Program-made: the position numbers and the translations under genes | Shown here: positions 1-64,000 of the stretch, piece by piece | Numbering within the stretch: position 1 is the first letter of the stretch | How the letters are laid out: each line of letters starts with the position of its first letter | The notes under the pieces: model-generated | What the model saw: the letters and a program-made list of their open reading frames with translations, nothing else | Database searches by the model: none | Told to the model about the DNA's origin: nothing | Assembly (NCBI RefSeq): GCF_000018545.1 | Contig: NC_012586.1 | Span: 1,116,001 to 1,180,000 of the forward strand | From: Sinorhizobium fredii NGR234 | Lineage (GTDB): Bacteria; Pseudomonadota; Alphaproteobacteria; Rhizobiales; Rhizobiaceae | Length of the DNA: 64,000 bases | Reading direction: 5' to 3'

Positions 1-1040
1 AGATCGTGGCGATCGCCCGGGCCCTCATCGGCGAGGCGAAGCTCGTTTTCATGGACGAGCCGACCGCATCGCTGACCCAGTCGGAGACCGATCATCTTCT
101 CGAGATCGTCCGCAATCTTTCAGCCTCCGGCGTCGCCGTCGTGTTCGTCAGCCACCGGTTGGCCGAGGTGCTGGAGATTTCGAGCCGCATCACGGTGCTG
201 CGCGATGGCGCACTGGTCGGGGTTTATCCGGCCGCCGGCATGACGCAGTCGCGCATCACCGAACTGATGACCGGCAAGACTTTCGACCAGCATGTTCGCG
301 CCCGTCCGAGGGACGATCAGCCGGTCGTGCTCGAGGTCCGCGACCTGAGCCGGCCGGGCCAGTTCGAGGATATTTCGCTGACAGTCCGCCGCGGCGAAAC
401 GGTCGGTATCACCGGCCTGCTCGGCGCCGGGCGAACCGAACTGGCGCTTGCTCTGTTCGGCATGCTGAAGCCTGCCGCGGGGGCGATCAGCATCGAGGGC
501 AAGGAGGTCCGCTTCGCCTCGAATCGCGACGCGATCAAGGCCGGAGTCGCCTATCTGTCGGAGGACCGGCTGTCGCTCGGGCTCATCCAGCCGCAGGCAA
601 TCGCCGACAATCTGGTGATCGCCTCGCTCCGCAAGATCCTTTCCGGGGGGCTGCTTTCGGAGGATCGCAAGCACAGCCTCGTGTCCCGCTGGATCGCCGA
701 TCTCGGCGTCAGGATCGGCCGCCAGGCCGATGCGATATCGACACTGTCCGGCGGCAACCAGCAGCGGGTGGCGATCGCCAAATGGCTCGCCACCGATCCG
801 AAGCTCCTGATACTCGACTGCCCGACCGTCGGCGTCGATGTCGGCGCCCGCGCCGGGATCTTCGACATCGTCGCGAAACTCGCCGAGAGCGGCTTGGCGA
901 TCATCCTCATCTCCGACGAGGTGCCGGAGGTCTATTTCAACGCCGACCGGGTCCTGCACATGGCGCAGGGACGCATTGTCGGCAGCTATGACCCGCGGCA
1001 GGCGCGGCTCGAAGACATCGAGGCGGCCGTCTATGCGTAG
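1..1040 (+). CDS. Sugar ABC transporter, duplicated ATP-binding subunit (5' end cut by window)
   Basis: This is the cytoplasmic ATPase of a ribose/xylose-type (CUT2) importer. The reading frame is open at base 1, so the N-terminal part, including the first Walker A, lies outside the window. What remains of the first domain begins just after its signature motif and has the Walker B MDEPTASL. The second domain has a P-loop of the GLLGAGRTEL type, the signature LSGGNQQRVAIAKW and a Walker B reading ILDCPTVGVDVG. There the usual catalytic Glu is Cys, as is common in second domains of this family. It overlaps the first permease by eight bases, so the two are translationally coupled. The sugar transported cannot be read from the ATPase; the downstream enzymes suggest a ketose or deoxy-sugar. 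Confidence 0.93.
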   Translation, partial: IVAIARALIGEAKLVFMDEPTASLTQSETDHLLEIVRNLSASGVAVVFVSHRLAEVLEISSRITVLRDGALVGVYPAAGMTQSRITELMTGKTFDQHVRARPRDDQPVVLEVRDLSRPGQFEDISLTVRRGETVGITGLLGAGRTELALALFGMLKPAAGAISIEGKEVRFASNRDAIKAGVAYLSEDRLSLGLIQPQAIADNLVIASLRKILSGGLLSEDRKHSLVSRWIADLGVRIGRQADAISTLSGGNQQRVAIAKWLATDPKLLILDCPTVGVDVGARAGIFDIVAKLAESGLAIILISDEVPEVYFNADRVLHMAQGRIVGSYDPRQARLEDIEAAVYA

Positions 1041-2034
1041 CCTGATCCGCACTCATGCGACCGAGTTCTCGCTGCTGGCGGTGATCGTCGTCATCAGCAC
1101 CGTGCTTTCCTTCGCAACGGCGAACTTCTTCTCGCTCGGCAACGCCTTCGACCTCCTGAACATCAGCGCCGTCAACATCATCTTCGCCGTCGGCCTGCTG
1201 GTGGTGCTGATCGCCGGCGGCATCGATATCTCATTCGCCGTCGCGGCTTCCGTCGTCCAGTATTGCGCCGCGATCGTGCTCGGTTGGATCGGCGGAGGCG
1301 GCTGGATCTCCGGACTGCTGATCGCCGGTTCGCTGGGCGTCCTGCTCGGCTGCGTCAACGCCTTTCTGATCCACCGCTTCCGGATCATCTCGATCGTCGC
1401 GACGATCTCGACCTTCAACATCTATTTCGGGCTGCTGATGTTTTTCACCAGGGGCGTATCGATCTACGACCTGCCCGATTGGCTGACCGATCGCGTCATC
1501 CTGTTCGAGCGCGAAATGCCGGACGGCACCTGGATCGAGATCACGCTGCCGGTTCTGGTCATGGCCGTCTGCGTCGTCGCCACCTGGCTGCTGATCACCC
1601 GTACCACGATCGGCCGCCAGCTTTACGCCTTCGGCGACAATCCGGAAGGGGCGCGCCGCTTCGGCATCAATATCGGTGCCATGCAGTTCATTGCCTTCGG
1701 CTGGCTCGGCCTGATGGCCGGAATCGGCGGGCTTATCCAGGCGCACTACGCCCAGGAGGTGGTGCCGAACGCGCTTTACGGCCGCGAACTCGACGTGCTG
1801 GCGGCGGTCGTGCTCGGCGGCGCCCGCCTCGGTGGCGGCAAGGGCTCGGTGCTCGGCTGCGTCCTCGGCGTGCTGTTGATCTCGATCACCCAGAACGGCC
1901 TCAATCTGATGGGTGTTTCGCCCTTCGCCTTCAAGATGATCGTCGGCGCCATCATCCTCATCGCCATCACGATTTCCAACACCCGGATCGAGCGCCTGCT
2001 GGCTTTCGTCGGAGAGAAGGGGGCGGGACGATGA
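1033..2034 (+). CDS. Sugar ABC transporter permease 1 (CUT2/RbsC family)
   Basis: A 333-residue inner-membrane permease with about eight to ten hydrophobic segments. It includes the family signature region GLLVVLIAGGIDISFAVAA and, near the C terminus, LAAVVLGGARLGGGKGSVLG. The ATG at 1033 sits inside the end of the ATPase gene, and the mature hydrophobic core begins about ten residues later; longer upstream starts would only read through the ATPase gene in another frame. It should pair with the second permease as a heterodimer in the membrane. No periplasmic binding-protein gene is visible, so that gene probably lies upstream of the window. Confidence 0.92.
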   Translation: MRSLIRTHATEFSLLAVIVVISTVLSFATANFFSLGNAFDLLNISAVNIIFAVGLLVVLIAGGIDISFAVAASVVQYCAAIVLGWIGGGGWISGLLIAGSLGVLLGCVNAFLIHRFRIISIVATISTFNIYFGLLMFFTRGVSIYDLPDWLTDRVILFEREMPDGTWIEITLPVLVMAVCVVATWLLITRTTIGRQLYAFGDNPEGARRFGINIGAMQFIAFGWLGLMAGIGGLIQAHYAQEVVPNALYGRELDVLAAVVLGGARLGGGKGSVLGCVLGVLLISITQNGLNLMGVSPFAFKMIVGAIILIAITISNTRIERLLAFVGEKGAGR

Positions 2035-3029
2035 CCACGATCCTGGAACGTGTCAAAACCGCCCTGGGACCTGAAATGGCCGGCCCCGGCCTCGCCTTCG
2101 TTGCAGTCGTTCTCGTCTTCGGCATCGCCTCGCCGCAGTTCCTCAGTGCTGCGACCTTCGGCTCCGTCGCCTTCCAGCTTCCGGAATTGGGCCTGTTGAC
2201 GCTCGCAATGCTCCTGCCGATCCTCACCGGCGGCCTTAATCTGGCGATCACGTTTACCGCCAACATCGCCGGGCTGACGGTCGCCTGGGTGCTCAGGGAA
2301 AATGGCGGCGTCGACGCCGGTGTCGGCATCTTCATCGCCGGCTGCCTGCTGGCACTCCTGGTCGGCGCGGCAAGCGGCGTGGTGATGGGGCTGGTGATCG
2401 CCTTCACCCGCGCCCATCCGATCCTTGTGTCGCTGTCGATGATGATATTCCTGCGCGGGCTCGGCGAGTTCCTGACGCGCGGCGGCGATATCTCCGGCTT
2501 CCCCGCCTTCATGGGGCCGATCGGCCATGGCTCGATCGCCGGCATCCCCGTGCCGCTGATCGTCTTCATCGTCTGCGTCGTCGGCTGGCACGTGCTGCTC
2601 GGCCGCACCAAGCTCGGCTTCAACACCTATATGATCGGCTCGAACCTCGAGGCGACCCGCTATTCCGGCATCAATACGCGCAAGGCGATCGTGCTCGTCT
2701 ACACGCTTTCCGGCGTGATGTGCGCCATTGCCGGCATCATCATGCTGGCACGGTTCAATTCGGTGCGCATCGGCCACGGCGAGTCCTACCTGCTGATCAC
2801 CGTGCTTGCCTGCTTCCTCGGCGGCGTCAATCCGTTCGGCGGCTTCGGTCGGGTCATCCCGGTCTTCGTGGCGCTGGTCGTGCTGCAGCTTCTCTCGTCC
2901 GGGCTCAACCTCATCGGAGCCAACCAGCATCTGGCGACCGCCGTTTGGGGCATCCTGCTCGTCGGCGTGATGATCCTTCGCTGGGTCGCTTCGAAAATCA
3001 GGATCTCAATCATCAGAAGAGGATCATGA
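2031..3029 (+). CDS. Sugar ABC transporter permease 2 (CUT2/RbsC family)
   Basis: A second inner-membrane permease of 332 residues, starting in an ATGA overlap with permease 1. Family features are the segment LAMLLPILTGGLNLAITFTA and the C-terminal LLITVLACFLGGVNPFGGFG, which matches the conserved LGG loop of RbsC-type permeases. Two different permeases of this type, as here, are typical of the erythritol, rhamnose and AI-2 like importers rather than of the ribose system, which uses one. Its stop overlaps the start of the epimerase gene, so transport and catabolism are one transcription unit. Confidence 0.92.
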   Translation: MTTILERVKTALGPEMAGPGLAFVAVVLVFGIASPQFLSAATFGSVAFQLPELGLLTLAMLLPILTGGLNLAITFTANIAGLTVAWVLRENGGVDAGVGIFIAGCLLALLVGAASGVVMGLVIAFTRAHPILVSLSMMIFLRGLGEFLTRGGDISGFPAFMGPIGHGSIAGIPVPLIVFIVCVVGWHVLLGRTKLGFNTYMIGSNLEATRYSGINTRKAIVLVYTLSGVMCAIAGIIMLARFNSVRIGHGESYLLITVLACFLGGVNPFGGFGRVIPVFVALVVLQLLSSGLNLIGANQHLATAVWGILLVGVMILRWVASKIRISIIRRGS

Positions 3030-3880
3030 CCATGCAGGGCTTTGGCGTTCATACGAGCATGTGGACTATGAACTGGGATCGGCCGGGTGCCGAACGCGCC
3101 GTTGCGGCGGCCGTCAAGTACAAGGTCGATTTCATCGAGATCCCGATGCTCAATCCGCCGGCCGTCGATACGGAACATACCCGTGCGCTGCTCGAGAAAA
3201 ACCGGCTGCGCGCGCTCTGCTCGCTCGGCCTGCCGGAGCGAGCCTGGGCCTCGGTGCGCCCGGATGCGGCGATCGAGCACCTGAAGGTGGCGATCGACAA
3301 GACCGCCGACCTCGGCGGCGAGGCGCTTTCCGGTGTCATCTATGGCGGCATCGGCGAGCGCACCGGCGTGCCGCCGAGCTTGGAGGAGTACGACAATATC
3401 GCCCGCGTGCTGACGGCGGCCGCCAAGCACGCCAAGTCGCGCGGCATCGAACTCGGTGTCGAACCCGTCAACCGCTATGAGAACCACCTGATCAACACCG
3501 GCTGGCAGGCGGTGAAAATGATCGAGCGGGTCGGCGCCGACAACATCTTCGTGCATCTCGATACCTACCACATGAACATCGAGGAGAAAGGCGTCGGCAA
3601 AGGCATTCTCGATGCCCGCGAGCACCTGAAATACATCCATCTGTCGGAGAGCGACCGCGGCACGCCGGGTTACGGCACGTGCGGCTGGGACGAAATCTTT
3701 TCGACCCTCGCGGCGATTGGCTTCACCGGCGGGCTCGCCATGGAGAGTTTTATCAACATGCCGCCGGAAGTGGCCTACGGCCTGGCCGTCTGGCGCCCGG
3801 TCGCCAAGGACGAGGAGGAAGTGATGGGCAACGGCCTGCCCTTCCTGCGCAACAAGGCCAGGCAATACGGGCTGATCTGA
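3026..3880 (+). CDS. Sugar 3-epimerase, D-tagatose/D-allulose 3-epimerase family (TIM barrel)
   Basis: A 284-residue xylose-isomerase-like TIM barrel expected to epimerise a keto-sugar at C3. The predicted metal ligands are E146 (in VEPVNRYENH), D179 (HLDTYHMN), H205 (YIHLSES) and E240 (AMESF). Their spacings of 33, 26 and 35 residues are, from memory, those of characterised D-tagatose/D-psicose 3-epimerases. The ATG at 3026 overlaps the permease stop; an ATG six bases later is an alternative. Between an importer and a kinase it probably prepares the imported or isomerised sugar for phosphorylation. The exact substrate is unknown. Confidence 0.85.
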   Translation: MTMQGFGVHTSMWTMNWDRPGAERAVAAAVKYKVDFIEIPMLNPPAVDTEHTRALLEKNRLRALCSLGLPERAWASVRPDAAIEHLKVAIDKTADLGGEALSGVIYGGIGERTGVPPSLEEYDNIARVLTAAAKHAKSRGIELGVEPVNRYENHLINTGWQAVKMIERVGADNIFVHLDTYHMNIEEKGVGKGILDAREHLKYIHLSESDRGTPGYGTCGWDEIFSTLAAIGFTGGLAMESFINMPPEVAYGLAVWRPVAKDEEEVMGNGLPFLRNKARQYGLI

Positions 3881-3908
3881 ATCGAGGGAACTGGAGGTGG
3901 AGGCAGCG

Positions 3909-5381
3909 GTGAGCGAGCGAGGAAGCAGAGCGACGATGGTCGCCGTCCTCGACGTCGGCAAGACCAATGTCAAGCTCAGCGCCGCCGCGGCGGACGGCAC
4001 GATCGTCGAGACGCTCAGCGTTGCAAACCCCGTTCGACCGGGACCGCCCTGGCGCCATCACGATCTCCGGGCCTTGAGCGAGTGGGTGTTCGAGACGCTG
4101 GCGACCCTCTCGCGCCGCCATGCCTTCGGCGCCTTCGTGACAGCCGGACATGGTTCCGGCGGCGTGCTGACCGGCGCCGACCCGGATGCCGGGGATGGCG
4201 CCGCCCTCCCGATGATCGACTATGAACAGTCTTTGCCGGCCGACATCGGAGAGACTTATGCGCCGCTCGCCGGCTCCTTTCTCGATCGCGGCAGCGCGAC
4301 GATGCATTGCGCGACGCACCAGGCCCGGCAGCTTTACTGGATGGAGCAGCACGAGCCGCAGGCCTTCGCTAAGGCGCGCTGGTATCTCGGCGTGCCGCAA
4401 TATTGGGCGTGGCGGCTTACCGGGGTCGCGGCCTCGGAAACGAGCTTCCTTGGTGCGCAGTCGCATCTCTGGAACGTCGCGGAGCGCCGCTGGGCGCCGA
4501 TCGTCAGTGCCCGCGGTTGGGAGCGGCTGATGCCGCCCTTCGCCAGGGCTTGGCAGGCGCTCGCTCCAGTGCGGCCGGAACTCGTCCGTCGTTTCGATCT
4601 GCCGAATGGCCTGCCTGTTTTGACGGGCGGCCATGACAGCAGCCTCAATCACTATCGCTACCATGCCGCTGGGCTCAGGGATTTCACGGTGATCTCGACG
4701 GGAACCTGGATCGTCGGCTTCTCCGGCTCAACCCCGCTCGAGCGGCTCGACGAGCACCGCGGCATGACCTTGAACAGCGACGTCTTCGGCGACCCGCTCG
4801 GCGGCATCCTGACGATGGGCGGACGGGAGTTTTCCCGTATTGCCGGAAGGAATCCTCCAGCAGAGGACGTGCCGTTGGAAATCCTGGCGCGCCTTCTGGA
4901 AGAACGAACCTTCGCCATCCCCTCCTTCGGCGACAATGACGGGCTTTTCCCCGGAAGTGCGGGCAGGGGGCGCATCATTGGACCATCGGCCGACACGCCG
5001 ATGGAGCGCAAGGCTTTGGCTCTTCTCTATTGCGCACTCCTAACCGTCGAATGCCTCGAAGCGCTCGGAAGCGACCGCTTCGTCGTGCTCGACGGCAGCT
5101 TCCTGCGCGATCCCCTCTACGCTCAGTTGGTGGCCGCGCTGCTTCCCGACCGGCAGGTGCATTTCAACCTCGACGCCTATGGTGTCGCGGCCGGTGCGGC
5201 GCTGCTTGCGGGCCAGGGGACGCGCCGGAATCCGGCGCCGCTTATCCTCGGCGTGCCGACCCATCTCGAGGAAATCGAACCCGAGCTTGCACGCTATGCC
5301 GCCGATTGGCGCCGCCTTGCCCGCGCGAAGCCGGGCAAGCGAGACGAATTCGAACATACGAAAGGAAGCTTCCATGGCTGA
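3909..5381 (+). CDS. FGGY-family carbohydrate kinase (fuculokinase/rhamnulokinase-like)
   Basis: A cytoplasmic sugar kinase of about 490 residues. The N-terminal phosphate-binding motif AVLDVGKTNVKL and the central GGHDSSLNHYRY and STGTWIVGFSG motifs mark the FGGY fold. I chose the GTG at 3909 because GGAGGTGGAGG lies just upstream; an in-frame GTG at 3897 overlaps that site. The last eight bases overlap the aldolase start. With a class II aldolase next, the likely order is ketose, ketose-1-phosphate, then cleavage to dihydroxyacetone phosphate and an aldehyde. L-fuculose, L-rhamnulose or a ribulose-type sugar are candidates, and the sequence does not decide between them. Confidence 0.88.
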   Translation: MSERGSRATMVAVLDVGKTNVKLSAAAADGTIVETLSVANPVRPGPPWRHHDLRALSEWVFETLATLSRRHAFGAFVTAGHGSGGVLTGADPDAGDGAALPMIDYEQSLPADIGETYAPLAGSFLDRGSATMHCATHQARQLYWMEQHEPQAFAKARWYLGVPQYWAWRLTGVAASETSFLGAQSHLWNVAERRWAPIVSARGWERLMPPFARAWQALAPVRPELVRRFDLPNGLPVLTGGHDSSLNHYRYHAAGLRDFTVISTGTWIVGFSGSTPLERLDEHRGMTLNSDVFGDPLGGILTMGGREFSRIAGRNPPAEDVPLEILARLLEERTFAIPSFGDNDGLFPGSAGRGRIIGPSADTPMERKALALLYCALLTVECLEALGSDRFVVLDGSFLRDPLYAQLVAALLPDRQVHFNLDAYGVAAGAALLAGQGTRRNPAPLILGVPTHLEEIEPELARYAADWRRLARAKPGKRDEFEHTKGSFHG

Positions 5382-6078
5382 AACCGCAACGACCGACAAG
5401 CTGGCGCTCAGGCGTGAGATGGTGGACATCTGCCGGCGGATGAATTCGAGCGGCATCAACCAGGGGACGGCCGGCAACCTTTCCGTCCGCGCCGGCGACG
5501 GGTTCTTGATCACCCCCTCGTCCATGCCCTATGACACGATGCAGCCGGAAGACCTGGTCGAGATGGATTTCGACGGCACCTTTGTCGGGCATCGGCCGTC
5601 GTCCGAGTGGCGTTTCCATCGGGATATCCTGCGGGCTCGCACCGATATCGACGTCGTGCTCCATTGCCACTCGATCTATGCGACGACGCTTGCCTGCCAC
5701 CACAAAACCATTCCAAGCTTCCACTACATGACCGGCATCGCCGGCGGCACGACGATCCGCTGCGCCGGCTACGCCACCTTCGGCACGCAGGCGCTCTCCG
5801 ACAACGCGCTCGCCGCGCTCAAGGACCGCACGGCCTGCCTGCTTGGCCAGCACGGCCAGATCTCGCTCGGCAAGACGCTCGAATCGGCGCTCTGGCTGGC
5901 GATCGAGGTCGAGACGCTGTCGCGGATCTATGTCCAGGCCCTGACCCTCGGCGAACCGCCGGTCCTGCCCGACGACGAGATGGCGCGCGTCATCGCCCAG
6001 ATGCGGCGGATGAGCTACGGCCAGGCACCCGATGCGGAGGGTGTGAACGATATCGCCCGGCCGCGGGGCTCGGCGTGA
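5374..6078 (+). CDS. Class II aldolase, L-fuculose-1-phosphate aldolase family
   Basis: A 234-residue zinc aldolase expected to cleave a ketose-1-phosphate. The residues E78, H97, H99 and H160 (in SSEWRFH, LHCHSIYA and LGQHGQ) correspond one for one, with a constant offset of five, to E73, H92, H94 and H155 of E. coli FucA as I remember them. The catalytic Glu and all three zinc ligands therefore look intact. It starts inside the kinase gene and is the last gene of this operon. An araD-like epimerase role is possible for the fold, but the pairing with an FGGY kinase favours the aldolase reaction. Confidence 0.88.
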   Translation: MAETATTDKLALRREMVDICRRMNSSGINQGTAGNLSVRAGDGFLITPSSMPYDTMQPEDLVEMDFDGTFVGHRPSSEWRFHRDILRARTDIDVVLHCHSIYATTLACHHKTIPSFHYMTGIAGGTTIRCAGYATFGTQALSDNALAALKDRTACLLGQHGQISLGKTLESALWLAIEVETLSRIYVQALTLGEPPVLPDDEMARVIAQMRRMSYGQAPDAEGVNDIARPRGSA

Positions 6079-6133
6079 GTTTTTGGGGGACGCTCGACCC
6101 AGTCAAGACCTGATTTGCAACGCCGTCTTTGCC

Positions 6134-6268
6134 TCACGGAACCAGCGTCGGCGGACTGGGTGGCGGCTGAGCGCCGGGGTTCAGCGCGAGAATGCTGACC
6201 ACCAGAGCGATGAGGATGCAAATAAGCACGAGGAAGGCGATGCCTGCTTTGTCGGTGCGCTTGGGCAT
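6134..6268 (-). CDS. Small predicted single-pass membrane peptide (44 aa), unrecognised
   Basis: An uninterrupted 44-codon frame on the minus strand. It starts with a charged segment (MPKRTDKAG), continues with about 21 strongly hydrophobic residues (residues 10-30) and ends in a proline-rich tail (QPPPSPPTLVP). This layout is what one expects of a real small membrane protein and is unusual for random GC-rich sequence. The candidate ribosome site (TAGGG) is weak. It faces the end of the aldolase gene convergently. No function can be assigned. Confidence 0.42.
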   Translation of the reverse strand: MPKRTDKAGIAFLVLICILIALVVSILALNPGAQPPPSPPTLVP

Positions 6269-6592
6269 GATGCCCTATATGGAATATTGAATGCGAGAAA
6301 TTCGAGGCAACCCCCCGGAATAGCTGCGTATCTTTGTCCCAATGAGGCAATCGGCCGCGCCGACGACCGGCTACGACACCTCCGAGCGCCTACGGCTTTC
6401 GCCGATCAAAACATCGTTGCGCCGCTCAAGTACCTCCTTCCTTTGCAAATCGTGCTTGGCCTCCCGGCTCTTTGGAAGGAAATTAGCGCACAGCGATGTT
6501 ATCGTTCGCGAGAGGACCGCGTAGCGGTAACATGGGCCGGAACGGCTTGCTGACGGTGAGGAGATCGTCGGCGGGGCGTCGGGAGGAGTGGA
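6269..6592. promoter_or_regulatory. Intergenic region upstream of the leucine operon, with a possible dyad
   Basis: About 320 bases without a convincing gene. It should hold the promoter of the leucine operon and, on the other strand, that of the small membrane peptide. I see no strong -35/-10 pair. A dyad, GTTATCG at 6498 and CGGTAAC at 6525, brackets a perfect short hairpin (ACCGC, GTA, GCGGT, 6516-6528) about 65-95 bases before the first ATG. It could be an operator. A ribosome site GGAGGAG precedes the ATG at 6593. Confidence 0.35.
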
Positions 6593-7756
6593 ATGTTTGA
6601 AGGTGGATTGAACTTCGCCCTTGGCGAGGAGATCGATGCATTGCGCGACAGCGTGCGCCGCTTCGCTTCCGAGCGCATTGCTCCGCTGGCGGACGAAACG
6701 GATCGCAGCAATGCCTTTCCGGCGCCGCTCTGGCGGGAGATGGGCGAACTCGGCCTGCTCGGCATCACCGCCGATGAGACCTATGGCGGCGCCGGTCTCG
6801 GCTATCTCGCCCATTGCGTCGCCATGGAGGAGATCAGCCGCGCCTCGGCCTCGGTCGGCCTGAGCTACGGCGCCCATTCCAACCTGTGCGTCAACCAGAT
6901 CAACCGCAACGGCAACGCCGCGCAGAAGGCGAAATACCTGCCGAAGCTGATTTCGGGGGAGCATGTCGGAGCGCTCGCCATGTCGGAGCCGGGCGCCGGT
7001 TCGGACGTCGTCTCGATGAAGCTCAAGGCCGACAAGCGCGGCGACCGCTACGTCCTGAACGGCAACAAGATGTGGATAACCAACGGTCCCGATGCCGACG
7101 TGCTGGTCGTCTACGCCAAGACCGATCCGGCCGCCGGGCCGCGCGGCATCACGGCCTTTCTCGTCGAGAAAACCTTCCCCGGCTTCTCGACCGGCCAGAA
7201 GCTCGACAAGCTCGGGATGCGCGGCTCGAACACGTGCGAGCTCATCTTCACGGACTGCAAGGTTCCGCAAGAGAACGTGCTGGGCAAAGTCGGTGAGGGC
7301 GTCAGGGTGCTGATGTCGGGCCTCGACTACGAGCGGGTGGTGCTTTCGGCCGGCCCGCTCGGCATCATGGCGGCTTGCCTCGATGTCGTCGTCCCCTATC
7401 TCCATGAACGTAAGCAGTTCGGGCAGCCGATCGGCGAATTCCAGTTGATGCAGGGGAAGCTTGCCGACATGTACGTGACGATGAATACGGCGCGCGCCTA
7501 TGTCTATGCGGTGGCGGCCGCCTGCGATCGCGGCGAAACGGCACGCAAGGATGCTGCCGGCTGCATTCTCTATGCGGCCGAGAAGGCAACGATGATGGCG
7601 CTCGAGGCGATCCAGGCGCTCGGCGGCAACGGCTACACCAACGACTATCCGGCCGGCCGCCTGCTGCGTGACGCCAAGCTCTACGAGATCGGCGCCGGCA
7701 CGAGCGAGATCCGCCGCATGCTGATCGGCCGGGAATTGTTTGCCGAGACCAAATAG
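6593..7756 (+). CDS. ivd: Isovaleryl-CoA dehydrogenase
   Basis: A 387-residue acyl-CoA dehydrogenase oxidising isovaleryl-CoA to 3-methylcrotonyl-CoA in leucine breakdown, passing electrons to ETF. The family signature [13 protein letters not shown] is at 127-139 and [10 protein letters not shown] is near the C terminus. The catalytic base is Glu247 in the motif [14 protein letters not shown]. That is the position used by isovaleryl-CoA dehydrogenases, not the C-terminal position used by medium- and short-chain enzymes. The next genes encode methylcrotonyl-CoA carboxylase and HMG-CoA lyase, which confirms the substrate. The start has a strong GGAGGAG site. Confidence 0.95.
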
Positions 7757-7806
7757 CAAAGAGCGAGGCGCATCGCTGGAACGAGGAAGGGCAGGGCTGG
7801 GGGACA

Positions 7807-9414
7807 ATGACAATATTGCGATCGCACATCTCGCCATCCTCGGATGTGTTCAAGGCAAACCGTGCCGCCATGGCGGAAGCGATCTCGACGATAGAGGAAG
7901 CGGTGCGGCTGGCGGCAGGCGGCGGCGGAGAAACCGCGCGCGAGCGCCATGTCAGCCGGGGCAAGCTCCTGCCGCGCGACCGGGTTGCCGGCCTCGTCGA
8001 TCCGGGCACGCCATTTCTCGAGATTGCCGCGACGGCGGCGCATGGGATGTATAATGGCGACGCTCCCGGCGCCGGGCTGATTGCCGGTATTGGCCGGATT
8101 TCCGGCCGCGAATGCATGGTCGTCTGCAACGACCCGACCGTGAAGGGGGGCACCTACTACCCGATCACGGTGAAGAAGCATCTGAGGGCCCAGGAGATCG
8201 CCGCCGAAAACCGGCTTCCCTGCGTCTATCTGGTCGACTCCGGCGGCGCGAACCTGCCCAACCAGGACGAGGTCTTTCCGGATCGCGATCACTTCGGCCG
8301 GATCTTCTACAACCAGGCCAACATGTCGGCCGCCGGGATCCCGCAGATCGCCGTGGTCATGGGCTCCTGCACCGCCGGCGGCGCCTATGTGCCGGCCATG
8401 TCCGACGAAACGATCATCGTCGAGGGCCAGGGGACGATCTTTCTGGCCGGCCCGCCGCTGGTCAGGGCGGCGACCGGAGAGGTGGTGTCGGCCGAGGACC
8501 TCGGCGGCGCCGACGTGCATACGCGCCTCTCCGGCGTCGCCGATCACCTGGCGCGCGACGACGCCCATGCGTTGGCGCTCGCCCGCCGCGCCGTCGCCGC
8601 GCTGAACCGCGAGAAGCCGCGAACCCTGGAACTGCGTGAGTCGGAACCGCCGCTCTACGATCCTGACGAGATCGCCGGCATCGTGTCCGGCGACCTGAAG
8701 ACGCCGTTTGAAATTCGCGAGGTGATCGCCCGGATCGTTGACGGCTCGCGGTTCGACGAGTTCAAGGCGCGCTTCGGCACGACGCTCGTCTGCGGCTTCG
8801 CCCATGTCCATGGCATCCCGGTCGGAATCGTCGCCAACAACGGCGTGCTCTTCTCGGAGTCGGCGCTGAAGGGCGCCCATTTCGTCGAGCTCTGCGCCCA
8901 GCGCAGGATCCCGCTCGTCTTCCTGCAGAACATCACCGGCTTCATGGTCGGGCGCAAATACGAGACCGAAGGCATCGCCAAGCACGGCGCCAAGCTGGTG
9001 ACGGCGGTCGCCACCGTCAAGGTGCCGAAAATCACCATGCTGGTCGGCGGCTCTTTCGGGGCCGGCAATTACGGCATGTGCGGACGGGCGTTCTCGCCGC
9101 GCTTCCTCTGGACCTGGCCGAACAGCCGCATCTCGGTGATGGGCGGCGAACAGGCGGCGGGCGTGCTTTCGACGGTCCGCGGCGAGGCGCTGAGGCGCGC
9201 CGGAACGCCGTGGAACGAAGAGGAGGAGGCGCGCTTCCGCCAACCGGTTCTCGATCTCTTCGAGCGTCAGAGCCACCCGCTCTATGCGGCGGCGCGGCTG
9301 TGGGACGATGGCGTCGTCGATCCGCGCAAGAGCCGGGAGGTGCTGGCATTGTCGCTGTCGGCAGCGCTGAACGCGCCGGTCGAGGACACGCGCTTCGGGT
9401 TGTTCAGGATGTAG
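7807..9414 (+). CDS. mccB: Methylcrotonyl-CoA carboxylase, carboxyltransferase (beta) subunit
   Basis: A 535-residue carboxyltransferase subunit that moves the carboxyl group from biotin to 3-methylcrotonyl-CoA. The segment [19 protein letters not shown] (about 140-158) is characteristic of MCC beta chains and separates it from propionyl-CoA carboxylase. A glycine-rich oxyanion region, [14 protein letters not shown], follows. The C-terminal half carries the second crotonase-like domain with [15 protein letters not shown]. It lies 50 bases after ivd in the same direction and works with the biotin subunit encoded two genes downstream. Confidence 0.95.
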
Positions 9415-9429
9415 GGGGAGAGGCTGGGG

Positions 9430-9813
9430 ATGAAACGCGACAATATCAATGCCATGAGCGCGCCGCAGCCGCGCGGCGGCTATTCGCAGGCCGTCAGCAT
9501 CGAGAACTTCCGGCGCCTGCTGTTCGTCAGCGGTCAGGTTCCGATGAACTCGAACGACGTCGTGCCGGAGGGTTTCGAGGCGCAGGCCCGTCAGGTCTGG
9601 CTGAACGTCGATGCGCAGTTGAGAGCGGCGGCCATGTCCAAGGCCGACATCGTCAAGGTAACGACCTATCTCGCCGACAGGCATCATCTCGTCGCGAACC
9701 GCGAGATCCGCAACGACTATCTGGGGGCGCTGGCTCCGGCGATGACGGTGGTGATTGCCGGTATTTTCGATTCTGCCTGGCTACTCGAAGTCGAAGTGGT
9801 GGCGGCGCAGTAA
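9430..9813 (+). CDS. RidA/YjgF family protein (putative enamine/imine deaminase)
   Basis: A 127-residue protein of the RidA fold, recognisable by GGYSQAVSIENFRRLLFVSGQVPMN near the start region (read in two parts, about residues 17-41) and VKVTTYLADRHHL in the middle. RidA proteins hydrolyse reactive enamine/imine intermediates made by PLP enzymes. The catalytic arginine near residue 105 of canonical RidA is not obvious, since the C-terminal part reads AITVV-like sequence and ends in EVEVVAAQ. This may therefore be a non-canonical subgroup. It sits between the two carboxylase subunit genes with 15-base gaps, so it is co-transcribed with leucine catabolism. Its role there is not established. 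Confidence 0.82.
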   Translation: MKRDNINAMSAPQPRGGYSQAVSIENFRRLLFVSGQVPMNSNDVVPEGFEAQARQVWLNVDAQLRAAAMSKADIVKVTTYLADRHHLVANREIRNDYLGALAPAMTVVIAGIFDSAWLLEVEVVAAQ

Positions 9814-9828
9814 GCAGAAGAGAGACGC

Positions 9829-11817
9829 ATGTTTTCGAAGCTCCTGATAGCCAACCGCGGTGAAATCGCCTGCCGCGTCATACGCACCGCCCGCCGGCTC
9901 GGCATCCGCACCGTGGCGGTCTATTCCGATGTCGACGACGATGCGCTCCATGTGGCGCTTGCCGACGAGGCGGTCAGGATCGGGTCGGCGACGGCCTCCG
10001 ATAGCTATCTGTCGGCCGAGCGTATTCTCTGGGCGGCGCGAGCTGTCGGGGCGGACGCCATTCATCCCGGCTACGGCTTTCTCTCGGAGAATGCCGACTT
10101 CGCAGCCGCTGTCGAGGCCGCAAACATGGTGTTCGTCGGACCCTCGCCAAACGCGATCCGCGCCATGGGCTTGAAGGATGCGGCGAAGGCGTTGATGGAG
10201 CGCTCCGGCGTCCCGGTCGTGCCCGGCTATCACGGCGAAGAACAGGAGGCAGGGTTCCTTGCGGCGCAGGCGGCCGAGATCGGCTATCCGGTGCTGATCA
10301 AGGCCCGCGCCGGCGGTGGCGGAAAGGGGATGCGGCGCGTCGAGCGGCCGGAGGACTTCGCTCCAGCGCTTGAAGCGGCCCGGCGGGAAGCCGAGGCGGC
10401 CTTCGGCGACGGCTCTGTGCTGATCGAAAGATATCTGACCAGGCCGCGCCACATCGAGGTCCAGGTCTTCGGCGATCGGCACGGCAACATCGTTCATCTT
10501 TTCGAGCGCGACTGTTCGCTGCAGCGCCGCCACCAGAAGGTCATCGAGGAGGCGCCGGCGCCGGGCATGACCGCCGAGGTGCGCCGCGCCATGGGCGATG
10601 CGGCCGTCAGGGCGGCGCGGGCGATCGGCTATGCCGGCGCCGGGACGGTCGAGTTCATCGCCGACGTCACGAACGGACTCTGGCCGGATCAGTTCTTCTT
10701 CATGGAAATGAACACGCGGCTGCAGGTCGAGCACCCGGTGACCGAAGCGATCACCGGCTTCGATCTGGTCGAATGGCAATTGCGCGTCGCCGCCGGCGAG
10801 CCCCTGCCGAAGAAGCAGTCGGATATCGCCATCGATGGCTGGTCCTTCGAAGCCCGGATTTATGCCGAGGATCCCGCCAAGGGATTCCTGCCGGCAATCG
10901 GCCGGTTGAAGCACTTGTACTTTCCCGACGGCGCTGTGCGGATCGATTCCGGCGTGCGGCAGGGCGACATGGTCACGCCCTATTACGATCCGTTGATCGC
11001 CAAGCTGATCGTGCATGGCTCCAACCGGTCGGCAGCCCTTGGCCAATTGCAGGCGGCGCTCAAGGAATGCCGGATCGGCGGAACGATCACCAATCTCGAC
11101 TTCCTCGTCCGCCTGACGGAAGAACACGATTTCCGTTCGGGCAGGCCGGATACGGGGCTGATCGACCGGGAAATCGAGCGGCTGACGGCGCCGATGGCAC
11201 CGGACGACGAGGCGCTGGCGCTGGCGGCAATCGTTGCGACCGGCGTGCTTGAGCCCGCCGTGACCGGCGACCCGTGGTCATCGCTCGGCTATTGGCAGAT
11301 CTGGGGCGACGGGCAACGGACGATCACGGTCGAGCATGAGGGAAGCCGGTCGACAGCGACCCTGAAAGCGCGCGGTCGCGATCAGTTCGCCGTGCATGCC
11401 GGATCGAGCACGCTGCCGGTGCTGGTGCTCGAGCGGTTCGCGGACGGCGCGCGGCTCGAGGTCGCCGGGCAGAAGCGGGTGCTCCGTTTCGCACGCGACG
11501 GCGAGACGTTGACGCTGTTTCTTGGCGGCCGCAACCTCGTCTTCCACCTGCCGGACTCACTGTCGGGGGGGCACAGCAGCGAAGTTGCCGATGACGAACT
11601 CATCGCGCCGATGCCGGGTCTCATCAAGCTGGTGCGCGTCGGCGCCGGCGAGGCGGTCGCGAAGGGCCAGCCGCTCGTCGTCATGGAGGCGATGAAGATG
11701 GAGCTGACGCTTTCGGCGACGCGGGAAGGCAAGGTTGCGAGTGTGCATGTGGCCGAGGGGGCCCAGGTCAGCGAAGGCACTGTGCTCGTCAAGCTTGACG
11801 AGGAGGCGGCCGAATGA
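9829..11817 (+). CDS. mccA: Methylcrotonyl-CoA carboxylase, biotin-containing (alpha) subunit
   Basis: A 662-residue biotin carboxylase/biotin carrier fusion. The N-terminal MFSKLLIANRGEIACRV and the ATP-grasp segment ARAGGGGKGMRRV mark the biotin carboxylase domain (about 1-450). The biotin attachment motif MEAMKM is at 619-624, with Lys623 as the expected biotinylation site. Together with the beta subunit it makes 3-methylglutaconyl-CoA. It overlaps the HMG-CoA lyase gene by four bases (ATGA), and a 15-base gap separates it from the RidA gene. Confidence 0.95.
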   Translation: MFSKLLIANRGEIACRVIRTARRLGIRTVAVYSDVDDDALHVALADEAVRIGSATASDSYLSAERILWAARAVGADAIHPGYGFLSENADFAAAVEAANMVFVGPSPNAIRAMGLKDAAKALMERSGVPVVPGYHGEEQEAGFLAAQAAEIGYPVLIKARAGGGGKGMRRVERPEDFAPALEAARREAEAAFGDGSVLIERYLTRPRHIEVQVFGDRHGNIVHLFERDCSLQRRHQKVIEEAPAPGMTAEVRRAMGDAAVRAARAIGYAGAGTVEFIADVTNGLWPDQFFFMEMNTRLQVEHPVTEAITGFDLVEWQLRVAAGEPLPKKQSDIAIDGWSFEARIYAEDPAKGFLPAIGRLKHLYFPDGAVRIDSGVRQGDMVTPYYDPLIAKLIVHGSNRSAALGQLQAALKECRIGGTITNLDFLVRLTEEHDFRSGRPDTGLIDREIERLTAPMAPDDEALALAAIVATGVLEPAVTGDPWSSLGYWQIWGDGQRTITVEHEGSRSTATLKARGRDQFAVHAGSSTLPVLVLERFADGARLEVAGQKRVLRFARDGETLTLFLGGRNLVFHLPDSLSGGHSSEVADDELIAPMPGLIKLVRVGAGEAVAKGQPLVVMEAMKMELTLSATREGKVASVHVAEGAQVSEGTVLVKLDEEAAE

Positions 11818-12683
11818 CGTCGGGGCAAGGCGAACGGGTGACGATCGTCGAGATGGCGCCGCGGGACGGCCTCCAGAACGAGGCGCGGCTTGTCGATACC
11901 GGCGACAAGATCAGGCTTGTCGACCTTCTTTCCGACTGCGGCTACGAGCGGATCGAGGTGACGAGCTTCGTCAGCCCGCGCTGGGTGCCGCAGATGGCCG
12001 ATGCGCCGGCGGTGATGGCCGGGATCGCGAGACGCCAGGGCACGCGCTACGCGGCGCTGACGCCGAATATGCGCGGTTTCGAGGCCGCACTTGCCTGCGG
12101 CGCCGACGAGGTGGCGATCTTCGCCTCCGCTTCCGAGAGCTTCTCGCAGAAGAACATCAATTGTTCGATCGCCGAAAGCATCGAGCGGTTCCGGCCGGTG
12201 GCGGAGGCGAGCCGCCATCACCGCATACCGCTGCGCGGCTATGTGAGCTGCGTCGTGGAATGCCCTTATGAGGGGGCGATCGCGCCCAGGGATGTGGCCG
12301 GCGTGGCGCGGCAGCTATCCGAGCTCGGCTGTTACGAAATCAGCCTGGGCGACACGATCGGGCGGGGTCGCCCGGAAGCCGTCGACGCCATGCTCAATGC
12401 GGTACTCGGCGAGATTGCCGCATCGAAGCTCGCCGGTCACTTCCACGACACGTCGGGTCGTGCCCTCGAGAACATCGCAGTTTCGCTGGAGCGCGGTCTC
12501 AGGGTGTTCGATGCATCGACCGGTGGCCTCGGCGGTTGCCCTTATGCGCCGGGCGCGGCCGGCAATGTCGATACGGTCGCAGTCAACGTTTTCCTTGAGA
12601 AGCGAGGCTTTTCGACGGGGATCGATGCCGGAAAGCTCGAACGTGCCGCCGTCTTTGCGCGATCCTTGAGGAGTGCGGCATGA
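11814..12683 (+). CDS. hmgL: Hydroxymethylglutaryl-CoA lyase
   Basis: A 289-residue TIM-barrel lyase that cleaves HMG-CoA into acetyl-CoA and acetoacetate, the last step of leucine degradation. The N-terminal EMAPRDGLQNE carries the catalytic Arg-Asp pair. The metal-binding HFHDTSGRAL and the conserved cysteine loop GLGGCPYAPGAAGN are both present. The length and all motifs are those of bacterial HMG-CoA lyases. It is translationally coupled at both ends by ATGA overlaps. Confidence 0.95.
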   Translation: MTSGQGERVTIVEMAPRDGLQNEARLVDTGDKIRLVDLLSDCGYERIEVTSFVSPRWVPQMADAPAVMAGIARRQGTRYAALTPNMRGFEAALACGADEVAIFASASESFSQKNINCSIAESIERFRPVAEASRHHRIPLRGYVSCVVECPYEGAIAPRDVAGVARQLSELGCYEISLGDTIGRGRPEAVDAMLNAVLGEIAASKLAGHFHDTSGRALENIAVSLERGLRVFDASTGGLGGCPYAPGAAGNVDTVAVNVFLEKRGFSTGIDAGKLERAAVFARSLRSAA

Positions 12684-13465
12684 TCTATCGGACGATCCGC
12701 TACGCGGGTGATGGACGCGGCATCGTCCGGCTGACGCTCGCGCGCCCGGAAAAGCACAATGCACTCTCCGCCCTGATGATCGGAGAACTCACCGACGTCG
12801 CCAGCCGGCTTGGAGCCGACGCGACCGTGCGGGCGGTCATTGTCGAGGGAGACGGAAAGAGCTTCTGCGCAGGCGGCGACCTGGAGTGGATGCGGCAGCA
12901 GTTTACCGCCGACAGGCAAACGCGGATCGCTGAGGCGACGCGGCTGGCGATGATGTTCAGGGCGCTGAACGAGATGCCGAAACCGCTTATCGCGCGCGTC
13001 CATGGCAATGCCTTCGGCGGCGGCGTCGGTCTCGTCAGCGTGTGCGACGCCGTCATCGCCGAGCAGGGCGCGAAATTCGGACTGACCGAAACGCGCCTCG
13101 GGCTCATCCCGGCGACGATCAGCCCCTACGTCATCGCCCGGATCGGCGAGGTGAGGGCGCGGCCCTTGTTCATGTCGGCGCGGATTTTCGGGGCCGAAGA
13201 GGCGAAAACCGCCGGACTCGTCTCGATGATAGTCACCGCCGCCACGCTCGACGCCGCCGTCGAAGCGGAGGCCGCATCCTATCTGGCGGCGGCGCCGGGT
13301 GCTGCGGGCCGCGCCAAGCGGCTTGCCCGATCGCTTGGAAGCCCGATTACCGATGCCGTCATCGCTGCGACGATCGAGCAGCTCGCTGACACCTGGGAGA
13401 CGGAGGAAGCGCGGGAAGGGCTCGCCGCCTTTTTCGAGCGCCGCGAACCCTCCTGGCGGCGCTAG
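12680..13465 (+). CDS. Enoyl-CoA hydratase, probable 3-methylglutaconyl-CoA hydratase
   Basis: A 261-residue crotonase-family protein. The oxyanion-hole motif GDGKSFCAGGDLEWM lies at about 55-69, followed by HGNAFGGGVGLVSVCD and the TETRLGLIPATISPYV region that carries the active-site Glu. The operon otherwise lacks the hydratase step between methylglutaconyl-CoA and HMG-CoA, so this is the natural candidate. Substrate assignment is by context. It is the last gene of the leucine operon, and 90 bases separate it from the toxin-antitoxin pair. Confidence 0.9.
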   Translation: MIYRTIRYAGDGRGIVRLTLARPEKHNALSALMIGELTDVASRLGADATVRAVIVEGDGKSFCAGGDLEWMRQQFTADRQTRIAEATRLAMMFRALNEMPKPLIARVHGNAFGGGVGLVSVCDAVIAEQGAKFGLTETRLGLIPATISPYVIARIGEVRARPLFMSARIFGAEEAKTAGLVSMIVTAATLDAAVEAEAASYLAAAPGAAGRAKRLARSLGSPITDAVIAATIEQLADTWETEEAREGLAAFFERREPSWRR

Positions 13466-13492
13466 CCTCTCCTGGCTCGAAATGTGCTTGAA

Positions 13493-13542
13493 TTGAGCGA
13501 GAACTGATCCTATTTTGATACTATACTGATCAAAATAAGATC
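13493..13542 (+). promoter_or_regulatory. Promoter and palindromic operator of the Xre/RES pair
   Basis: A long inverted repeat, GATCCTATTTTGAT (13506-13519) and ATCAAAATAAGATC (13529-13542), matches in 13 of 14 positions around a 9-base centre. A candidate promoter (TTGAGC at 13493, 18 bases, GATACT at 13517) would place the -10 box inside the left arm. The repeat ends 13 bases before the antitoxin ATG. Such a site fits autorepression by the antitoxin. No good ribosome site lies between repeat and ATG. Confidence 0.6.
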
Positions 13543-13555
13543 GAGTTTTGTCAAG

Positions 13556-13924
13556 ATGGCTGTCGATTTCCAGATTCCGGCGGCGCGCTTCGGAGACGAT
13601 CACTCGCCGTTCCTGTCGGCGCGCTTGGTCGCCGATCGGCTCGGCATCACGCTGGCCGAACTTTCCAAGCTGATTGGCGTCGCGCGCAACACGCTGACGG
13701 CAAAGTCCGGCGCGCGCAAGGTCGACAGCGCCCTGAGCAAGGTCGTTCGTATCCTTGCGATGGCCTCCGAGATGGCCGGCGACGAGGCGCGTGCCGTCAT
13801 CTGGTTCAAGCATCAGCCGATCCCCGGCTGGGCCGGCAAGACCGCCTATGACCTGGTCGGCGAGGACAAGGCCGACAAGGTTCTCGCGTATCTCGAGGCG
13901 ATCCGCGCCGGCGTCTACGCCTAG
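13556..13924 (+). CDS. Xre/MbcA/ParS-type antitoxin (DUF2384)
   Basis: A 122-residue antitoxin. An N-terminal helix-turn-helix-like segment (LVADRLGITLAELSKLIGVA, about 23-42) is followed by the DUF2384 C-terminal region. That region ends WAGKTAYDLVGEDKADKVLAYLEAI, where the conserved Gly and Pro-rich stretch typically inserts into the toxin's active site. It is immediately followed, after three bases, by a RES toxin gene. By family knowledge it neutralises that toxin and represses its own promoter through the palindrome upstream. Confidence 0.88.
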   Translation: MAVDFQIPAARFGDDHSPFLSARLVADRLGITLAELSKLIGVARNTLTAKSGARKVDSALSKVVRILAMASEMAGDEARAVIWFKHQPIPGWAGKTAYDLVGEDKADKVLAYLEAIRAGVYA

Positions 13925-13927
13925 CGA

Positions 13928-14488
13928 ATGAGGAAAGGTGCAAGCGGTCCGTCCGCCTCCCACCCCGACCTCGACGTGAGGAGGCCGGCCGAGCCGATGA
14001 CGCTCTGGCGTGCCTTCGTGCCGCGCTGGGCCCATATGCCGCTTTCAGGCGAAGGTGCCGGCCGCTTCGGCGGCCGGTGGAACTCGGTCGGCACGCCGAC
14101 GATCTATGCGGCCCGTGAACTTTCCACCGCCTGGGCGGAATATAACCAAGGCTTCGTTCAGCATCCGGCGCTGATCGTGCAGTTGGAGCTTCGCGACGCG
14201 AAACTGGCGGATCTCACCGATGGCGATGTCCTTGCCGAGCTCGAACTAGACAAGACGATTCATCGCTGTGAGTGGCGCGACGAACTCGACAGGGGTCTGG
14301 TGCCATCGACGCACAAGGCTCAGGCCGGTCTTTTGAAGCGCGGGTATCATGGCGTGATCTATCCGTCCTTCATGTCGCCCGGCGGCACCTGCGTTGCACT
14401 CTGGCGCTGGAACGGCCGGGGACGGCCGCGGCTCGACGTCATCGACCCGGAAGGCCGGCTGCCGAAATCGCCAGCGTCGTGGCTATAA
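13928..14488 (+). CDS. RES-domain toxin (NAD+-degrading family)
   Basis: A 186-residue RES-domain protein. The conserved Arg-Glu-Ser elements are visible in LWRAFVPRW, GRFGGRWNSVG and AARELSTAWAEY. Characterised members degrade NAD+ by phosphorolysis or hydrolysis and arrest growth. The ATG at 13928 follows the antitoxin stop by three bases; an internal ATG at 13997 just before LWRAF is an alternative start. Its stop codon overlaps the stop of the convergent oxidase gene by six bases. Confidence 0.86.
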   Translation: MRKGASGPSASHPDLDVRRPAEPMTLWRAFVPRWAHMPLSGEGAGRFGGRWNSVGTPTIYAARELSTAWAEYNQGFVQHPALIVQLELRDAKLADLTDGDVLAELELDKTIHRCEWRDELDRGLVPSTHKAQAGLLKRGYHGVIYPSFMSPGGTCVALWRWNGRGRPRLDVIDPEGRLPKSPASWL

Positions 14489-15868
14489 ATCAGTGCGAGA
14501 ATATCGGCCAAGCACCTTGCCGGGGTTCAAAATACCGTTCGGGTCGAGCGCGGCCTTGATGCGCCGCATGACCTTGATCTCCGCCGGGCTGCGCGACCGG
14601 TCGAGAAAGTCGCGCTTCAAGGTGCCGATGCCGTGCTCCGCCGAGATCGAGCCGCGGCAGCGGCTGACCAGGGCGTAGACGATCCCGTCGACCTCATGCA
14701 GCGTCTCCTCACTCGCGCCCGGCACGGAAAAGGCGATGTGCAGGTTGCTGTCGGCGACATGGCCGAAGAAGGAGACATGCGCCGCGGGAAACGCCGCGCG
14801 AAGGGCAGTGCCGCACTCTTCGGCGAAATTGCCGATCGCGCCGATCGGCAGGCTGACGTCGAGATTGACGAGGGATGGCAGACGATCGAGCCCGTGACCT
14901 TCGCGCACCCGCCAAAAGGCCTGGGCTTCCTTTTCCGACTGGGCGATCAGCGCGTCGCCGATCAATCCGTCTTCGAGCATCTGGCCGAGAAAGGCTTCGA
15001 AGCCCTCGCGCTCGCCGTCGCGACCGTGCGTATCCTGTTCGATGATGACGGCGAAGGCGGGCTTCGTCTCAAAGAAGCGAAGTCCTTCCTCGGCGCAGTT
15101 GAAACCAAAATAGCTTTGCCACATCGTCTCGAAGGCCGACAGGCCCGAGAGCTGCTGCTGCGCCCGCTTGAGCAAGGCGGCGACATCGGCATAGCTTTCG
15201 AGGGCGCAAAGGGCGGTCAGACGACCCGCCGGCAGCGGACGGAGCCGCAGAACGGCGCGGGTGATGACGCCGAGCGTGCCCTCGGAGCCGATGAAGACTT
15301 GCCGCAGGTCGTAGCCAGTATTGTTCTTCACCATCTTGTTCAGCGATGAGAGTACGGTTCCGTCGGCAAGCACCGCCTCGAGGCCCAACACGTTGTCGCG
15401 CGTCACACCGTGGCGGATGACCCGGATGCCGCCGGCATTGGTGGCGAGATTGCCGCCGATCTGGCAGGAGCCGCGTGCGCCGAGGTCGATTGGCAGCAGG
15501 AAACCCGCCTCCTCGGCAGCCCGCTGCGTCACTTCGAGCGGCGTTCCGGCAAGCACCGTCATGGTCGCGGCGGCGCTGTCGATCTCCTCGATGCCGGTCA
15601 TCCGCTCCAGGGAGATGACGATGTCATCGGCTTCAGGATTGGCGCCGCCGGCAAGACCGGTCATGCCGCCCTGCGGCACCACGCTCTGGCGGTGCTCGTT
15701 GCAGATTTTCAGGGCGGTTGCGACTTCGGCGACGCTTGCCGGGCGAACGACGGCTTTCGGCAGGCTGCGGCCGGCGAGACTCGCATCGGTGCGATAGCGG
15801 TCGCTGATGCGGTCGCCGGTCAGCACCGCGTCGCCGAGGGTCCGGACGAGCTCTTCGATGACGGTCAT
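14483..15868 (-). CDS. FAD-linked oxidase (glycolate/D-lactate/D-2-hydroxyacid dehydrogenase, GlcD-like)
   Basis: A 461-residue flavoprotein with the PCMH-type FAD-binding domain (PQGGMTGLAGGANP and GSCQIGGNLATNAGG in the first half). Its C-terminal catalytic domain ends in SAEHGIGTLKR and PNGILNPGKVL, which is typical of GlcD/D2HGDH/D-lactate dehydrogenases. I chose the ATG at 15868 because GGAG lies nine bases upstream; a longer frame would run into the transporter gene. The physiological substrate cannot be told. It follows the sulfate ATPase gene by 106 bases and may be read from the same transcript. Confidence 0.88.
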   Translation of the reverse strand: MTVIEELVRTLGDAVLTGDRISDRYRTDASLAGRSLPKAVVRPASVAEVATALKICNEHRQSVVPQGGMTGLAGGANPEADDIVISLERMTGIEEIDSAAATMTVLAGTPLEVTQRAAEEAGFLLPIDLGARGSCQIGGNLATNAGGIRVIRHGVTRDNVLGLEAVLADGTVLSSLNKMVKNNTGYDLRQVFIGSEGTLGVITRAVLRLRPLPAGRLTALCALESYADVAALLKRAQQQLSGLSAFETMWQSYFGFNCAEEGLRFFETKPAFAVIIEQDTHGRDGEREGFEAFLGQMLEDGLIGDALIAQSEKEAQAFWRVREGHGLDRLPSLVNLDVSLPIGAIGNFAEECGTALRAAFPAAHVSFFGHVADSNLHIAFSVPGASEETLHEVDGIVYALVSRCRGSISAEHGIGTLKRDFLDRSRSPAEIKVMRRIKAALDPNGILNPGKVLGRYSRTDL

Positions 15869-15974
15869 ACGGCGGCTCCAAGCGCAAAGGGGGTGAACAG
15901 CCGGGAGAACGGCATCGGCCTTCGATCCCGGCCAGGACTGTCGCTTTGATAGAACAGCACGCCGACGATGCCGG

Positions 15975-17084
15975 TCAGGTGCCGGTGCGCGCCAGTTGGC
16001 TCGCTGGTTCTTCCACGGGTTGCGGGGCGGCTGCAATGTCGCCTTCCTTGCGGAAAAGCTTCCATTTGGTCGGGCGGAAAGCGACACGGGTGTGGTCGGT
16101 CGAGGAAGCGCGTTCCGGCGGCAGCTCGATCTCGACCGGCGGATGGTTCCTGCCGAGGTCGATCTCGAGGTGACGGGTGCCGGCGACCCGCCGGCTCGCC
16201 GTCACGAGGCCGGCGAGACAGCCGCCGCAACCGTCGATGAGCTCAATGTCGTGCGGGCGGAAATAGAGGGTTGCCGCCCCGTCCGGCTCGTTGGCGGCGC
16301 GCAGGCCGATCGGCCGGTCCTCGAACCAGATTTCGCCGCTTGAAAGCGTGACGTTGATGCAATTCGACTGGCCGATGAAGCCATAGACGAAGGGTGAGAC
16401 CGGGTGGTCGTAGATGTCGTCGGGCGTGCCGACCTGCTCGATCGCCCCCTTGCTCATCACCACGACTCGGTCGGCGAGCTCTAGGGCCTCCTCCTGGTCG
16501 TGGGTGACGAAGACCGTCGTGTGGCCGGTGCGGTCGTGGATTTCCCTCAGCCACTTGCGCAGTTCCTTGCGCACCTGCGCGTCGAGCGCGCCGAAGGGTT
16601 CGTCGAGCAGCAGCACGTTCGGTTCCACTGCCATGGCACGCGCCAGCGCCACGCGCTGGCGCTGGCCGCCGGAAAGCTGTGCCGGGTAGCGCTTTTCGAG
16701 GCCGGAAAGCTGCACCAGTTCGAGGAGATCGAGAGCCCGGCGGCGGATTTCGGCGGCCGGCGGCCGGCGGCTGGATGGTCGTACCTTCAGCCCGAAGGAA
16801 ACGTTGTCGAGCACGGTCATGTGCCGAAAGAGCGCATAGTGCTGGAAGACGAAGCCGATATTTCGCTGCTGCACGCTCTTTCTCGAGGCGTCCTCGGCGC
16901 CGAAGAAGATCATTCCGTCGGTCGGGCTTTCGAGCCCGGCGATCAGCCTGAGCAGTGTCGTCTTGCCCGAGCCGGAGGGGCCGAGCAGCGCGATCAACTC
17001 GCCGGACCGGATGTCGAGCGAGACGTCGTCGAGCGCCGGAAAGCGGCCGAATTCCTTGCGTATGTTCTGGACGCGGACTTCCAT
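15975..17084 (-). CDS. cysA: Sulfate/thiosulfate ABC transporter ATP-binding protein
   Basis: A 369-residue ATPase with Walker [10 protein letters not shown] (about 35-43), signature [14 protein letters not shown] and Walker [12 protein letters not shown]. It also has an H-loop and a C-terminal regulatory domain of about 120 residues as in CysA. The sequence [24 protein letters not shown] and the neighbouring cysW/cysT genes settle the sulfate assignment. It energises sulfate or thiosulfate uptake from the cytoplasmic face. The gene ends 106 bases before the oxidase gene. Confidence 0.95.
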
Positions 17085-17099
17085 GGATGTATGGACCTT

Positions 17100-17987
17100 T
17101 CAATGCCTACGGCTGGCAGCGATCTCGTCGCTGTAACGAAGTTCAAGCGCCGTCTTCAGGACGAGCGTCACCAGCGCCAGAAGCGCAAGGACTGCCGCCA
17201 CCGCGAATGCGGCGACGAAATTGTACTCATTATAGAGGATTTCGACCTGCAGGGGCATCGTGTTCGTTTGGCCACGAATGTGACCGGAAACCACCGACAC
17301 GGCACCGAACTCGCCCATCGCCCGGGCGTTGCAGAGCAGCACGCCGTAGAGCAGGCCCCATTTGATGTTCGGCAGCGTCACATGCCAGAAGGTCTGCCAG
17401 CCGGTCGCCCCGAGCGACAGCGCCGCTTCCTCGTCGCTCGTTCCCTGCTCCTGCATCAGCGGGATGAGTTCGCGGGCGACGAAGGGGAAGGTCACGAAGA
17501 CGGTGGCGAGCACAAGGCCCGGCACGGCGAAGAGAATCTGGATGCCGTGCTTCTGCAGGAAGGGGCCGAGGGCGCTGTTCGCGCCGAAGAGCAGGACGAA
17601 GACGAGACCGGAGATCACCGGCGATACGGAGAAGGGCAGGTCTATCAGGGTCGTCAGGAACGCCTTGCCCTTGAACTCGAACTTGGCGATGGCCCAGGCG
17701 GCCGCCACACCGAAAACCAGGTTCAGCGGAACGGAAATTGCGGCGACGATGAGCGTCAGGCGGATGGCCGAGAAGGTCTCGGGATCGCGAAGCGCCGTCG
17801 CGAACTCGGCCGGCCCCTTGCGAAACGCTTCGATGAAGACGGTCGCGAGCGGCAAGAGCAGGAAGAGGGCAACGAAACCGAGCGCTACGGCGATCAGCGT
17901 CAGGCGCGCGACCCGCGTTTCCGAGGTTGCCGCTTTCACGAATTTGGATGGCGCCGCCGACGGCGCCGAGCTGGTGTCAAGCGCCAT
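17100..17987 (-). CDS. cysW: Sulfate ABC transporter permease CysW
   Basis: A 295-residue inner-membrane permease with six hydrophobic segments and the EAA-type cytoplasmic loop [21 protein letters not shown]. The segment [19 protein letters not shown] is characteristic of CysW. It starts 11 bases inside the end of cysT, so the two permeases are coupled. The start at 17987 gives a short polar N-terminal extension before the first membrane segment (about residue 31), as in relatives. Confidence 0.94.
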
Positions 17988-18834
17988 TGCTGTATCTCCG
18001 CCTGCTCCAGGCCTGGATCGAGTTGATGACGAGCAGCATGATGAAGGAGAGGAACAGCATCACGGTGGCGATTGCGGTCGCAGCCGGATAGTTGAACTCT
18101 TCCAGACGGATGATGATCAGCAGCGGTGCGATCTCCGAGACATAGGGCAGATTGCCGGCGATGAAGATCACCGACCCGTACTCGCCGACGCCGCGGGCAA
18201 AGGCCAGCGCAAAGCCGGTCAGGCCGGCTGGAAGCAGGCCCGGCAGCAGGACCCGGCTGATCGTCTGGTAGCGGTTGGCGCCGAGCGTTGCGGCCGCCTC
18301 TTCGACTTCCTTGTCGATTTCCTCCATGACCGGTTGAACCGTACGCACGACGAAGGGGAGGCCGACGAAGACGAGCGCTATGACGATGCCGGCCGGCGTG
18401 AAGGCGATCTTGATGCCGAGCGGTTCGAGGAGCGAACCGATCCAGCCGTTCGGCGCATAGAGCGCCGTCAGGGCAATGCCGGCCACCGCCGTCGGCAAGG
18501 CGAAAGGCAGATCGACCATGGCGTCGATCACCCGCTTTCCCGGGAAGCGATAACGCACCAGCACCCAGGCGAGGACGACGCCGAAGAACAGGTTGACGAC
18601 TGCGGCGATGAAGGCCGTGCCGAAGCTGATCGTCAACGCGTTGACGGTCCGCTCGTCAAGAACCAGGGCCATGAAATTGGACCAGCCGAGGCCGCTTGAG
18701 CGCCAGATCAGGCCGGAGAGCGGAATGAGAACGATGAGGGTAAGCCATGTCAGTGTGACGCCGAGCGCCAATCCGAAACCCGGAATGACACTCGGCTGCC
18801 GAAACCGCCATCGCGTGCTGCTGCGAAGGGCCAT
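17977..18834 (-). CDS. cysT: Sulfate ABC transporter permease CysT
   Basis: A 285-residue permease with six membrane segments and the EAA loop [21 protein letters not shown]. The segment [16 protein letters not shown] is typical of CysT (CysU). It partners CysW in the membrane. Only six bases separate it from the binding-protein gene, and the ribosome site is weak, so translation may depend on ribosomes finishing the upstream gene. Confidence 0.94.
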
Positions 18835-18840
18835 ATGTTG

Positions 18841-19866
18841 TTATTGTCCCGGCTTGTAGATCTGGTCGAAAACCCCACCATCGGCGAAGAACTTCGGCTG
18901 AGCTTCCTTCCAACCGCCGAATTCGTCAATAGTGACCAGTTTGAGATCGGCGAAGCGAGCCGTGTCCTTCGGATCGGCAAGCTCCGGCTTGAACGGCCGG
19001 TAGTAGTGCTTGGCGGCGAGCTTCTGGCCGGCATCGCTGTAGAGATAGGCGAGATAGGCTTCGGCCGCCTTGCGGGTACCCTTGGCATCGACATTGCCGT
19101 CGACAAGCGCCACCGGCGGTTCGGCCTTGATCGAAATCGACGGCGTGACGATCTCGAAATTGTCGGGGCCGAGTTCCTCGAGCGAGAGATAGGCTTCGTT
19201 TTCCCAGGCGAGGAGCACGTCGCCGAGGCCGCGCTGGACGAAGGTGGTGGTTGCGCCGCGCGCGCCGGTATCGAGGACCGGAACGTGCTTGAAGAGTTGC
19301 GTCACATATTCCTGTGCCTTGGCATCGTCGCCGCCATTGGCAGCCCGCGCCCAGGCCCAGGCAGCGAGGAAGTTCCAGCGGGCGCCGCCTGAGGTCTTCG
19401 GGTTCGGGGTGATCACCTGGATGCCTTCCTTGGTGAGATCGCCCCAGTCCTTGACGCCCTTCGGGTTGCCCTTGCGAACCAGGAAGACGATCGTCGAGGT
19501 ATAGGGCGCGCTGTTGTTTTCGAGACGGGCCTTCCAATCGGCCGGAATCTTGCCGGTCGCCTTGGCGATCGCGTCGATATCGGCTTCAAGCGCCAGCGTC
19601 ACCACATCGGCTTCGAGGCCGTCGATTACCGATCGGGCCTGCTTGCCCGAGCCGCCATGCGAGGTCTGGATGGTGACGGTTTCACCTGTGTCGGCCTTCC
19701 ATTTTTCCGCAAAGGCAGCGTTGAAGTCCTTGTAGAGTTCCCGTGTCGGATCATAGGACACGTTCAGAAGTGTGGTATCTGCGGCAGCAAGGCCGATCGA
19801 GCCGAGCTGCAGGCTTCCGACCAAAAATGCTAGTTTCACTATTCCGGCAAGTTTCTTCGAACTCAT
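18841..19866 (-). CDS. sbp: Periplasmic sulfate-binding protein
   Basis: A 341-residue exported binding protein. An N-terminal signal peptide ends near the alanine cluster GLAAA (residues 25-29). The mature chain begins with [17 protein letters not shown] and contains [21 protein letters not shown], the sulfate-binding loop of Sbp/CysP proteins. I chose the ATG at 19866 because GGAGG lies five bases before it; an ATG at 19878 overlaps that site. It is the first gene of the sulfate import operon and delivers sulfate to CysTWA. Confidence 0.94.
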
Positions 19867-20168
19867 GTCGACCTCCATCCTTTGCCAGATAAAACTATCA
19901 ATTTAATCGACTATCTCAACGCAAACATATGACGCCAGCGAGCGGATTCGGGAAATGTCGTATCCTTGTTCAAGCATTTTCCGAAATTCCTTGCCCGCTG
20001 CGGGACTCAAGCCTCCAATCGAGACGGCGGGAGAATAGCCCATTCTTGGGGCCGCGCTAATATAACTGTATTTGCCGCATCTTGCGATTGCGGTGGAACG
20101 AGATCGGCTCGCCGACCGCCGCCGTGGCGACGTCACGCGCGCCTCGAGCCTCAGGAGATTTGGAGCGG
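19867..20168. other. Intergenic region upstream of the sulfate operon
   Basis: About 300 bases with no supported gene. It lies between the end of the PLP-enzyme gene and the start of sbp, both on the minus strand, and should hold the sbp promoter. Read on the minus strand, the 70 bases before sbp are AT-rich. They carry two GATAGT repeats 16 bases apart centre to centre and a TTGAGA box, but I see no convincing -10. A CysB-like activator site is possible and cannot be shown by eye. Confidence 0.3.
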
Positions 20169-21227
20169 TTAAAGGACGTGGCCGCGCGCAACGACACTCC
20201 ACTCAGCCTTCGGCTCGCCTCCTTCGATGACATGGACGGCATCGACCATGTTGGTCACCACACAGGCGTGGTTCGGAACGACGCGAAGCTGTTCGCCGAC
20301 CTTCAAACCGATAGGCCCGTCCGAGACAAGCCGGCCATGTTCTTCGGAAAGCTGGTCGATGCGGATGTCGTCGCGGCCGAGCACATGGCCATAGCCCGAC
20401 AAGCCGAGGAGATCGGAGGTCAATATCTTGCTGCCGGCATCGATGATCGCCCGGTTGGGCGCCGGGACGGAAACGACCGTCGCAAGCACGGTGAGCGCGC
20501 AGTCGTCCCAAGTCGCGACGCCGCGGGCGACGAGGGAGCGATCGTTGTAGATATAGGTGCCCGGACGGTACTCGGTCGCAACCGGCGCCTCGGCCGCCTG
20601 CATCATGCTCGGCGTACCGCCGGATGTGACGGTGGGCACCTGCAACCCATCCGCCTCGATCAGCCGCCTTGCCTCGCTCATGAAGGACTGCACCCGTGCG
20701 GCGGCGCCGACGGGCGGATAGGTCATCAAACCGCCGAACCGCAATCCGGCTGCCTCGACAATGCGCCGGGCGAGGGCAGCCGCCTCGTCTGGGGTCGCGA
20801 CCCCGCAGCGGTCGGCGCCCGTGTTGCACTCGACGAGCACGGTGAGCGGCTTCTGCGCGCCAGAAAAATAGTCCGACAATCCGTCGACGACAGCCGCGTT
20901 GTCCGCCACGACGCTGAGGGTTAGCCGCTCGTTCAACCTCGCCAAGCGCGCGAGCTTTGCTTCTCCGAGGATGTTGTAGGTGATCAGCACGTCCTTGATC
21001 CGCGCGCTGCCGTCAACCATGGCCTCCGCCTCGGACACTTTCTGGCACGTTATGCCGACAGCGCCTGCTTCGAGCTGCAATTCGGCCATCTGCGGCAGCT
21101 TGTGCGTCTTGATGTGCGGACGCACGCGGATGCCGTGGCGATCCGCATAGGCCTGGAAGGCACGGACGTTGCGGCGGGCAATGTCGAGATCGACGAGCAC
21201 GGCGGGCGTTTCGATCGGCAGGTTCAT
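20169..21227 (-). CDS. PLP-dependent enzyme of the D-threonine aldolase / D-serine dehydratase family
   Basis: A 352-residue alanine-racemase-fold enzyme. The PLP lysine is probably Lys40 in RPHIKTHK. The C-terminal zinc site reads PNHACVV. That His-x-Cys pair is the arrangement I associate with D-serine dehydratases and hydroxyaspartate aldolases, whereas classical D-threonine aldolases use His-x-Asp. The ATG at 21227 has GGAG nine bases upstream; longer starts add a poorly conserved tail. It is divergent from an amino-acid importer with RidA and IclR genes, so a D-hydroxy-amino acid taken up by that importer is the likely substrate. Confidence 0.82.
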   Translation of the reverse strand: MNLPIETPAVLVDLDIARRNVRAFQAYADRHGIRVRPHIKTHKLPQMAELQLEAGAVGITCQKVSEAEAMVDGSARIKDVLITYNILGEAKLARLARLNERLTLSVVADNAAVVDGLSDYFSGAQKPLTVLVECNTGADRCGVATPDEAAALARRIVEAAGLRFGGLMTYPPVGAAARVQSFMSEARRLIEADGLQVPTVTSGGTPSMMQAAEAPVATEYRPGTYIYNDRSLVARGVATWDDCALTVLATVVSVPAPNRAIIDAGSKILTSDLLGLSGYGHVLGRDDIRIDQLSEEHGRLVSDGPIGLKVGEQLRVVPNHACVVTNMVDAVHVIEGGEPKAEWSVVARGHVL

Positions 21228-21281
21228 AGGGCTCGGCTCCTCCCACGAGAATTCACGGACGGCGAATCTCGCCGATGCCGC

Positions 21282-21353
21282 TTGACAATTTATGACGCGA
21301 GGCATTTGATAGGTCAATCCGGTATTGAGGACGCATGTCCAATATAACGGACA
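21282..21353 (+). promoter_or_regulatory. Promoter and possible IclR operator of the amino-acid transport operon
   Basis: TTGACA at 21282-21287 and TTTGAT at 21305-21310 are separated by 17 bases and form a good housekeeping promoter reading toward the binding-protein gene. Just downstream, TGTCC (21336-21340) and GGACA (21349-21353) form a dyad with an 8-base centre. That is a plausible operator for the IclR-type regulator encoded at the end of the operon. A ribosome site AGGGGAG follows before the ATG at 21389. Confidence 0.55.
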
Positions 21354-21388
21354 ACAATCCGCCGGGAACGAAAAAGGGGAGATCTCCG

Positions 21389-22231
21389 ATGATCAAGACA
21401 ATCACTATCGCTGCGAGCCTCGCAGTCGCCGCGCTCGCCGCCATGCCCGCGCAAGCGCAGCAGCCTTCCAGCAAGCTCGATGAGGTTCTGGCGCGCGGCC
21501 ACCTCATCCTCGGTACCGGCAGCACCAATGCGCCGTGGCACTTCAAGAGCGCCGAGGACAAATTGCAGGGTTTCGACGTCGACATGGGCCGCATCATTGC
21601 CAAGGCGCTGTTCGGCGATCCGGACAAGATCGAATACGTCAACCAGTCGTCGGACGCCCGCATTCCGAACATCACCACCGACAAGGTCGACCTCACCTGC
21701 CAGTTCATGACGGTCACCGGCGAACGCGCCCAGCAGATCGCCTTCACCATTCCCTATTATCGCGAGGGCGTCGGGCTCATGATGAAGGCCGACGGCAAAT
21801 ATGCCGACTACGCGGCGCTGAAGGCGGCCGGCTCGTCGGTGACCATATCGGTGCTGCAGAACGTCTATGCGGAAGACATGGTCCATGCCGCCCTTCCCGA
21901 GGCGACGGTCGACCAGTATGAGTCCGTGGACCTGATCTATCAGGCGCTCGAATCCGGCCGCGCCGATGCGGCGGCAACCGACCAGTCGTCGCTTGCCTGG
22001 TACATGACCCAGAACCCGGGTCGCTACAAGGATGCCGGCTACGGCTGGAACCCGCAGACTTACGCCTGCGGCGTCAAGCGCGGCGACCAGGATTGGCTGA
22101 ACTTCGTCAACACGGCGCTGCACGAAGCGATGACCGGCGTCGAGTTCGACTTTTACGCCAAGTCGTTCAAGACCTGGTTCGGCAAGGACCTCACACCGCC
22201 GCAGATCGGTTTCCCGGTCGAGTACAAGTAA
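21389..22231 (+). CDS. Polar amino-acid ABC transporter substrate-binding protein
   Basis: A 280-residue exported binding protein of the family-3 (glutamine/histidine-type) class. A signal peptide is clear (MIKTITIAASLAVAALAAMP, cleavage near AQAQ). The mature chain has the FDVDMGRIIAKALFG and TCQFMTVTGERAQQIAFTIPYY regions typical of the family. I preferred the ATG at 21389, which has an AGGGGAG site, over an upstream start that would put 18 polar residues before the signal. The ligand is probably an amino acid or derivative handled by the divergent PLP enzyme. Confidence 0.9.
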   Translation: MIKTITIAASLAVAALAAMPAQAQQPSSKLDEVLARGHLILGTGSTNAPWHFKSAEDKLQGFDVDMGRIIAKALFGDPDKIEYVNQSSDARIPNITTDKVDLTCQFMTVTGERAQQIAFTIPYYREGVGLMMKADGKYADYAALKAAGSSVTISVLQNVYAEDMVHAALPEATVDQYESVDLIYQALESGRADAAATDQSSLAWYMTQNPGRYKDAGYGWNPQTYACGVKRGDQDWLNFVNTALHEAMTGVEFDFYAKSFKTWFGKDLTPPQIGFPVEYK

Positions 22232-22244
22232 GCCCTTTGTCATC

Positions 22245-22272
22245 GGCGGCTCCGTCTACCGGCGGGGCTGCC
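22245..22272 (+). terminator. Intercistronic stem-loop after the binding-protein gene
   Basis: GGCGGCTCCG (22245-22254) can pair with CGGGGCTGCC (22263-22272), with two G-U pairs around an 8-base loop. It lies 14 bases after the stop of the binding-protein gene and before the permeases. This is the usual place for a structure that stabilises or attenuates the mRNA, so that more binding protein than permease is made. Confidence 0.5.
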
Positions 22273-22289
22273 TTGACTGATGCATAGCA

Positions 22290-22964
22290 ATGGCTGCGCC
22301 CATGACCTATTCGTTGAATTTCGCGGCTGTCTGGCGCTCGTTCGACCTGCTTCTGCAGGGGCTGGCGCTCAGCCTTGGCCTCGCGATCGTGGCGATCCTC
22401 GCCGGTTGCGTGATCGGGCTGGTCACCGCCTTCGGCCTCGTTTCCAAGAGCTCCGTCTTGCGCAAACCGGCCGGTCTCTACGTGACGATCATCCGTAACA
22501 CGCCAATTCTGGTTCTCGTGCTCTTCAGCTATTTCGCCCTTCCGGAACTCGGCGTCCGGCTCGGCAAGATCGAGAGCTTCGTGCTGACGCTGGCGATCTA
22601 TTCCGGCGCCTATCTTGCCGAAGTGTTCCGCGGCGGTCTCATCGCCGTGCCGCCGGGGCAGCGCGAGGCGGGCCTGGCAATCGGCCTCACCGAGATGCAG
22701 ATCCGTACCTCGATCATCATTCCGCTGATGCTGCGCAACGTCCTGCCTTCGCTGGGCAGCACGATGATCTCGCTCTTCAAGGACACCTCGCTTGCCGCGG
22801 CGATCGCCGTGCCGGAGCTAACCTTCGAGGCGCGCAAGATCAATGTCGAGACCTTCCGCGTCATCGAGACCTGGATCGTCGCAAGCTGCCTTTACGTCGC
22901 AACCTGTTCGCTCTTGGCCGCGCTGATGCGCGCCGTCGAGCGCCGGCTCGCGGTTCCGAGGTGA
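22290..22964 (+). CDS. Polar amino-acid ABC transporter permease 1
   Basis: A 224-residue His/Glu/Gln-type permease. It shows the family segments YVTIIRNTPILVLVLFSYFALP and, in the EAA loop, AGLAIGLTEMQIRTSIIIPLMLRNVLPSL. About five membrane segments are visible. No good ribosome site precedes the ATG at 22290, consistent with the intercistronic hairpin upstream controlling its output. Its stop lies inside the ribosome site of the next permease. Confidence 0.9.
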   Translation: MAAPMTYSLNFAAVWRSFDLLLQGLALSLGLAIVAILAGCVIGLVTAFGLVSKSSVLRKPAGLYVTIIRNTPILVLVLFSYFALPELGVRLGKIESFVLTLAIYSGAYLAEVFRGGLIAVPPGQREAGLAIGLTEMQIRTSIIIPLMLRNVLPSLGSTMISLFKDTSLAAAIAVPELTFEARKINVETFRVIETWIVASCLYVATCSLLAALMRAVERRLAVPR

Positions 22965-22969
22965 TCGCC

Positions 22970-23629
22970 ATGGATTTCGGTTTTCTCGATCAGCTCTGGG
23001 TCGCCCGTGTTCCGCTCCTCAAGGGGCTTGGCGTGTCGATCTCGATCTCGCTCCTCTCGATCGTCGTCGGCACGGTTCTCGGCGTCTTCGTCGGCCTGGC
23101 GCTCACCTACGGCTACAGGCCGGTGAAGTGGCTGGTGCGCGGCTATACGGACTTCATCCGCGGCACGCCGGTGCTCGTCCTGGTTCTCGCCAGCTACTAT
23201 GTGCTCAGCACCGTCGGCATCGATCTCGGGCCGTTCCAGGCGGGAATCCTGGCCCTCGCCGTCTTCTGCAGCTCGCATGTCGGCGAACTGGTGCGCGGTG
23301 CGCTGCAGTCGATCCCCAAGGGCCAGACCGAGGCCGCCAAGGCGATCGGGCTGACCTTCCCGCAGACCTTCGCCTATGTGCTCGGGCCGCAGGCGCTGCG
23401 CCAGGCGCTGCCGGCCTGGGTCAACACGGCCGCCGAGATGGTCAAGGCGTCGACACTGCTGTCGATCATCGGCGTCGGCGAGTTGCTGCTGCGCACCCAG
23501 GAGGTGATCTCCCGCACCTTCATGAGCCTCGAATTCTATTTCTTCGCGGGCTTCCTCTATTTCGTCATCAATTACGGCATCGAGCGCTTCGGCCGCTACG
23601 TCGAGCGCAAGACCGCCGTTCCATCGTGA
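22970..23629 (+). CDS. Polar amino-acid ABC transporter permease 2
   Basis: A 219-residue partner permease with GYTDFIRGTPVLVLVLASYYVL and the EAA loop AAKAIGLTFPQTFAYVLGPQALR. The ATG at 22970 is preferred because GAGGTGA lies seven bases upstream; a GTG at 22961, overlapping the previous stop, is possible. It forms the membrane channel with permease 1. Confidence 0.9.
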   Translation: MDFGFLDQLWVARVPLLKGLGVSISISLLSIVVGTVLGVFVGLALTYGYRPVKWLVRGYTDFIRGTPVLVLVLASYYVLSTVGIDLGPFQAGILALAVFCSSHVGELVRGALQSIPKGQTEAAKAIGLTFPQTFAYVLGPQALRQALPAWVNTAAEMVKASTLLSIIGVGELLLRTQEVISRTFMSLEFYFFAGFLYFVINYGIERFGRYVERKTAVPS

Positions 23630-23644
23630 GGCCCCGGAAATCCG

Positions 23645-24412
23645 ATGACCAATCTTCTTGAAATCCGCGATCTCCATAAGCGCTACGGCACGGTCGAGGT
23701 GCTGAAGGGCGTCGATTGCTCGATGCGCCAGGGCGAGGTGATCAGCATCATCGGCTCCAGCGGCTCCGGCAAGACGACGATGCTCCGCTGCATCAACATG
23801 CTGGAAGAATTCCAGGGCGGCACGATCGCGATCGACGGCCAGGAAATCGGCTACGAGACCGCTGGCGGCGTGCGCCGCCGCAAGCCGGAGCGGGAGATCG
23901 CCCGGCAGCGGGCGCTGACCGGCATGGCCTTCCAGCAGTTCAACCTGTTCCCGCACATGACCGCCGCCGCCAACGTCATGCTTGGCCTCGTCAAGGTGAA
24001 GAAGATGAACCGCGACGAGGCAAGAGTGCTGGCCGAAAAATGGCTCGACCGTGTCGGGCTGCTTTCCCGCAAGGACCATTTTCCCGGCCAGCTTTCCGGC
24101 GGCCAGCAGCAGCGCGTCGCGATCGCCCGCGCCATCGCCATGAACCCGAAGCTGATGCTCTTCGACGAGGTGACCTCGGCGCTCGACCCGGAACTCGTCA
24201 ACGAAGTGCTGCAGGTGATCAAGGCGCTAGCCGAGGACGGCATGAGCATGCTCATCGTCACCCACGAAATGCGCTTTGCCTACGAGGTCTCGTCGCGGGT
24301 GATCTTCATGAACCAGGGGCGGATCGGCGAGGAGGGCAATCCGCGCGAGATGTTCCTGAAGCCGAAGACCGAACGGCTGGCGGAATTCCTGAAAACCTCG
24401 GCGTTCAACTGA
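23645..24412 (+). CDS. Polar amino-acid ABC transporter ATP-binding protein
   Basis: A 255-residue ATPase with Walker [10 protein letters not shown] (about 38-46), signature [14 protein letters not shown] and Walker [15 protein letters not shown], the last being diagnostic of GlnQ/HisP-type subunits. The family's [22 protein letters not shown]-loop region is intact. It lies 15 bases after permease 2 and energises uptake. Confidence 0.93.
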
Positions 24413-24445
24413 TCAACAAGTGCAATAAAAGAAGTGGAGTGACGT

Positions 24446-24829
24446 GTGACGATCAAGCGTTATGGAACGGGCGAAACCGGTGCCGGCAAGCAACCGCTGC
24501 CTTTTGCGCGCGCCGTCGAGGCAAACGGCTGGCTCTATGTTTCCGGTCAGGTCGCCATGGAGAAGGGCGAGATCGTCGGCGGCGGCATCGTCGCCGAGAG
24601 CCGCAAGGCGATCGAGAACATGATCGCCATCCTGGATGAGGCCGGCTACGGCTTGGAAGACGTGGTGCGGGTCGGCGTCTGGCTCGATGATCCGCGCGAC
24701 TTCTGGACTTTCAACGGCGTCTATGCGGAATATTTCGGCAAGAACCCGCCGGCCCGCGCCTGCGTGCAATCGCGCATGATGGTCGACTGCAAGGTGGAAG
24801 TTGACTGCGTCGCCTACAAGGCTAAATGA
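24446..24829 (+). CDS. RidA/YjgF family protein
   Basis: A 127-residue RidA-fold protein (FARAVEANGWLYVSGQVAM and VVRVGVWLDDPRDFWTFNGVYAEYF). The C-terminal segment PPARACVQSRMMVDCKVEVD carries the conserved Arg of the PxRxxV motif, so an enamine/imine deaminase role is credible. The GTG start has GGAG six bases upstream. Its neighbours are a PLP enzyme that can release enamines and an amino-acid importer, which gives a clear reason for its presence. Confidence 0.87.
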   Translation: MTIKRYGTGETGAGKQPLPFARAVEANGWLYVSGQVAMEKGEIVGGGIVAESRKAIENMIAILDEAGYGLEDVVRVGVWLDDPRDFWTFNGVYAEYFGKNPPARACVQSRMMVDCKVEVDCVAYKAK

Positions 24830-24880
24830 GGTGAACCGGGTGCGCTTCAAGCGCGCCCGACCAAGACAATCGAGGGCGCG

Positions 24881-25693
24881 ATGGCGGAGGCCGAAGACAC
24901 GATCAATCGCAGGGCACGGGGTCTCGACCGGGCGTTCGAGATCCTCGATTTCCTGCGCCTGCAGCGTCAGCCGCTCCGCCCGAACGAAATCGCCCAGGGG
25001 ATCGGCGCGCCGCGTTCGTCGGTCTATGAGCTGGTCAACCTGCTCCTCCGCCAGGGCATCATCGAATACCACGGCGACGACGGTCGGGTTTTCCTCGGCC
25101 GCAAGCTCTATTTCCTCGGCGCGGCCTATGCGGAACAGTTCGACCTGATGCGCGAGAGCGAGCATCTGCTCGCCAGGGTCGCCGAGGAGACGCGCGAAAC
25201 GGCGCAGATGTGCCAGCTCGAGGGCAACAAATACGCCGTCGTGCTGATGAACGAGGGCAGCCGCCCGTTCCGCATTTCTACCAATATCGGCGATCCGGTC
25301 GCCATTCCGTGGACCGCCTCCGGACGCCTTCTCGTCGACCACATGAGCGACGCGGAAATCCTGGCCTTCATCCCCGAAGAGGATTTCGTGCTGCCGAACG
25401 GCAAGCGCCTCGATCCGGCCGAGTTCATCTCTCAGGTGCGTGAGGCCAAGAAGGACGGCTATTTCACCTTCAACAGCATCGTCGACAGCTTCACGCATTG
25501 CTTCGCCGTGCCGGTCTATGACGCGGACGAAATCTGCATCGCCACCCTCTGCTTGGTCGCGCCGAAAGAGGACGGTCTGCGCAACCGCGACGCCTATCTT
25601 CAGGTGCTGGTCGATGCGGCGGGCGAATTGTCCGAGAAGCTTGGCTATCGCCACGACCGGGCGCCATCGGCGCGGGCTATCGCGAGCCGCTAG
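24881..25693 (+). CDS. IclR-family transcriptional regulator
   Basis: A 270-residue regulator. The N-terminal winged helix (LRPNEIAQGIGAPRSSVYELVNLLLRQ, read in parts over about 33-59) precedes an IclR effector domain. That domain has GSRPFRISTNIGDPVAIPWTASGRLLV and, near the end, FAVPVYDADEICIATLCLV. The start at 24881 has GAGGG five bases upstream. As the last gene of the operon it probably senses the transported compound and controls the promoter near 21282 and the divergent PLP-enzyme gene. Confidence 0.9.
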   Translation: MAEAEDTINRRARGLDRAFEILDFLRLQRQPLRPNEIAQGIGAPRSSVYELVNLLLRQGIIEYHGDDGRVFLGRKLYFLGAAYAEQFDLMRESEHLLARVAEETRETAQMCQLEGNKYAVVLMNEGSRPFRISTNIGDPVAIPWTASGRLLVDHMSDAEILAFIPEEDFVLPNGKRLDPAEFISQVREAKKDGYFTFNSIVDSFTHCFAVPVYDADEICIATLCLVAPKEDGLRNRDAYLQVLVDAAGELSEKLGYRHDRAPSARAIASR

Positions 25694-25811
25694 GGCAAGG
25701 CCCGTTTCGGTTGAATCGCCGCTGCGGGCAAAGGGGGGTATCACACCCGACGTTCGCCGTTCCAACCTGACCTGGTTCCGCTCTGCTGCACGACTACATC
25801 AGAACCGGTTT

Positions 25812-25874
25812 AAGCATGCAGCAATTCGCAGTGCTACGACCTTTGCGCGTCTAATCGGACGCGCGGCGGTGTAG
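25812..25874 (+). repeat. Rhizobial intergenic repeat with a terminator-like hairpin
   Basis: The sequence beginning AAGCATGCAGCAATTC and ending in GTGTAG looks, from memory, like a short palindromic repeat found many times between genes in Sinorhizobium and relatives. GCGCGTC (25845-25851) pairs with GACGCGC (25858-25864), and CTAC/GTAG extend the stem outward. It lies between two convergent transcription units, so it may also end transcription. Confidence 0.6.
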
Positions 25875-25908
25875 ACGCGGAGAGGCGTAAGCGACACGCA
25901 AGAAGGCT

Positions 25909-26991
25909 TCACGCCATCCGAAGGGAAAGACCGCTTTCCGGATCGAAAAGGTGCAGCGCGGCTTCGTCGAAAGAGAAGGCCTGCGTCGATCCGGGTTCAA
26001 GCGATGTTCGTGGTGGCAGGCAGGCGGTGATGCGCTGTTCGCCGATCCTGGCGGTGATGACCAGTTCCGGACCCGTCAATTCCATGACTTCGACGATGGC
26101 TGTAAGGCGACCGCCCGTTGCATCGTCGCCCGCGAGCCGGAGCGCTTCCGGTCGAATACCCACCTTGACGCGGCGCCCGGTCGTGCCGTTTGGGAAAGCT
26201 CCGCCCAGGGGAAGAGTATTCTCGGATCCCAGAATCCTCAGGCCGCTTCCGGTCCCTTCGGCATCGAGGATGTTCATCGGCGGCGAACCGACGAAGCCGG
26301 CGACATACAGCGTCGCGGGCCGATCGTAGATTTCCGCCGGCGTGCCGAGTTGTTCGATGCGGCCGTCGCGCATCACGGCGATGCGGGTGGCGAGCGTCAT
26401 TGCTTCGATCTGGTCATGGGTCACGTAGACGACCGTCGTCTTCAGCATCTGGTGGAGGCGCTTCAACTCGGTTCGCATCTCCATGCGCAGCTTGGCGTCG
26501 AGGTTCGACAGCGGCTCGTCGAATAGGAAGACCTGGGGTTCACGCACCAGCGCCCGGCCGATGGCGACCCGCTGGCGCTGCCCGCCGGAAAGCTGGCTCG
26601 GCTTGCGGTCGAGCAGGTTCTCGATCTGCAGCAGCCTTGCGGTGTCGCGCACCGCCTTCTCGCGTTCGGCCGCCGGCACCTTGCGCATTTCGAGGCCGAA
26701 GCCGATGTTGCGGGCGACGCTCATGTTCGGATAGAGCGCATAGGACTGGAACACCATGGCGATGTCGCGGTCCTTGGGATGAGCGCCGAGGATCGAGCGC
26801 TCGCCGATCAGGATGTCGCCGCCGCTCGGCTCGGCGAGCCCGGCGATGATGTTCAGAAGTGTGGACTTGCCACAGCCGGAGGAGCCGAGGAGCACCAGGA
26901 ACTCGCCGCTTTCCAGCGCGATGTCGATGCTCTTCAGCGTCTCCACATCGCCGTAGCGCTTCCGGATGTTGCGGATTTCGAGTGCGCTCAT
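25909..26991 (-). CDS. Sugar ABC transporter ATP-binding protein (MalK/UgpC type)
   Basis: A 360-residue ATPase with Walker A GSSGCGKST, signature [14 protein letters not shown], Walker B LFDEPLSNLDAKL and a C-terminal TOBE-type domain ending in FDEAALHLFDPESG. It is the last gene of the minus-strand sugar operon and overlaps the kinase gene by four bases. It energises the two CUT1-type permeases encoded upstream. Confidence 0.94.
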   Translation of the reverse strand: MSALEIRNIRKRYGDVETLKSIDIALESGEFLVLLGSSGCGKSTLLNIIAGLAEPSGGDILIGERSILGAHPKDRDIAMVFQSYALYPNMSVARNIGFGLEMRKVPAAEREKAVRDTARLLQIENLLDRKPSQLSGGQRQRVAIGRALVREPQVFLFDEPLSNLDAKLRMEMRTELKRLHQMLKTTVVYVTHDQIEAMTLATRIAVMRDGRIEQLGTPAEIYDRPATLYVAGFVGSPPMNILDAEGTGSGLRILGSENTLPLGGAFPNGTTGRRVKVGIRPEALRLAGDDATGGRLTAIVEVMELTGPELVITARIGEQRITACLPPRTSLEPGSTQAFSFDEAALHLFDPESGLSLRMA

Positions 26992-27923
26992 TGGCCGGTT
27001 TCCTCGAGGAGGGCCGAAAGTGGTTTGCCGTAGCTGCGCGGCAAGGTGGAGATCGCTTCGGAGGCGACTGTGACGCCGGTTCGAAGGCAGGCCTCCAGCG
27101 GCATCTCGGCCGCGAGCGCCGCCAGGAAGCCGGCATTGAAGACGTCGCCGGCGCCGATCGTATCGATGACAGCAACGCGTGGCGCGGTAACGGAGTAATC
27201 GCGACCGTCCCGGCCGATGGCGAGCGCTCCATCGGGGCCGCGCTTGACGACCACGATCGCGTCGACGGGCATCTCGGCCTTGAGACTCCGCGCCGCTTCA
27301 AACGGATCGAACTGGCCGGTCAGAGTGGTTGTTTCCACTTCATTGAAAAGCGCACAGTGGCAGCGCTTCAGCCAGCGGATGGTCCTTTGCTTATTGGCCT
27401 CCGTCCAGCCATCGAGTGGCCAGCCGGTATCCAGCGCAATGGCGATGTCGTGCGCATCCGCCCAATCGAAGAGCTCGTCATAGGCAAGCGTCAGCGCATC
27501 GGTCAGGAAGGATCCGGAGAGCAGGACGAGCCCGCCACGAAGGCGGCTTCCGTCGAGCATCGCGCGCACCTCGTCGAAGCTGAAGAGCGGCAGGTGGCCG
27601 CGGGTGGTGAAGAAGGTGCGCTCGCCGTCCGGATGGGTGATGCCGACGGAAAGCGTCGAGCCGACGGCCTCGACCGGCCAGTGGCGCGACTTTTCGCCGA
27701 GAGCCTCCTTCAGCCACGTCCCGAACTGGTCGTTGCCGACATTGGCGGCGATCTCGTAGCCGACGCCGAGCGACTCCCAGGCGAGCGCGCTGTTGCCGGC
27801 GCAGCCGCCGACGCGCAGCTCGTCATGATCGACGATGATTTCCGTTCCGGCCTTCGGCCAGGGTTCGGCCGGGCCGAGGATGAGATCGACATTGACGTTG
27901 CCGATGACGGCCAGTGGACGCAT
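26988..27923 (-). CDS. PfkB-family sugar kinase
   Basis: A 311-residue ribokinase-type kinase. The N-terminal AVIGNVNVDLIL and the glycine pair VGGCAGNSALAWESLG form the sugar site. The anion hole and catalytic Asp are in VAVIDTIGAGDVFNAGFL near the C terminus. The ATG at 27923 follows the SIS gene by four bases; a longer frame adds an unlikely tail. Paired with an SIS-domain protein it resembles the fructoselysine or fructose-asparagine kinases (FrlD, FraD), but the substrate is inferred from context only. Confidence 0.88.
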   Translation of the reverse strand: MRPLAVIGNVNVDLILGPAEPWPKAGTEIIVDHDELRVGGCAGNSALAWESLGVGYEIAANVGNDQFGTWLKEALGEKSRHWPVEAVGSTLSVGITHPDGERTFFTTRGHLPLFSFDEVRAMLDGSRLRGGLVLLSGSFLTDALTLAYDELFDWADAHDIAIALDTGWPLDGWTEANKQRTIRWLKRCHCALFNEVETTTLTGQFDPFEAARSLKAEMPVDAIVVVKRGPDGALAIGRDGRDYSVTAPRVAVIDTIGAGDVFNAGFLAALAAEMPLEACLRTGVTVASEAISTLPRSYGKPLSALLEETGQ

Positions 27924-27927
27924 TTTT

Positions 27928-28947
27928 CTACTCGCTCCGGGTGATCTTGGTGGACCGCACCGGTGTACCGGCATTTTCGACGCGGGCGTCGGCAAAGGCG
28001 ATCATGAAGGCTTGCGCGACCGGCAGCATGGCGAGGATCGCCGCCATGCCAGCCGCCTCCCTGAAAGGAATTGTCGTGACGCCGGCGATCGGCGGTTCGC
28101 CCGATGCATCGAAGACGACGACCGGCGAACCGGCTTGCGCCGCGGAAACGGCCATCGCGGCAACGAGCCCGGCGGTCGGATCGGCGGCGCGGAAGAGTAT
28201 GACGCCGACCGAGGGCCCCATCATCTCCATCGGCCCATGCCGCAACTGTCCGCCTTCGAGCGAGAAGCAAGGCAGGCGCGACAGTTCGGTGAGGCCGAGC
28301 GCGATCGCTTCGGCAAGACCCTGCAGCCGGCGGCCGGAGGTCACGACGGCGCGAACGTCGGCGAGTGCGGTGAGCGCGGCCTCAATGCCGGGAGATTCCG
28401 GTGCCTTGAGAGCACGAAGCGCCTCGGTCGGATCGACGCCGAGGGCGGAAAGGATCGCGAAATGCAGCGCAAAGCTGATCGTCAGGCTGCGCGTCGCGGC
28501 GAAAGCCTGTTCGCTGCCGCCCGCGCCGATAAGCGAAGGCACGGTTTTCGCCAGCGAGGAGCTCGCCTCGAGCGTCAGCCCGAATGTCTCGGGCGTGCCG
28601 CCTTTCGTCTCCTCGAACCAGCGCAGCACCTCGGCGCTTTCGCCGGATTGCGAGGTGATGAGGATGGTCTTTGCGTCGACGGTCAAGGGCTGGCCGAGTT
28701 GCTCGGAAAGCGGCAGGGCGATGGCGTCGATGCCAAGGGCGCGATAGAGCGGCTCGACGGCGCGGCCGACCGCATGCGAACCGCCCATGCCCAAGAGCAG
28801 AAGCCGGCTGGTGGACTGCAGCGATGCGGCGATCCGTGCCGCAAGCGCCGACGCTCCCTCATAGGAAGCAAGGGCATCGGCATGCTGACGGGCCATTTCG
28901 CGATCGATCGCGACGAGCCCGTCTGGACGTTGCTTCGAGCTACGCAT
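27928..28947 (-). CDS. SIS-domain protein, probable sugar-phosphate deglycase/isomerase (FrlB/FraB/AgaS-like)
   Basis: A 339-residue protein with two SIS (sugar isomerase) domains. The first has LLLGMGGSHAVGRAVEPL (about 50-67) and TSQSGESAEV for phosphate binding. Glu221 and His237, in LTELSRLP and LRHGPMEMM, are 16 residues apart. That is the spacing I recall for the catalytic pair in GlmS isomerase and in the FraB/FrlB deglycases. I prefer the ATG at 28947 because AAAGGG lies six bases upstream; an ATG at 28953 overlaps the permease stop. With the adjacent PfkB kinase it suggests cleavage of a phosphorylated amino-sugar or Amadori compound. Confidence 0.8.
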   Translation of the reverse strand: MRSSKQRPDGLVAIDREMARQHADALASYEGASALAARIAASLQSTSRLLLLGMGGSHAVGRAVEPLYRALGIDAIALPLSEQLGQPLTVDAKTILITSQSGESAEVLRWFEETKGGTPETFGLTLEASSSLAKTVPSLIGAGGSEQAFAATRSLTISFALHFAILSALGVDPTEALRALKAPESPGIEAALTALADVRAVVTSGRRLQGLAEAIALGLTELSRLPCFSLEGGQLRHGPMEMMGPSVGVILFRAADPTAGLVAAMAVSAAQAGSPVVVFDASGEPPIAGVTTIPFREAAGMAAILAMLPVAQAFMIAFADARVENAGTPVRSTKITRSE

Positions 28948-28949
28948 GA

Positions 28950-29795
28950 TCATCCCTTTACGCCGCCGCTGGTGAGCCCGGAAATCAGGGCGCGTTGCAT
29001 GATGAGGCCGATCAGCACCGGGGGCAGGGCGGCGAGCACCCCGGCGGTTGCGATCAATCCGTAATCGGAAACACGGCCGCCGGCGAGATCGGCAATGGCG
29101 ACGGTCAAGGTCTTGGCGCGCAGGTCGGAGGTGAAGAGCAGCGCATAGAAGAACTCGTCCCAGGCAAGCAGGAAAGCGAAGAGCGCCGAAGTTGCCATGA
29201 CGGGAGCGGCGAGCGGCAGCGTCAGCAGCCTGAGGATCTGGTCGAGCCGCGCGCCGTCGATCATTGCAGCGCTCTCGATCTCCTTCGGTATGGCATCGAA
29301 GCCGGATTTGAGGAGCCAGGTGGTGAAGGGAGCGAGAATGGTGAGGTAGACGAGCGCCAGCCCGAAGACCGAATTCAGCAGGCCGAAATAGGCAAGGCCC
29401 ATATAGAGCGGCACGGCAAGCGCCACCGGCGGCAGCATATAGGTAGCGATCACCGCATAGAGTGACCAGGAAACGGCCGGCGTCCGCGACACCGCCCAGG
29501 CCGCCGGGATGGCGACCGCGACCGCGGCGAGCGTCGCCATGCCGGCGACTTGGAGGCTGTTGACGAGCGAGGCGATGAAGGCGGCGCCGGCACTGTTCTC
29601 GACGGCCGAAAGCAGCGTGCGATAACGGGAGAGGTCGATTTCGCTCGGCCACCAGTTGAGCGGCTTGGCACTGAGATCGGCGGCCGGCGAAATGCTCATG
29701 ATGAACAGCCACAGGACCGGCGCCAGGATCACCGCGGCGAGAAGCAGGGCGCTGGCATAGACGAAGGCGGTAAAGAGCGGGCTCTGGCGTTCCAT
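28950..29795 (-). CDS. Sugar ABC transporter permease 2 (CUT1, MalG type)
   Basis: A 281-residue permease with six membrane segments. The EAA loop reads EIESAAMIDGARLDQILRLLTLPLAAP, followed by FLLAWDEFFYALLFTSD, as in MalG/UgpE relatives. The ATG shares one base with the stop of permease 1, and the stop touches the SIS gene start. The protein works as the second half of the membrane channel. Confidence 0.92.
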   Translation of the reverse strand: MERQSPLFTAFVYASALLLAAVILAPVLWLFIMSISPAADLSAKPLNWWPSEIDLSRYRTLLSAVENSAGAAFIASLVNSLQVAGMATLAAVAVAIPAAWAVSRTPAVSWSLYAVIATYMLPPVALAVPLYMGLAYFGLLNSVFGLALVYLTILAPFTTWLLKSGFDAIPKEIESAAMIDGARLDQILRLLTLPLAAPVMATSALFAFLLAWDEFFYALLFTSDLRAKTLTVAIADLAGGRVSDYGLIATAGVLAALPPVLIGLIMQRALISGLTSGGVKG

Positions 29796-30676
29796 CACGA
29801 AGCTCCTGCGGCCCGGCGGAGCAGCGCGGCGTAGGCAACGGCGAGAACGGTGACGAGCAGGGTAACGATCAGCGCCAGCGACGCCCCGGAGCCGGCCCGC
29901 TGGAAGGAGAAGGCTTCCTGGTAGACGAGGATCGACAGCGTGCGCGTACTGTTCGCCGGTCCGCCGCGCGTCATCACCCAGATGATGTCGAACACCTTGA
30001 AGGCCTCGATCGTGCGCAGCACGAGGGCGACAAGCAGAGGGCCGGCGAGATAGGGCATGACGACGAAGCGGAACCGGTTGAGCGGACCGGCGCCGTCGAC
30101 CAGGGCAGCGGCGGTAATGTCGCGGGGGACGGCCTGCAACGCGGCCAGCGCGATCAGCGCCACCAGGGGAAAGTTCTTCCAGCAATCCGCGACGATCAGG
30201 GCGGTCAGCGCCGAGCCCGGTTCGCCGAGCCAGGAGCGATAGCTGTCGATCAGGCCGAGCTGGGTGAGCGCCGCATTGAGCGCGCCATATTCCGGATTGT
30301 AGATCAGCCGCCAGAGCGTCGCGTTGACGACCGTCGGCAGGGCCCAGGGCAGGATCATCAGGGCTCGAAGTGCCGTTCGGCCCCGGAACTGCTGGTTTAG
30401 GAGAAGAGCCGCAAGGACGCCGAGCACCATTTCGGCGGCGACCGAGACGACGGCAAACCAGGTCGTCGTGACAAGTGCCCTTTGGAAGTTCGAGCCCGTC
30501 AGCACCTTGGCATAATTGTCGATGCCGACGAAGCTTCCCGCCGTGCCGACAAGCTTGGCGTCGGTAAAGGAGAGCCGCACCGTATCGACGAGCGGCCAGC
30601 CGATCACCGAAACCATCACCACGAGCAGCGGCAGCATCAGCAGCCAGGCGCGTGTTGAAATCCAGGTGCCGGACAT
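29795..30676 (-). CDS. Sugar ABC transporter permease 1 (CUT1, MalF type)
   Basis: A 293-residue permease with six membrane segments and the loop DITAAALVDGAGPLNRFRFVVMPYLAGP. The segment IEAFKVFDIIWVMTRGGPANST is the usual MalF/UgpA signature. I chose the ATG at 30676 (MSGTWISTRAW) over one 45 bases upstream, which would add a basic tail. It follows the binding-protein gene across an intercistronic hairpin. Confidence 0.92.
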   Translation of the reverse strand: MSGTWISTRAWLLMLPLLVVMVSVIGWPLVDTVRLSFTDAKLVGTAGSFVGIDNYAKVLTGSNFQRALVTTTWFAVVSVAAEMVLGVLAALLLNQQFRGRTALRALMILPWALPTVVNATLWRLIYNPEYGALNAALTQLGLIDSYRSWLGEPGSALTALIVADCWKNFPLVALIALAALQAVPRDITAAALVDGAGPLNRFRFVVMPYLAGPLLVALVLRTIEAFKVFDIIWVMTRGGPANSTRTLSILVYQEAFSFQRAGSGASLALIVTLLVTVLAVAYAALLRRAAGAS

Positions 30677-30717
30677 CGATGAAACCTTTGCTCGTCGGTA
30701 TGGAATGGATTCGGTTC

Positions 30718-30764
30718 GCAAACAGGCCCCGGACGGGATGCGTTCGGGGCCTGGGTCCGTTTGC
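30718..30764 (-). terminator. Intercistronic stem-loop after the sugar-binding protein gene
   Basis: AGGCCCCG (30724-30731) and CGGGGCCT (30745-30752) form a perfect 8-base-pair stem. Flanking GCAAAC (30718-30723) and GTTTGC (30759-30764) extend it beyond a 6-base bulge. It lies directly after the binding-protein stop and 40 bases before the permease start. It probably stabilises the upstream mRNA and lowers expression of the permeases. Confidence 0.6.
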
Positions 30765-32003
30765 TTAGAGGCCGCTGTTTTCCGCGGCCGTCTTCAGCGC
30801 ATCCTCCGGCGATGTCTGGCCGAGAAGCGCTTCCTGGATCGCCTGCTGCAGGGCGGTCGAAAGCTCCTGATATTTCGGCGTCGTCGGACGGGGATACATG
30901 GCGGCAAGGCCGAGCTTCGCCGCGGCGATCAGCTCTTCCTGACCCTTGGTGACGCTCGCGTCTTCATAGGAGGAGGCCCAGATCGGCAGGCTGAGCTTCG
31001 CATAGGCGTTCTGCGTTTCCTGCGAGGTCATGTGGACGATATATTTCCACGCCTCTTCGGGATGCTTGCTGGTTGCGGTGATGCCCAGCCCCATCGAGCC
31101 GTTGACGGCGGAAACTTCGCTCTTGCCGGCGACACCCGGAGCCGGAACGACGCCGACCTTGCCGGCCACCTTGCTTTCCTTGGGATCGTTGGCGAGATTG
31201 TACATGTAGGTCCAGTTGAGCGCGAAAGCGGCTTCGCCGTTCTGGAAGACCTTGCGCACATCCTCCTCGAGGAATTCTTTCGAGTTCGGATTGGTCAGTC
31301 CGGAGGTGTAGCTTGTAACCATGTAGTTCAGCGCATCGAGACCACCGCCGCTGGTGAAGGCAGGTTTGCCGCCGTCGAGGAACTTGCCGCCATAGGCGCT
31401 GACCAGCGTCGTGTAGTCGCAAATCGCAGCCTCGGCCTGAGACCAGCTCCAGGCGATCGGGGTCTGGAGGATCCCTTTGTCCTTGATCGTCTTTGCCTGC
31501 TCGGCAAGCTCGTCCCAGGTCTTCGGCGGCGTCTTGATGCCCGCTTTCTCGAGGATTTCCTTGTTGTAGAACAGGTATTTGGTGTCGAGGATCCACGGCA
31601 TGCCGTAGCGCTTGCCGTCGTACTCGACCGTCGTCCAGGCGCCCGGCAGGATGCCCTTGTTCATCTCGTCGGTGACGCGGTCCGTGACATCGACGAGCAC
31701 CTTGTTGCTGGCATATTCCGCCGGCCAGATCACGTCGAACAGGACGACGTCGTAGCCGCCGCCGGAGCCCTGCGCCAGCACCGTCTTGTCGTGCAGACCC
31801 TCGTACGGGACGAATTCCAGATTGACCTTCAGGTCCGGGTTGGCCTTCGTGAAGGCCTCCGTCATGGCACGCACATCGGCCTCGCTATAGGCGGCCTGCG
31901 CCATGAACAAGGCGTTGAGGGTCGTTTCCGCGTAGGCCTGGCCGGCGAAGGTGAGGCCGAGAAGTGTCGCCCCCAGTAAGGCATTGCGAGTGGATTTCAA
32001 CAT
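30765..32003 (-). CDS. Sugar ABC transporter substrate-binding protein (CUT1 family)
   Basis: A 412-residue exported binding protein. The signal peptide MLKSTRNALLGATLLGLTFA ends at GQAYA. The mature part has features of the family-1 extracellular binding proteins (VNLEFVPYEGLHDKTVLAQ, DVVLFDVIWPAEYASNKVL, NGSMGLGITATSKHPEEAWKYI). The ATG at 32003 has GGAGG five bases upstream. It is the first gene of the operon and captures the unknown sugar or sugar-amine in the periplasm. Confidence 0.93.
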   Translation of the reverse strand: MLKSTRNALLGATLLGLTFAGQAYAETTLNALFMAQAAYSEADVRAMTEAFTKANPDLKVNLEFVPYEGLHDKTVLAQGSGGGYDVVLFDVIWPAEYASNKVLVDVTDRVTDEMNKGILPGAWTTVEYDGKRYGMPWILDTKYLFYNKEILEKAGIKTPPKTWDELAEQAKTIKDKGILQTPIAWSWSQAEAAICDYTTLVSAYGGKFLDGGKPAFTSGGGLDALNYMVTSYTSGLTNPNSKEFLEEDVRKVFQNGEAAFALNWTYMYNLANDPKESKVAGKVGVVPAPGVAGKSEVSAVNGSMGLGITATSKHPEEAWKYIVHMTSQETQNAYAKLSLPIWASSYEDASVTKGQEELIAAAKLGLAAMYPRPTTPKYQELSTALQQAIQEALLGQTSPEDALKTAAENSGL

Positions 32004-32123
32004 TGCTGCCTCCAATAGCTGATCGTTCCAGTCTGCATGCGAGAAATCCGTCGCTCGTCGCGACGGCCGTCGACAAATCGATCGAAGCGTTTGCGGCTCC
32101 GTCGCCGCTTTCGTCGGTTCCCC

Positions 32124-32164
32124 GAGGTCTTTCGACCTCTTATTAAGTCAATTGTCTTGACTTA
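32124..32164. promoter_or_regulatory. Two palindromes between the ROK regulator and the sugar operon
   Basis: The stronger palindrome is TAAGTCAA (32144-32151), five bases, then TTGACTTA (32157-32164), a perfect 8-base dyad. A second perfect dyad, GAGGTC-TTTC-GACCTC, is at 32124-32139. Both lie in the divergent intergenic region, and the first contains TTGACT boxes in both directions. ROK repressors bind AT-rich dyads of this size, so this is the likely operator for the regulator at 32208 and the operon on the minus strand. Confidence 0.6.
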
Positions 32165-32207
32165 TTTCTTGTTGAATATTCTAGATGTGTCAAGCGGCAT
32201 TTGTGGG

Positions 32208-33437
32208 ATGAACGGGATGCGCCCGATCCGGGCCAAGAGCGGCACCAATCAGGAGGGCGCAAGCGCCCATAATCGGCGCGTCATGATCGACGCGCTCCGG
32301 GTGAACGGGCAATTGTCGCGCGCCGACCTTGCGCGCGCGACGGCGCTCACCAAGCAGGCCGTTTCCAACATCATCGAGGATCTCGAGCGCGACGGGCTTG
32401 TCGCCTCGCTCGCCGCCGTGCGCAAGGGGCGGGGGCAGCCCTCGACCCCCTATCGGTTGGTCCCAGAGGGCGCCTTTGCCATCGGCCTGCAGATCGACCG
32501 GCATGTGACGCGCACGATCGCGGTCGATCTCGTCGGTGCGGTGCTTGCCCGGGGCGAGGCGAACCTGCCCGCCGGAGGGCCGGACGAGGGGACCGAGACC
32601 ATCCTCTCGCTTATCGACAAGACGCGACGGGAGCTGGCTGAGGTGGCGCCGCAGTCGAAAGACCGCCTCGTCGGGCTCGGTGTCGCCATGCCCGGGCCGT
32701 TCGGCATCGATACCGATCCGGCTGACCCCTGGATGATGGCCCTCTGGCAGCGCTTCCCGCTGGCGGAGACCTTGGCGCTCGGAACCGGTCTCGATGTTCG
32801 CCTGCAGAACGACTCGGCCGCGGCGGCGACGGCGGAAAAGATGGTCGGCGCCGCCCATGGCCTGGATCAGGCGATCTGCATCTATGTCGGCTACGGCATT
32901 GGCGCAGGGCTGATCCTCGACGGAGAGCTTTATCGCGGCGCCAATGGCAATGCCGGCGAGATCGGCATGATCCTCAGCCGGCCGGAAAACGGGACCGAAG
33001 ATCAGCGCGCACCGCTCGAGCACCGGGCGTCGATCGCCTCGCTTTGCAAGATCCTGGATCTCGACCCGGCCGGTCCCGAGCTTTATCGCCACCTGGACGA
33101 TGTCGCCGCCGCATCGGACGCGAGAATTGCCGCCTGGATCACCGAGGCCGCCTATGAACTGCGGCGCGCCGTGCAGATCCTCGAGACGATTTTCGATCCG
33201 CAGACGATCGTGCTCTGCGGCGGCATGCCGCCTGGGCTCGCCCGCCGGCTGATCGACGCCATCCATCCCTTGCTGCCGTCGATCGCCGAGCGGAGGATGC
33301 GAAGCGCGCCGCGTCTGCAGCTTGGTTTCACCGACCCCTGGGCGGTTGCGATCGGAGCTGCGGCCGAGCCGATCAGCCGGACCTTCGACCCCAGTTTCTC
33401 CGCCATTCTGAAGACGAGATCGGTCGGTTCCGCCTGA
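32208..33437 (+). CDS. ROK-family transcriptional regulator
   Basis: A 409-residue regulator. The winged helix-turn-helix is at about 22-62 (MIDALRVNGQLSRADLARAT, then TKQAVSNIIEDLERDGLV). The C-terminal ROK domain has LGVAMPGPFGID and YVGYGIGAGLILDG. The region that normally carries the sugar-contacting His and the zinc-binding CxCGxxGCxE cluster reads NAGEIGMILSRPENG and has neither. The start is uncertain between ATG 32208 and 32217. It is divergent from the sugar operon and presumably represses it until a ligand binds. Confidence 0.88.
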   Translation: MNGMRPIRAKSGTNQEGASAHNRRVMIDALRVNGQLSRADLARATALTKQAVSNIIEDLERDGLVASLAAVRKGRGQPSTPYRLVPEGAFAIGLQIDRHVTRTIAVDLVGAVLARGEANLPAGGPDEGTETILSLIDKTRRELAEVAPQSKDRLVGLGVAMPGPFGIDTDPADPWMMALWQRFPLAETLALGTGLDVRLQNDSAAAATAEKMVGAAHGLDQAICIYVGYGIGAGLILDGELYRGANGNAGEIGMILSRPENGTEDQRAPLEHRASIASLCKILDLDPAGPELYRHLDDVAAASDARIAAWITEAAYELRRAVQILETIFDPQTIVLCGGMPPGLARRLIDAIHPLLPSIAERRMRSAPRLQLGFTDPWAVAIGAAAEPISRTFDPSFSAILKTRSVGSA

Positions 33438-33466
33438 CCGGAGGTCGCCGCGATCGGGTTGTTACT

Positions 33467-33495
33467 TGAAATATTAGTGATATGGGGCTTAAATG
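33467..33495 (+). promoter_or_regulatory. Putative promoter of the sulfate-activation/polysaccharide operon
   Basis: TTGAAA (33467-33472) and TTAAAT (33490-33495) are separated by 17 bases, a good fit to a housekeeping promoter. The predicted leader is about 120 bases and contains short hairpins (CGCC-TTTC-GGCG near 33498, and CACCC/GGGTG near 33543-33562). A ribosome site GAGGGG precedes the cysD ATG. No recognisable riboswitch is seen. Confidence 0.5.
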
Positions 33496-33622
33496 TCGCC
33501 TTTCGGCGAAGCTGTTTCAGCCGCCATGCGATTGCCGGCAGACACCCAATTCTTCATGGGTGGCGCATTCGATAAATGCATAGAGAAAAGTTTCATTTTG
33601 AGAAAGTCAGAGGGGTTGCGGC

Positions 33623-34522
33623 ATGTCTCTTGCCAACCTTCGGCGACTTGAAGCTGAAGCCATTCATGTCCTTCGAGAAGTAGTCGCGACATTCTCTAAC
33701 CCGGTTGTCCTCTACTCGATCGGAAAGGACTCGTCCGTACTCCTGCATCTGGCGCTGAAGGCGTTCTACCCGGCAAAGCCGCCGTTTCCATTCCTGCATG
33801 TGGACACGACGTGGAAGTTCCGGGAGATGATCGCGTTTCGCGATCGGATGGCGCGGGAGCTCGGCTTCAATCTTCTCGTGCATACCAACCAGGACGGCGT
33901 CGACCAGGGCATCGGCCCGTTTACGCACGGCTCCAACCTGCACACTCACGTCATGAAGACCATGGCACTCAGGCAGGCCCTGGAGAACTACCGGTTCGAC
34001 GCGGCGCTCGCCGGCGCTCGGCGGGACGAGGAGAAGTCGCGCGCCAAGGAGCGCATGTTCTCGATCCGCAACGCCCAGCATGGCTGGGACCCGAAGCGCC
34101 AGCGGCCCGAGATGTGGAAGACCTACAACACCCGCGTCGGCGCCGGCGAGACGATGCGGGTGTTTCCCCTCTCCAATTGGACCGAGTTCGATATCTGGCA
34201 ATACATCCTTCAGGAAAACATCCCGATCGTGCCGCTCTATTTTGCGGCGCGCCGGCCGGTGGTGAGCCGCGACGGCATGCTGATCATGGTCGACGACGAT
34301 CGCATGCCGCTCGCACCGGGCGAAGAGGTGATGGACCGGATGGTCCGCTTCCGTACCCTCGGTTGTTATCCACTGACCGGCGCGTTCGATTCCGAGGCTG
34401 CCACGGTTCCGGACATATTGCGCGAAATGCTGACGGTGCGCACCTCCGAACGGCTGAGTCGGCTGATCGACACGGACGAGGCCGGCGCCATGGAGAAAAA
34501 GAAGCGCGAGGGGTACTTCTGA
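33623..34522 (+). CDS. cysD: Sulfate adenylyltransferase small subunit
   Basis: A 299-residue ATP-sulfurylase catalytic subunit that makes adenosine 5'-phosphosulfate from ATP and sulfate with CysN. The PP-loop motif is [18 protein letters not shown], followed by [13 protein letters not shown]. The downstream [14 protein letters not shown] and [15 protein letters not shown] are standard CysD segments. It is the first gene of a seven-gene operon. Its stop and the cysN start share one base (TGATG). Confidence 0.96.
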
Positions 34523-36423
34523 TGTCGTATCTTCAATCAGTGCCGCCACACGACCTGGCGGCGCATCTCGCCGATCACGACGGCAAGTCGGTGCTGCGCT
34601 TCATCACCTGCGGCTCCGTCGACGATGGCAAGTCGACGCTGATCGGCCGTCTGCTCGTCGATGCCAAGCTGATCTTCGAGGACCAGTTGGCGAATCTCGG
34701 CCGGGTCGGTACTTCGGCCGGCGCCAATGGCGAGGAAGTCGACCTTGCTTTGCTGCTCGACGGGCTCGAGGCCGAGCGCGAGCAGGGCATCACCATCGAC
34801 GTCGCCTACCGCTATTTCGCCACGGCGAAGCGCAAATTCATCGTTGCCGACACGCCTGGCCACGAGGAATATACCCGCAACATGGTAACCGGCGCTTCGA
34901 CAGCCGATCTCGCCGTCATCCTCATCGATAGCCACCAGGGAATTCTCACGCAGACCCGGCGCCATTCCTATATCGCTTCGCTGCTCGGCATCCGCCATGT
35001 CGTCCTGGCGGTCAACAAGTTCGACCTCGTCGAATTCCGTCAATCGGTCTTCGACGCGATCGCCCGCGATTATCGGGCTTTCGCGAAGAAACTCGGCTTT
35101 GTCAGCATCCAGCCGATCCCCATCTCGGCGCGGTTCGGCGACAACGTCATTTCGGCATCGCAGAACACGCCCTGGTACAAGGGGCCGGCGCTCCTCGAAT
35201 ACCTGGAGACGGTGCAACTCGATCCACCCGAGGCGGAGAGACCCTTCCGCCTCCCGGTGCAACTGGTCATGCGCCCCAACGCCGATTTCCGCGGCTATGC
35301 CGGGCAGATCGCTTCCGGCCGGATCTCGGTCGGCGATCCGGTCGTCGTCGCGAAATCCGGGCAGCACTCGTCGGTCAAGGCGATCGTCACCTTCGACGGC
35401 AATCTGGTGACGGCCGCCGAGGGCGAGGCTGTAACGCTCGTCCTTGCCAACGAGGTCGACGCCGCGCGCGGCAACATGCTGGTGTCACCTGCCGCGCGGC
35501 CCTTCGTGGCGGACCAGTTCCAGGCACATGTCATCTGGTTCGATGCCAGTCCAATGCTGCCCGGGCGCAGCTATATTCTCAGGACCGAGACGGACAGCGT
35601 CAGCGCGACGGTTACGACGCTCAAGCATCGGGTGAGCATCAACAGTTTTGCCCGCGAGGCGGCGAAGTCCTTGCAGATGAACGAAGTGGGCGTCTGCAAC
35701 ATCTCGACGCAGGCGCCGATCGTCTTCGACGCCTACAAGGACAACAGGGCGACCGGCAATTTCGTCTTCGTCGACCGGGCCACCAACGCGACGGTCGGCG
35801 CTGGCATGATCGATTTCCCGCTCAGGCGCGCCGACAACGTGCATTGGCAGGCGACCGACGTGAACAAGGCGGCGCGTTCGGCAATGAAGAGCCAGCGCCC
35901 GGCCGTCCTGTGGTTCACCGGTCTTTCCGGTTCGGGCAAGTCAACGATCGCCAACGCGCTCGACCGGCTCCTGCATGCCCGCGGCAAGCACACCTACATG
36001 CTCGACGGCGACAATGTGCGCCACGGGCTCAACCGCGACCTTGGCTTCACCGAAGCCGATCGCGTCGAGAATATCCGCCGTGTTGCCGAGGTCGCCAAGC
36101 TGATGGCCGATGCCGGGCTGATCGTGCTTGTCTCGTTCATTTCGCCGTTCCGCGGCGAGCGCCGGATGGCGCGCGAATTGATGGAGGAGGGCGAGTTCAT
36201 CGAAATTTTCGTCGACACGCCGCTCGAGGAATGCGCGCGACGCGACCCGAAGGGGCTTTACGAAAAGGCGTTGGCCGGCAAGATCGCCAACTTTACCGGC
36301 GTTTCTTCGCCCTACGAAATGCCCGAAAACCCGGAACTGCATCTGAAGACGGTCGAGGCGGACCCGACTGCCCTTGCCCTGAAGATCGAGGCATTCCTCG
36401 ACAGACAAATGGAGGATAGATGA
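34522..36423 (+). CDS. cysN: Bifunctional sulfate adenylyltransferase large subunit / APS kinase (CysN-CysC fusion, NodQ-like)
   Basis: A 633-residue fusion. The N-terminal GTPase domain (about 1-440) has [21 protein letters not shown] and NKFD and drives APS formation with CysD. The C-terminal APS kinase domain has P-loop GLSGSGKST at 467-475 and the [16 protein letters not shown] motif, and makes PAPS. This fusion is known from rhizobial NodQ, where PAPS feeds sulfotransferases. Because rhizobial cysteine synthesis is reported to use APS directly, the kinase domain points to sulfation. Coupled by overlap to cysD and cysQ. Confidence 0.96.
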
Positions 36424-37223
36424 CGCCCCTTTGCGAACTCTTCGAGCGTATCGCGCTCGAGGCCGGCGCGTCGATCCTCGCCGTCTACGAGGCGGGTCCG
36501 ACCGTGTGCTACAAGGATGATCATTCACCGGTGACCGAGGCGGATGAGCGAGCCGAAGCCATCATTCTCGGCCACCTGGCGGCAGCCTTCCCGCACATTC
36601 CGGTCGTTGCCGAGGAGGCCGTCGCCTCAGGCTGCGTCCCCGATATCAGTTGTGGCACGTTCTTCCTGGTCGATCCGCTCGACGGCACGAAGGAATTCAT
36701 CAACCGGCGCGACGACTTCACCGTCAATATCGCCCTTGTCGAGGGCAACCTTCCCGTAGCCGGCGTCGTCTATGCCCCGGCGCAGCGTTGCGCCTATGTC
36801 GCCGACAAAGGCCGGGCCGAGAAGCTCGTCTTCGGCGCCGGCGCCATGGTTGGACATCGGCAGGCGATCCGGGTGCGGCCCCGTGGCCCGGCGCTGACCG
36901 CTGTCGCCAGCCGCTCCCACAACTGCTCCGAGACCGAGGCGTTCCTCGCCGGCCACGGCGTCAAGGATTGTACCTCCGTCGGCTCGTCGCTCAAGTTCTG
37001 CCTGCTCGCCGAAGGCAGGGCGGATGTCTATCCGCGTTTCGGCCGGACCATGGAATGGGACACGGCGGCGGGCCATGCGGTGCTCAACGCCGCCGGCGGG
37101 TCGGTCGTCCGGTTGGACGGTTCGCGCCTGCCTTACGGCAAGATGAAGCAGGCTGACGACAGCGACTTCGCAAATCCGCATTTCGTCGCCTGGGCGGATA
37201 TGTCTCCGTTGACGGTTCCTTAG
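36420..37223 (+). CDS. cysQ: 3'(2'),5'-bisphosphate nucleotidase
   Basis: A 267-residue inositol-monophosphatase-fold enzyme. It shows VAEEAV, the metal-binding [22 protein letters not shown] (about 81-102) and the C-terminal [17 protein letters not shown]. CysQ hydrolyses PAP, the by-product inhibitor of sulfotransferases, to AMP. Its place directly after cysNC, in an ATGA overlap, supports a PAPS-using pathway rather than inositol metabolism. Confidence 0.94.
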
Positions 37224-37265
37224 GACCGCCGGCGGTTCGCAGGCACCGGCCAAGAGGAAATTCTC

Positions 37266-39227
37266 ATGTGTGGAATTGCCGGCCTGATAGATTATGCGCA
37301 GCGCGGTCGGGATGACGTGGCGCAGATATTGACGCGCATGACGGACGCCCTCGCTCACCGCGGGCCGGATGCTTCGGCTACATGGCTCGATCGCGATGGC
37401 CGTGTAGGTCTCGGACACCGTCGCCTGTCCATCATTGATCTCTCCCCCACGGGGGCCCAGCCTATGCATTCGAGCAGCGGCCGCTACTCGATCGTCTTCA
37501 ATGGGGAAGTCTACGGATTCCTTCGCCTGCGGGCCGCATTGGAGGAGCAGGGCGCTCGCTTCCGCGGCCACTCCGATACCGAAGTGCTCCTGGAGGCGAT
37601 CGAGACTTACGGCCTGGCAGGAGCATTGCAGCGCTGCAACGGCATGTTCGCCTTTGCGCTTTACGACAGCGCCACGCGACAGATCATCTTCGCCCGCGAC
37701 CGTATCGGCAAGAAGCCGCTGTACATCGGCGTATCCAAGCGTGGCGTTGCCTTCGGCTCCGAGTTGAAAAGCATCCGGGCGCATCCGTCCTTCCGCTCCG
37801 TCGAGGTAGACCCGGAGGCGTCGACGCTTTTCTTGCGATACGGCTACGTGCCGACGCCTTATTCGATCTACCGCGGCATCTTCAAGCTTCCGCATGGCTC
37901 CTGGCTGAGCCTCTCGGTCGACACGCCGCCGGCGTCGGCCTCGGCCGCCCTGGGCGGGGTCAAGAGCTATTGGGATGCGTTCGAGGCGGCGGAACGAGGC
38001 TATGCGGAGCGGATCGAATGCCCGGACGAAGCCTTGGACGCGCTCGACGCCGAATTGAAACGGGCGGTGAGCGAGCGCCTTGTCTCCGACGTGCCGGTGG
38101 GAGCCCTCCTTTCCAGCGGCGTCGACTCTTCCTTGGTGTCGGCCGTCATGCAGGAGGTTTCGACCTCGCGTGTGAAAACCTATACCGTGCGCTTCCTGGA
38201 GGAGCAGTATAACGAGGCGGATCTGGCGTCAGGCATCGCCAGGCAGCTCGGCACCGATCATACGGAGATCACGGCAGAGCCCGACACGGCACTGCGCGTC
38301 GTGACAGAGTTGCCGGATGTGTATGACGAGCCCTTCGCCGATCCTTCCCAGATTCCGACGCTGCTCGTATCGAAGCTGGCGCGAAGGACCGTAACGGTGG
38401 CGCTCTCGGGTGATGGCGGCGACGAGTTCTTCGGCGGCTACAAACGCTATCGGCAAATGCTCGCCTTCGACCGGCTGGCGAGGAAAACGCCTGCCGTCGC
38501 CCTGCGGGCGGCAAGGCACGCGCCTCACTGGGCGCTGGAATTTGCTGCTGCGGCGGCTCGCCATGCGCGTCCGTCTTCGCTTCAGGACGAAGTGACCGGC
38601 AAACGGCTAAGAAGACTTGCCGAGCTCCTGGAGATCGAAGACCCGGACGCCCGCTACCTGGACTTTCGCTCGCTCTGGTCGCATCCGGCCGAAGTCGTGT
38701 TCGGCGGGGCGGAGCCTCCGACCGCAATGACCGCGAAGCGGATACCGGCTTGCCTCGGCGCAGTCGACAGAATGATGTACAGCGACATGGTCGACTATCT
38801 GCCGGACGATATCCTCGTGAAGATGGACCGAGCGTCGATGGCGGTGGGCCTGGAGATGCGGGCACCGCTGCTCGATTACCGCTTCGTCGAACTGGCCTGG
38901 CGTGCGCCGAGGGCGTTGTGTTTTGCCGAAGCCCCGGGCAAGCCGGCGCTGCGCGCGCTCTTGTCCCGAAGGCTGCCGGAACAATTCATAAATCTTTCAA
39001 AACGCGGATTCGGCGTCCCCGTCAACGCCTGGTTGCGCGGACCGCTGCGCGCCTGGGCGGAAGAGATGCTGTCTCCGTCCCGCCTGCAGCGTGATGGGAT
39101 CTTCCGCGCCGATCCGATCGTCAGTCGCTGGAAGGCACACCTTGCCGGCCGCCGCGACTGGGGTCCGCAATTGTGGGCGGTGCTGATGTTCAACCTGTGG
39201 CACGATCGCTGGATGCGTTCCGGCTGA
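37266..39227 (+). CDS. asnB: Glutamine-dependent asparagine synthetase-like amidotransferase
   Basis: A 653-residue protein. An N-terminal glutamine amidotransferase domain begins MCGIAGLID with the Cys2 nucleophile. A synthetase domain has the PP-loop LLSSGVDSSLVSAVM and the ALSGDGGDEFFGGYKRY motif. Members near polysaccharide genes usually amidate sugar acids or other carboxylates rather than make asparagine for protein synthesis. It follows cysQ by 42 bases with its own AGAGGA site and is probably co-transcribed. The acceptor is unknown. Confidence 0.9.
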   Translation: MCGIAGLIDYAQRGRDDVAQILTRMTDALAHRGPDASATWLDRDGRVGLGHRRLSIIDLSPTGAQPMHSSSGRYSIVFNGEVYGFLRLRAALEEQGARFRGHSDTEVLLEAIETYGLAGALQRCNGMFAFALYDSATRQIIFARDRIGKKPLYIGVSKRGVAFGSELKSIRAHPSFRSVEVDPEASTLFLRYGYVPTPYSIYRGIFKLPHGSWLSLSVDTPPASASAALGGVKSYWDAFEAAERGYAERIECPDEALDALDAELKRAVSERLVSDVPVGALLSSGVDSSLVSAVMQEVSTSRVKTYTVRFLEEQYNEADLASGIARQLGTDHTEITAEPDTALRVVTELPDVYDEPFADPSQIPTLLVSKLARRTVTVALSGDGGDEFFGGYKRYRQMLAFDRLARKTPAVALRAARHAPHWALEFAAAAARHARPSSLQDEVTGKRLRRLAELLEIEDPDARYLDFRSLWSHPAEVVFGGAEPPTAMTAKRIPACLGAVDRMMYSDMVDYLPDDILVKMDRASMAVGLEMRAPLLDYRFVELAWRAPRALCFAEAPGKPALRALLSRRLPEQFINLSKRGFGVPVNAWLRGPLRAWAEEMLSPSRLQRDGIFRADPIVSRWKAHLAGRRDWGPQLWAVLMFNLWHDRWMRSG

Positions 39228-39258
39228 TGGAAACGGAAGGACGCTTATCAAGGGCGCA

Positions 39259-40008
39259 ATGAAAAGCATGGAACCGCAACGAAAGACGGATAGCGGCAAG
39301 CCGGTGTTCTCCCGCTTTCGGGATCTCGGCCGTGAGCAAGTGAATGTCGAACTCCAGGTTCATACCAACTGGACCGATGGGGAGGCGACAGTGCTCGAGG
39401 TGCTGCAGACGGCCAAGGAACGCGGCCTCGCCGAACTCGCCTTCACGGAGCATGTCCGAGAAGACACATCCTGGTTTCCCGAGTTCAAGGCCGAGATTCT
39501 TTCGGCTGTGGATTGCGTCGGCGCTATGCGCGTCTATGTCGGTTGCGAGACGAAAGCCATGGACGACAATGGGCGGCTCGATGTGTCGCAGTCCGTGCTC
39601 GACGCCTGCGATATCGTTCTTGGCGTCGTCCACCGCTTGCCGGACGGTGAGGGCGGCTATCTCGATTTCAAGCGGTTGTCATTCGAGGAGACGGCCGAAA
39701 TCGAATTCCGGCTGTCGACAGGCATGATTGCGAACGCGCCGATCGACGTGCTCGGACATCCGGGTGGGATGAGCCTCAGGCGATATGGCCGGTTTCCGGA
39801 GAACTACTTTCGCACCCTGATGACGGCGACGCTCGAGCGCGGGATCGCCATCGAGATCAACTCCTCGTACCTGATCGATATGCCGGGGTTCCTGGCGTTG
39901 TGCGACGACATCAATCCGTTTGTCTCGATCGGTTCCGATGCGCACAAGCTGAGTGACTTGGGGCGTTGCCGCGACAGGCTTCTCGAACTGGGGGTAGGGC
40001 TGACATGA
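39259..40008 (+). CDS. PHP-domain metal-dependent phosphoesterase-like protein with an altered first motif
   Basis: A 249-residue PHP-fold protein. Metal-ligand segments are FTEHVRED, VGCETKAMD, VLGVVHRL, DVLGHPGG and SIGSDAHKLSDLGR. The first motif, usually HxH, reads QVH (Gln33, His35) in VELQVHTNWTDG, so one ligand is replaced. PHP enzymes hydrolyse phosphate esters such as histidinol phosphate. It overlaps the ATP-grasp gene by four bases and lies in the sulfation/amidation operon. Substrate unknown. Confidence 0.84.
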   Translation: MKSMEPQRKTDSGKPVFSRFRDLGREQVNVELQVHTNWTDGEATVLEVLQTAKERGLAELAFTEHVREDTSWFPEFKAEILSAVDCVGAMRVYVGCETKAMDDNGRLDVSQSVLDACDIVLGVVHRLPDGEGGYLDFKRLSFEETAEIEFRLSTGMIANAPIDVLGHPGGMSLRRYGRFPENYFRTLMTATLERGIAIEINSSYLIDMPGFLALCDDINPFVSIGSDAHKLSDLGRCRDRLLELGVGLT

Positions 40009-40997
40009 AGGCCTTCATCACGGGCGCGGGCGCCCTCCTCGGACAGGGCATCATTCGCGCCTTGCGGCGCTCCACGCTTCGAGCGACCATTATCGTGGTG
40101 GACCCTAGCCCGCTCTCGGCCGGGCTCTACTGGGGCGATGCCGCCTATCTTGTCCCAATGGCGAAGGACCCTGAATACCTGGACAGGCTGGGCGACCTGC
40201 TGCGCACGGAGCGGCCCGACATCCTCATTCCCGGAACCGACGTGGAACTGCCGATCCTTTCAGCCAACCGCGAAGCGATCGAGAGCACCTACGGGATCAA
40301 GGTGATCATCAGTTCGCCACATGTCGTATCCATCGCCAACGACAAGTGGCTCACCTCCGCGTTCCTCCGGGAACGGGGACTGGGCTTCGTTCCCTCCTGC
40401 CTGCCAGGCGATGAGGAGGCGCTCATCGAGGGGTGCGGCTTTCCGCTCATCGTCAAACCGAGGATCGGCGCCAGGTCGATCGGCTTCGGCATCGTCCGCG
40501 ATCGAGACCAGCTAAGGCGCGCAATAGCCGAGCAGCCCGGCATCGTCATTCAGAAATATGTAGGCTCCGATGCGACCGAATACACGGCCGGGACACTCAC
40601 CTTCGACGGGAAATGTCGCGCGACGATCGTGATGCGCCGGGATCTGCGCGACGGCAATACCTACCGCGCCTTTGCCGAGCCGTTTCCCGACCTCAACGAG
40701 GCAATGGTGCAGGCCGCAGACGCCCTCGGCGCCTACGGGCCAGCAAACTTCCAGTTCCGCCTCGACGACGGTGTTCCGAGGATCTTCGAGATCAACGCGC
40801 GGTTTTCGGGCACGACGGCGGTGAGGATCCACGCCGGCTTCAACGAAGTGGAGATGTGCATCCGGCATTTGCTGTTCGGCGAACCGGTCGTTCAGCCGGA
40901 AATCACGCCGGTAACCATATTGCGGCACTGGTCGGAAACCGTCGTCAAATCCGGCGACCTGGTGACGGCCTCGGCTCGTCTGGAAGAAAAAGCATGA
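40005..40997 (+). CDS. ATP-grasp ligase (carbamoyl-phosphate synthase large-chain-like)
   Basis: A 330-residue ATP-grasp protein. The N-terminal preATP-grasp fold is seen in FITGAGALLGQGIIRAL. Then come the ATP-binding segment FPLIVKPRIGARSIGFGIV, VIQKYVGSDATEYTAG, and the metal-binding FEINARFSGTTAVR. Such stand-alone enzymes form amide or ester bonds from a carboxylate and ATP. It starts within the PHP gene end (ATGA). With AsnB upstream it may build an amide-linked substituent on a sugar or lipid; that is inference. Confidence 0.85.
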   Translation: MKAFITGAGALLGQGIIRALRRSTLRATIIVVDPSPLSAGLYWGDAAYLVPMAKDPEYLDRLGDLLRTERPDILIPGTDVELPILSANREAIESTYGIKVIISSPHVVSIANDKWLTSAFLRERGLGFVPSCLPGDEEALIEGCGFPLIVKPRIGARSIGFGIVRDRDQLRRAIAEQPGIVIQKYVGSDATEYTAGTLTFDGKCRATIVMRRDLRDGNTYRAFAEPFPDLNEAMVQAADALGAYGPANFQFRLDDGVPRIFEINARFSGTTAVRIHAGFNEVEMCIRHLLFGEPVVQPEITPVTILRHWSETVVKSGDLVTASARLEEKA

Positions 40998-41012
40998 GGA
41001 AAGAGATCGGCC

Positions 41013-41960
41013 GTGTGTACGAAGCAACTGGTGGTAACCGGCGCTACCGGCTTTGTCGGCGCGAGGGTTATTGAGCATGCACTTGCCCGAGGCTATGCCG
41101 TCGCCGCGCTTGTGCGCGATCCCGAGCGGGTCGCCGCGCGCAATGATTCTCGCTTGCGGCTCGAGAGATGGTCGGTCGGCTCCCCCCTGCCCGTGGTAGG
41201 GCAAGCGGATGCCCTGCTTCATCTCGCCGCCTACGTTCCGGCCGATTTCAGCGACGCCCGCGAGGCCGCCAGGTGTTTCGAGATCAATACCAACGGCGCC
41301 CTGCAGGTCGCAATGGAGGCCGCTTCCCAGGGCGTGAAGCGGCTGGTTTTCTTCGGATCCGCGCAAGTCTATGCGCCGGATGCCGGTCCGGCATCGGAAA
41401 CGAGCGCCACTTTTCCCCATCGCGCCAGCTACTATTTGGCGAGCAAGCTCTCTGCCGAGATTTGCCTGATCGCTTTCGGCAAGGCAAATGCGATGCCGGT
41501 GACGGTCCTCCGCCTCGCGTCCGTCTATGGCCCGGGCATGCACGCCACGGGAATGGTGCCTGCCTTTCTGCGGACACTCTTGGGCGGGCGCTCCTTGATC
41601 ATAGCCGACGGCGGGCAATACAGCGTCGACCTCGTTTATGTCGACGACGTCGTGACGCTGGCGCTCGGGGCGGTGGAGAAGAGCGTGGACGGTGTTTTCA
41701 ATGCCGGAAGCGGTCGCTCCTGCACGTCCCTGGAAGCGGCGCTGACGGTTGCAGATGTCGTCGGGGCAGACCGATTCCTCGTCGGGGTCGAGGCTGGCGG
41801 TAGCGATGCGGCTGCTCGAGGGTTCAGGGCGCTCGAGGTCGCCAAGGCAGCGAAGCTTCTCGATTACCGGCCCCGATCTTTTCGCGAGGGCATCGAAGCT
41901 TGGAAGACGGAGACCGGGTTTGGGCAGTTCGAGGACACGGTCGAACAAAACTGCCGTTAG
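41013..41960 (+). CDS. NAD-dependent epimerase/dehydratase (extended SDR)
   Basis: A 315-residue sugar-nucleotide-type SDR. The NAD-binding motif is VVTGATGFVGARV at the N terminus. The catalytic Tyr-x3-Lys is in ASYYLASKLSAE, and Ser/Ala-rich FFGSAQVYAP precedes it. The likely role is epimerisation or reduction of a nucleotide-activated sugar for the polysaccharide. It starts at a GTG with AGGAAAGAG upstream and is the last gene of the seven-gene operon. A perfect hairpin follows. Confidence 0.87.
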   Translation: MCTKQLVVTGATGFVGARVIEHALARGYAVAALVRDPERVAARNDSRLRLERWSVGSPLPVVGQADALLHLAAYVPADFSDAREAARCFEINTNGALQVAMEAASQGVKRLVFFGSAQVYAPDAGPASETSATFPHRASYYLASKLSAEICLIAFGKANAMPVTVLRLASVYGPGMHATGMVPAFLRTLLGGRSLIIADGGQYSVDLVYVDDVVTLALGAVEKSVDGVFNAGSGRSCTSLEAALTVADVVGADRFLVGVEAGGSDAAARGFRALEVAKAAKLLDYRPRSFREGIEAWKTETGFGQFEDTVEQNCR

Positions 41961-41986
41961 CGATGCGGGCGGGTCCCTGCGCCTTC

Positions 41987-42022
41987 ACAGATCTGCGCAG
42001 CCGAACGGCTGCGCAGATCTGT
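41987..42022. terminator. Perfect 17-bp inverted repeat between convergent genes
   Basis: ACAGATCTGCGCAGCCG (41987-42003) and its exact reverse complement (42006-42022) are separated by only AA. It lies 27 bases after the epimerase stop and 60 bases before the stop of the convergent calcium-binding protein gene. It therefore probably ends transcription from both sides. The following T-run is weak. Confidence 0.7.
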
Positions 42023-42081
42023 TGCGTTTCACATCGCCTCCTGCATGCCGCTATCCTTCGGCATCCAGCGGGCAATCCGCG

Positions 42082-43248
42082 TCAGGCAAAAATGAAGTCA
42101 CTCCTCGAAAAGTTGGCCGCCGAGAGACTGCCGTTCGGATCGTCCACGAGGATCGAGAAGGCGTTGCCCGCGGCGTTGAGACCCTTGAGCAACACGTCGC
42201 CGTCGGTGGTGTTGTAGGCATAGATAGTGCCATTGCCGCCAGAGCTTGAATACTGCGTGACGCCGAGCTTCTCGATGACGAGAAAGTCCACGCCATCCTG
42301 AAAATCCATGATCGTGTCCTGGCCGCTGAGCGCGGGGGTCGCCTTGAAGACGAAACGGTCGGAGTCGGCACCGCCCCAAAGGATGTCGCTTCCTGCTTCA
42401 CCGATGAGGGTGTCCTTTCCGGCGTCACCGCGCAGGGTGTCATTGCCATCGCCGGCATAGATGAGGTCGATACCGTTGCCGCCCCTGAGCGAGTCGGTGC
42501 CGCCTTCGCCAGACAGGATGTCGTCGCCGTCATCCCCGAAGGCGATGTCGTTGCCGTCACCGACCGCGATCCTGTCGTTGCCGATGCCGCCGTGGGCTTC
42601 GTCGATGCCGTTTTCGGAATCGAGCACGTCATTGCCGTCGCCGCCGTCGAGATAGTTGTTCCCGTCGCCGCCATCGACGATGTCGTCGCCGATTCCGCCA
42701 TAGACGCGGTCGTGCCCCGACTGGCCTTTCAGGGCGTCATTGCCCTCTTCTCCATAGATGGTATCGTTGCCGGCGCCGCCCGAGACAGCCTGCTGCGTTA
42801 GCTTTCCAGTTGCCGGATCGATGCGATTGTTGAAGCCGTCATTTCCCGAGCCGGCATAGATGATGTCATCGCCGTAGCCTGCGTCGATATATTCTTCGCC
42901 TGCTCCACCGTAGATCTTGTCGTTTCCGCCGTCGCCCAGGATGTGATCGTGGCCGTCACCACCATCGATGGTGTCGTTGCCGTCACCGCCTTCGAAAATA
43001 TCGTTGCCCAGGCCACCGAAGAGCGTATCGGTCCCAAGCCCACCCTCAATGCGGTCGTTGCCGTCGCCGCCTTCGGCATAGTCGTCACCGAGTCCCGCCT
43101 TGATGTGATCGTTGCCGAGCCCACCGAAAAACCTGTCATTGCCTTCGCGACCGTCGAGGTAATCGTCGCCGGCATAGCCCCAGAGCTCGTCGTCATAGAG
43201 AGTGCCGAGAATCGTATCGGTGAGGTTGGTTCCCTTAAAAATCATCAT
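42082..43248 (-). CDS. RTX-type calcium-binding repeat protein (hemolysin-type nonapeptide repeats)
   Basis: A 388-residue acidic protein. It is made almost entirely of GGxGxDxxx nonapeptides, more than twenty, from about residue 24 to 300. The C-terminal segment DRFVFKATPALSGQDTIMDF is typical of type I secretion substrates. There is no N-terminal signal peptide, as expected for type I export. The repeats form a calcium-binding beta-roll outside the cell. AGGAG precedes two adjacent ATGs, 43248 and 43245; the second has better spacing. No type I secretion genes are nearby. Confidence 0.9.
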   Translation of the reverse strand: MMIFKGTNLTDTILGTLYDDELWGYAGDDYLDGREGNDRFFGGLGNDHIKAGLGDDYAEGGDGNDRIEGGLGTDTLFGGLGNDIFEGGDGNDTIDGGDGHDHILGDGGNDKIYGGAGEEYIDAGYGDDIIYAGSGNDGFNNRIDPATGKLTQQAVSGGAGNDTIYGEEGNDALKGQSGHDRVYGGIGDDIVDGGDGNNYLDGGDGNDVLDSENGIDEAHGGIGNDRIAVGDGNDIAFGDDGDDILSGEGGTDSLRGGNGIDLIYAGDGNDTLRGDAGKDTLIGEAGSDILWGGADSDRFVFKATPALSGQDTIMDFQDGVDFLVIEKLGVTQYSSSGGNGTIYAYNTTDGDVLLKGLNAAGNAFSILVDDPNGSLSAANFSRSDFIFA

Positions 43249-43346
43249 GATCTCCTAGCAGTTGCAGGAGGGCGGATAATTTCAGAATGGGGCGCGAAAA
43301 TGATCTCGGGTCCAATGTAGGCGTACAGTTGTATCGGGAGCAATGG

Positions 43347-43375
43347 CTTATACTACCTATTCTAGAAATGTTCAA
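43347..43375 (-). promoter_or_regulatory. Strong putative promoter of the calcium-binding repeat protein gene
   Basis: On the minus strand TTGAAC (43375-43370), 17 bases, and TATAAG (43352-43347) match the housekeeping consensus well. The start of transcription would fall near 43340, giving a leader of about 90 bases. The spacer contains TCTAGA, a small palindrome. This is one of the best promoter matches in the window and suggests independent, substantial expression. Confidence 0.6.
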
Positions 43376-43474
43376 TGGTGTTCACAACTGAATTCGAGGC
43401 AGTAAGGGTGGAAATTCTTGCTTCTTCTGTTGAATGAAATGGGCTTAAGGAATAAAACTTCATCAACGCGGAGT

Positions 43475-44557
43475 TTAACGCCTTAGAAAATTTGCATATT
43501 TTGCCCTGATCGCGGCGATCGCGTACTCATTTTCGACCCGCTCTCGGGCGTTGCGAGCATAGCGGGCATATTCGGTCGGGGAAAGATCGAGGATTTCGCG
43601 GATCGCCCCGGCGAGCGCATCCGGATCACGTGGGGGGACGGCAATGCCGGCACTTCCGGCGACCGTGGCGGCGTCGCCGACATCGGTCGTCACGATCGGC
43701 TTGGCGTAACTCATGGCCTCCGCAATCACGTTCGGAAAGCCCTCGGTCCTCGACGACAGCACCAAGGCGTCGATGCTGCGGTAGTAGGAGGGCATGTCGG
43801 AGATCTCGCCCCTGAGATCGACGGCATGCTCGGGCAAGCCCGCCTCCTCCATCAAGTCGATCACAGCGCGGTTGTCGCGGGAAAGCCCGTTGCCGGCCGC
43901 GGAAAAGAGCGCCTGCGGATGCGTCTTGCGCACGGCAGCCACCGCCTTGAAGAACGTGCCGTGATCCTTCTGCGGATGAAATCGGCCGACGATGCCGATC
44001 CGGAGGGCCGTCGTCGCCCCTGTCGGATCGATCCGCGGCAACTCGAAGCCGTTGGCGATGACGACCATGTTCCGATTTGCGTAGCCGTAGCCCCGATGCA
44101 ACTCGAGGGCGCGCGCGCTGTTGTAGATGATGCCGGCCGGCCGGCTCGACAAAAGCTTTGCCCCGAAAATTGCGAGGCGCGAACTGCGCGTAAGAGAGGC
44201 GGGATCGTCCAAGGACTGGCGAATGTTCCAGTAAACCGCTGCTCCGGATCGGGCCATCTGGGCCGCGATCATGCCAACGATCATCGCGTGGTACATCCAG
44301 CACAAGATTACATCGGGATGTTCCTTGCGGATAAGCCGGGCGAGCCGCAGGATCGCGCCCGGAAGCGCGGCGGGGGACGAGGCGTCCAGCGATACATAGG
44401 CAACTCTCGGATTGTCAGCGAGATTGCGGTTCCGATCCGAGACACCGATCAGCGAAACGACGACGATGCGCTCATCTGTGCAACCGTGAAGCAGCCGTGC
44501 CAGCATGGTCTCGGCGCCGGCACTGGCCGTGAAGTTGGTAATGACATGCATTATCAT
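43475..44557 (-). CDS. Glycosyltransferase family 4 (GT-B fold)
   Basis: A 360-residue retaining glycosyltransferase. The N-terminal acceptor domain starts MIMHVITNFTASAGAETMLARLL. The donor domain has IGIVGRFHPQKDHGTFFKAV and the EGFPNVIAEAMSYAKPIV nucleotide-sugar motif. I chose the ATG at 44557, right at the start of the conserved fold with AGGG seven bases upstream; longer frames overlap the neighbouring gene. It adds a sugar to the growing polysaccharide repeat on the cytoplasmic side. Confidence 0.89.
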   Translation of the reverse strand: MIMHVITNFTASAGAETMLARLLHGCTDERIVVVSLIGVSDRNRNLADNPRVAYVSLDASSPAALPGAILRLARLIRKEHPDVILCWMYHAMIVGMIAAQMARSGAAVYWNIRQSLDDPASLTRSSRLAIFGAKLLSSRPAGIIYNSARALELHRGYGYANRNMVVIANGFELPRIDPTGATTALRIGIVGRFHPQKDHGTFFKAVAAVRKTHPQALFSAAGNGLSRDNRAVIDLMEEAGLPEHAVDLRGEISDMPSYYRSIDALVLSSRTEGFPNVIAEAMSYAKPIVTTDVGDAATVAGSAGIAVPPRDPDALAGAIREILDLSPTEYARYARNARERVENEYAIAAIRAKYANFLRR

Positions 44558-44627
44558 CGCCGCGGCCCTGCGTTCGGCGCTGCCCATGGATCTCGCGAAG
44601 GAACGATCGCTGCGCCCTGAACGTCTG

Positions 44628-45824
44628 TCAAACGGCCAAGCCCATGCCGGCAAAGAGAATTCGGTTGATCATGTGCACGTCAAATCTGCTTTCGGCGAGT
44701 TCCCGCGAGCGCCGGCCCATTTTTTCGGCGAGATCCGGATCGCGCGCAAACGACGTCATCGCGTCGGCAAGGGCGGCGACATCGAGAGGCTTCACGGTCA
44801 TGCCGTTCACACCCGGCTGCACGGTATCGCGGCAGCCCGGCAGATCGGTCGTGATCACCGGTCTTCCGACCGCCAGCGCTTCGAGGATGCTCCGCGGAAT
44901 GCCTTCGCGATAGTAGGAAGGCAGCACGAAGACATTGCATGCCGCCAAGTAAGGGCGCACGTCGTCGGTGGTGCCAAGATACTCCAGTATTCCTTCCCCG
45001 ACCCAACCGTTGATCTCTTGGCGCGAGATTGCCGTCGGATTGCTGTCGAAGTGACCGAGCAGTTGAAATCGGGCATCGGGGAAAATGCGGCGCACGATCC
45101 TTGCGGCTTCGACATATTCCACCACGCCCTTGTCGCGCAGGAGCCGTGCGACCATAAGGAAGACGGGCCCGCCGGGAGCCGCTCGCGCGAAAGCAAAATG
45201 CTCCAGATCGACGCCGGATCCTGGAACCATCGTCGGCGTCAAAGCGTCCGGCAACATACGGTAGCGGCGAATGTCTTCCGCATCCGCGTCGTTATAGACA
45301 AAAACGACCCGCGCGCGTTTGAACGCCAGGCGATACAGCCGGACGCACAGGTGGCGAATGGCCAATGCTTTGAACGAGCGGCCGCCAGTTTCGGAAAAAA
45401 TGTGGCCAAGGCCCGTGACGAGGAAACACTGTTCCCTGATCCCGAGCGTTCGAGCGGCGATGCCGGCATAGATGATCGGCTTCATCGTGTAGGGCAGGAC
45501 CATGTCCGGCTTCAGCCGCTTGAAGTGTCGCCGCAGCGACCAAAAGGTCCGGATATCCTCGAGCGGATTGAGACCGGTGCGCACCATGGGAATGCGAATG
45601 AAGCGCACGCCGATCTCAGTGAGCGCCTGCTCGACACGCGGATCCTGCTCCGGAGCGAAGGCTATCACCTCGTGTCCGGCGCCGACCAATCGCTTCAGCA
45701 ACTCCAGCCGAAAAATCGTAAGAGACGCTGTCAGGCTTGCGACGACGGCGATCACGCGTCGGCGCGTCGGAGGCTGTGCAACACCGGAAGGTCCCGTTAC
45801 GCGGGCTATCTCCTCGGTTTGCAT
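44628..45824 (-). CDS. Glycosyltransferase family 4 (GT-B fold), second
   Basis: A roughly 398-residue glycosyltransferase. It has RRVIAVVASLTASLTIFRLELLKRLVGAG in the acceptor domain (read in parts), GPVFLMVARLLRDKGVVEYVEAA at the start of the donor domain, and REGIPRSILEALAVGRPVITTD as the donor-binding motif. The start is uncertain. I give the ATG at 45824 just before the conserved fold, but a GTG at 45863 or a TTG at 45881 that abuts the upstream stop are possible. It resembles the WcaI/PssF-like transferases that follow CapD-type dehydratases. Confidence 0.87.
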   Translation of the reverse strand: MQTEEIARVTGPSGVAQPPTRRRVIAVVASLTASLTIFRLELLKRLVGAGHEVIAFAPEQDPRVEQALTEIGVRFIRIPMVRTGLNPLEDIRTFWSLRRHFKRLKPDMVLPYTMKPIIYAGIAARTLGIREQCFLVTGLGHIFSETGGRSFKALAIRHLCVRLYRLAFKRARVVFVYNDADAEDIRRYRMLPDALTPTMVPGSGVDLEHFAFARAAPGGPVFLMVARLLRDKGVVEYVEAARIVRRIFPDARFQLLGHFDSNPTAISRQEINGWVGEGILEYLGTTDDVRPYLAACNVFVLPSYYREGIPRSILEALAVGRPVITTDLPGCRDTVQPGVNGMTVKPLDVAALADAMTSFARDPDLAEKMGRRSRELAESRFDVHMINRILFAGMGLAV

Positions 45825-45881
45825 GCGGGCAAAATGCTCAGCGGAACTCAAGGCTGACCTCACCGCGCTTCCATTTTTCAA

Positions 45882-48077
45882 CTAATCCGGCAACCGAAGC
45901 CCGCCGCGGGCGCTCCTTTGGTAGACTTGCCGCCGTGGAGCCGCGGCCTTGCTGCGGCTATGCGGCTGGAGCCGGCTCCGCTTCTTCTTCATGGCGCGAG
46001 GCTTCGTATTGCCGGCATCGTGTTCGTAGCGCGGCAGCAGTTCGCGCATGACCGCCCCGACGGCCGGATCGTTGCCCCGCTCCGCATAGCGCTGCAGACG
46101 AGTGAAGGCGTCCCGCAAAGTGGACAAGGGAATGGGCTCCGGAACCGCACCCAGAACGCCCGGCACCGGAGACGTCGTGCGCTTGTCGCTCTCGTCGAAA
46201 AGTTCCTCGTAGAGCTTCTCCCCCGGCCGGCAACCGATGATCTTGATCTCGATGTCCTGGTCCGGGGTAAAACCGGCCAGCCGGATCATCCGGCGCGCAA
46301 TGTCGACGATCTTGACCGGCTCGCCCATGTCGAGAACGAAAATCTCTCCCTGTCCGAGTTGTTTTTCAAAGCCGTAGGCCGAGGCCTGCAGCGTCAGTTC
46401 CACGGCCTCACGGATCGTCATGAAAAAGCGCGTCATACATGGATCGGTGACGGTCAATGGGCCGCCTCTTGCAAGCTGACGCTTGAACAGCGGGATCAGC
46501 GATCCGCTCGATCCCAGCACGTTGCCGAAGCGAACTGTCATGAACCGCGGACCTTTGCCGGTTTGGAGGCCGTCCAGGTCGAGCGCCTGGCAATAGAGCT
46601 CCGCGAGGCGCTTCGTCCCCCCCATGACGCTTGTCGAGTTCACAACCTTGTCGGTCGATACCTGGACCATGGCAAGGGTGCCGTATTTCTTTGCCGCATT
46701 GGCAACGTTCATAGTGCCGATGACGTTCGTGAGGACGCCCTCGCAGGGATTCATCTGCACCATAGGCACATGCTTGAGGGCTGCAGCATGGAAGACCAGC
46801 TCGGGCCGGTGCCGCTTGAATATTTCCTCGACGCGCTGGCTGCGCCGGACGCTGCAAAGGTAACTCGACGGTGACAGCTTCGGGAAGGTCTCGGTGAGCG
46901 TCATGTCGATCGAATAAAGATTGTATTCCGAATTGTCGACCAGCACGATCTCCGCCGGCTCGCATGCGGCGACTTGCGTGGTCAGCTCGCTGCCGATCGA
47001 TCCGCCGGCCCCGGTGATCAGCACGCGCCGGCCACGAACGAGACGGGCGATCGCCTCGCAATCGAGCGCCGCTTGCGGGCGCTCCAGGAGGTCGGTGAGC
47101 TCGATCGACCGCAGTTCGTAGGGATTGTCTCCCTTGGCGTGCTTGAGTTCGGTCAGCTGCGACAGGCGCGACACTGCAATGCCGAGCCTATCGGCCGACT
47201 GCAGCAGCGCGTCCGACGCGGTTTCGCCGAAATTCGCCGGCGCTTCGGTGAACACGACGTGACGCGGCCGCTTGTTGATCTGCTCGAGTTCCGCCACGAC
47301 CTGTTCGAAATCCTCGACCCGGCCCGCGATCGGCACGCCACGAAGGCTCATTCCGATCTGGTCCGCATTTTTGTCGAGGCAGGCCACCGGTACATGAGTG
47401 GCATTCGGATCCCGGGCGAGTGCGCGCAGGTAAAGCTCGGCGGCGTCGCCCGCTCCGACGAGCAGCAGCGGGACGTGGTGTTCGTCCGCCCCCTTGTTGC
47501 GCCCGTTCTTGAAAACGGGCCGCGCCAGTGGGATTTCCTCGGCACGAAAGCTGAGCCGCGCGGCCGCGAGGAAGGCGATCAGAAGGAGCGACTGCATCGG
47601 CACGACGGTTCGCGGCATATCGACCAGTCTCGTCGAAAAGAACAGGAGCGAGATGAGCAATAGAGACGTCACGAGGACTGCGCGAAGAATGATCAGGAGA
47701 TCGGAGATGGAGCCATATTTCCAGTTTCGGCTGTAGAGGCCGGACAGGGGGAAAACGAAGGCGCAAATGGCGATATACTGGGCACCGGACCACAGCAGCA
47801 CAGAGGCGGTTTCAGGCCTCGCGCTCAGCTCGGCAAAGCCGTAACGCAGCAACAGCGCCACGGCGAGCGCCACGCCTGCGGAGCCAAGGTCGGCAACATA
47901 GAGGGCCGGGTATTTCTGAACGCTGAAGACGGCTCCTCGTAGACGCCGATACCCGATGTCGAGGCCGGCGCCGAATACCGGCAGCAGCATCTTGGCCGAT
48001 GATCTTAGCGCTCCGCGTCTCGGCAACATTAGGAAACTATCGCGCACTGCCTTCGCGGCGTCGTAAAAACGCTGCAT
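45882..48077 (-). CDS. Membrane-anchored nucleotide-sugar 4,6-dehydratase (FlaA1/WbpM/CapD family)
   Basis: A 731-residue protein. Four to five N-terminal membrane segments (about 60-180) are followed by a Rossmann domain and then by the catalytic SDR domain. That domain has VLITGAGGSIGSELTTQ and VSTDKVVNSTSVMGGTKRLAE. In this subfamily Met replaces the usual catalytic Tyr (MxxxK), as seen here. It makes 4-keto-6-deoxy nucleotide sugars such as the UDP-QuiNAc pathway intermediate. The basic C-terminal tail of about 40 residues is unusual. AAAGGG lies upstream of the ATG. Confidence 0.92.
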   Translation of the reverse strand: MQRFYDAAKAVRDSFLMLPRRGALRSSAKMLLPVFGAGLDIGYRRLRGAVFSVQKYPALYVADLGSAGVALAVALLLRYGFAELSARPETASVLLWSGAQYIAICAFVFPLSGLYSRNWKYGSISDLLIILRAVLVTSLLLISLLFFSTRLVDMPRTVVPMQSLLLIAFLAAARLSFRAEEIPLARPVFKNGRNKGADEHHVPLLLVGAGDAAELYLRALARDPNATHVPVACLDKNADQIGMSLRGVPIAGRVEDFEQVVAELEQINKRPRHVVFTEAPANFGETASDALLQSADRLGIAVSRLSQLTELKHAKGDNPYELRSIELTDLLERPQAALDCEAIARLVRGRRVLITGAGGSIGSELTTQVAACEPAEIVLVDNSEYNLYSIDMTLTETFPKLSPSSYLCSVRRSQRVEEIFKRHRPELVFHAAALKHVPMVQMNPCEGVLTNVIGTMNVANAAKKYGTLAMVQVSTDKVVNSTSVMGGTKRLAELYCQALDLDGLQTGKGPRFMTVRFGNVLGSSGSLIPLFKRQLARGGPLTVTDPCMTRFFMTIREAVELTLQASAYGFEKQLGQGEIFVLDMGEPVKIVDIARRMIRLAGFTPDQDIEIKIIGCRPGEKLYEELFDESDKRTTSPVPGVLGAVPEPIPLSTLRDAFTRLQRYAERGNDPAVGAVMRELLPRYEHDAGNTKPRAMKKKRSRLQPHSRSKAAAPRRQVYQRSARGGLRLPD

Positions 48078-48767
48078 GACGGCCCTTTCCTAATATCCGC
48101 AAGCCTGCCGTCCAGCCAAACGAAAACCGCACCTCCCTCAAGAAGGTTAATGAGGGTCAGGAACGGTGCGTCTGTAAGTTTTGTCGTTGACCAGCTCGAA
48201 AGGCTTGATAAATCAAATTGGACAAAAGAGTACTCGTCGCGGTGGGCTAGATCGCGACAAAATGACGGTTAATAAGAAACACGTAATTAACTGATTGTAA
48301 ATAGTCTTCGGTGCATCGGCCTATCGTTTTCACAAAAGTTGACTGGCCGCTGCGTGGTCGAGCGTCTCCCGCATGCAGGCTGCCGGCAAAGTGGCGAATC
48401 TGGCATTGCCGACTGCATGTTTCCTTAAATCGCAGCCGATCCAAGGATAAAAGCATGTCGGCGCCGGAGTGGTCAGAGGCGGACGCCAGCGCCTGATTCG
48501 CCTATCGAAAAATAGCGCCCGTCGACCGGATCTGCGCCGCGATTTTTGGGGCGAATCTGGATCTCATGAGAACAGCGCGCAACTCGGCGTGCCCCTATAT
48601 CCAAAGGCATATGGTGCAACGCGGATGAAGAAGATAGTCTATCCCGCGTACTTGAAGCTTAGACATTCAAGCTTTCAACGAGATTGTAATCGATCACGCG
48701 CCATCCGGCACATAGCCGGAACGGTCATGGCGTCAGCCCCTCTTTTTTCACCGAGGTGGGCGGAAAC
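48078..48767. other. Long AT-rich intergenic region in the polysaccharide locus
   Basis: About 690 bases without a supported gene, the longest gap in the window. It holds the divergent promoters of the dehydratase (minus) and of the 163-residue protein (plus). I see a GTTAAT/ATTAAC dyad at 48268-48291 and a near-palindrome at 48652-48679 (TTGAAGCTT and AAGCTTTCAA). There is also a CCGGC-ACATA-GCCGG hairpin at 48705-48719. An unannotated small RNA or regulatory sites are possible; nothing here proves either. Confidence 0.35.
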
Positions 48768-49259
48768 ATGCAAGCACGAAGGGTTATAGAGATTGCCGAG
48801 TCCGGCGGGCGGCTGCCTATTGAACTGATCGTGGTCGGCTATTGGGCAAGCCAGGCTGGTGCCGTGGTCTATGTGCTCAATGGTGTCACCCCCCAGGCGA
48901 TCAATCTGGTGCTGGACCCGATCGTGACGACGCTTCCGTTGTCGATACCTGGCGTGCTGTATGTCAGCATCAACGACAAGGCGCGCGTCTGCGAAGCCGT
49001 ACGATGCGCCGATGAGATTTATGCCGCGACCGAGACCTTCCGTCGACTGACAGCTCTCTACGGCATCGCACCGAGCCTCGTCCGTTCGGCCGCCACCGCC
49101 ATTCCAAGACTGGAAAGTCGCACCCTTCTGTCCGAAAAGGACGTGCGCGCGCCAATGCCTTCCGAGCCTCATGTTGTCATGCCTTTCCCGGCAATGAACC
49201 GCGTCCGCTGGGGTGCGAGGGACACGACAGCCAAGCATCCGGCGAAGGCCGCAGTCTAA
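48768..49259 (+). CDS. Hypothetical protein (163 aa), unrecognised
   Basis: A 163-residue soluble protein of no family I recognise. The ATG at 48768 has GAGGTGGGCGGA just upstream; a GTG at 48756 overlaps that site. The first half is well structured in appearance, with hydrophobic strands such as ELIVVGYWASQAGAVVYVLNG and VLYVSIND. The C-terminal 40 residues are basic and proline-rich (PMPSEPHVVMPFP, then AKHPAKAAV). It is monocistronic and convergent with the carbamoyltransferase gene. No function is proposed. Confidence 0.6.
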   Translation: MQARRVIEIAESGGRLPIELIVVGYWASQAGAVVYVLNGVTPQAINLVLDPIVTTLPLSIPGVLYVSINDKARVCEAVRCADEIYAATETFRRLTALYGIAPSLVRSAATAIPRLESRTLLSEKDVRAPMPSEPHVVMPFPAMNRVRWGARDTTAKHPAKAAV

Positions 49260-49336
49260 AGAACTTTCCGATTCTTCGGCGTGATTGGCAGGCCCACTTT
49301 GCGGCCAGATCGTCGACGTTCGGAAAGAGCCGCGAT

Positions 49337-51169
49337 CTAGTCGAGCTCGAATTGCGCTTTATAGTCCTGCCGCAGGTGTGACGGCTGATCTTCTTTCCTC
49401 AGAAAGCAGTTGCCGACGGTGAGGCATTCGATCTCGGTGCCCATGAAACAGTGGAACGCATCCTCCGGGGTGCAGATGATCGGCTCGCCGCGGACGTTGA
49501 AGCTGGTATTGACCAGTACGGGACAGCCCGTTCGCTCCTTGAACGCGCTCAGCAGCGCCCAATAGCGTGGATTGGTGTCCTGATGCACCGTCTGCACCCG
49601 GGCCGAATAGTCGACGTGCGTAACGGCCGGGATCTCCGATCTTGGAACGTTCAGGCGGTCTATGCCGAACAATGCCGCCTCGTCAGGACCGAGGGGCACT
49701 TTCCGCCGGTCGAGCACGTCGGCCACGAGCAGCATGTAAGGACTGTCGGTGTCGATATCGAACCATTCCGCCACATCCTCGCGCCGCACTGAAGGGGCAA
49801 AGGGACGGAAGCTTTCGCGGTATTTGACCTTGAGATTGAGCGTCTTTTGCATCGTCGGCGAGCGAGGATCGCCCAAGATCGACCTTCCGCCAAGGGCCCG
49901 CGGTCCAAACTCCATGCGCCCCTGCATCCATCCGACCGCCTTCTCATCCACCAGCGCGTCGACGGTGTGCGCGATCACCTCGTCGTCGGTCAGGACGGTG
50001 TAAACGGCGCCGGCGGCCGTCAGCCGCTTCTCGATGTCGTGCTGTTCAAAGGCTGGACCGAGATAGGCGCCGGCCATACGGTCTTTTCCGTCGAGAACGC
50101 GCGTCTTTCCGAGATAGCCGTGCCAAGCCGCCAGGGCCGCACCGACTGCGCCCCCCGCATCGCCCGCCGCTGGCTGGATCCAGATGTCGTCGAAAATCCG
50201 CTTCCTGAGGAGCTTGCCGTTCACCACACAGTTCAAGGCGACGCCGCCGGCGAGACACAGGTGGCGCTCGCCGGTTTCCTGACGGGCAAACCGGGCAAGT
50301 CTCAAGACGACTTCTTCGGTGACCGCCTGGATCGAAGCGGCGAGGTCCATCTCGCGCCGGGTCAGGGGCGATTCCGGCTTGCGCGGCTCGGCGCCGAACA
50401 GACGATGAAAGGCCGGCGACGTCATGGTGAGACCAGTGCAGTAGTCAAAGTAGCGCTGGTCGAGACGGAACGAACCATCCTCCTTCAGGTCGATCAGGTT
50501 ATCCAGTATCTTCTGCGCGAACAGCGGACGACCATACGGCGCCAAACCCATGACTTTGTATTCGCCGGAATTCACCCTGAACCCGGTATAGTAGGTGAAC
50601 GCGGAATAGAGCAGCCCCAGGGAATGCGGGAAGCGAATTTCCTTAAGGATCTCGAGCTCCCTGTCGCGGCCGTGGCCGAGGGATGTCGTGCACCATTCCC
50701 CGACCCCGTCCATCGTCAACACCGCGGCGCTCGGGAAGGGCGAGGGAAAGAACGCGCTTGCCGCATGCGCCAGATGATGCTCCGTGAACAGGAGCGAACC
50801 GGACCATTCCTTCGAACCGCCACGCTTGCCCAATTCCCTGCGCAACAGTCTCTTTTGAAACAGTTTTTCCTTGATCCAGAGCGGCATCGCCATCCGGAAG
50901 GAGCGGAAGCCACGCGGACTTGTCGCAAGATAGGTCTCCAGCAGCCGCTCGAACTTCAGGAACGGCTTGTCGTAGAAAACGACATGGTCGACCTCCGCCA
51001 TGTCGCATTCGGCCGCGGCCAGGCAATAGGCCACGGCATTGGTCGGAAACGCGGCGTCGTGTTTCTTGCGGGTGAACCGCTCTTCCTGCGCGGCCGCAAC
51101 AATGCGGCCGTCCTCGAGCATCGCAGCCGCGCTGTCGTGATAAAATGCCGAGATGCCGAGAATACGCAT
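49337..51169 (-). CDS. O-carbamoyltransferase (NodU/CmcH/TobZ family; SxtI-like)
   Basis: A 610-residue carbamoyltransferase. The N-terminal Kae1-like domain begins ILGISAFYHDSAAAMLEDG, with the His pair in TEHHLAHAASAFFPSPF and VLTMDGVGEW. The C-terminal YrdC-like region has QGRMEFGPRALGGRSILGDPR. Relatives use carbamoyl phosphate and ATP to carbamoylate a hydroxyl group on a sugar or natural product. It lies 12 bases after a 49-codon membrane-protein gene, an arrangement like sxtI/K/J. The acceptor is presumably the polysaccharide made by this locus. Confidence 0.92.
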   Translation of the reverse strand: MRILGISAFYHDSAAAMLEDGRIVAAAQEERFTRKKHDAAFPTNAVAYCLAAAECDMAEVDHVVFYDKPFLKFERLLETYLATSPRGFRSFRMAMPLWIKEKLFQKRLLRRELGKRGGSKEWSGSLLFTEHHLAHAASAFFPSPFPSAAVLTMDGVGEWCTTSLGHGRDRELEILKEIRFPHSLGLLYSAFTYYTGFRVNSGEYKVMGLAPYGRPLFAQKILDNLIDLKEDGSFRLDQRYFDYCTGLTMTSPAFHRLFGAEPRKPESPLTRREMDLAASIQAVTEEVVLRLARFARQETGERHLCLAGGVALNCVVNGKLLRKRIFDDIWIQPAAGDAGGAVGAALAAWHGYLGKTRVLDGKDRMAGAYLGPAFEQHDIEKRLTAAGAVYTVLTDDEVIAHTVDALVDEKAVGWMQGRMEFGPRALGGRSILGDPRSPTMQKTLNLKVKYRESFRPFAPSVRREDVAEWFDIDTDSPYMLLVADVLDRRKVPLGPDEAALFGIDRLNVPRSEIPAVTHVDYSARVQTVHQDTNPRYWALLSAFKERTGCPVLVNTSFNVRGEPIICTPEDAFHCFMGTEIECLTVGNCFLRKEDQPSHLRQDYKAQFELD

Positions 51170-51181
51170 GGATGGCTCGGC

Positions 51182-51331
51182 TCAGAACAGGGTGTAGATG
51201 AACGGGGCCACCGCGGTACCCTGCGTCAGCACGATCAATCCGCCAAAGACGCCGAGTATGATGAAGATCGGCAGCAGCCAGAACTTCTTGCGGACGCCCA
51301 TATAGGCCCAGAGTTCCCGTACCAGTTCCAT
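51182..51331 (-). CDS. Small membrane protein, SxtK-like (DUF5989)
   Basis: A 49-residue protein with a charged N terminus (MELVRELWAYMGVRKKFW) followed by one hydrophobic segment (about 19-35) and the tail APFIYTLF. This layout and sequence match the short DUF5989/SxtK proteins that accompany carbamoyltransferases. It has a clear GGAGG site nine bases upstream and lies 12 bases before the carbamoyltransferase gene. It is easily missed because of its size. Confidence 0.78.
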   Translation of the reverse strand: MELVRELWAYMGVRKKFWLLPIFIILGVFGGLIVLTQGTAVAPFIYTLF

Positions 51332-51403
51332 ATCGCATTTCCTCCATCATAACCCGACGGACGGTTTCGCTTCAGAACTGCCTGCATTCAGAACAGCCTG
51401 CAT

Positions 51404-51835
51404 TCAGAACTGATTGCGCATCGTCGCCGGGTCCGGTTCATGTGGTGAACGCTTATTCCAATAAGTGTCGACGCTTTTGTCGAACGAGGTGGCGAGCGGA
51501 TCGTAGCCGCGTAACCTCAGGAAGAGTCCGATCGGAACGAAGGCTGCCGCATAAATCAGCAGCATCACAACGGGATTGACGACCTTGAACAGCAACAGAC
51601 CAAGCTTGGTCCAAAGCCGGTTTGGCAAGGCGAGCCGGTCGGGCGAGGCGAACGCCAACAGGATGAGGACACCGCCAATAATCGCAAGCCCTATCGTGAT
51701 CGGAGTCAGCCCGCCGCTGATGAGCCATCTCGCGAGAACTAAAGCGAGGAGGATGCCGCCGACCGTATAGCCGAAACTGCGGTTCGACGGCCCCTCCAAG
51801 GAGTGCTCGGGAAAAGATTCGTGCGACTGGTTCAT
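51404..51835 (-). CDS. SxtJ-like membrane protein
   Basis: A 143-residue membrane protein. Two hydrophobic hairpins are seen (about 21-62 and 75-107), and the C terminus carries RLRGYDPLATSFDKSVDTYW, similar to the conserved end of SxtJ-family proteins. It is the first gene of a three-gene set with the SxtK-like protein and the carbamoyltransferase. Its role is not known; it may hold the carbamoyltransferase at the membrane, which is inference. Confidence 0.78.
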   Translation of the reverse strand: MNQSHESFPEHSLEGPSNRSFGYTVGGILLALVLARWLISGGLTPITIGLAIIGGVLILLAFASPDRLALPNRLWTKLGLLLFKVVNPVVMLLIYAAAFVPIGLFLRLRGYDPLATSFDKSVDTYWNKRSPHEPDPATMRNQF

Positions 51836-52247
51836 AGTGCACTTCCTCAGCGGCCAGTGCTAATCCTTACAATACGATATGCGCGAAATGCCGTCGCGTC
51901 CTGCTTGAAAGGAATAATAGAGACGGATGGTATAGAACTAGCGGTGGCCGATCCGGTCAATATGCCATTAGATATAGACGCCCGAGAACGTGCTTGCGGC
52001 TGAAATGAAACGTCCAGCAAGCCGGGAGTTTTTTGGGGAGACTTGATCGGCAAAACTCCTTATATTCCGTGGGGCAGAAATGCTGCCCATAAGTTCTATT
52101 CTCGATCCATTTGCGTGAATTCAAGTGCGAGAGATAAGACTCTTATCAGCCAAAGCCGTCAAAACAGACAAGTCGGAAGCGGCCGCTTGAATGAGCGGTC
52201 GGCAAGCGCATGTCTTGCTGAACGGTTTGCGAGGAGGACAAGGGCTC
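51836..52247. promoter_or_regulatory. Divergent control region of the carbamoylation genes and the SGNH gene
   Basis: About 410 bases with no supported gene. Notable elements are a perfect hairpin GGGCAG-AAATG-CTGCCC (52072-52088) and a perfect dyad GATAAG-ACT-CTTATC (52133-52147). The sxtJ-like gene reads left and the SGNH gene right. A tract of AT-rich sequence from 51860 to 51990 probably holds the leftward promoter. Either dyad could be an operator, including for the response regulator encoded nearby. Confidence 0.4.
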
Positions 52248-53579
52248 ATGACAAAGCGGCATCTTGGGCTCTTGCTCTGCACAGTCCCTGGGCTGTACCT
52301 TTTGCTGAGTCCCATCTACGCTCTGCTGAATTACCAACTGTTCGCAGCTGAAACGCCGCATTTCGTCCGTTACGTGCTGATCCCGGGGCTGCTGGGCGCA
52401 GCCGTCATTGCCACCGGCTTGCTCGCGAAGCCGCGCTTTTCCGCGCTTGTCGGCGTCTGCGCCTCGAGCGTGTTGCTCGGTCTCTTCCTCTTTGAGGCGA
52501 TGCATACGGTCTCGGTCGTATCCGTCCGGCTGGAAATGCTTGGCCAACTCAGCAAGGCGCAGGCCGACACGCTCATGCGCAACAAGAACATGGTTCCTGG
52601 CTTCACGCTTCGGAGCCTGAACCGGCTTTCCGGCACCGACGAACTCCCCGAGGCGCTGCTGTCGGGTTTTCCGTCGACACAAGTGGTGCTGTGCACGTCC
52701 AAGGGCGGCGTCGTCAGCTACAGGGCGGACCGGTACGGCTTCAATAATCCCGACGATGTGTACAATCGTCGACTGGACTTGATGCTTCTCGGAGACTCGT
52801 TCGTCGAAGGCTTCTGCCTGCCTCCGGGCGAGGACCTTGCATCGAGCGTGCGGGCGGGCGGCGCTACCACCGCAAGCATAGGCATTCGAGGAAATGGTCC
52901 CCTGGTCGAACTCGCAATGCTCGGCCGTTTCGGCAAAGTTTTACGTCCCCGCCATGTGATGATCGTCTTCGTTGAAGGCAACGACTGGGAGAATCTGGAG
53001 CGCGAACTAGCCGTTCCTTGGCTCCGGGAGGCGCTTTCGCCGGATGCCAACTACGGTTTGCAGTCGACCGCGCAGGAAACCATGCGCGAGGCTCGTAGTA
53101 TCGTGGCGGAGCGAAAAAATACGCCGGTGACGAGTATCGACCTGCTCACGCGAACATCCTTGCTGCGCAACTTCGTCGCCCTGCAGCAAACCCTCGCGAG
53201 ACTGGGGTTGGTGTATCCCAAGATTGCTGGCAATAAGCCGGAGTTCAGAAAGATCCTGCATCGCGCGAAAGAACTGGCCAACAGCTGGGGCGGTACTTTT
53301 ACACTGGTCTACGTACCGAGGATGGACCGTTTCATTGGACCGCTCGCCTCGGATCAGCCCTTTGACCCACTGAGGAGGAGGGTTCTCGATGCTGCCGCGG
53401 CAGAGGCGATCCCCGTCATCGATCTTCATGAGGTCATGCGTGCTCAAGCCGATCCTATCCTTCTGTATGCGCCCGACGCTCATTTCAGTCGGGCCGGGGC
53501 CAAATTCGCTGCGAACGAAATCCTCCGCTCGATAGCGGCGAAGGGGACCGGCCTTCCGATAACCGCACAGAAAAAGTGA
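52248..53579 (+). CDS. Membrane-anchored SGNH/GDSL hydrolase-like protein
   Basis: A 443-residue protein. Two to three N-terminal hydrophobic segments (about 7-28, 42-60 and 64-84) are followed by a periplasmic SGNH domain. The domain has the GDS block LMLLGDSFVEGF (Ser184), the Gly-Asn block GIRGNGP and a C-terminal Asp-His block APDAHFSRAG. The fold belongs to acyl esterases and transferases acting on polysaccharides. Such genes often sit with sxtJ/K-like carbamoylation sets. The ATG at 52248 has AGGAGG upstream. It may add or remove an acyl or carbamoyl group. Confidence 0.82.
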   Translation: MTKRHLGLLLCTVPGLYLLLSPIYALLNYQLFAAETPHFVRYVLIPGLLGAAVIATGLLAKPRFSALVGVCASSVLLGLFLFEAMHTVSVVSVRLEMLGQLSKAQADTLMRNKNMVPGFTLRSLNRLSGTDELPEALLSGFPSTQVVLCTSKGGVVSYRADRYGFNNPDDVYNRRLDLMLLGDSFVEGFCLPPGEDLASSVRAGGATTASIGIRGNGPLVELAMLGRFGKVLRPRHVMIVFVEGNDWENLERELAVPWLREALSPDANYGLQSTAQETMREARSIVAERKNTPVTSIDLLTRTSLLRNFVALQQTLARLGLVYPKIAGNKPEFRKILHRAKELANSWGGTFTLVYVPRMDRFIGPLASDQPFDPLRRRVLDAAAAEAIPVIDLHEVMRAQADPILLYAPDAHFSRAGAKFAANEILRSIAAKGTGLPITAQKK

Positions 53580-53630
53580 TCGGCAAACTGCGGCACAGCC
53601 TACCGGCCTCCAATGGGCGGCCCGTGCTGA

Positions 53631-54275
53631 TCAATTCGAACCGAGCTGAAGCCGCTGGGAAATATTGGCAAGTTCCACACGGGTCGTGATGTCGAGCTTG
53701 CTGTAGACACTGTGAAGGTGGAGCTTGACGGTGCCGGGGGTTATTCCGAGCCGTGCGGCTATTTCCCGGCTGCGCAGACCTTCGGCTGCAAGGCGGGATA
53801 TTTCGAGTTCACGCGGCGTCAATTTCTGCATGACCGATCGACGTTCGACGTCGCGTTTCCCAATCCGCTCAATCGCGGCACTCAAACTTTGATCCACGAC
53901 AGATGTGCCGCCTGCCATCACCGACCGAATGCATTCGATAAGGGCACTCGGCGCCTGTTCCTTGAGGACGACGCCCCGCACGCCATTGCGCATCGCCTCG
54001 GCAAGTTCCTCGTCGCTGATATCGGCGGTGAGAATGACGCAAATGAGCTCTGGCCGATCGCCGTGCAGGCGCCGAACGAGATCCAGTCCGGACATTTCCG
54101 GCATCCGCAGATCGAGGACGACGACATCGACGGGCTCGGTCGAGACAAACTCGATCGCCTCCGCGGCAGTCCTGCATTTCGCAACCACCTGCCAATCGGA
54201 CTCGGCCGCGATCAAAAGGCATAGCGCATCCAGAACTATCAGGTGATCGTCGACGATGACGATGCGCGGGCTCAT
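53631..54275 (-). CDS. NarL/FixJ-type response regulator
   Basis: A 214-residue response regulator. The receiver domain has the phospho-acceptor Asp55 in VVVLDLRMPEM and the conserved Lys in VLKEQAPSA. The LuxR-type helix-turn-helix is LTPRELEISRLAAEG and GITPGTVKLHLHSVYSKL. It starts in an ATGA overlap with the sensor gene, so the two form a cognate pair. Lying inside the polysaccharide locus, it probably controls these genes. Confidence 0.93.
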   Translation of the reverse strand: MSPRIVIVDDHLIVLDALCLLIAAESDWQVVAKCRTAAEAIEFVSTEPVDVVVLDLRMPEMSGLDLVRRLHGDRPELICVILTADISDEELAEAMRNGVRGVVLKEQAPSALIECIRSVMAGGTSVVDQSLSAAIERIGKRDVERRSVMQKLTPRELEISRLAAEGLRSREIAARLGITPGTVKLHLHSVYSKLDITTRVELANISQRLQLGSN

Positions 54276-56032
54276 GGATGAGCCGGGATCTTGATGGTTA
54301 TCCGCGTCCATTGCTCCACCTTGTCGATCGAAAGTTCGCCGCTCCGCGCGGCCACGCGTTCGCGCAGACTTCGCGGGCCGACCTTGCTGCTCTCCAGCTC
54401 GGAATGCTCGAGCGGCCGGTCAAAGCCGAAGCCCGTTCCGTCGTCGTCCACGGTCAGGACCACCATAGCTCCATCGAGCCGCAGCCGGGCCTCGATCGTT
54501 CGCGCGTGCCCATGACGCGCAGCGTTGGCGGTCGCCTCCGCGATCATCCGCGCCAGTTCGTCGATGATCGCCGCCGGCAACCAAAGATCTTCGGGATCCA
54601 GAATGAAGCGAAAGTCGATCGACCATTGCTGCCGCAAACGGCCGGCCAGGGCTTCCAATCGCAGCGCCAGCTGAGAGTCGCCGCCGTGTCGATGGTCGGA
54701 TCCCGGTTCAAGTGCGCGGATGAGGGCGCGGAGATCTCTTTGTTCTTCGAAAAGCATGGCTTGGATAGCCATCAGACGCCTGTCGATCTCGGCAGGCTCG
54801 GCCTTGGACGAGCGCAAGGCTTGCAGTTGCAGGGCCGTTCCTGCCAGCGTTTGCAGAACGCCATCGTGTATGTCCCGCCCAATTCTGATGCGCTCCTCGA
54901 CGGCGGCGGCATCGCTGAGACGGCGCAGCAAGATCGCTTGCTCGAAGAGCGTCTTCAATCGGTCGGCGACAATCTCCGCCATGGCGACGTCATCCAGTGT
55001 CGGGGCCGGCGGGTCCAGGAGGAACAGGCGCGCATCGACATCGCTCGCGTGGAACTGCACCGAGATTGCCGACGCGACCGAGAATTCGGCGACGAGCGCC
55101 GGAGAAATTGGCAACTCGCCTCCGCGCCATCGATCGAAGCGTCCCTCGCCGCGATGAATGAGGGCTCGGGAGCGCTTTGCGTCGATGATCAGAAGACTGG
55201 CATGCTTCAGCACCTGCGGTGTCCACGGCAGGTATGCGGTCGGCGACAAATGCCTGACTTCGCTTGTGCCGTTCTTCCATATCGCGAGATTGGTCCAGGG
55301 TTCGTCACCGTCACTCCAGATCAGCAGCGCTCGGGACACGCGCATCATCTGCGCCGCATAGTCCAACGCCGCTTCGGCCGGCCAATCGCGCCCCTCGGGC
55401 GCTGAGGGCGTCCGCTCAACCAATCGCAATAGATGAGAACGCACCGCCTCCTGGTGGGTCCCCAGCCATGTGAGAAGAATAGTCGCCGTCAGCAAGGAGA
55501 GAATGAACGACAGGGCGACTGCAGCGTCCACGTCCGAATTAAACGGCCAGCCGGTATTCGAAAGCGCCAGGTATGCCAGCACTGCAACCCCGATGGAACC
55601 GGTCCACAGGGCACCGCGCCAGAGCCAGTGCAGCGTCGCGGTCATCTGGACAAATGGCATGAGCATGAAGACCGGGCCGGACACGCGACCTGTCAGAAAA
55701 GCCAAGGCAATCAAAGTGGCGACGTCGATCAAATGCCGGATGAATGTGCCGCGGACCAGATGGACCTGGGCTTTCCAAACGAAAAGGGCTGCTGCCGTGG
55801 CGTAGACCAGATAAGCGATGAGCAGCCAGAAGACGAGGTCCGAGCGAGGCGGCCGGACCGCGGCATCGAGCCAAGTAATCCAAAGGCTGCCAATCGCCAG
55901 AACGATCCGGGCGATGGCGATCACGCCGTCCGAGCGGGCCCGGAATGTGTTGATCCAGGTCTGTCGATTGGTCGCCGCGGCCGACGCATTTTCGGCCTGC
56001 ACTGTGGCAATCGCAGACGCCCAGCGCCTCAC
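54272..56032 (-). CDS. Sensor histidine kinase (HisKA_3 / NarX-like)
   Basis: A 586-residue membrane sensor. Five to six hydrophobic segments (about 35-210) precede a GAF-like middle region. After these come the HisKA_3 box ERIRIGRDIHDGVLQTL with phospho-acceptor His389 and a HATPase_c domain ending in DDDGTGFGF and SLRERVAARSGEL. I chose the GTG at 56032, which has AGAGGAG seven bases upstream, over an ATG at 56065 with no ribosome site. There is no large periplasmic domain, so it may sense a membrane or cytoplasmic signal. Confidence 0.91.
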   Translation of the reverse strand: MRRWASAIATVQAENASAAATNRQTWINTFRARSDGVIAIARIVLAIGSLWITWLDAAVRPPRSDLVFWLLIAYLVYATAAALFVWKAQVHLVRGTFIRHLIDVATLIALAFLTGRVSGPVFMLMPFVQMTATLHWLWRGALWTGSIGVAVLAYLALSNTGWPFNSDVDAAVALSFILSLLTATILLTWLGTHQEAVRSHLLRLVERTPSAPEGRDWPAEAALDYAAQMMRVSRALLIWSDGDEPWTNLAIWKNGTSEVRHLSPTAYLPWTPQVLKHASLLIIDAKRSRALIHRGEGRFDRWRGGELPISPALVAEFSVASAISVQFHASDVDARLFLLDPPAPTLDDVAMAEIVADRLKTLFEQAILLRRLSDAAAVEERIRIGRDIHDGVLQTLAGTALQLQALRSSKAEPAEIDRRLMAIQAMLFEEQRDLRALIRALEPGSDHRHGGDSQLALRLEALAGRLRQQWSIDFRFILDPEDLWLPAAIIDELARMIAEATANAARHGHARTIEARLRLDGAMVVLTVDDDGTGFGFDRPLEHSELESSKVGPRSLRERVAARSGELSIDKVEQWTRITIKIPAHP

Positions 56033-56314
56033 CGCGACGCTCCTCTTTTCAGGGTCACATACCATTGGCGGGGATCGAACGCGCGCTGCTGGAAGGCCCG
56101 CGACAGTCTCATATCAGCTCCTGAGCGACTAAGGTGCACTTACAGAACTGCGCCAGAGATTGGATGCTTTGCGCAGTGGCAGGCAAGTAACCCCCGCCCC
56201 ATTCGGCAGAACAGCGGGAATTATGTCGAATTGCACCGCCGAAGGCCAGATTGGTCTCTGACTTTCTCACTCTGGATACGACAGCCGTCTCCAACGACTG
56301 GCTCTCACCGTCAG

Positions 56315-57226
56315 CTAAGGCACATGGTGGAATTTGCCGTGTACCGGCGGGCGCTTTCCACTGGGGGAGGCCCAGGCCAGCACATCGATGCACTGACCAT
56401 CGCCGCACAGGACGACGAAGCCGCGTTCCGAATGGCATTGGACCTGGCCCACCAATCCGATGAAGCGCCCGGCGTTTTCGAACTGTACGGCTGCGTCGAT
56501 ACGGATCCTCTCGCCGTCGTAAAAGGAAAACGCGCCGGGATAAGGGGCCCCGACTGCACGGATAAGCCGGAGTATCGAGCCGGCAGGTGCATTCCAGTCG
56601 ATGAGCCCGTCTTCGGCGGTTCGCCTCGCACAATAGCTCGCCTGGTCATCATCTTGCTCGATCCGAGGCGGCTTATCGGTGTCAACGAGTGCAACCGCTT
56701 CAGTCACCATCTCGCTCAGATTTGTCGTGTGCTTGGCATAGAGGCTCCGAGCGGTTTCGTCGGCGGCCACGGTGAACAGCCGCTGAAGCAAGATGGGGCC
56801 GGAGTCGATGCCTTCATCCAACCAAAACAACGTTGATCCGGTCACGTGTTCGTCTTGTATTATCGTCCAGGGAATAACCGCACGCCCGCGCAAACGCGGC
56901 AAGGCGGCCGGGTGGAACCCGATAGTCCCCAGGCGAGCGACATCTCGAAATGGCTGCCGGCAGATTTGCGACCAGCCAATAACGAACGTCAGGTCGGGCT
57001 CAACCGAAGCCATCGCCTCCAGGACGGCGGGGTGATTGATGTCTGTTGTGAAGCAAACGGCACACCCGGCGGTACGCCCGACGACTTCCAAATCGGCGAA
57101 ATCGGAGTGGCGTCCGGCCAACTCGGGTGGCAGGGTGATAACCAGTGCAGGAGCGCGCCCCGTCTTAATGAGCGCTTCCAGGGCGATTCTGGAACTCTCA
57201 ACGGCGCCGACGAAAACGATACGCAT
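56315..57226 (-). CDS. Formyltransferase family protein (sugar N-formyltransferase or Fmt-like)
   Basis: A 303-residue formyltransferase-fold protein (MRIVFVGAVESSRIALEALI). The catalytic region TIGFHPAALPRLRGRAVIPW has His105, and Asp141 lies 36 residues on in DEGIDSGP. Both match the usual His-Asp spacing. The conserved Asn two residues before the His is Gly103 here. Enzymes of this type in polysaccharide loci transfer formyl from 10-formyl-THF to amino-sugars. The ATG at 57226 was preferred over a TTG two codons upstream. It lies 280 bases before the sensor kinase gene. Confidence 0.83.
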   Translation of the reverse strand: MRIVFVGAVESSRIALEALIKTGRAPALVITLPPELAGRHSDFADLEVVGRTAGCAVCFTTDINHPAVLEAMASVEPDLTFVIGWSQICRQPFRDVARLGTIGFHPAALPRLRGRAVIPWTIIQDEHVTGSTLFWLDEGIDSGPILLQRLFTVAADETARSLYAKHTTNLSEMVTEAVALVDTDKPPRIEQDDDQASYCARRTAEDGLIDWNAPAGSILRLIRAVGAPYPGAFSFYDGERIRIDAAVQFENAGRFIGLVGQVQCHSERGFVVLCGDGQCIDVLAWASPSGKRPPVHGKFHHVP

Positions 57227-57790
57227 GATCAAACAACGGTCGAACTATCGAAAAGCGCGGAATAACCAGCCACGACGGGCAACAAGCGATGTGATCCAAT
57301 GCGGGCTGCATTGAACACAATAATGACCGCAGTGTCCAGCGCGGACGTTCTCGGCAGTTTTTGCGAGGCCATTCGACCGCGGCAGCGCGGCCTTTTGCCC
57401 TTCGGCCTACAAAGGTCATGCTCCCGTTGTTGTCGGCGGCGATCGTTCCTCACAACCGGCTTCTCAGGTCTGCCTTGTGGAGAAATTCTGCTGCAACGGG
57501 ATCGTAATTTGCGGAGCGAGTGGAGAATGCCGCTGCCGCCCTTGCCCTGCGTGGCAGGCTGTTCTGCGAAACCCCCAGTGATCGTCGGGAAGCGCGTTTC
57601 GAGCGGCCGTATTCTAGCAAATTCCGCGCTCGCCTCTTCGAAAAACAAGGGGAAAAAGATAAGGTGATTGAATAAGTTACGCCGGATGCCAAACTACTTG
57701 CGGCGATCGGAGAAACTAAAATTATTGCGCCTCATTGAACATTTCACTAATCTATCCAAATAGAGAAAATTGCTGAATTTTCTGCTTTTG
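57227..57790. other. Intergenic region upstream of the chain-length gene
   Basis: About 560 bases between divergent genes. The left part is of ordinary GC content and contains short open frames on both strands with no ribosome sites or family features, so I left them out. The last 90 bases are AT-rich and probably hold the rightward promoter. I see no strong consensus pair. Confidence 0.3.
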
Positions 57791-59800
57791 ATGGTTTCCA
57801 TGACGATGACATTCGTTTCTGATGGCAGCCTATCTGCTCGCGCTCACTACCGAGAAAGTGTTGAACTTGCGGCCCAGCGCAATGGGAATTCGGTAGGTCT
57901 GCTAGATGCCTGGGCCTTGGTCAAACGGCGCATGCGCCTCCTTGTGTCGGTGATCGTCGGGTGCACCTTGCTCTCTGCGATAGCATCATTCACGCTGCCG
58001 AAAACCTACACGGCCAGTTCTGACGTGGTGCTCGAGCGCAAAGATGTTCGACCGTTTGCGACCGATGCTTCCTTGACATCCCTCGACCGCGATCGCTCTG
58101 CGGCAGAAACCGAAATGGATGTCTTGCAGTCCAGGCAGCTTGCTGGCCGCGTCGTCGACAGATTGAACCTCATCAACAACCCAAACTTCAACCCGTATGC
58201 CCGCACGGCCGAACAACCGTCAGACATCGGTGGCGATTTTCTTGGATATTTTCAAGGAATTGTCGGAATCGATCGGTCGGCTAAGACTGTCAGGACTCTG
58301 CCGGGTCTGAAAACGCAACGGGACCGCGCGATCTCGTCACTGCTGCGCCAGTTCGATGTCAGCCGGACTGGGGAGAGCCTGGCGGTAAAAATCACCGTAT
58401 CAAGTCCGGATCCCAAACTTGCTCAGGAAATAGCCAACACCATTGCGAACCTGTATGTTGAATCGTCTCTCGAGTTCAAGCAGGACGAGCGGATCGCCGA
58501 CAAGCAACGGGCGCTTAATACGGGCGGGGCCGTCGGGTTCCTGCGGCAAAGCATGACGCAGCCGCTTTTGGTCACATTGCGGTCCGAAGAAGCCCGATTG
58601 CTGCAGAGCAGAGCCGAGATCGCCGCGAAGTACGGTAAGAATCACCCTCAGATGATTGATGTCGGCTCGCAAATTGCCGGCGTGCGCAGGATGATCGAGG
58701 ATGAGGTTCGTCGTATCTTGTTGGACCTTGAGGCGGAATCCCTGAAGCCAAGCGCTCGAATCGTATCGGCGGCGGAACTTCCGAATTCACCTTCGTTTCC
58801 TGTAGCGGGTATCATAATTCCCGCGACATTCGCTGGTTCGACTTTGCTGGCCTTTTTGCTCGCGCTCCTGTTTGAAGCAACTGATACGCGAATCCGCAGC
58901 GGACAACGCACCGCGCAACTCCTGCGAATGCCGAACCTGGGCTACGTGCCCAAGCTTCCGAAGCATTTGCCGTATCAGGGCACCAAGCGGTCGTCAGGCG
59001 TACCAGCCTGGAGCAATGCATCTGCAGAAGCCGAGCGGTCGATTTATATGGCTTCGCGCTTCTCCGAGGCAAAAAAACTGCATCGCGTTGTGATGGTCAC
59101 GTCGTGCCATCACAACATTGCAAACGCATCAACAGCCTGGGGGATTGCGACCGCCGCAGCAGCAGACGGCCGCCCGACCGCCTTCGTGAACCTGGATTTC
59201 CATGAACACAGCGTTCCCTGTTTGAAAAGCGTGGGGCATTCACCCGAGCTCTTCGAGCGCTATCTCAACAATGAAGCAACGCTCGCCGATGTTGTGCAGA
59301 CGGATCCTGCCTTGCCCGGGTTGGGCCTCCTTGACGCGACGCTGGCAATGACGGAGCCGTTCAGACTCATTGACTCCAAAAAACTTTGTGAACTGATCCA
59401 GGCGCTCAAGCAGAGCGGGTATGATCTCATTGTGCTTCACGCTCCGCCTGTCCTCAGCTCTGGCGATGCAACGTGGCTCGCGCCCTTTGTCGACGCGGTC
59501 ATCCTCACGGTTTCCTGGGGCGAGACAACCGAGGACCAATTGTTGGTGGCTGTTTCCCAGCTTCGGATGAACCATGCGCCACTGATCGGCACTGCAATTA
59601 ACCAAGTTAATCCTGAAATTCACAGACGCCACGGCTACGGGGGCTATGTGATAACCTCACGGCGCTTTCCGGCGACTGGCTGGATCAGGCGCCATTCCCG
59701 CGGAAACGGTGCGATCGCCGACCGCCCGACCAAAGAAGCGAACGCCTTGTCCGTGCGGTCGGTGGGGGCCGCGCCCAATTCTCCGTCGAAGGTGCTGTAA
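57791..59800 (+). CDS. Polysaccharide co-polymerase (Wzz/ExoP-like) with a degenerate kinase domain
   Basis: A protein of about 669 residues. A first membrane segment (LLVSVIVGCTLLSAIASFTL), a large periplasmic domain with coiled-coil propensity and a second membrane segment (AGIIIPATFAGSTLLAFLL) form the Wzz part. The cytoplasmic part aligns in layout with bacterial tyrosine kinases. However, its P-loop reads VTSCHHNIANAST (about 436-448) without the Gly-Lys-Ser/Thr, and the Walker B Asp is His550 (VLHAPP). It probably controls chain length without kinase activity. The start is uncertain (ATG 57791, 57800 or 57806; TTG 57770). Confidence 0.84.
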   Translation: MVSMTMTFVSDGSLSARAHYRESVELAAQRNGNSVGLLDAWALVKRRMRLLVSVIVGCTLLSAIASFTLPKTYTASSDVVLERKDVRPFATDASLTSLDRDRSAAETEMDVLQSRQLAGRVVDRLNLINNPNFNPYARTAEQPSDIGGDFLGYFQGIVGIDRSAKTVRTLPGLKTQRDRAISSLLRQFDVSRTGESLAVKITVSSPDPKLAQEIANTIANLYVESSLEFKQDERIADKQRALNTGGAVGFLRQSMTQPLLVTLRSEEARLLQSRAEIAAKYGKNHPQMIDVGSQIAGVRRMIEDEVRRILLDLEAESLKPSARIVSAAELPNSPSFPVAGIIIPATFAGSTLLAFLLALLFEATDTRIRSGQRTAQLLRMPNLGYVPKLPKHLPYQGTKRSSGVPAWSNASAEAERSIYMASRFSEAKKLHRVVMVTSCHHNIANASTAWGIATAAAADGRPTAFVNLDFHEHSVPCLKSVGHSPELFERYLNNEATLADVVQTDPALPGLGLLDATLAMTEPFRLIDSKKLCELIQALKQSGYDLIVLHAPPVLSSGDATWLAPFVDAVILTVSWGETTEDQLLVAVSQLRMNHAPLIGTAINQVNPEIHRRHGYGGYVITSRRFPATGWIRRHSRGNGAIADRPTKEANALSVRSVGAAPNSPSKVL

Positions 59801-59953
59801 TTCCGGTATCCCGAAAGCTTCGCTTTTGGGTTGCTGACATCGAGCAAACGAGCCCGTCGGTGGAGACCGTCTGAGAAAGGCTGGCCCGCAAGTTTTGCTC
59901 GAGGTCAAGACGTTCCCGGATCCGGCGCTTGTTGCAGAAGAAAGAGCTCCAAG

Positions 59954-61159
59954 ATGAGTAACGGCGGGCCGCGGACCGTGTGCTTTCCTTTCATAGGGGA
60001 CTTTATAGGTGGAAGCCATCTGTCCGCCCTCGGACTTATACGAAATCTTCCGAGGTCGTTCTTCGCGCCCTTGGTTGTCCTCCATGATACCGAGGGGCCG
60101 GTGGCAGAACTGTTTCGCCGTGAAAGTATCGACTTTGAACCGGCGCCCGTTCTGAACCGCCTGGAGCGGGCCGGTGCACACAACGGCGCGGCAGTGCTCA
60201 ATGTCGCTCGAACTCTACCAGCGCTTGTCGGATATCTGCGAGCCAGAGACGTCGCAATCGTGCACACCAACGACGGTCGGGCACATCTCATGTGGGGCCT
60301 GGCAGCTCGACTGGCGGGATCGAAGCACCTCTGGCACCACCGTGGCGACGCGACTTCATTCGGGTTACGGCGCATCGCGCCCTGGCTTCCGAACCGTCTG
60401 GTAGCCGTTTCGAAATTTGCATCGCCGCGCCCTGGGCTTTTCTCTGCCGCCGCCAAATGCAGTGTCGTTCATAGCCCATTCGACGTCACGAAAACGGTAG
60501 GGGTCGATCGTGAAGATGGTCGAAAGAACGTCATCGCCACGATCGGATGCCCGCCCGAAACAAGACTCCTCGGTTATGTCGGAACCCTGGTTGACCGCAA
60601 GCGGCCAATCCTTTTCGTCGAGGTGCTCGCGGCCCTGCGGCGGCTGGAGCCGAAAATCGAATTCGCGGGGCTATTTTTTGGTAATGCTCTGAACACGCTT
60701 GACGACGCAGCAAGATCGCGCGCTCAAGCCCTTGGCGTGGCCGACCGCATTCATTTCATGGGTTTCCGCTATCCGAGCGAACCTTGGATCGCGGGGCTGG
60801 ATGCCCTTCTGGTAACGGCGGTGAATGAACCGCTCGGAAGGACGCTCGTCGAAGCAATGCTGCTTGGAACGCCAGTCATCGCAGCGGACTCAGGTGGCAA
60901 CCCCGAAGTCGTGGAGGACGGCGAAACGGGCATGCTCGTTCGCCCGGACGATCCGTCGGAATTCGCAAGTGCTTGCTTAAAGCTTTTTGGCGATCCCAGC
61001 TATCTTGCGCACATCGTGGAAACGGCTCGTAACGAAGCACGCGCCCGCTTCAGCATCGAGCGCCACGTGCACGCAATCACGGCGGTCTACGAAGACTTGT
61101 TACGCACGGGCGATACCACAGCGCCGCGCGTCGTATCAGGCGCTCAGGGGTCGCTGTAG
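59954..61159 (+). CDS. Glycosyltransferase (GT-B, family 4/1 type)
   Basis: A 401-residue glycosyltransferase. The acceptor half has FPFIGDFIGGSHLSALGLI and VHTNDGRAHLMWGLAARLAG. The donor half has LGYVGTLVDRKRPILFVEVL and the NEPLGRTLVEAMLLGTPVIAADSGGNPEVV motif (read in parts). The ATG at 59954 is followed at once by the conserved fold and has GAAAGAG upstream; longer frames add a low-quality tail. It lies 153 bases after the chain-length gene and is probably co-transcribed. Confidence 0.88.
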   Translation: MSNGGPRTVCFPFIGDFIGGSHLSALGLIRNLPRSFFAPLVVLHDTEGPVAELFRRESIDFEPAPVLNRLERAGAHNGAAVLNVARTLPALVGYLRARDVAIVHTNDGRAHLMWGLAARLAGSKHLWHHRGDATSFGLRRIAPWLPNRLVAVSKFASPRPGLFSAAAKCSVVHSPFDVTKTVGVDREDGRKNVIATIGCPPETRLLGYVGTLVDRKRPILFVEVLAALRRLEPKIEFAGLFFGNALNTLDDAARSRAQALGVADRIHFMGFRYPSEPWIAGLDALLVTAVNEPLGRTLVEAMLLGTPVIAADSGGNPEVVEDGETGMLVRPDDPSEFASACLKLFGDPSYLAHIVETARNEARARFSIERHVHAITAVYEDLLRTGDTTAPRVVSGAQGSL

Positions 61160-61263
61160 CACTTCGAATCGCTGCCTGTCCTTGTCCTTGTATCGAGGTC
61201 GAAGACAGGCAGTAGGGATGCTGACCGAGTGCAGGCCCACAACCCGGAGGCGGGAGTTGCGAT

Positions 61264-62577
61264 ATGCGGCGCGAGGCGACAGTGTCAGGAATCGGCAAAA
61301 CAACGACACCTCACATTCATTCTGACAGCCACCCGCGCACAACGCCCTTGCCTGCAATCGAGCGTGCTGTCCTCTACACGGGCGTGTTTTTAGCGCCCTA
61401 TGCAACACTGCGGTTTTCCGAACTGTTCTTTACGCTTAGCGATTTCTTTTTCTGTCTCAGTCTTTCTCTTCTTTTTTTAACTGGACGGATTTGGAGTAAT
61501 CCGCTCGGCAAGGCAACGCCATTTTGGCTTATCGCGTTCACGCTCTTGTTCGTCGGGCTGATGATCGGGAGCCTCTTGCACAGCAGCCCCGAACGAGGGC
61601 TGATTGTGACAGCACAATATTTGTTCGCTTACGTATTTCTGATGTTCATTCTGATCCGGGATGAACCTAAGGTAGCGTATCGGCTGGCGATCATTTTCCT
61701 GGTCAGCATGGTTCTCCTCGATCTTCACGGTATCATTACGTTCTACGCGGTTGGCTACGTGCCCGGAGAGGGAAAGGGCGTCGTTACCGGGGGACGGCGT
61801 TTGGCCACACTTCTTCGAAATCCGAACCTAGCTGCGGCAATGAATGCCTTGACGCTGCCAATTCCGCTCTATCTGTGGGCGACAGGCCGGATCAAGTCAT
61901 ACGTCGCCTTGCCGATAATAGCGGTATTTATAGCTACGGTAATACTTACCAGCTCAAATAGCGGCCTCTTCGTCACACTGATTTGCCTGACCGTTTTCAC
62001 AACGTTCCTTTTAACGCCTAAGTTGATATTACGTTTGGCGCTCGCAATGTGCATACTTGTTGCCGTTGTGGCGGGATTTGGAAGCAAGGACCTGTTGCCC
62101 AAGACATTTCAAACGCGTGTCTTGGGCGCGCTTTCCTCCGGCGACATTTCCGAAGCGGGAACTTTCGTTTCGAGGGCCGCACTGATCGAGGAAGCACTCC
62201 AGATAATATCCGATGAGCAGATTGCGCTCGTGGGATTGGGCGCAGACCAATTCCGGGAGAGAAGTGTACAAACCACTCCTGTTCATAATCTTTATCTTCT
62301 CCTCTGGGTCGAAGGCGGGCTCCTTGCGCTCTTGGGCTGGATCATGTTTTCAGCGGTCGGGATACTGCACGCACTTACGCTCAGGAGGGCTGGAGGCGAT
62401 AAGAGGGCACTGGCAGCGATGATGACCACCATTGCCGTTTTTCTCACGATCGCTCTATTCAATCCGCATATGTACGCGCGGTATTGGACGATCCCAATTT
62501 TCCTGTGCTGCGGACTCGGCCTCGCGCAACTCCGGCAGGCAGCAAAGTTTCCTAAGGCGTCGCTCAAGCGCCCCTAA
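61264..62577 (+). CDS. O-antigen ligase / polysaccharide polymerase family membrane protein (Wzy_C)
   Basis: A 437-residue protein with ten to eleven hydrophobic segments. The large periplasmic loop near residue 270-340 ends in the family signature TPVHNLYLLLWVEGGLLALLGW (read in parts), which includes the conserved His. Such proteins polymerise repeat units or ligate them to a carrier. GGGAG lies eight bases upstream of the ATG. Codon use looks more AT-rich than in the catabolic genes on the left, in line with horizontal spread of polysaccharide genes. Confidence 0.88.
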   Translation: MRREATVSGIGKTTTPHIHSDSHPRTTPLPAIERAVLYTGVFLAPYATLRFSELFFTLSDFFFCLSLSLLFLTGRIWSNPLGKATPFWLIAFTLLFVGLMIGSLLHSSPERGLIVTAQYLFAYVFLMFILIRDEPKVAYRLAIIFLVSMVLLDLHGIITFYAVGYVPGEGKGVVTGGRRLATLLRNPNLAAAMNALTLPIPLYLWATGRIKSYVALPIIAVFIATVILTSSNSGLFVTLICLTVFTTFLLTPKLILRLALAMCILVAVVAGFGSKDLLPKTFQTRVLGALSSGDISEAGTFVSRAALIEEALQIISDEQIALVGLGADQFRERSVQTTPVHNLYLLLWVEGGLLALLGWIMFSAVGILHALTLRRAGGDKRALAAMMTTIAVFLTIALFNPHMYARYWTIPIFLCCGLGLAQLRQAAKFPKASLKRP

Positions 62578-62979
62578 GTTTAGCGTGCCGCCGCGTGGAG
62601 GAAAGGGCAGGATTAACCTGGCTGAAAGGGCTTCACTTGGCATAAATAATTGGAGAATAGTTGCAAAGGGGCGCGCTCAAGGCTGATCGACAGTAAAGCT
62701 AATCGGATTGCTAATCAGGCATGGATGCACTATCGTTATTTCTTTGTTTCTTTTGTTCGTTCGAACGAGAGCGGCTATTCCCAGCAGGAAGTTGGGGTGG
62801 TCCACGCGGCGCGCGTTCGATTGCGAGTGAGGTTGCGGCTATTTCGTGCCGACCCTTCTTCTAGTGATTGCGCTCTGCGGCAAGATTGCAGTCGACCCCA
62901 TCTACTGGTGGGCAGCCGGCCTTGATGCGCGCAGGCAGAATTGAAGGCAAGCTCAAGCGGTCTCATGTGAAAGGCTGTG
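62578..62979. other. Intergenic region before the sulfotransferase gene
   Basis: About 400 bases without a supported gene. The first half is AT-rich (around 62640-62770) and may contain a promoter for the sulfotransferase. A 32-codon hydrophobic frame starts at a GTG at 62846 and ends at 62944 (VPTLLLVIALCGKIAVDP at its start). Its ribosome site is poorly placed, so I do not call it a gene. Confidence 0.3.
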
Positions 62980-63906
62980 ATGATGACCTCGCAACCCGTT
63001 CGTGTTGCTTACATCGCAGGTTACGGACGGAGCGGCACCACCATACTCGACATCGCATTGGGCCAGCACCGCGCCGTGTTTGGTGCGGGTGAGATAACGT
63101 CCCTCACGCGGCATGTTTGGCGTCACAACGAATATTGTGCATGCGGCAAGCCGATTCGGGACTGCAGTTTCTGGAGCACCGTTTGCCAGGAGTGGTTCGC
63201 GAATTCGGACTCGCGACTTATGTCAGAGTATTGCGCCCTTCAGGCAAAATTCGAGGGTCTGTCCGTCCTTGCAAAAGTGTTTTCCGGTCTGGGGCTGGGA
63301 AAGCACTTTGCACCGTATGCGCTTCACACCGAGCGTCTGATGAAGGCGATGCAGTCCCGTTCCGGTAAGCAAATAATCGTCGACTCTTCGAAATTGCCGG
63401 GAAGGGCGATGGCGCTTGCGCAAGTACCGGGAATTGACCTGCGTGTCATCCACATGGTGCGTGACGGGCGCGGAGTGGCCTGGTCATTGCTGAAGCCCTA
63501 TGCGCGTGACGCGAACTCGGGATTGCAAAAGGAGATCCGGCCAAAATCCGTGTTCAGAACGGCATTGCGGTGGAGCGTAGTCAATCTTGCGGTCGAGTAT
63601 CTCTCGCGAAAACTGGGCCCCGATAAAGTGCTGCGCGTGAGGTATGAGGATTTCGTGACGGACCCCATCGCCATCATGCAGCAAATCGGCGTGTTTCTCG
63701 ATATTGACCTCCACCAGATCGGCTCTGCTCTGCAGAACGGCGACCCTGTCGGCGCCGGGCACCAGGTCGCAGGGAACCGGCTGCGGATGGCTGGATCTGT
63801 CGCTCTCAAAAGAGACGAGTCGTGGCGAGCCCGGATGCCGGCCGGCCAGCAGGTCTCTTTCGAGCGATTGTGCGGCTGGATGCTCAGACGCTACGGCTAT
63901 CTCTAG
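62980..63906 (+). CDS. Sulfotransferase
   Basis: A 308-residue PAPS-dependent sulfotransferase. The 5'-phosphosulfate loop is GYGRSGTTI (residues 14-22). The 3'-phosphate motif is IHMVRDGRGVAWSLL, with the Ser in the right position, and VRYEDFVTDP follows. The N-terminal fold and length match polysaccharide- and lipid-modifying sulfotransferases of rhizobia. AAAGG precedes a GTG and two ATGs; I took the ATG at 62980. It is the logical user of PAPS from the cysD/cysNC genes and of CysQ to clear PAP. Confidence 0.9.
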   Translation: MMTSQPVRVAYIAGYGRSGTTILDIALGQHRAVFGAGEITSLTRHVWRHNEYCACGKPIRDCSFWSTVCQEWFANSDSRLMSEYCALQAKFEGLSVLAKVFSGLGLGKHFAPYALHTERLMKAMQSRSGKQIIVDSSKLPGRAMALAQVPGIDLRVIHMVRDGRGVAWSLLKPYARDANSGLQKEIRPKSVFRTALRWSVVNLAVEYLSRKLGPDKVLRVRYEDFVTDPIAIMQQIGVFLDIDLHQIGSALQNGDPVGAGHQVAGNRLRMAGSVALKRDESWRARMPAGQQVSFERLCGWMLRRYGYL

Positions 63907-63956
63907 ATCACGTTCATGATTTTAGGTCGGATCGACCTAAAATCATGAACGTGATC
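63906..63956. terminator. Perfect 24-bp inverted repeat after the sulfotransferase gene
   Basis: The left arm (63906-63929, from GATCACGTTCATG to TTTAGGTCG) is exactly complementary to the right arm (63933-63956), with only GAT between. The first base overlaps the stop codon of the sulfotransferase gene. The hairpin can end transcription, and its right half continues into what looks like a dispersed rhizobial repeat. Confidence 0.7.
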
Positions 63957-64000
63957 GATTCTAATAGATTAGAGCGGGATGCGGGCGGAAAACCGCACAC
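63933..64000. repeat. Start of a RIME-like rhizobial intergenic mosaic repeat (cut by window edge)
   Basis: The sequence from CATGAACGTGATCGATT through TTAGAGCGGGATG to GGAAAACCGCACAC is, from memory, typical of the RIME-type repeats scattered between Sinorhizobium genes. It runs off the window, so its other end is not seen. The match is recalled and not computed. It supports the taxonomic placement and marks an operon end. Confidence 0.6.

Follow-up and report, generated by a model that had tools for sequence, protein, structure and literature searches.

Gene content and organization of the operon

Seven genes on the forward strand occupy positions 33623-41960 of the window, by which we mean the whole analyzed stretch of 64,000 nucleotides. 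The contig carrying it is 2.43 Mb in size and resembles Sinorhizobium pSymB. According to Pfam and NCBIfam, the operon begins with cysD (nodP-type; 33623..34522, +), encoding the small subunit of ATP sulfurylase (TIGR02039, 521.8 bits, cut-off 396.6), cysNC (nodQ-type; 34522..36423, +), encoding a fusion of the ATP sulfurylase large subunit and APS kinase that makes PAPS (NF004035, 1037.5 bits, cut-off 715; PF01583), and cysQ (36420..37223, +), encoding 3'(2'),5'-bisphosphate nucleotidase, which removes PAP (TIGR01331, 284.4 bits, cut-off 228.8). They are followed by genes for an AsnB-like glutamine amidotransferase (37266..39227, +), a PHP-domain phosphoesterase-like protein (39259..40008, +; PF02811, alignment and motif survey), an ATP-grasp ligase-like protein (40005..40997, +; NF009402, 459.2 bits, cut-off 218, scored in the frame from 39966), and an extended SDR of the NAD-dependent epimerase/dehydratase type (41013..41960, +; PF01370, 142 bits). 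Several orthologues of the PHP gene start at the next ATG, 39268. The next gene at the far end of the operon, on the opposite strand, encodes an RTX-type calcium-binding protein (42082..43248, -; eight stretches matching PF00353).

The genes are tightly packed, with overlaps at three junctions and gaps of 15-42 bases at the other three. The start and stop codons overlap as TGATG at cysD/cysNC and as ATGA at cysNC/cysQ, in line with the translational coupling proposed in the initial annotation, and its gene order, families, and downstream spacing were all confirmed from coordinates and Pfam/NCBIfam: 42 bases between cysQ and the asnB-like gene, 31 between the latter and the PHP gene, -4 (an ATGA overlap) between the PHP and ATP-grasp genes, and 15 before the SDR gene. 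A conserved element, CTTGAAA-N17-TTAAAT, lies upstream of cysD (33465..33494, +) and is the probable operon promoter. In an alignment of upstream regions from 13 loci, chosen out of those fetched, CTTGAAA is kept in all 13 amid variable flanks, and TTAAAT follows 17 bases later in 12, the S. saheli sequence being TTTAAT. This element is compatible with a single promoter for the operon.

A consensus scan found no promoter-like or terminator-like match inside the operon gaps, including the one between cysQ and asnB, and a split of the operon at that point was set aside on this weak method. Over 13 kb, the scan yielded three promoter-like sites against 2.3 expected and five terminator-like sites against 9.5 expected, and counts so near or below expectation give it little weight. 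In S. meliloti GR4 and 4H41, the cysQ-asnB gap is about 150 bases long and contains an inverted repeat visible by eye. The published Clr box had no match upstream of cysD in the window or in S. meliloti 1021; its sole match in the window, at 50847, falls within a carbamoyltransferase gene.

Sulfate activation

The cysNC gene of the operon is the only match to the APS kinase family PF01583 in the genome; the same search found a match in 11 of 14 control genomes. The housekeeping cysH, which adjoins a cysN without the kinase domain, scores above the cut-off for APS reductase (271.7 versus 235.3 bits) but does not pass the model for PAPS reductase. Since there is one APS kinase domain and cysH is of the APS-reductase type, PAPS most simply serves sulfotransferases. 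With APS kinase present and sulfur assimilation predicted from sequence models not to depend on PAPS, the three genes can be classified as a dedicated module supplying PAPS for sulfation. The description of PAPS as central to assimilation (PMC4053727) counts against the reading that PAPS serves sulfotransferases alone. Two short nodQ-like pieces, on opposite strands and one with two stops, were found on the smallest contig.

The AsnB-like amidotransferase

The best NCBIfam score of the AsnB-like protein was to eps_aminotran_1 (TIGR03108), although it remained under the cut-off of this model (512.1 versus 816.9 bits). The protein passes the general asparagine synthase model asn_synth_AEB (TIGR01536; 434.9 bits, cut-off 267.1), as does an AsnB-like protein of a Leisingera glycan cluster (433.4), and misses the cut-off of the AsnB equivalog PRK09431 (243.9 versus 499). 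The next relative in the genome is one 679-aa frame with 29%-34% identity, so there is no close second copy. Members of eps_aminotran_1, such as WbpS, WbqG, and PGN_1234, are likewise AsnB-like, occur in a surface-glycan context, and are optional between related organisms; unlike them, the window protein does not reach the family cut-off. WbpS of P. gingivalis is described as making a uronamide, while T. forsythia, in which no asnB homologue was found, keeps the acid (PMC7468200). By analogy with such relatives, the AsnB-like enzyme may amidate a sugar acid of a glycan.

R. setariae has a UDP-glucose-dehydrogenase-like gene near the PHP, ATP-grasp, and SDR genes, as do R. alarense and Ferirhizobium at about 80% identity, but no match to the R. 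setariae-type UDP-sugar dehydrogenase was found in the window or the 19 kb beyond it, nor in the S. meliloti 1021 and R. sullae stretches. The sugar acid must therefore be supplied from elsewhere, which makes a uronamide less likely in the cluster of the window itself.

The PHP, ATP-grasp, and SDR proteins

The first metal-binding motif of the PHP protein is QxH instead of HxH, as in 118 of 120 relatives among the matches listed. The PolX chain 3b0y, which we take to be from T. thermophilus, has the same Gln, so this change alone is no proof of lost activity, and the idea of a dead enzyme was dropped. The PDB relatives of the PHP protein are PolX and, weakly, YcdX. For the ATP-grasp protein, 2pn1 ranked first, followed by carbamoyl-phosphate synthase, D-Ala ligase, RimK, LysX, PurK-like, and other proteins; an AlphaFold model built from seven close rows had a mean pLDDT of 35 and was set aside.

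The surrounding polysaccharide cluster

Beyond the RTX gene, the window encodes two glycosyltransferases (43475..45881, -; PF13692/PF00534), a membrane-type UDP-GlcNAc 4,6-dehydratase-like protein (45882..48077, -; PF02719, 364.3 bits, with the PseB and FnlA models below cut-off), a NodU-like carbamoyltransferase (49337..51169, -; PF02543 and PF16861, NodU model below cut-off), and an ArnA/Fmt-like N-formyltransferase (56315..57232, -; PF00551 and PF02911, NCBIfam models below cut-off). Genes for a Wzz/tyrosine autokinase-like protein of chain-length control (57770..59800, +; PF02706, TIGR01005 below cut-off), a Wzy_C O-antigen ligase/polymerase-like protein (61264..62577, +; PF04932), and a sulfotransferase, a likely PAPS user (62977..63906, +; PF13469, 63.2 bits), were also identified. 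A second sulfotransferase of the cluster is encoded 2.7 kb past the window. Together with the Wzy-like protein, the same cluster includes a flippase, export genes, and sugar-nucleotide enzymes.

Judged by sequence and gene order, the orthologous genes on pSymB of S. meliloti 1021 are nodP2-nodQ2 and those from SMb21225 onwards, which open a 30-kb cluster; protein identity within the operon is 73%-88%. Common to both are cysD-cysNC-cysQ followed by the PHP, ATP-grasp, and SDR genes, flanked by a ROK gene on one side and by the RTX, two glycosyltransferase, and dehydratase genes on the other, as well as neighboring formyltransferase, sulfotransferase, and Wzz genes. Within the operon, the two differ in gene content by asnB alone, which 1021 lacks between cysQ and the PHP gene. 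Between the dehydratase and formyltransferase genes, the window holds the carbamoyltransferase, an SGNH protein, and a two-component system, whereas 1021 has a transposase-like ORF. Reportedly, Townsend in 2006 found nodPQ to be needed for a sulfated surface polysaccharide in Mesorhizobium loti, a system related in this respect.

The 30-kb nodP2-smb21248 cluster has already been suggested to make a sulfated polysaccharide, and its product was proposed in 2017 as a candidate signal in the control of root infection (PMC5498481). Clr activates nodP2, nodQ2, a sulfotransferase, and polysaccharide genes of this cluster, possibly indirectly according to the authors (PMC5498481). SMb21225-SMb21228 are not among the seven Clr targets named for the cluster (PMC5498481), and thus a single transcript is not proven. 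In an S. meliloti phbC phaR strain under low phosphate, the ATP-grasp protein SMb21227, NodP, and cluster proteins went up together; SMb21227, SMb21229, SMb21240, ExoF3, and NodP (SMa0855) formed one phaR-responsive proteome module, and SMb21227 was not detected in TY (PMC12542648). By its name, SMa0855 is the pSymA copy of NodP and not that of the cluster.

Distribution of the gene set

Among 33 Sinorhizobium genomes, all 27 bearing cysNC had the PHP gene and/or asnB within 6 kb downstream: both in 8, the PHP gene only in 14, and asnB only in 5. Conversely, all 22 PHP genes lay within 6 kb of cysNC, which contradicts the rarity that the initial annotation ascribed to sulfate activation beside this enzyme set. 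The possibility it raised that the last four genes never accompany sulfation genes does not hold in the genome neighborhoods either. This linkage across the genus and the optional pattern of asnB are newly found. Because 14 of the 22 PHP loci lack asnB and five loci have it without the PHP gene, asnB is separable from the rest. Its presence varies even within S. meliloti and within S. americanum, where strain CCGM7 keeps merely a remnant. The fewest asnB changes were six on the cysNC tree and four on the ATP-grasp tree, both being quick SH-aLRT trees with several weak branches (window-fredii 42 and aridi-meliloti 5, both cysNC); the near duplicates americanum_156, fredii_USDA205, and mel_ml21 were left out, as was one ATP-grasp row from S. 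mexicanum that proved to be a 30% paralogue.

In R. setariae, R. alarense, and R. sullae, genes for a formyltransferase, a PIG-L deacetylase, and a DegT aminotransferase precede PHP-ATP-grasp-SDR, and reading 10 kb to each side of the trio revealed no sulfate genes in these three species. The three partner genes are absent from the list of the initial annotation. In a sample drawn evenly from the family, 10 of 394 genomes had the PHP gene (E 1e-20); across the phylum, 36 of 398 genomes matched the PHP profile (E 1e-25), but 34 of these matches were distant. None of 28 distant loci (26%-33% identity; up to 1.5 kb read on each side, three loci being shorter) contained ATP-grasp, SDR, asnB, or cys genes in tblastn searches with the window proteins (E 1e-4). 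A wide spread of the trio was accordingly rejected, and the claim for the trio is based on Rhizobiaceae and a small number of organisms outside that family.

Proposed function

Within a surface polysaccharide cluster of the Wzx/Wzy type, the operon is probably the part that supplies PAPS and modifies sugars. CysD and CysNC would convert sulfate and ATP to PAPS, the two cluster sulfotransferases would sulfate the polymer or its precursor, and CysQ would clear the by-product PAP. The PHP, ATP-grasp, and SDR proteins may work with the 4,6-dehydratase, DegT aminotransferase, PIG-L deacetylase, and formyltransferase of the cluster to form an unusual amino sugar bearing an N-acyl group, probably formyl. 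Deacetylation would come first and re-acylation by the ATP-grasp ligase second, with the PHP protein acting as a phosphatase and the SDR catalyzing an epimerization or a reduction. In strains that have it, the AsnB-like enzyme could, like WbpS, form the amide from a sugar-acid carboxylate of this glycan. The genes, their order, linkage, and copy number, and the pattern of presence and absence are observed directly; these reactions of the last four genes, and a product shared by them, are what we infer from the gene families and context. Naming the likely partners of the trio leaves a narrower chemistry to test.

In bacillithiol and mycothiol synthesis, a deacetylase and then a ligase act on an amino sugar. 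Similarly, a PIG-L deacetylase (BshB1 model, below cut-off) is encoded near the ATP-grasp gene in the loci without sulfation genes, and a Paenibacillus locus has PIG-L, PHP, and ATP-grasp (23% match) genes with PHP in between; the ligase family here is different.

The initial annotation had suggested one product both sulfated and amidated. This is plausible in the present strain, where the last four genes share one polysaccharide cluster with the PAPS genes, but a single fixed pathway is at odds with the loci lacking asnB and with the trio of the three Rhizobium species. No product structure was found in the literature for any strain with this cluster, and no published account of this enzyme set was found in a search that covered few subscription journals.

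Alternative explanations

The sulfate genes could instead serve Nod-factor sulfation and adjoin polysaccharide genes by mere chance, as both nodPQ copies of S. meliloti are stated to be used exclusively for this purpose (PMC4053727) and 11 of the 27 Sinorhizobium genomes with cysNC carry a second copy of it. We regard this as improbable. S. fredii is reported to have one nodPQ and no nodH (PMC4053727), Nod factors were unsulfated in four soybean strains, which the authors attribute to nodPQ not being expressed (PMC6275314), the one APS kinase domain of the genome sits in this operon, and the linkage of cysNC to PHP and/or asnB holds in all 27 genomes of the genus that bear it. Similarly improbable is a trio product that is small and soluble, resembles a peptide or nucleoside, and has no connection with the polymer. 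The PHP and ATP-grasp families are chemically broad and their PDB relatives point to no single lead, but polysaccharide genes share the trio's stretch at 16 of 17 Rhizobiaceae loci, the remaining one (L056) showing only PHP and formyltransferase genes, and in a deltaproteobacterial MAG, PHP-ATP-grasp-SDR lies in an apparent run of nonulosonic-acid synthesis genes, named from their sequences.

Slightly less doubtful, though still unlikely, is an ordinary asparagine synthetase hitch-hiking in the operon, which would agree with the TIGR01536 score and the lack of a close second copy. The top NCBIfam score for eps_aminotran_1 and the missed cut-off of the AsnB equivalog argue against it, as do a glycosyltransferase gene directly adjacent to distant relatives (44%-50% identity) in all seven loci opened, the PHP loci without asnB, the 18 genomes out of 33 in which a search at E 1e-150 did not find asnB, and the deletion remnant in S. 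americanum CCGM7.

Possible implications for a surface polymer

As a tentative suggestion, the slot behind the PAPS genes might act as a switchboard for polymer charge, with a constant sulfation supply and with asnB and the trio gained, lost, and swapped between strains. There, asnB would turn an acid into an amide, and the trio would open a hitherto undescribed route, by deacetylation and renewed acylation, to a formamido sugar that is acylated. Natural pairs for reading the effect of asnB on the polymer are S. meliloti GR4 or 4H41 (with asnB) versus 1021 (without), and S. americanum CFNEI 73 (with asnB) versus CCGM7 (remnant). Should the suggestion be true, legume hosts would meet the sulfated polymer as an amide from strains with asnB and as a free acid from those without it.

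Seven-gene operon and its counterpart in Sinorhizobium meliloti

The operon occupies positions 33623–41960 of the + strand and comprises cysD, a nodQ-type cysNC, cysQ, an asnB-like gene, and a trio encoding PHP, ATP-grasp, and SDR proteins. Gene calls, family matches, and reading of the junctions confirmed the seven genes, places, and order proposed in the initial annotation, and the layout is real rather than a chance arrangement. In the window sequence, the cysD/cysNC junction is a TGATG overlap (34520–34524), and the cysNC/cysQ (36420–36423) and PHP/ATP-grasp (40005–40008) junctions are ATGA overlaps; the cysQ-asnB, asnB-PHP, and ATP-grasp-SDR gaps are 42, 31, and 15 bases. The next gene after SDR, for an RTX calcium-binding protein, lies on the opposite strand, and on the upstream side 185 bases separate a ROK gene from cysD. 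Alignment of this interval in 13 Sinorhizobium loci, selected out of those fetched, revealed CTTGAAA in all 13 and TTAAAT 17 bases further in 12. No promoter or terminator match was found in the internal gaps by a consensus scan.

The 6.89-Mb NGR234 genome consists of three contigs, with the window on C2 (G000:C2:1116001–1180000). Matches covering at least 80% of the 8.8-kb operon region came from 14 plasmid records, every one from Sinorhizobium, the best (89%–92% identity) belonging to S. fredii-type strains. The window order without asnB recurs on pSymB of S. meliloti ml21 (cysD-nodQ-cysQ-PHP-ATP-grasp-oxidoreductase-calcium-binding protein), and asnB is likewise missing from the same arrangement in S. 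meliloti 1021. Since the gene order matches both strains, the window operon is, on this comparison, the nodP2Q2 operon of S. meliloti. SMb21223 and SMb21224 are named as nodP2 and nodQ2 and SMb21228 as an epimerase (PMC5498481), and SMb21227 as an ATP-grasp protein (PMC12542648). SMb21225 is also named in the literature, and SMb21226 would be PHP from gene order.

Linkage of the operon genes across the genus and beyond

Among 33 genomes of the genus, NGR234 included, cysNC was found in 27, PHP in 22, and asnB in 15 (E-value cut-offs of 1e-200, 1e-60, and 1e-150, respectively). With linkage defined from listed coordinates as a downstream location on the same strand within 6 kb start to start, cysNC was combined with asnB and PHP in 8 genomes, with PHP in 14 (one of which, G788, has a distant asnB), and with asnB without PHP in 5; one genome had asnB alone and five had none. 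PHP and/or asnB adjoined cysNC in all 27 genomes with this gene, and all 22 PHP genes adjoined cysNC; a second cysNC was present elsewhere in 11 of the 27.

In an even draw of 394 genomes of the family, 10 contained the PHP gene, the window counted, with adjoining cys genes in 7 and none there in 3. On GTDB contigs, membership of the PHP family was confirmed at 20 loci. Thirteen had the order cysNC-cysQ-PHP-ATP-grasp-SDR, four of them with asnB, and three (R. setariae, R. alarense, and R. sullae) had formyltransferase-PIG-L deacetylase-DegT aminotransferase-PHP-ATP-grasp-SDR, with no cys genes within the 10 kb read; one of the others had formyltransferase and PHP, and three were distant. In AFS054504, an isolate outside the genus, PIG-L, DegT, and formyltransferase genes precede cysD-cysNC-cysQ-PHP-ATP-grasp-SDR. 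PIG-L may free an amine on a sugar, which ATP-grasp could re-acylate, while PHP could take off phosphate and SDR could epimerize or reduce. PIG-L, PHP, and ATP-grasp-like genes are also neighbors in Paenibacillus contaminans (ATP-grasp match 23%).

The asnB-like gene and a possible mosaic operon

Within S. meliloti, asnB is present in GR4 and 4H41 and missing from 1021 and ml21. S. americanum CFNEI 73 has the gene, and CCGM7 only its two ends, about 320 bases; this remnant sits between cysQ and PHP (L064:9752–10168). S. mexicanum has asnB without the trio; another ATP-grasp gene (29% identity) adjoins its formyltransferase gene at L061:21909–23648. In asnB-bearing S. meliloti loci, the cysQ-asnB gap is about 150 bases (L062:19607–19758 and L048:7858–8010) and contains an inverted repeat, recognized by eye, that is absent from the window.

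Window proteins are 92%–95% identical to those of S. fredii in asnB, PHP, ATP-grasp, and cysNC and 68% in SDR (41013–41960), which is 85% identical to that of S. americanum, suggesting an SDR allele swap. E. aridi cysNC is nearer S. meliloti (92%), and its asnB and ATP-grasp are nearer S. fredii (92%). In quick trees, S. glycinis and S. shofinae grouped with S. fredii in cysNC (support 99), whereas their ATP-grasp grouped with that of S. meliloti (95); aridi had nearly no support (5) for its place in the cysNC tree. Because protein identities point to different relatives gene by gene, these data suggest a mosaic operon.

The AsnB-like protein had its top NCBIfam score with eps_aminotran_1, under that model's cut-off, and passed the general asparagine-synthase model without reaching the AsnB equivalog. 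A glycosyltransferase gene directly adjoined the distant AsnB relative in all seven opened loci (44%–50% identity), hand-picked among 60 records listed, lying on the other strand in Ruegeria. The Leisingera locus has a sulfotransferase gene two genes off and a PRK12767-like ATP-grasp gene, scoring below the cut-off, two genes on. The AsnB-like WbpS of Porphyromonas gingivalis forms a uronamide, and Tannerella forsythia, without WbpS, retains the acid (PMC7468200), which offers a close parallel for an amidation gene that is optional. A nucleotide-sugar dehydrogenase gene lies near the trio in R. setariae, with relatives (~80%) in R. alarense and Ferirhizobium. Neither the window and the 19 kb beyond it nor the stretches from R. 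sullae and 1021 gave a match to it; therefore, a sugar acid in the window polymer is putative and the uronamide argument is weaker.

PAPS supply and its use

A profile search that detected APS kinase (PF01583) in 11 of 14 control genomes gave a single match in the NGR234 genome, in the operon cysNC, making the PAPS argument firmer. The second CysN, on C3 (47% identity), lacks the APS kinase domain. Its gene adjoins cysH, which passes the APS-reductase model (271.7 versus a cut-off of 235.3), fails the PAPS-reductase equivalog (137.6 versus 254.2), and also exceeds the general PRK02090 phosphoadenylyl-sulfate reductase cut-off (243.8 versus 154). Since the sole APS kinase is here and cysH is of the APS-reductase type, PAPS is probably not needed for cysteine synthesis, and PAPS from the operon appears best explained as the sulfotransferase donor. 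Counting against this are statements that S. meliloti nodPQ serves Nod factor only and that PAPS is central to assimilation (PMC4053727); S. fredii is reported there to have one nodPQ and no nodH. Unsulfated Nod factors in four soybean Sinorhizobium strains were attributed by the authors to unexpressed nodPQ (PMC6275314).

C1, the smallest contig, contains two short nodQ-like pieces (G000:C1:442255–442596), one of 68 residues with two internal stops and one of 35 residues on the opposite strand, in contrast to the intact copy in the window.

Surrounding polysaccharide cluster

Together with the 19 kb that follow it, the window encodes sugar-modifying enzymes (4,6-dehydratase, DegT aminotransferase, PIG-L deacetylase, formyltransferase, and carbamoyltransferase), two sulfotransferases, glycosyltransferases, an initiating sugar transferase, a Wzz/kinase, a Wzy_C protein, a flippase, and an export protein. 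These genes identify the region as a surface polysaccharide cluster of the Wzx/Wzy type. The 1021 stretch lacks a match to the NodU-like carbamoyltransferase (49337–51169) and to the kinase of a two-component system (53631–56065; kinase HisKA_3 by Pfam, regulator by sequence reading). The 1021 locus has an ORF read as transposase-like between the dehydratase and formyltransferase genes (L008:24171–25001). A pectate-lyase-like protein of the cluster, beyond the window (L019:52–1533; PelZ score below the cut-off) is a possible polymer-cleaving enzyme.

For the orthologous S. meliloti cluster, a sulfated polysaccharide has already been proposed as the product; seven of its genes, including nodP2, nodQ2, and one sulfotransferase, are described there as Clr-activated, with SMb21225–SMb21228 outside these seven (PMC5498481). 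A 2025 proteome module unites NodP (SMa0855), the ATP-grasp protein SMb21227, SMb21229, SMb21240, and ExoF3, all up in a phbC phaR strain at low phosphate and undetected in TY (PMC12542648); SMa0855 is the pSymA NodP copy, 99.7% similar to nodP2 according to the 2017 paper (PMC5498481). The module shows that one enzyme of the last four (asnB-like and trio) is expressed alongside polysaccharide proteins in S. meliloti.

The core cluster was already known in S. meliloti; new here are the asnB component, the loss of that gene, and the likely partners of the trio. The proposal of a shared sulfating and amidating pathway was right in kind, as the genes belong to one polysaccharide cluster, but the set is not a fixed seven-gene pathway: its three parts (PAPS supply, asnB, and the trio) occur in several combinations.
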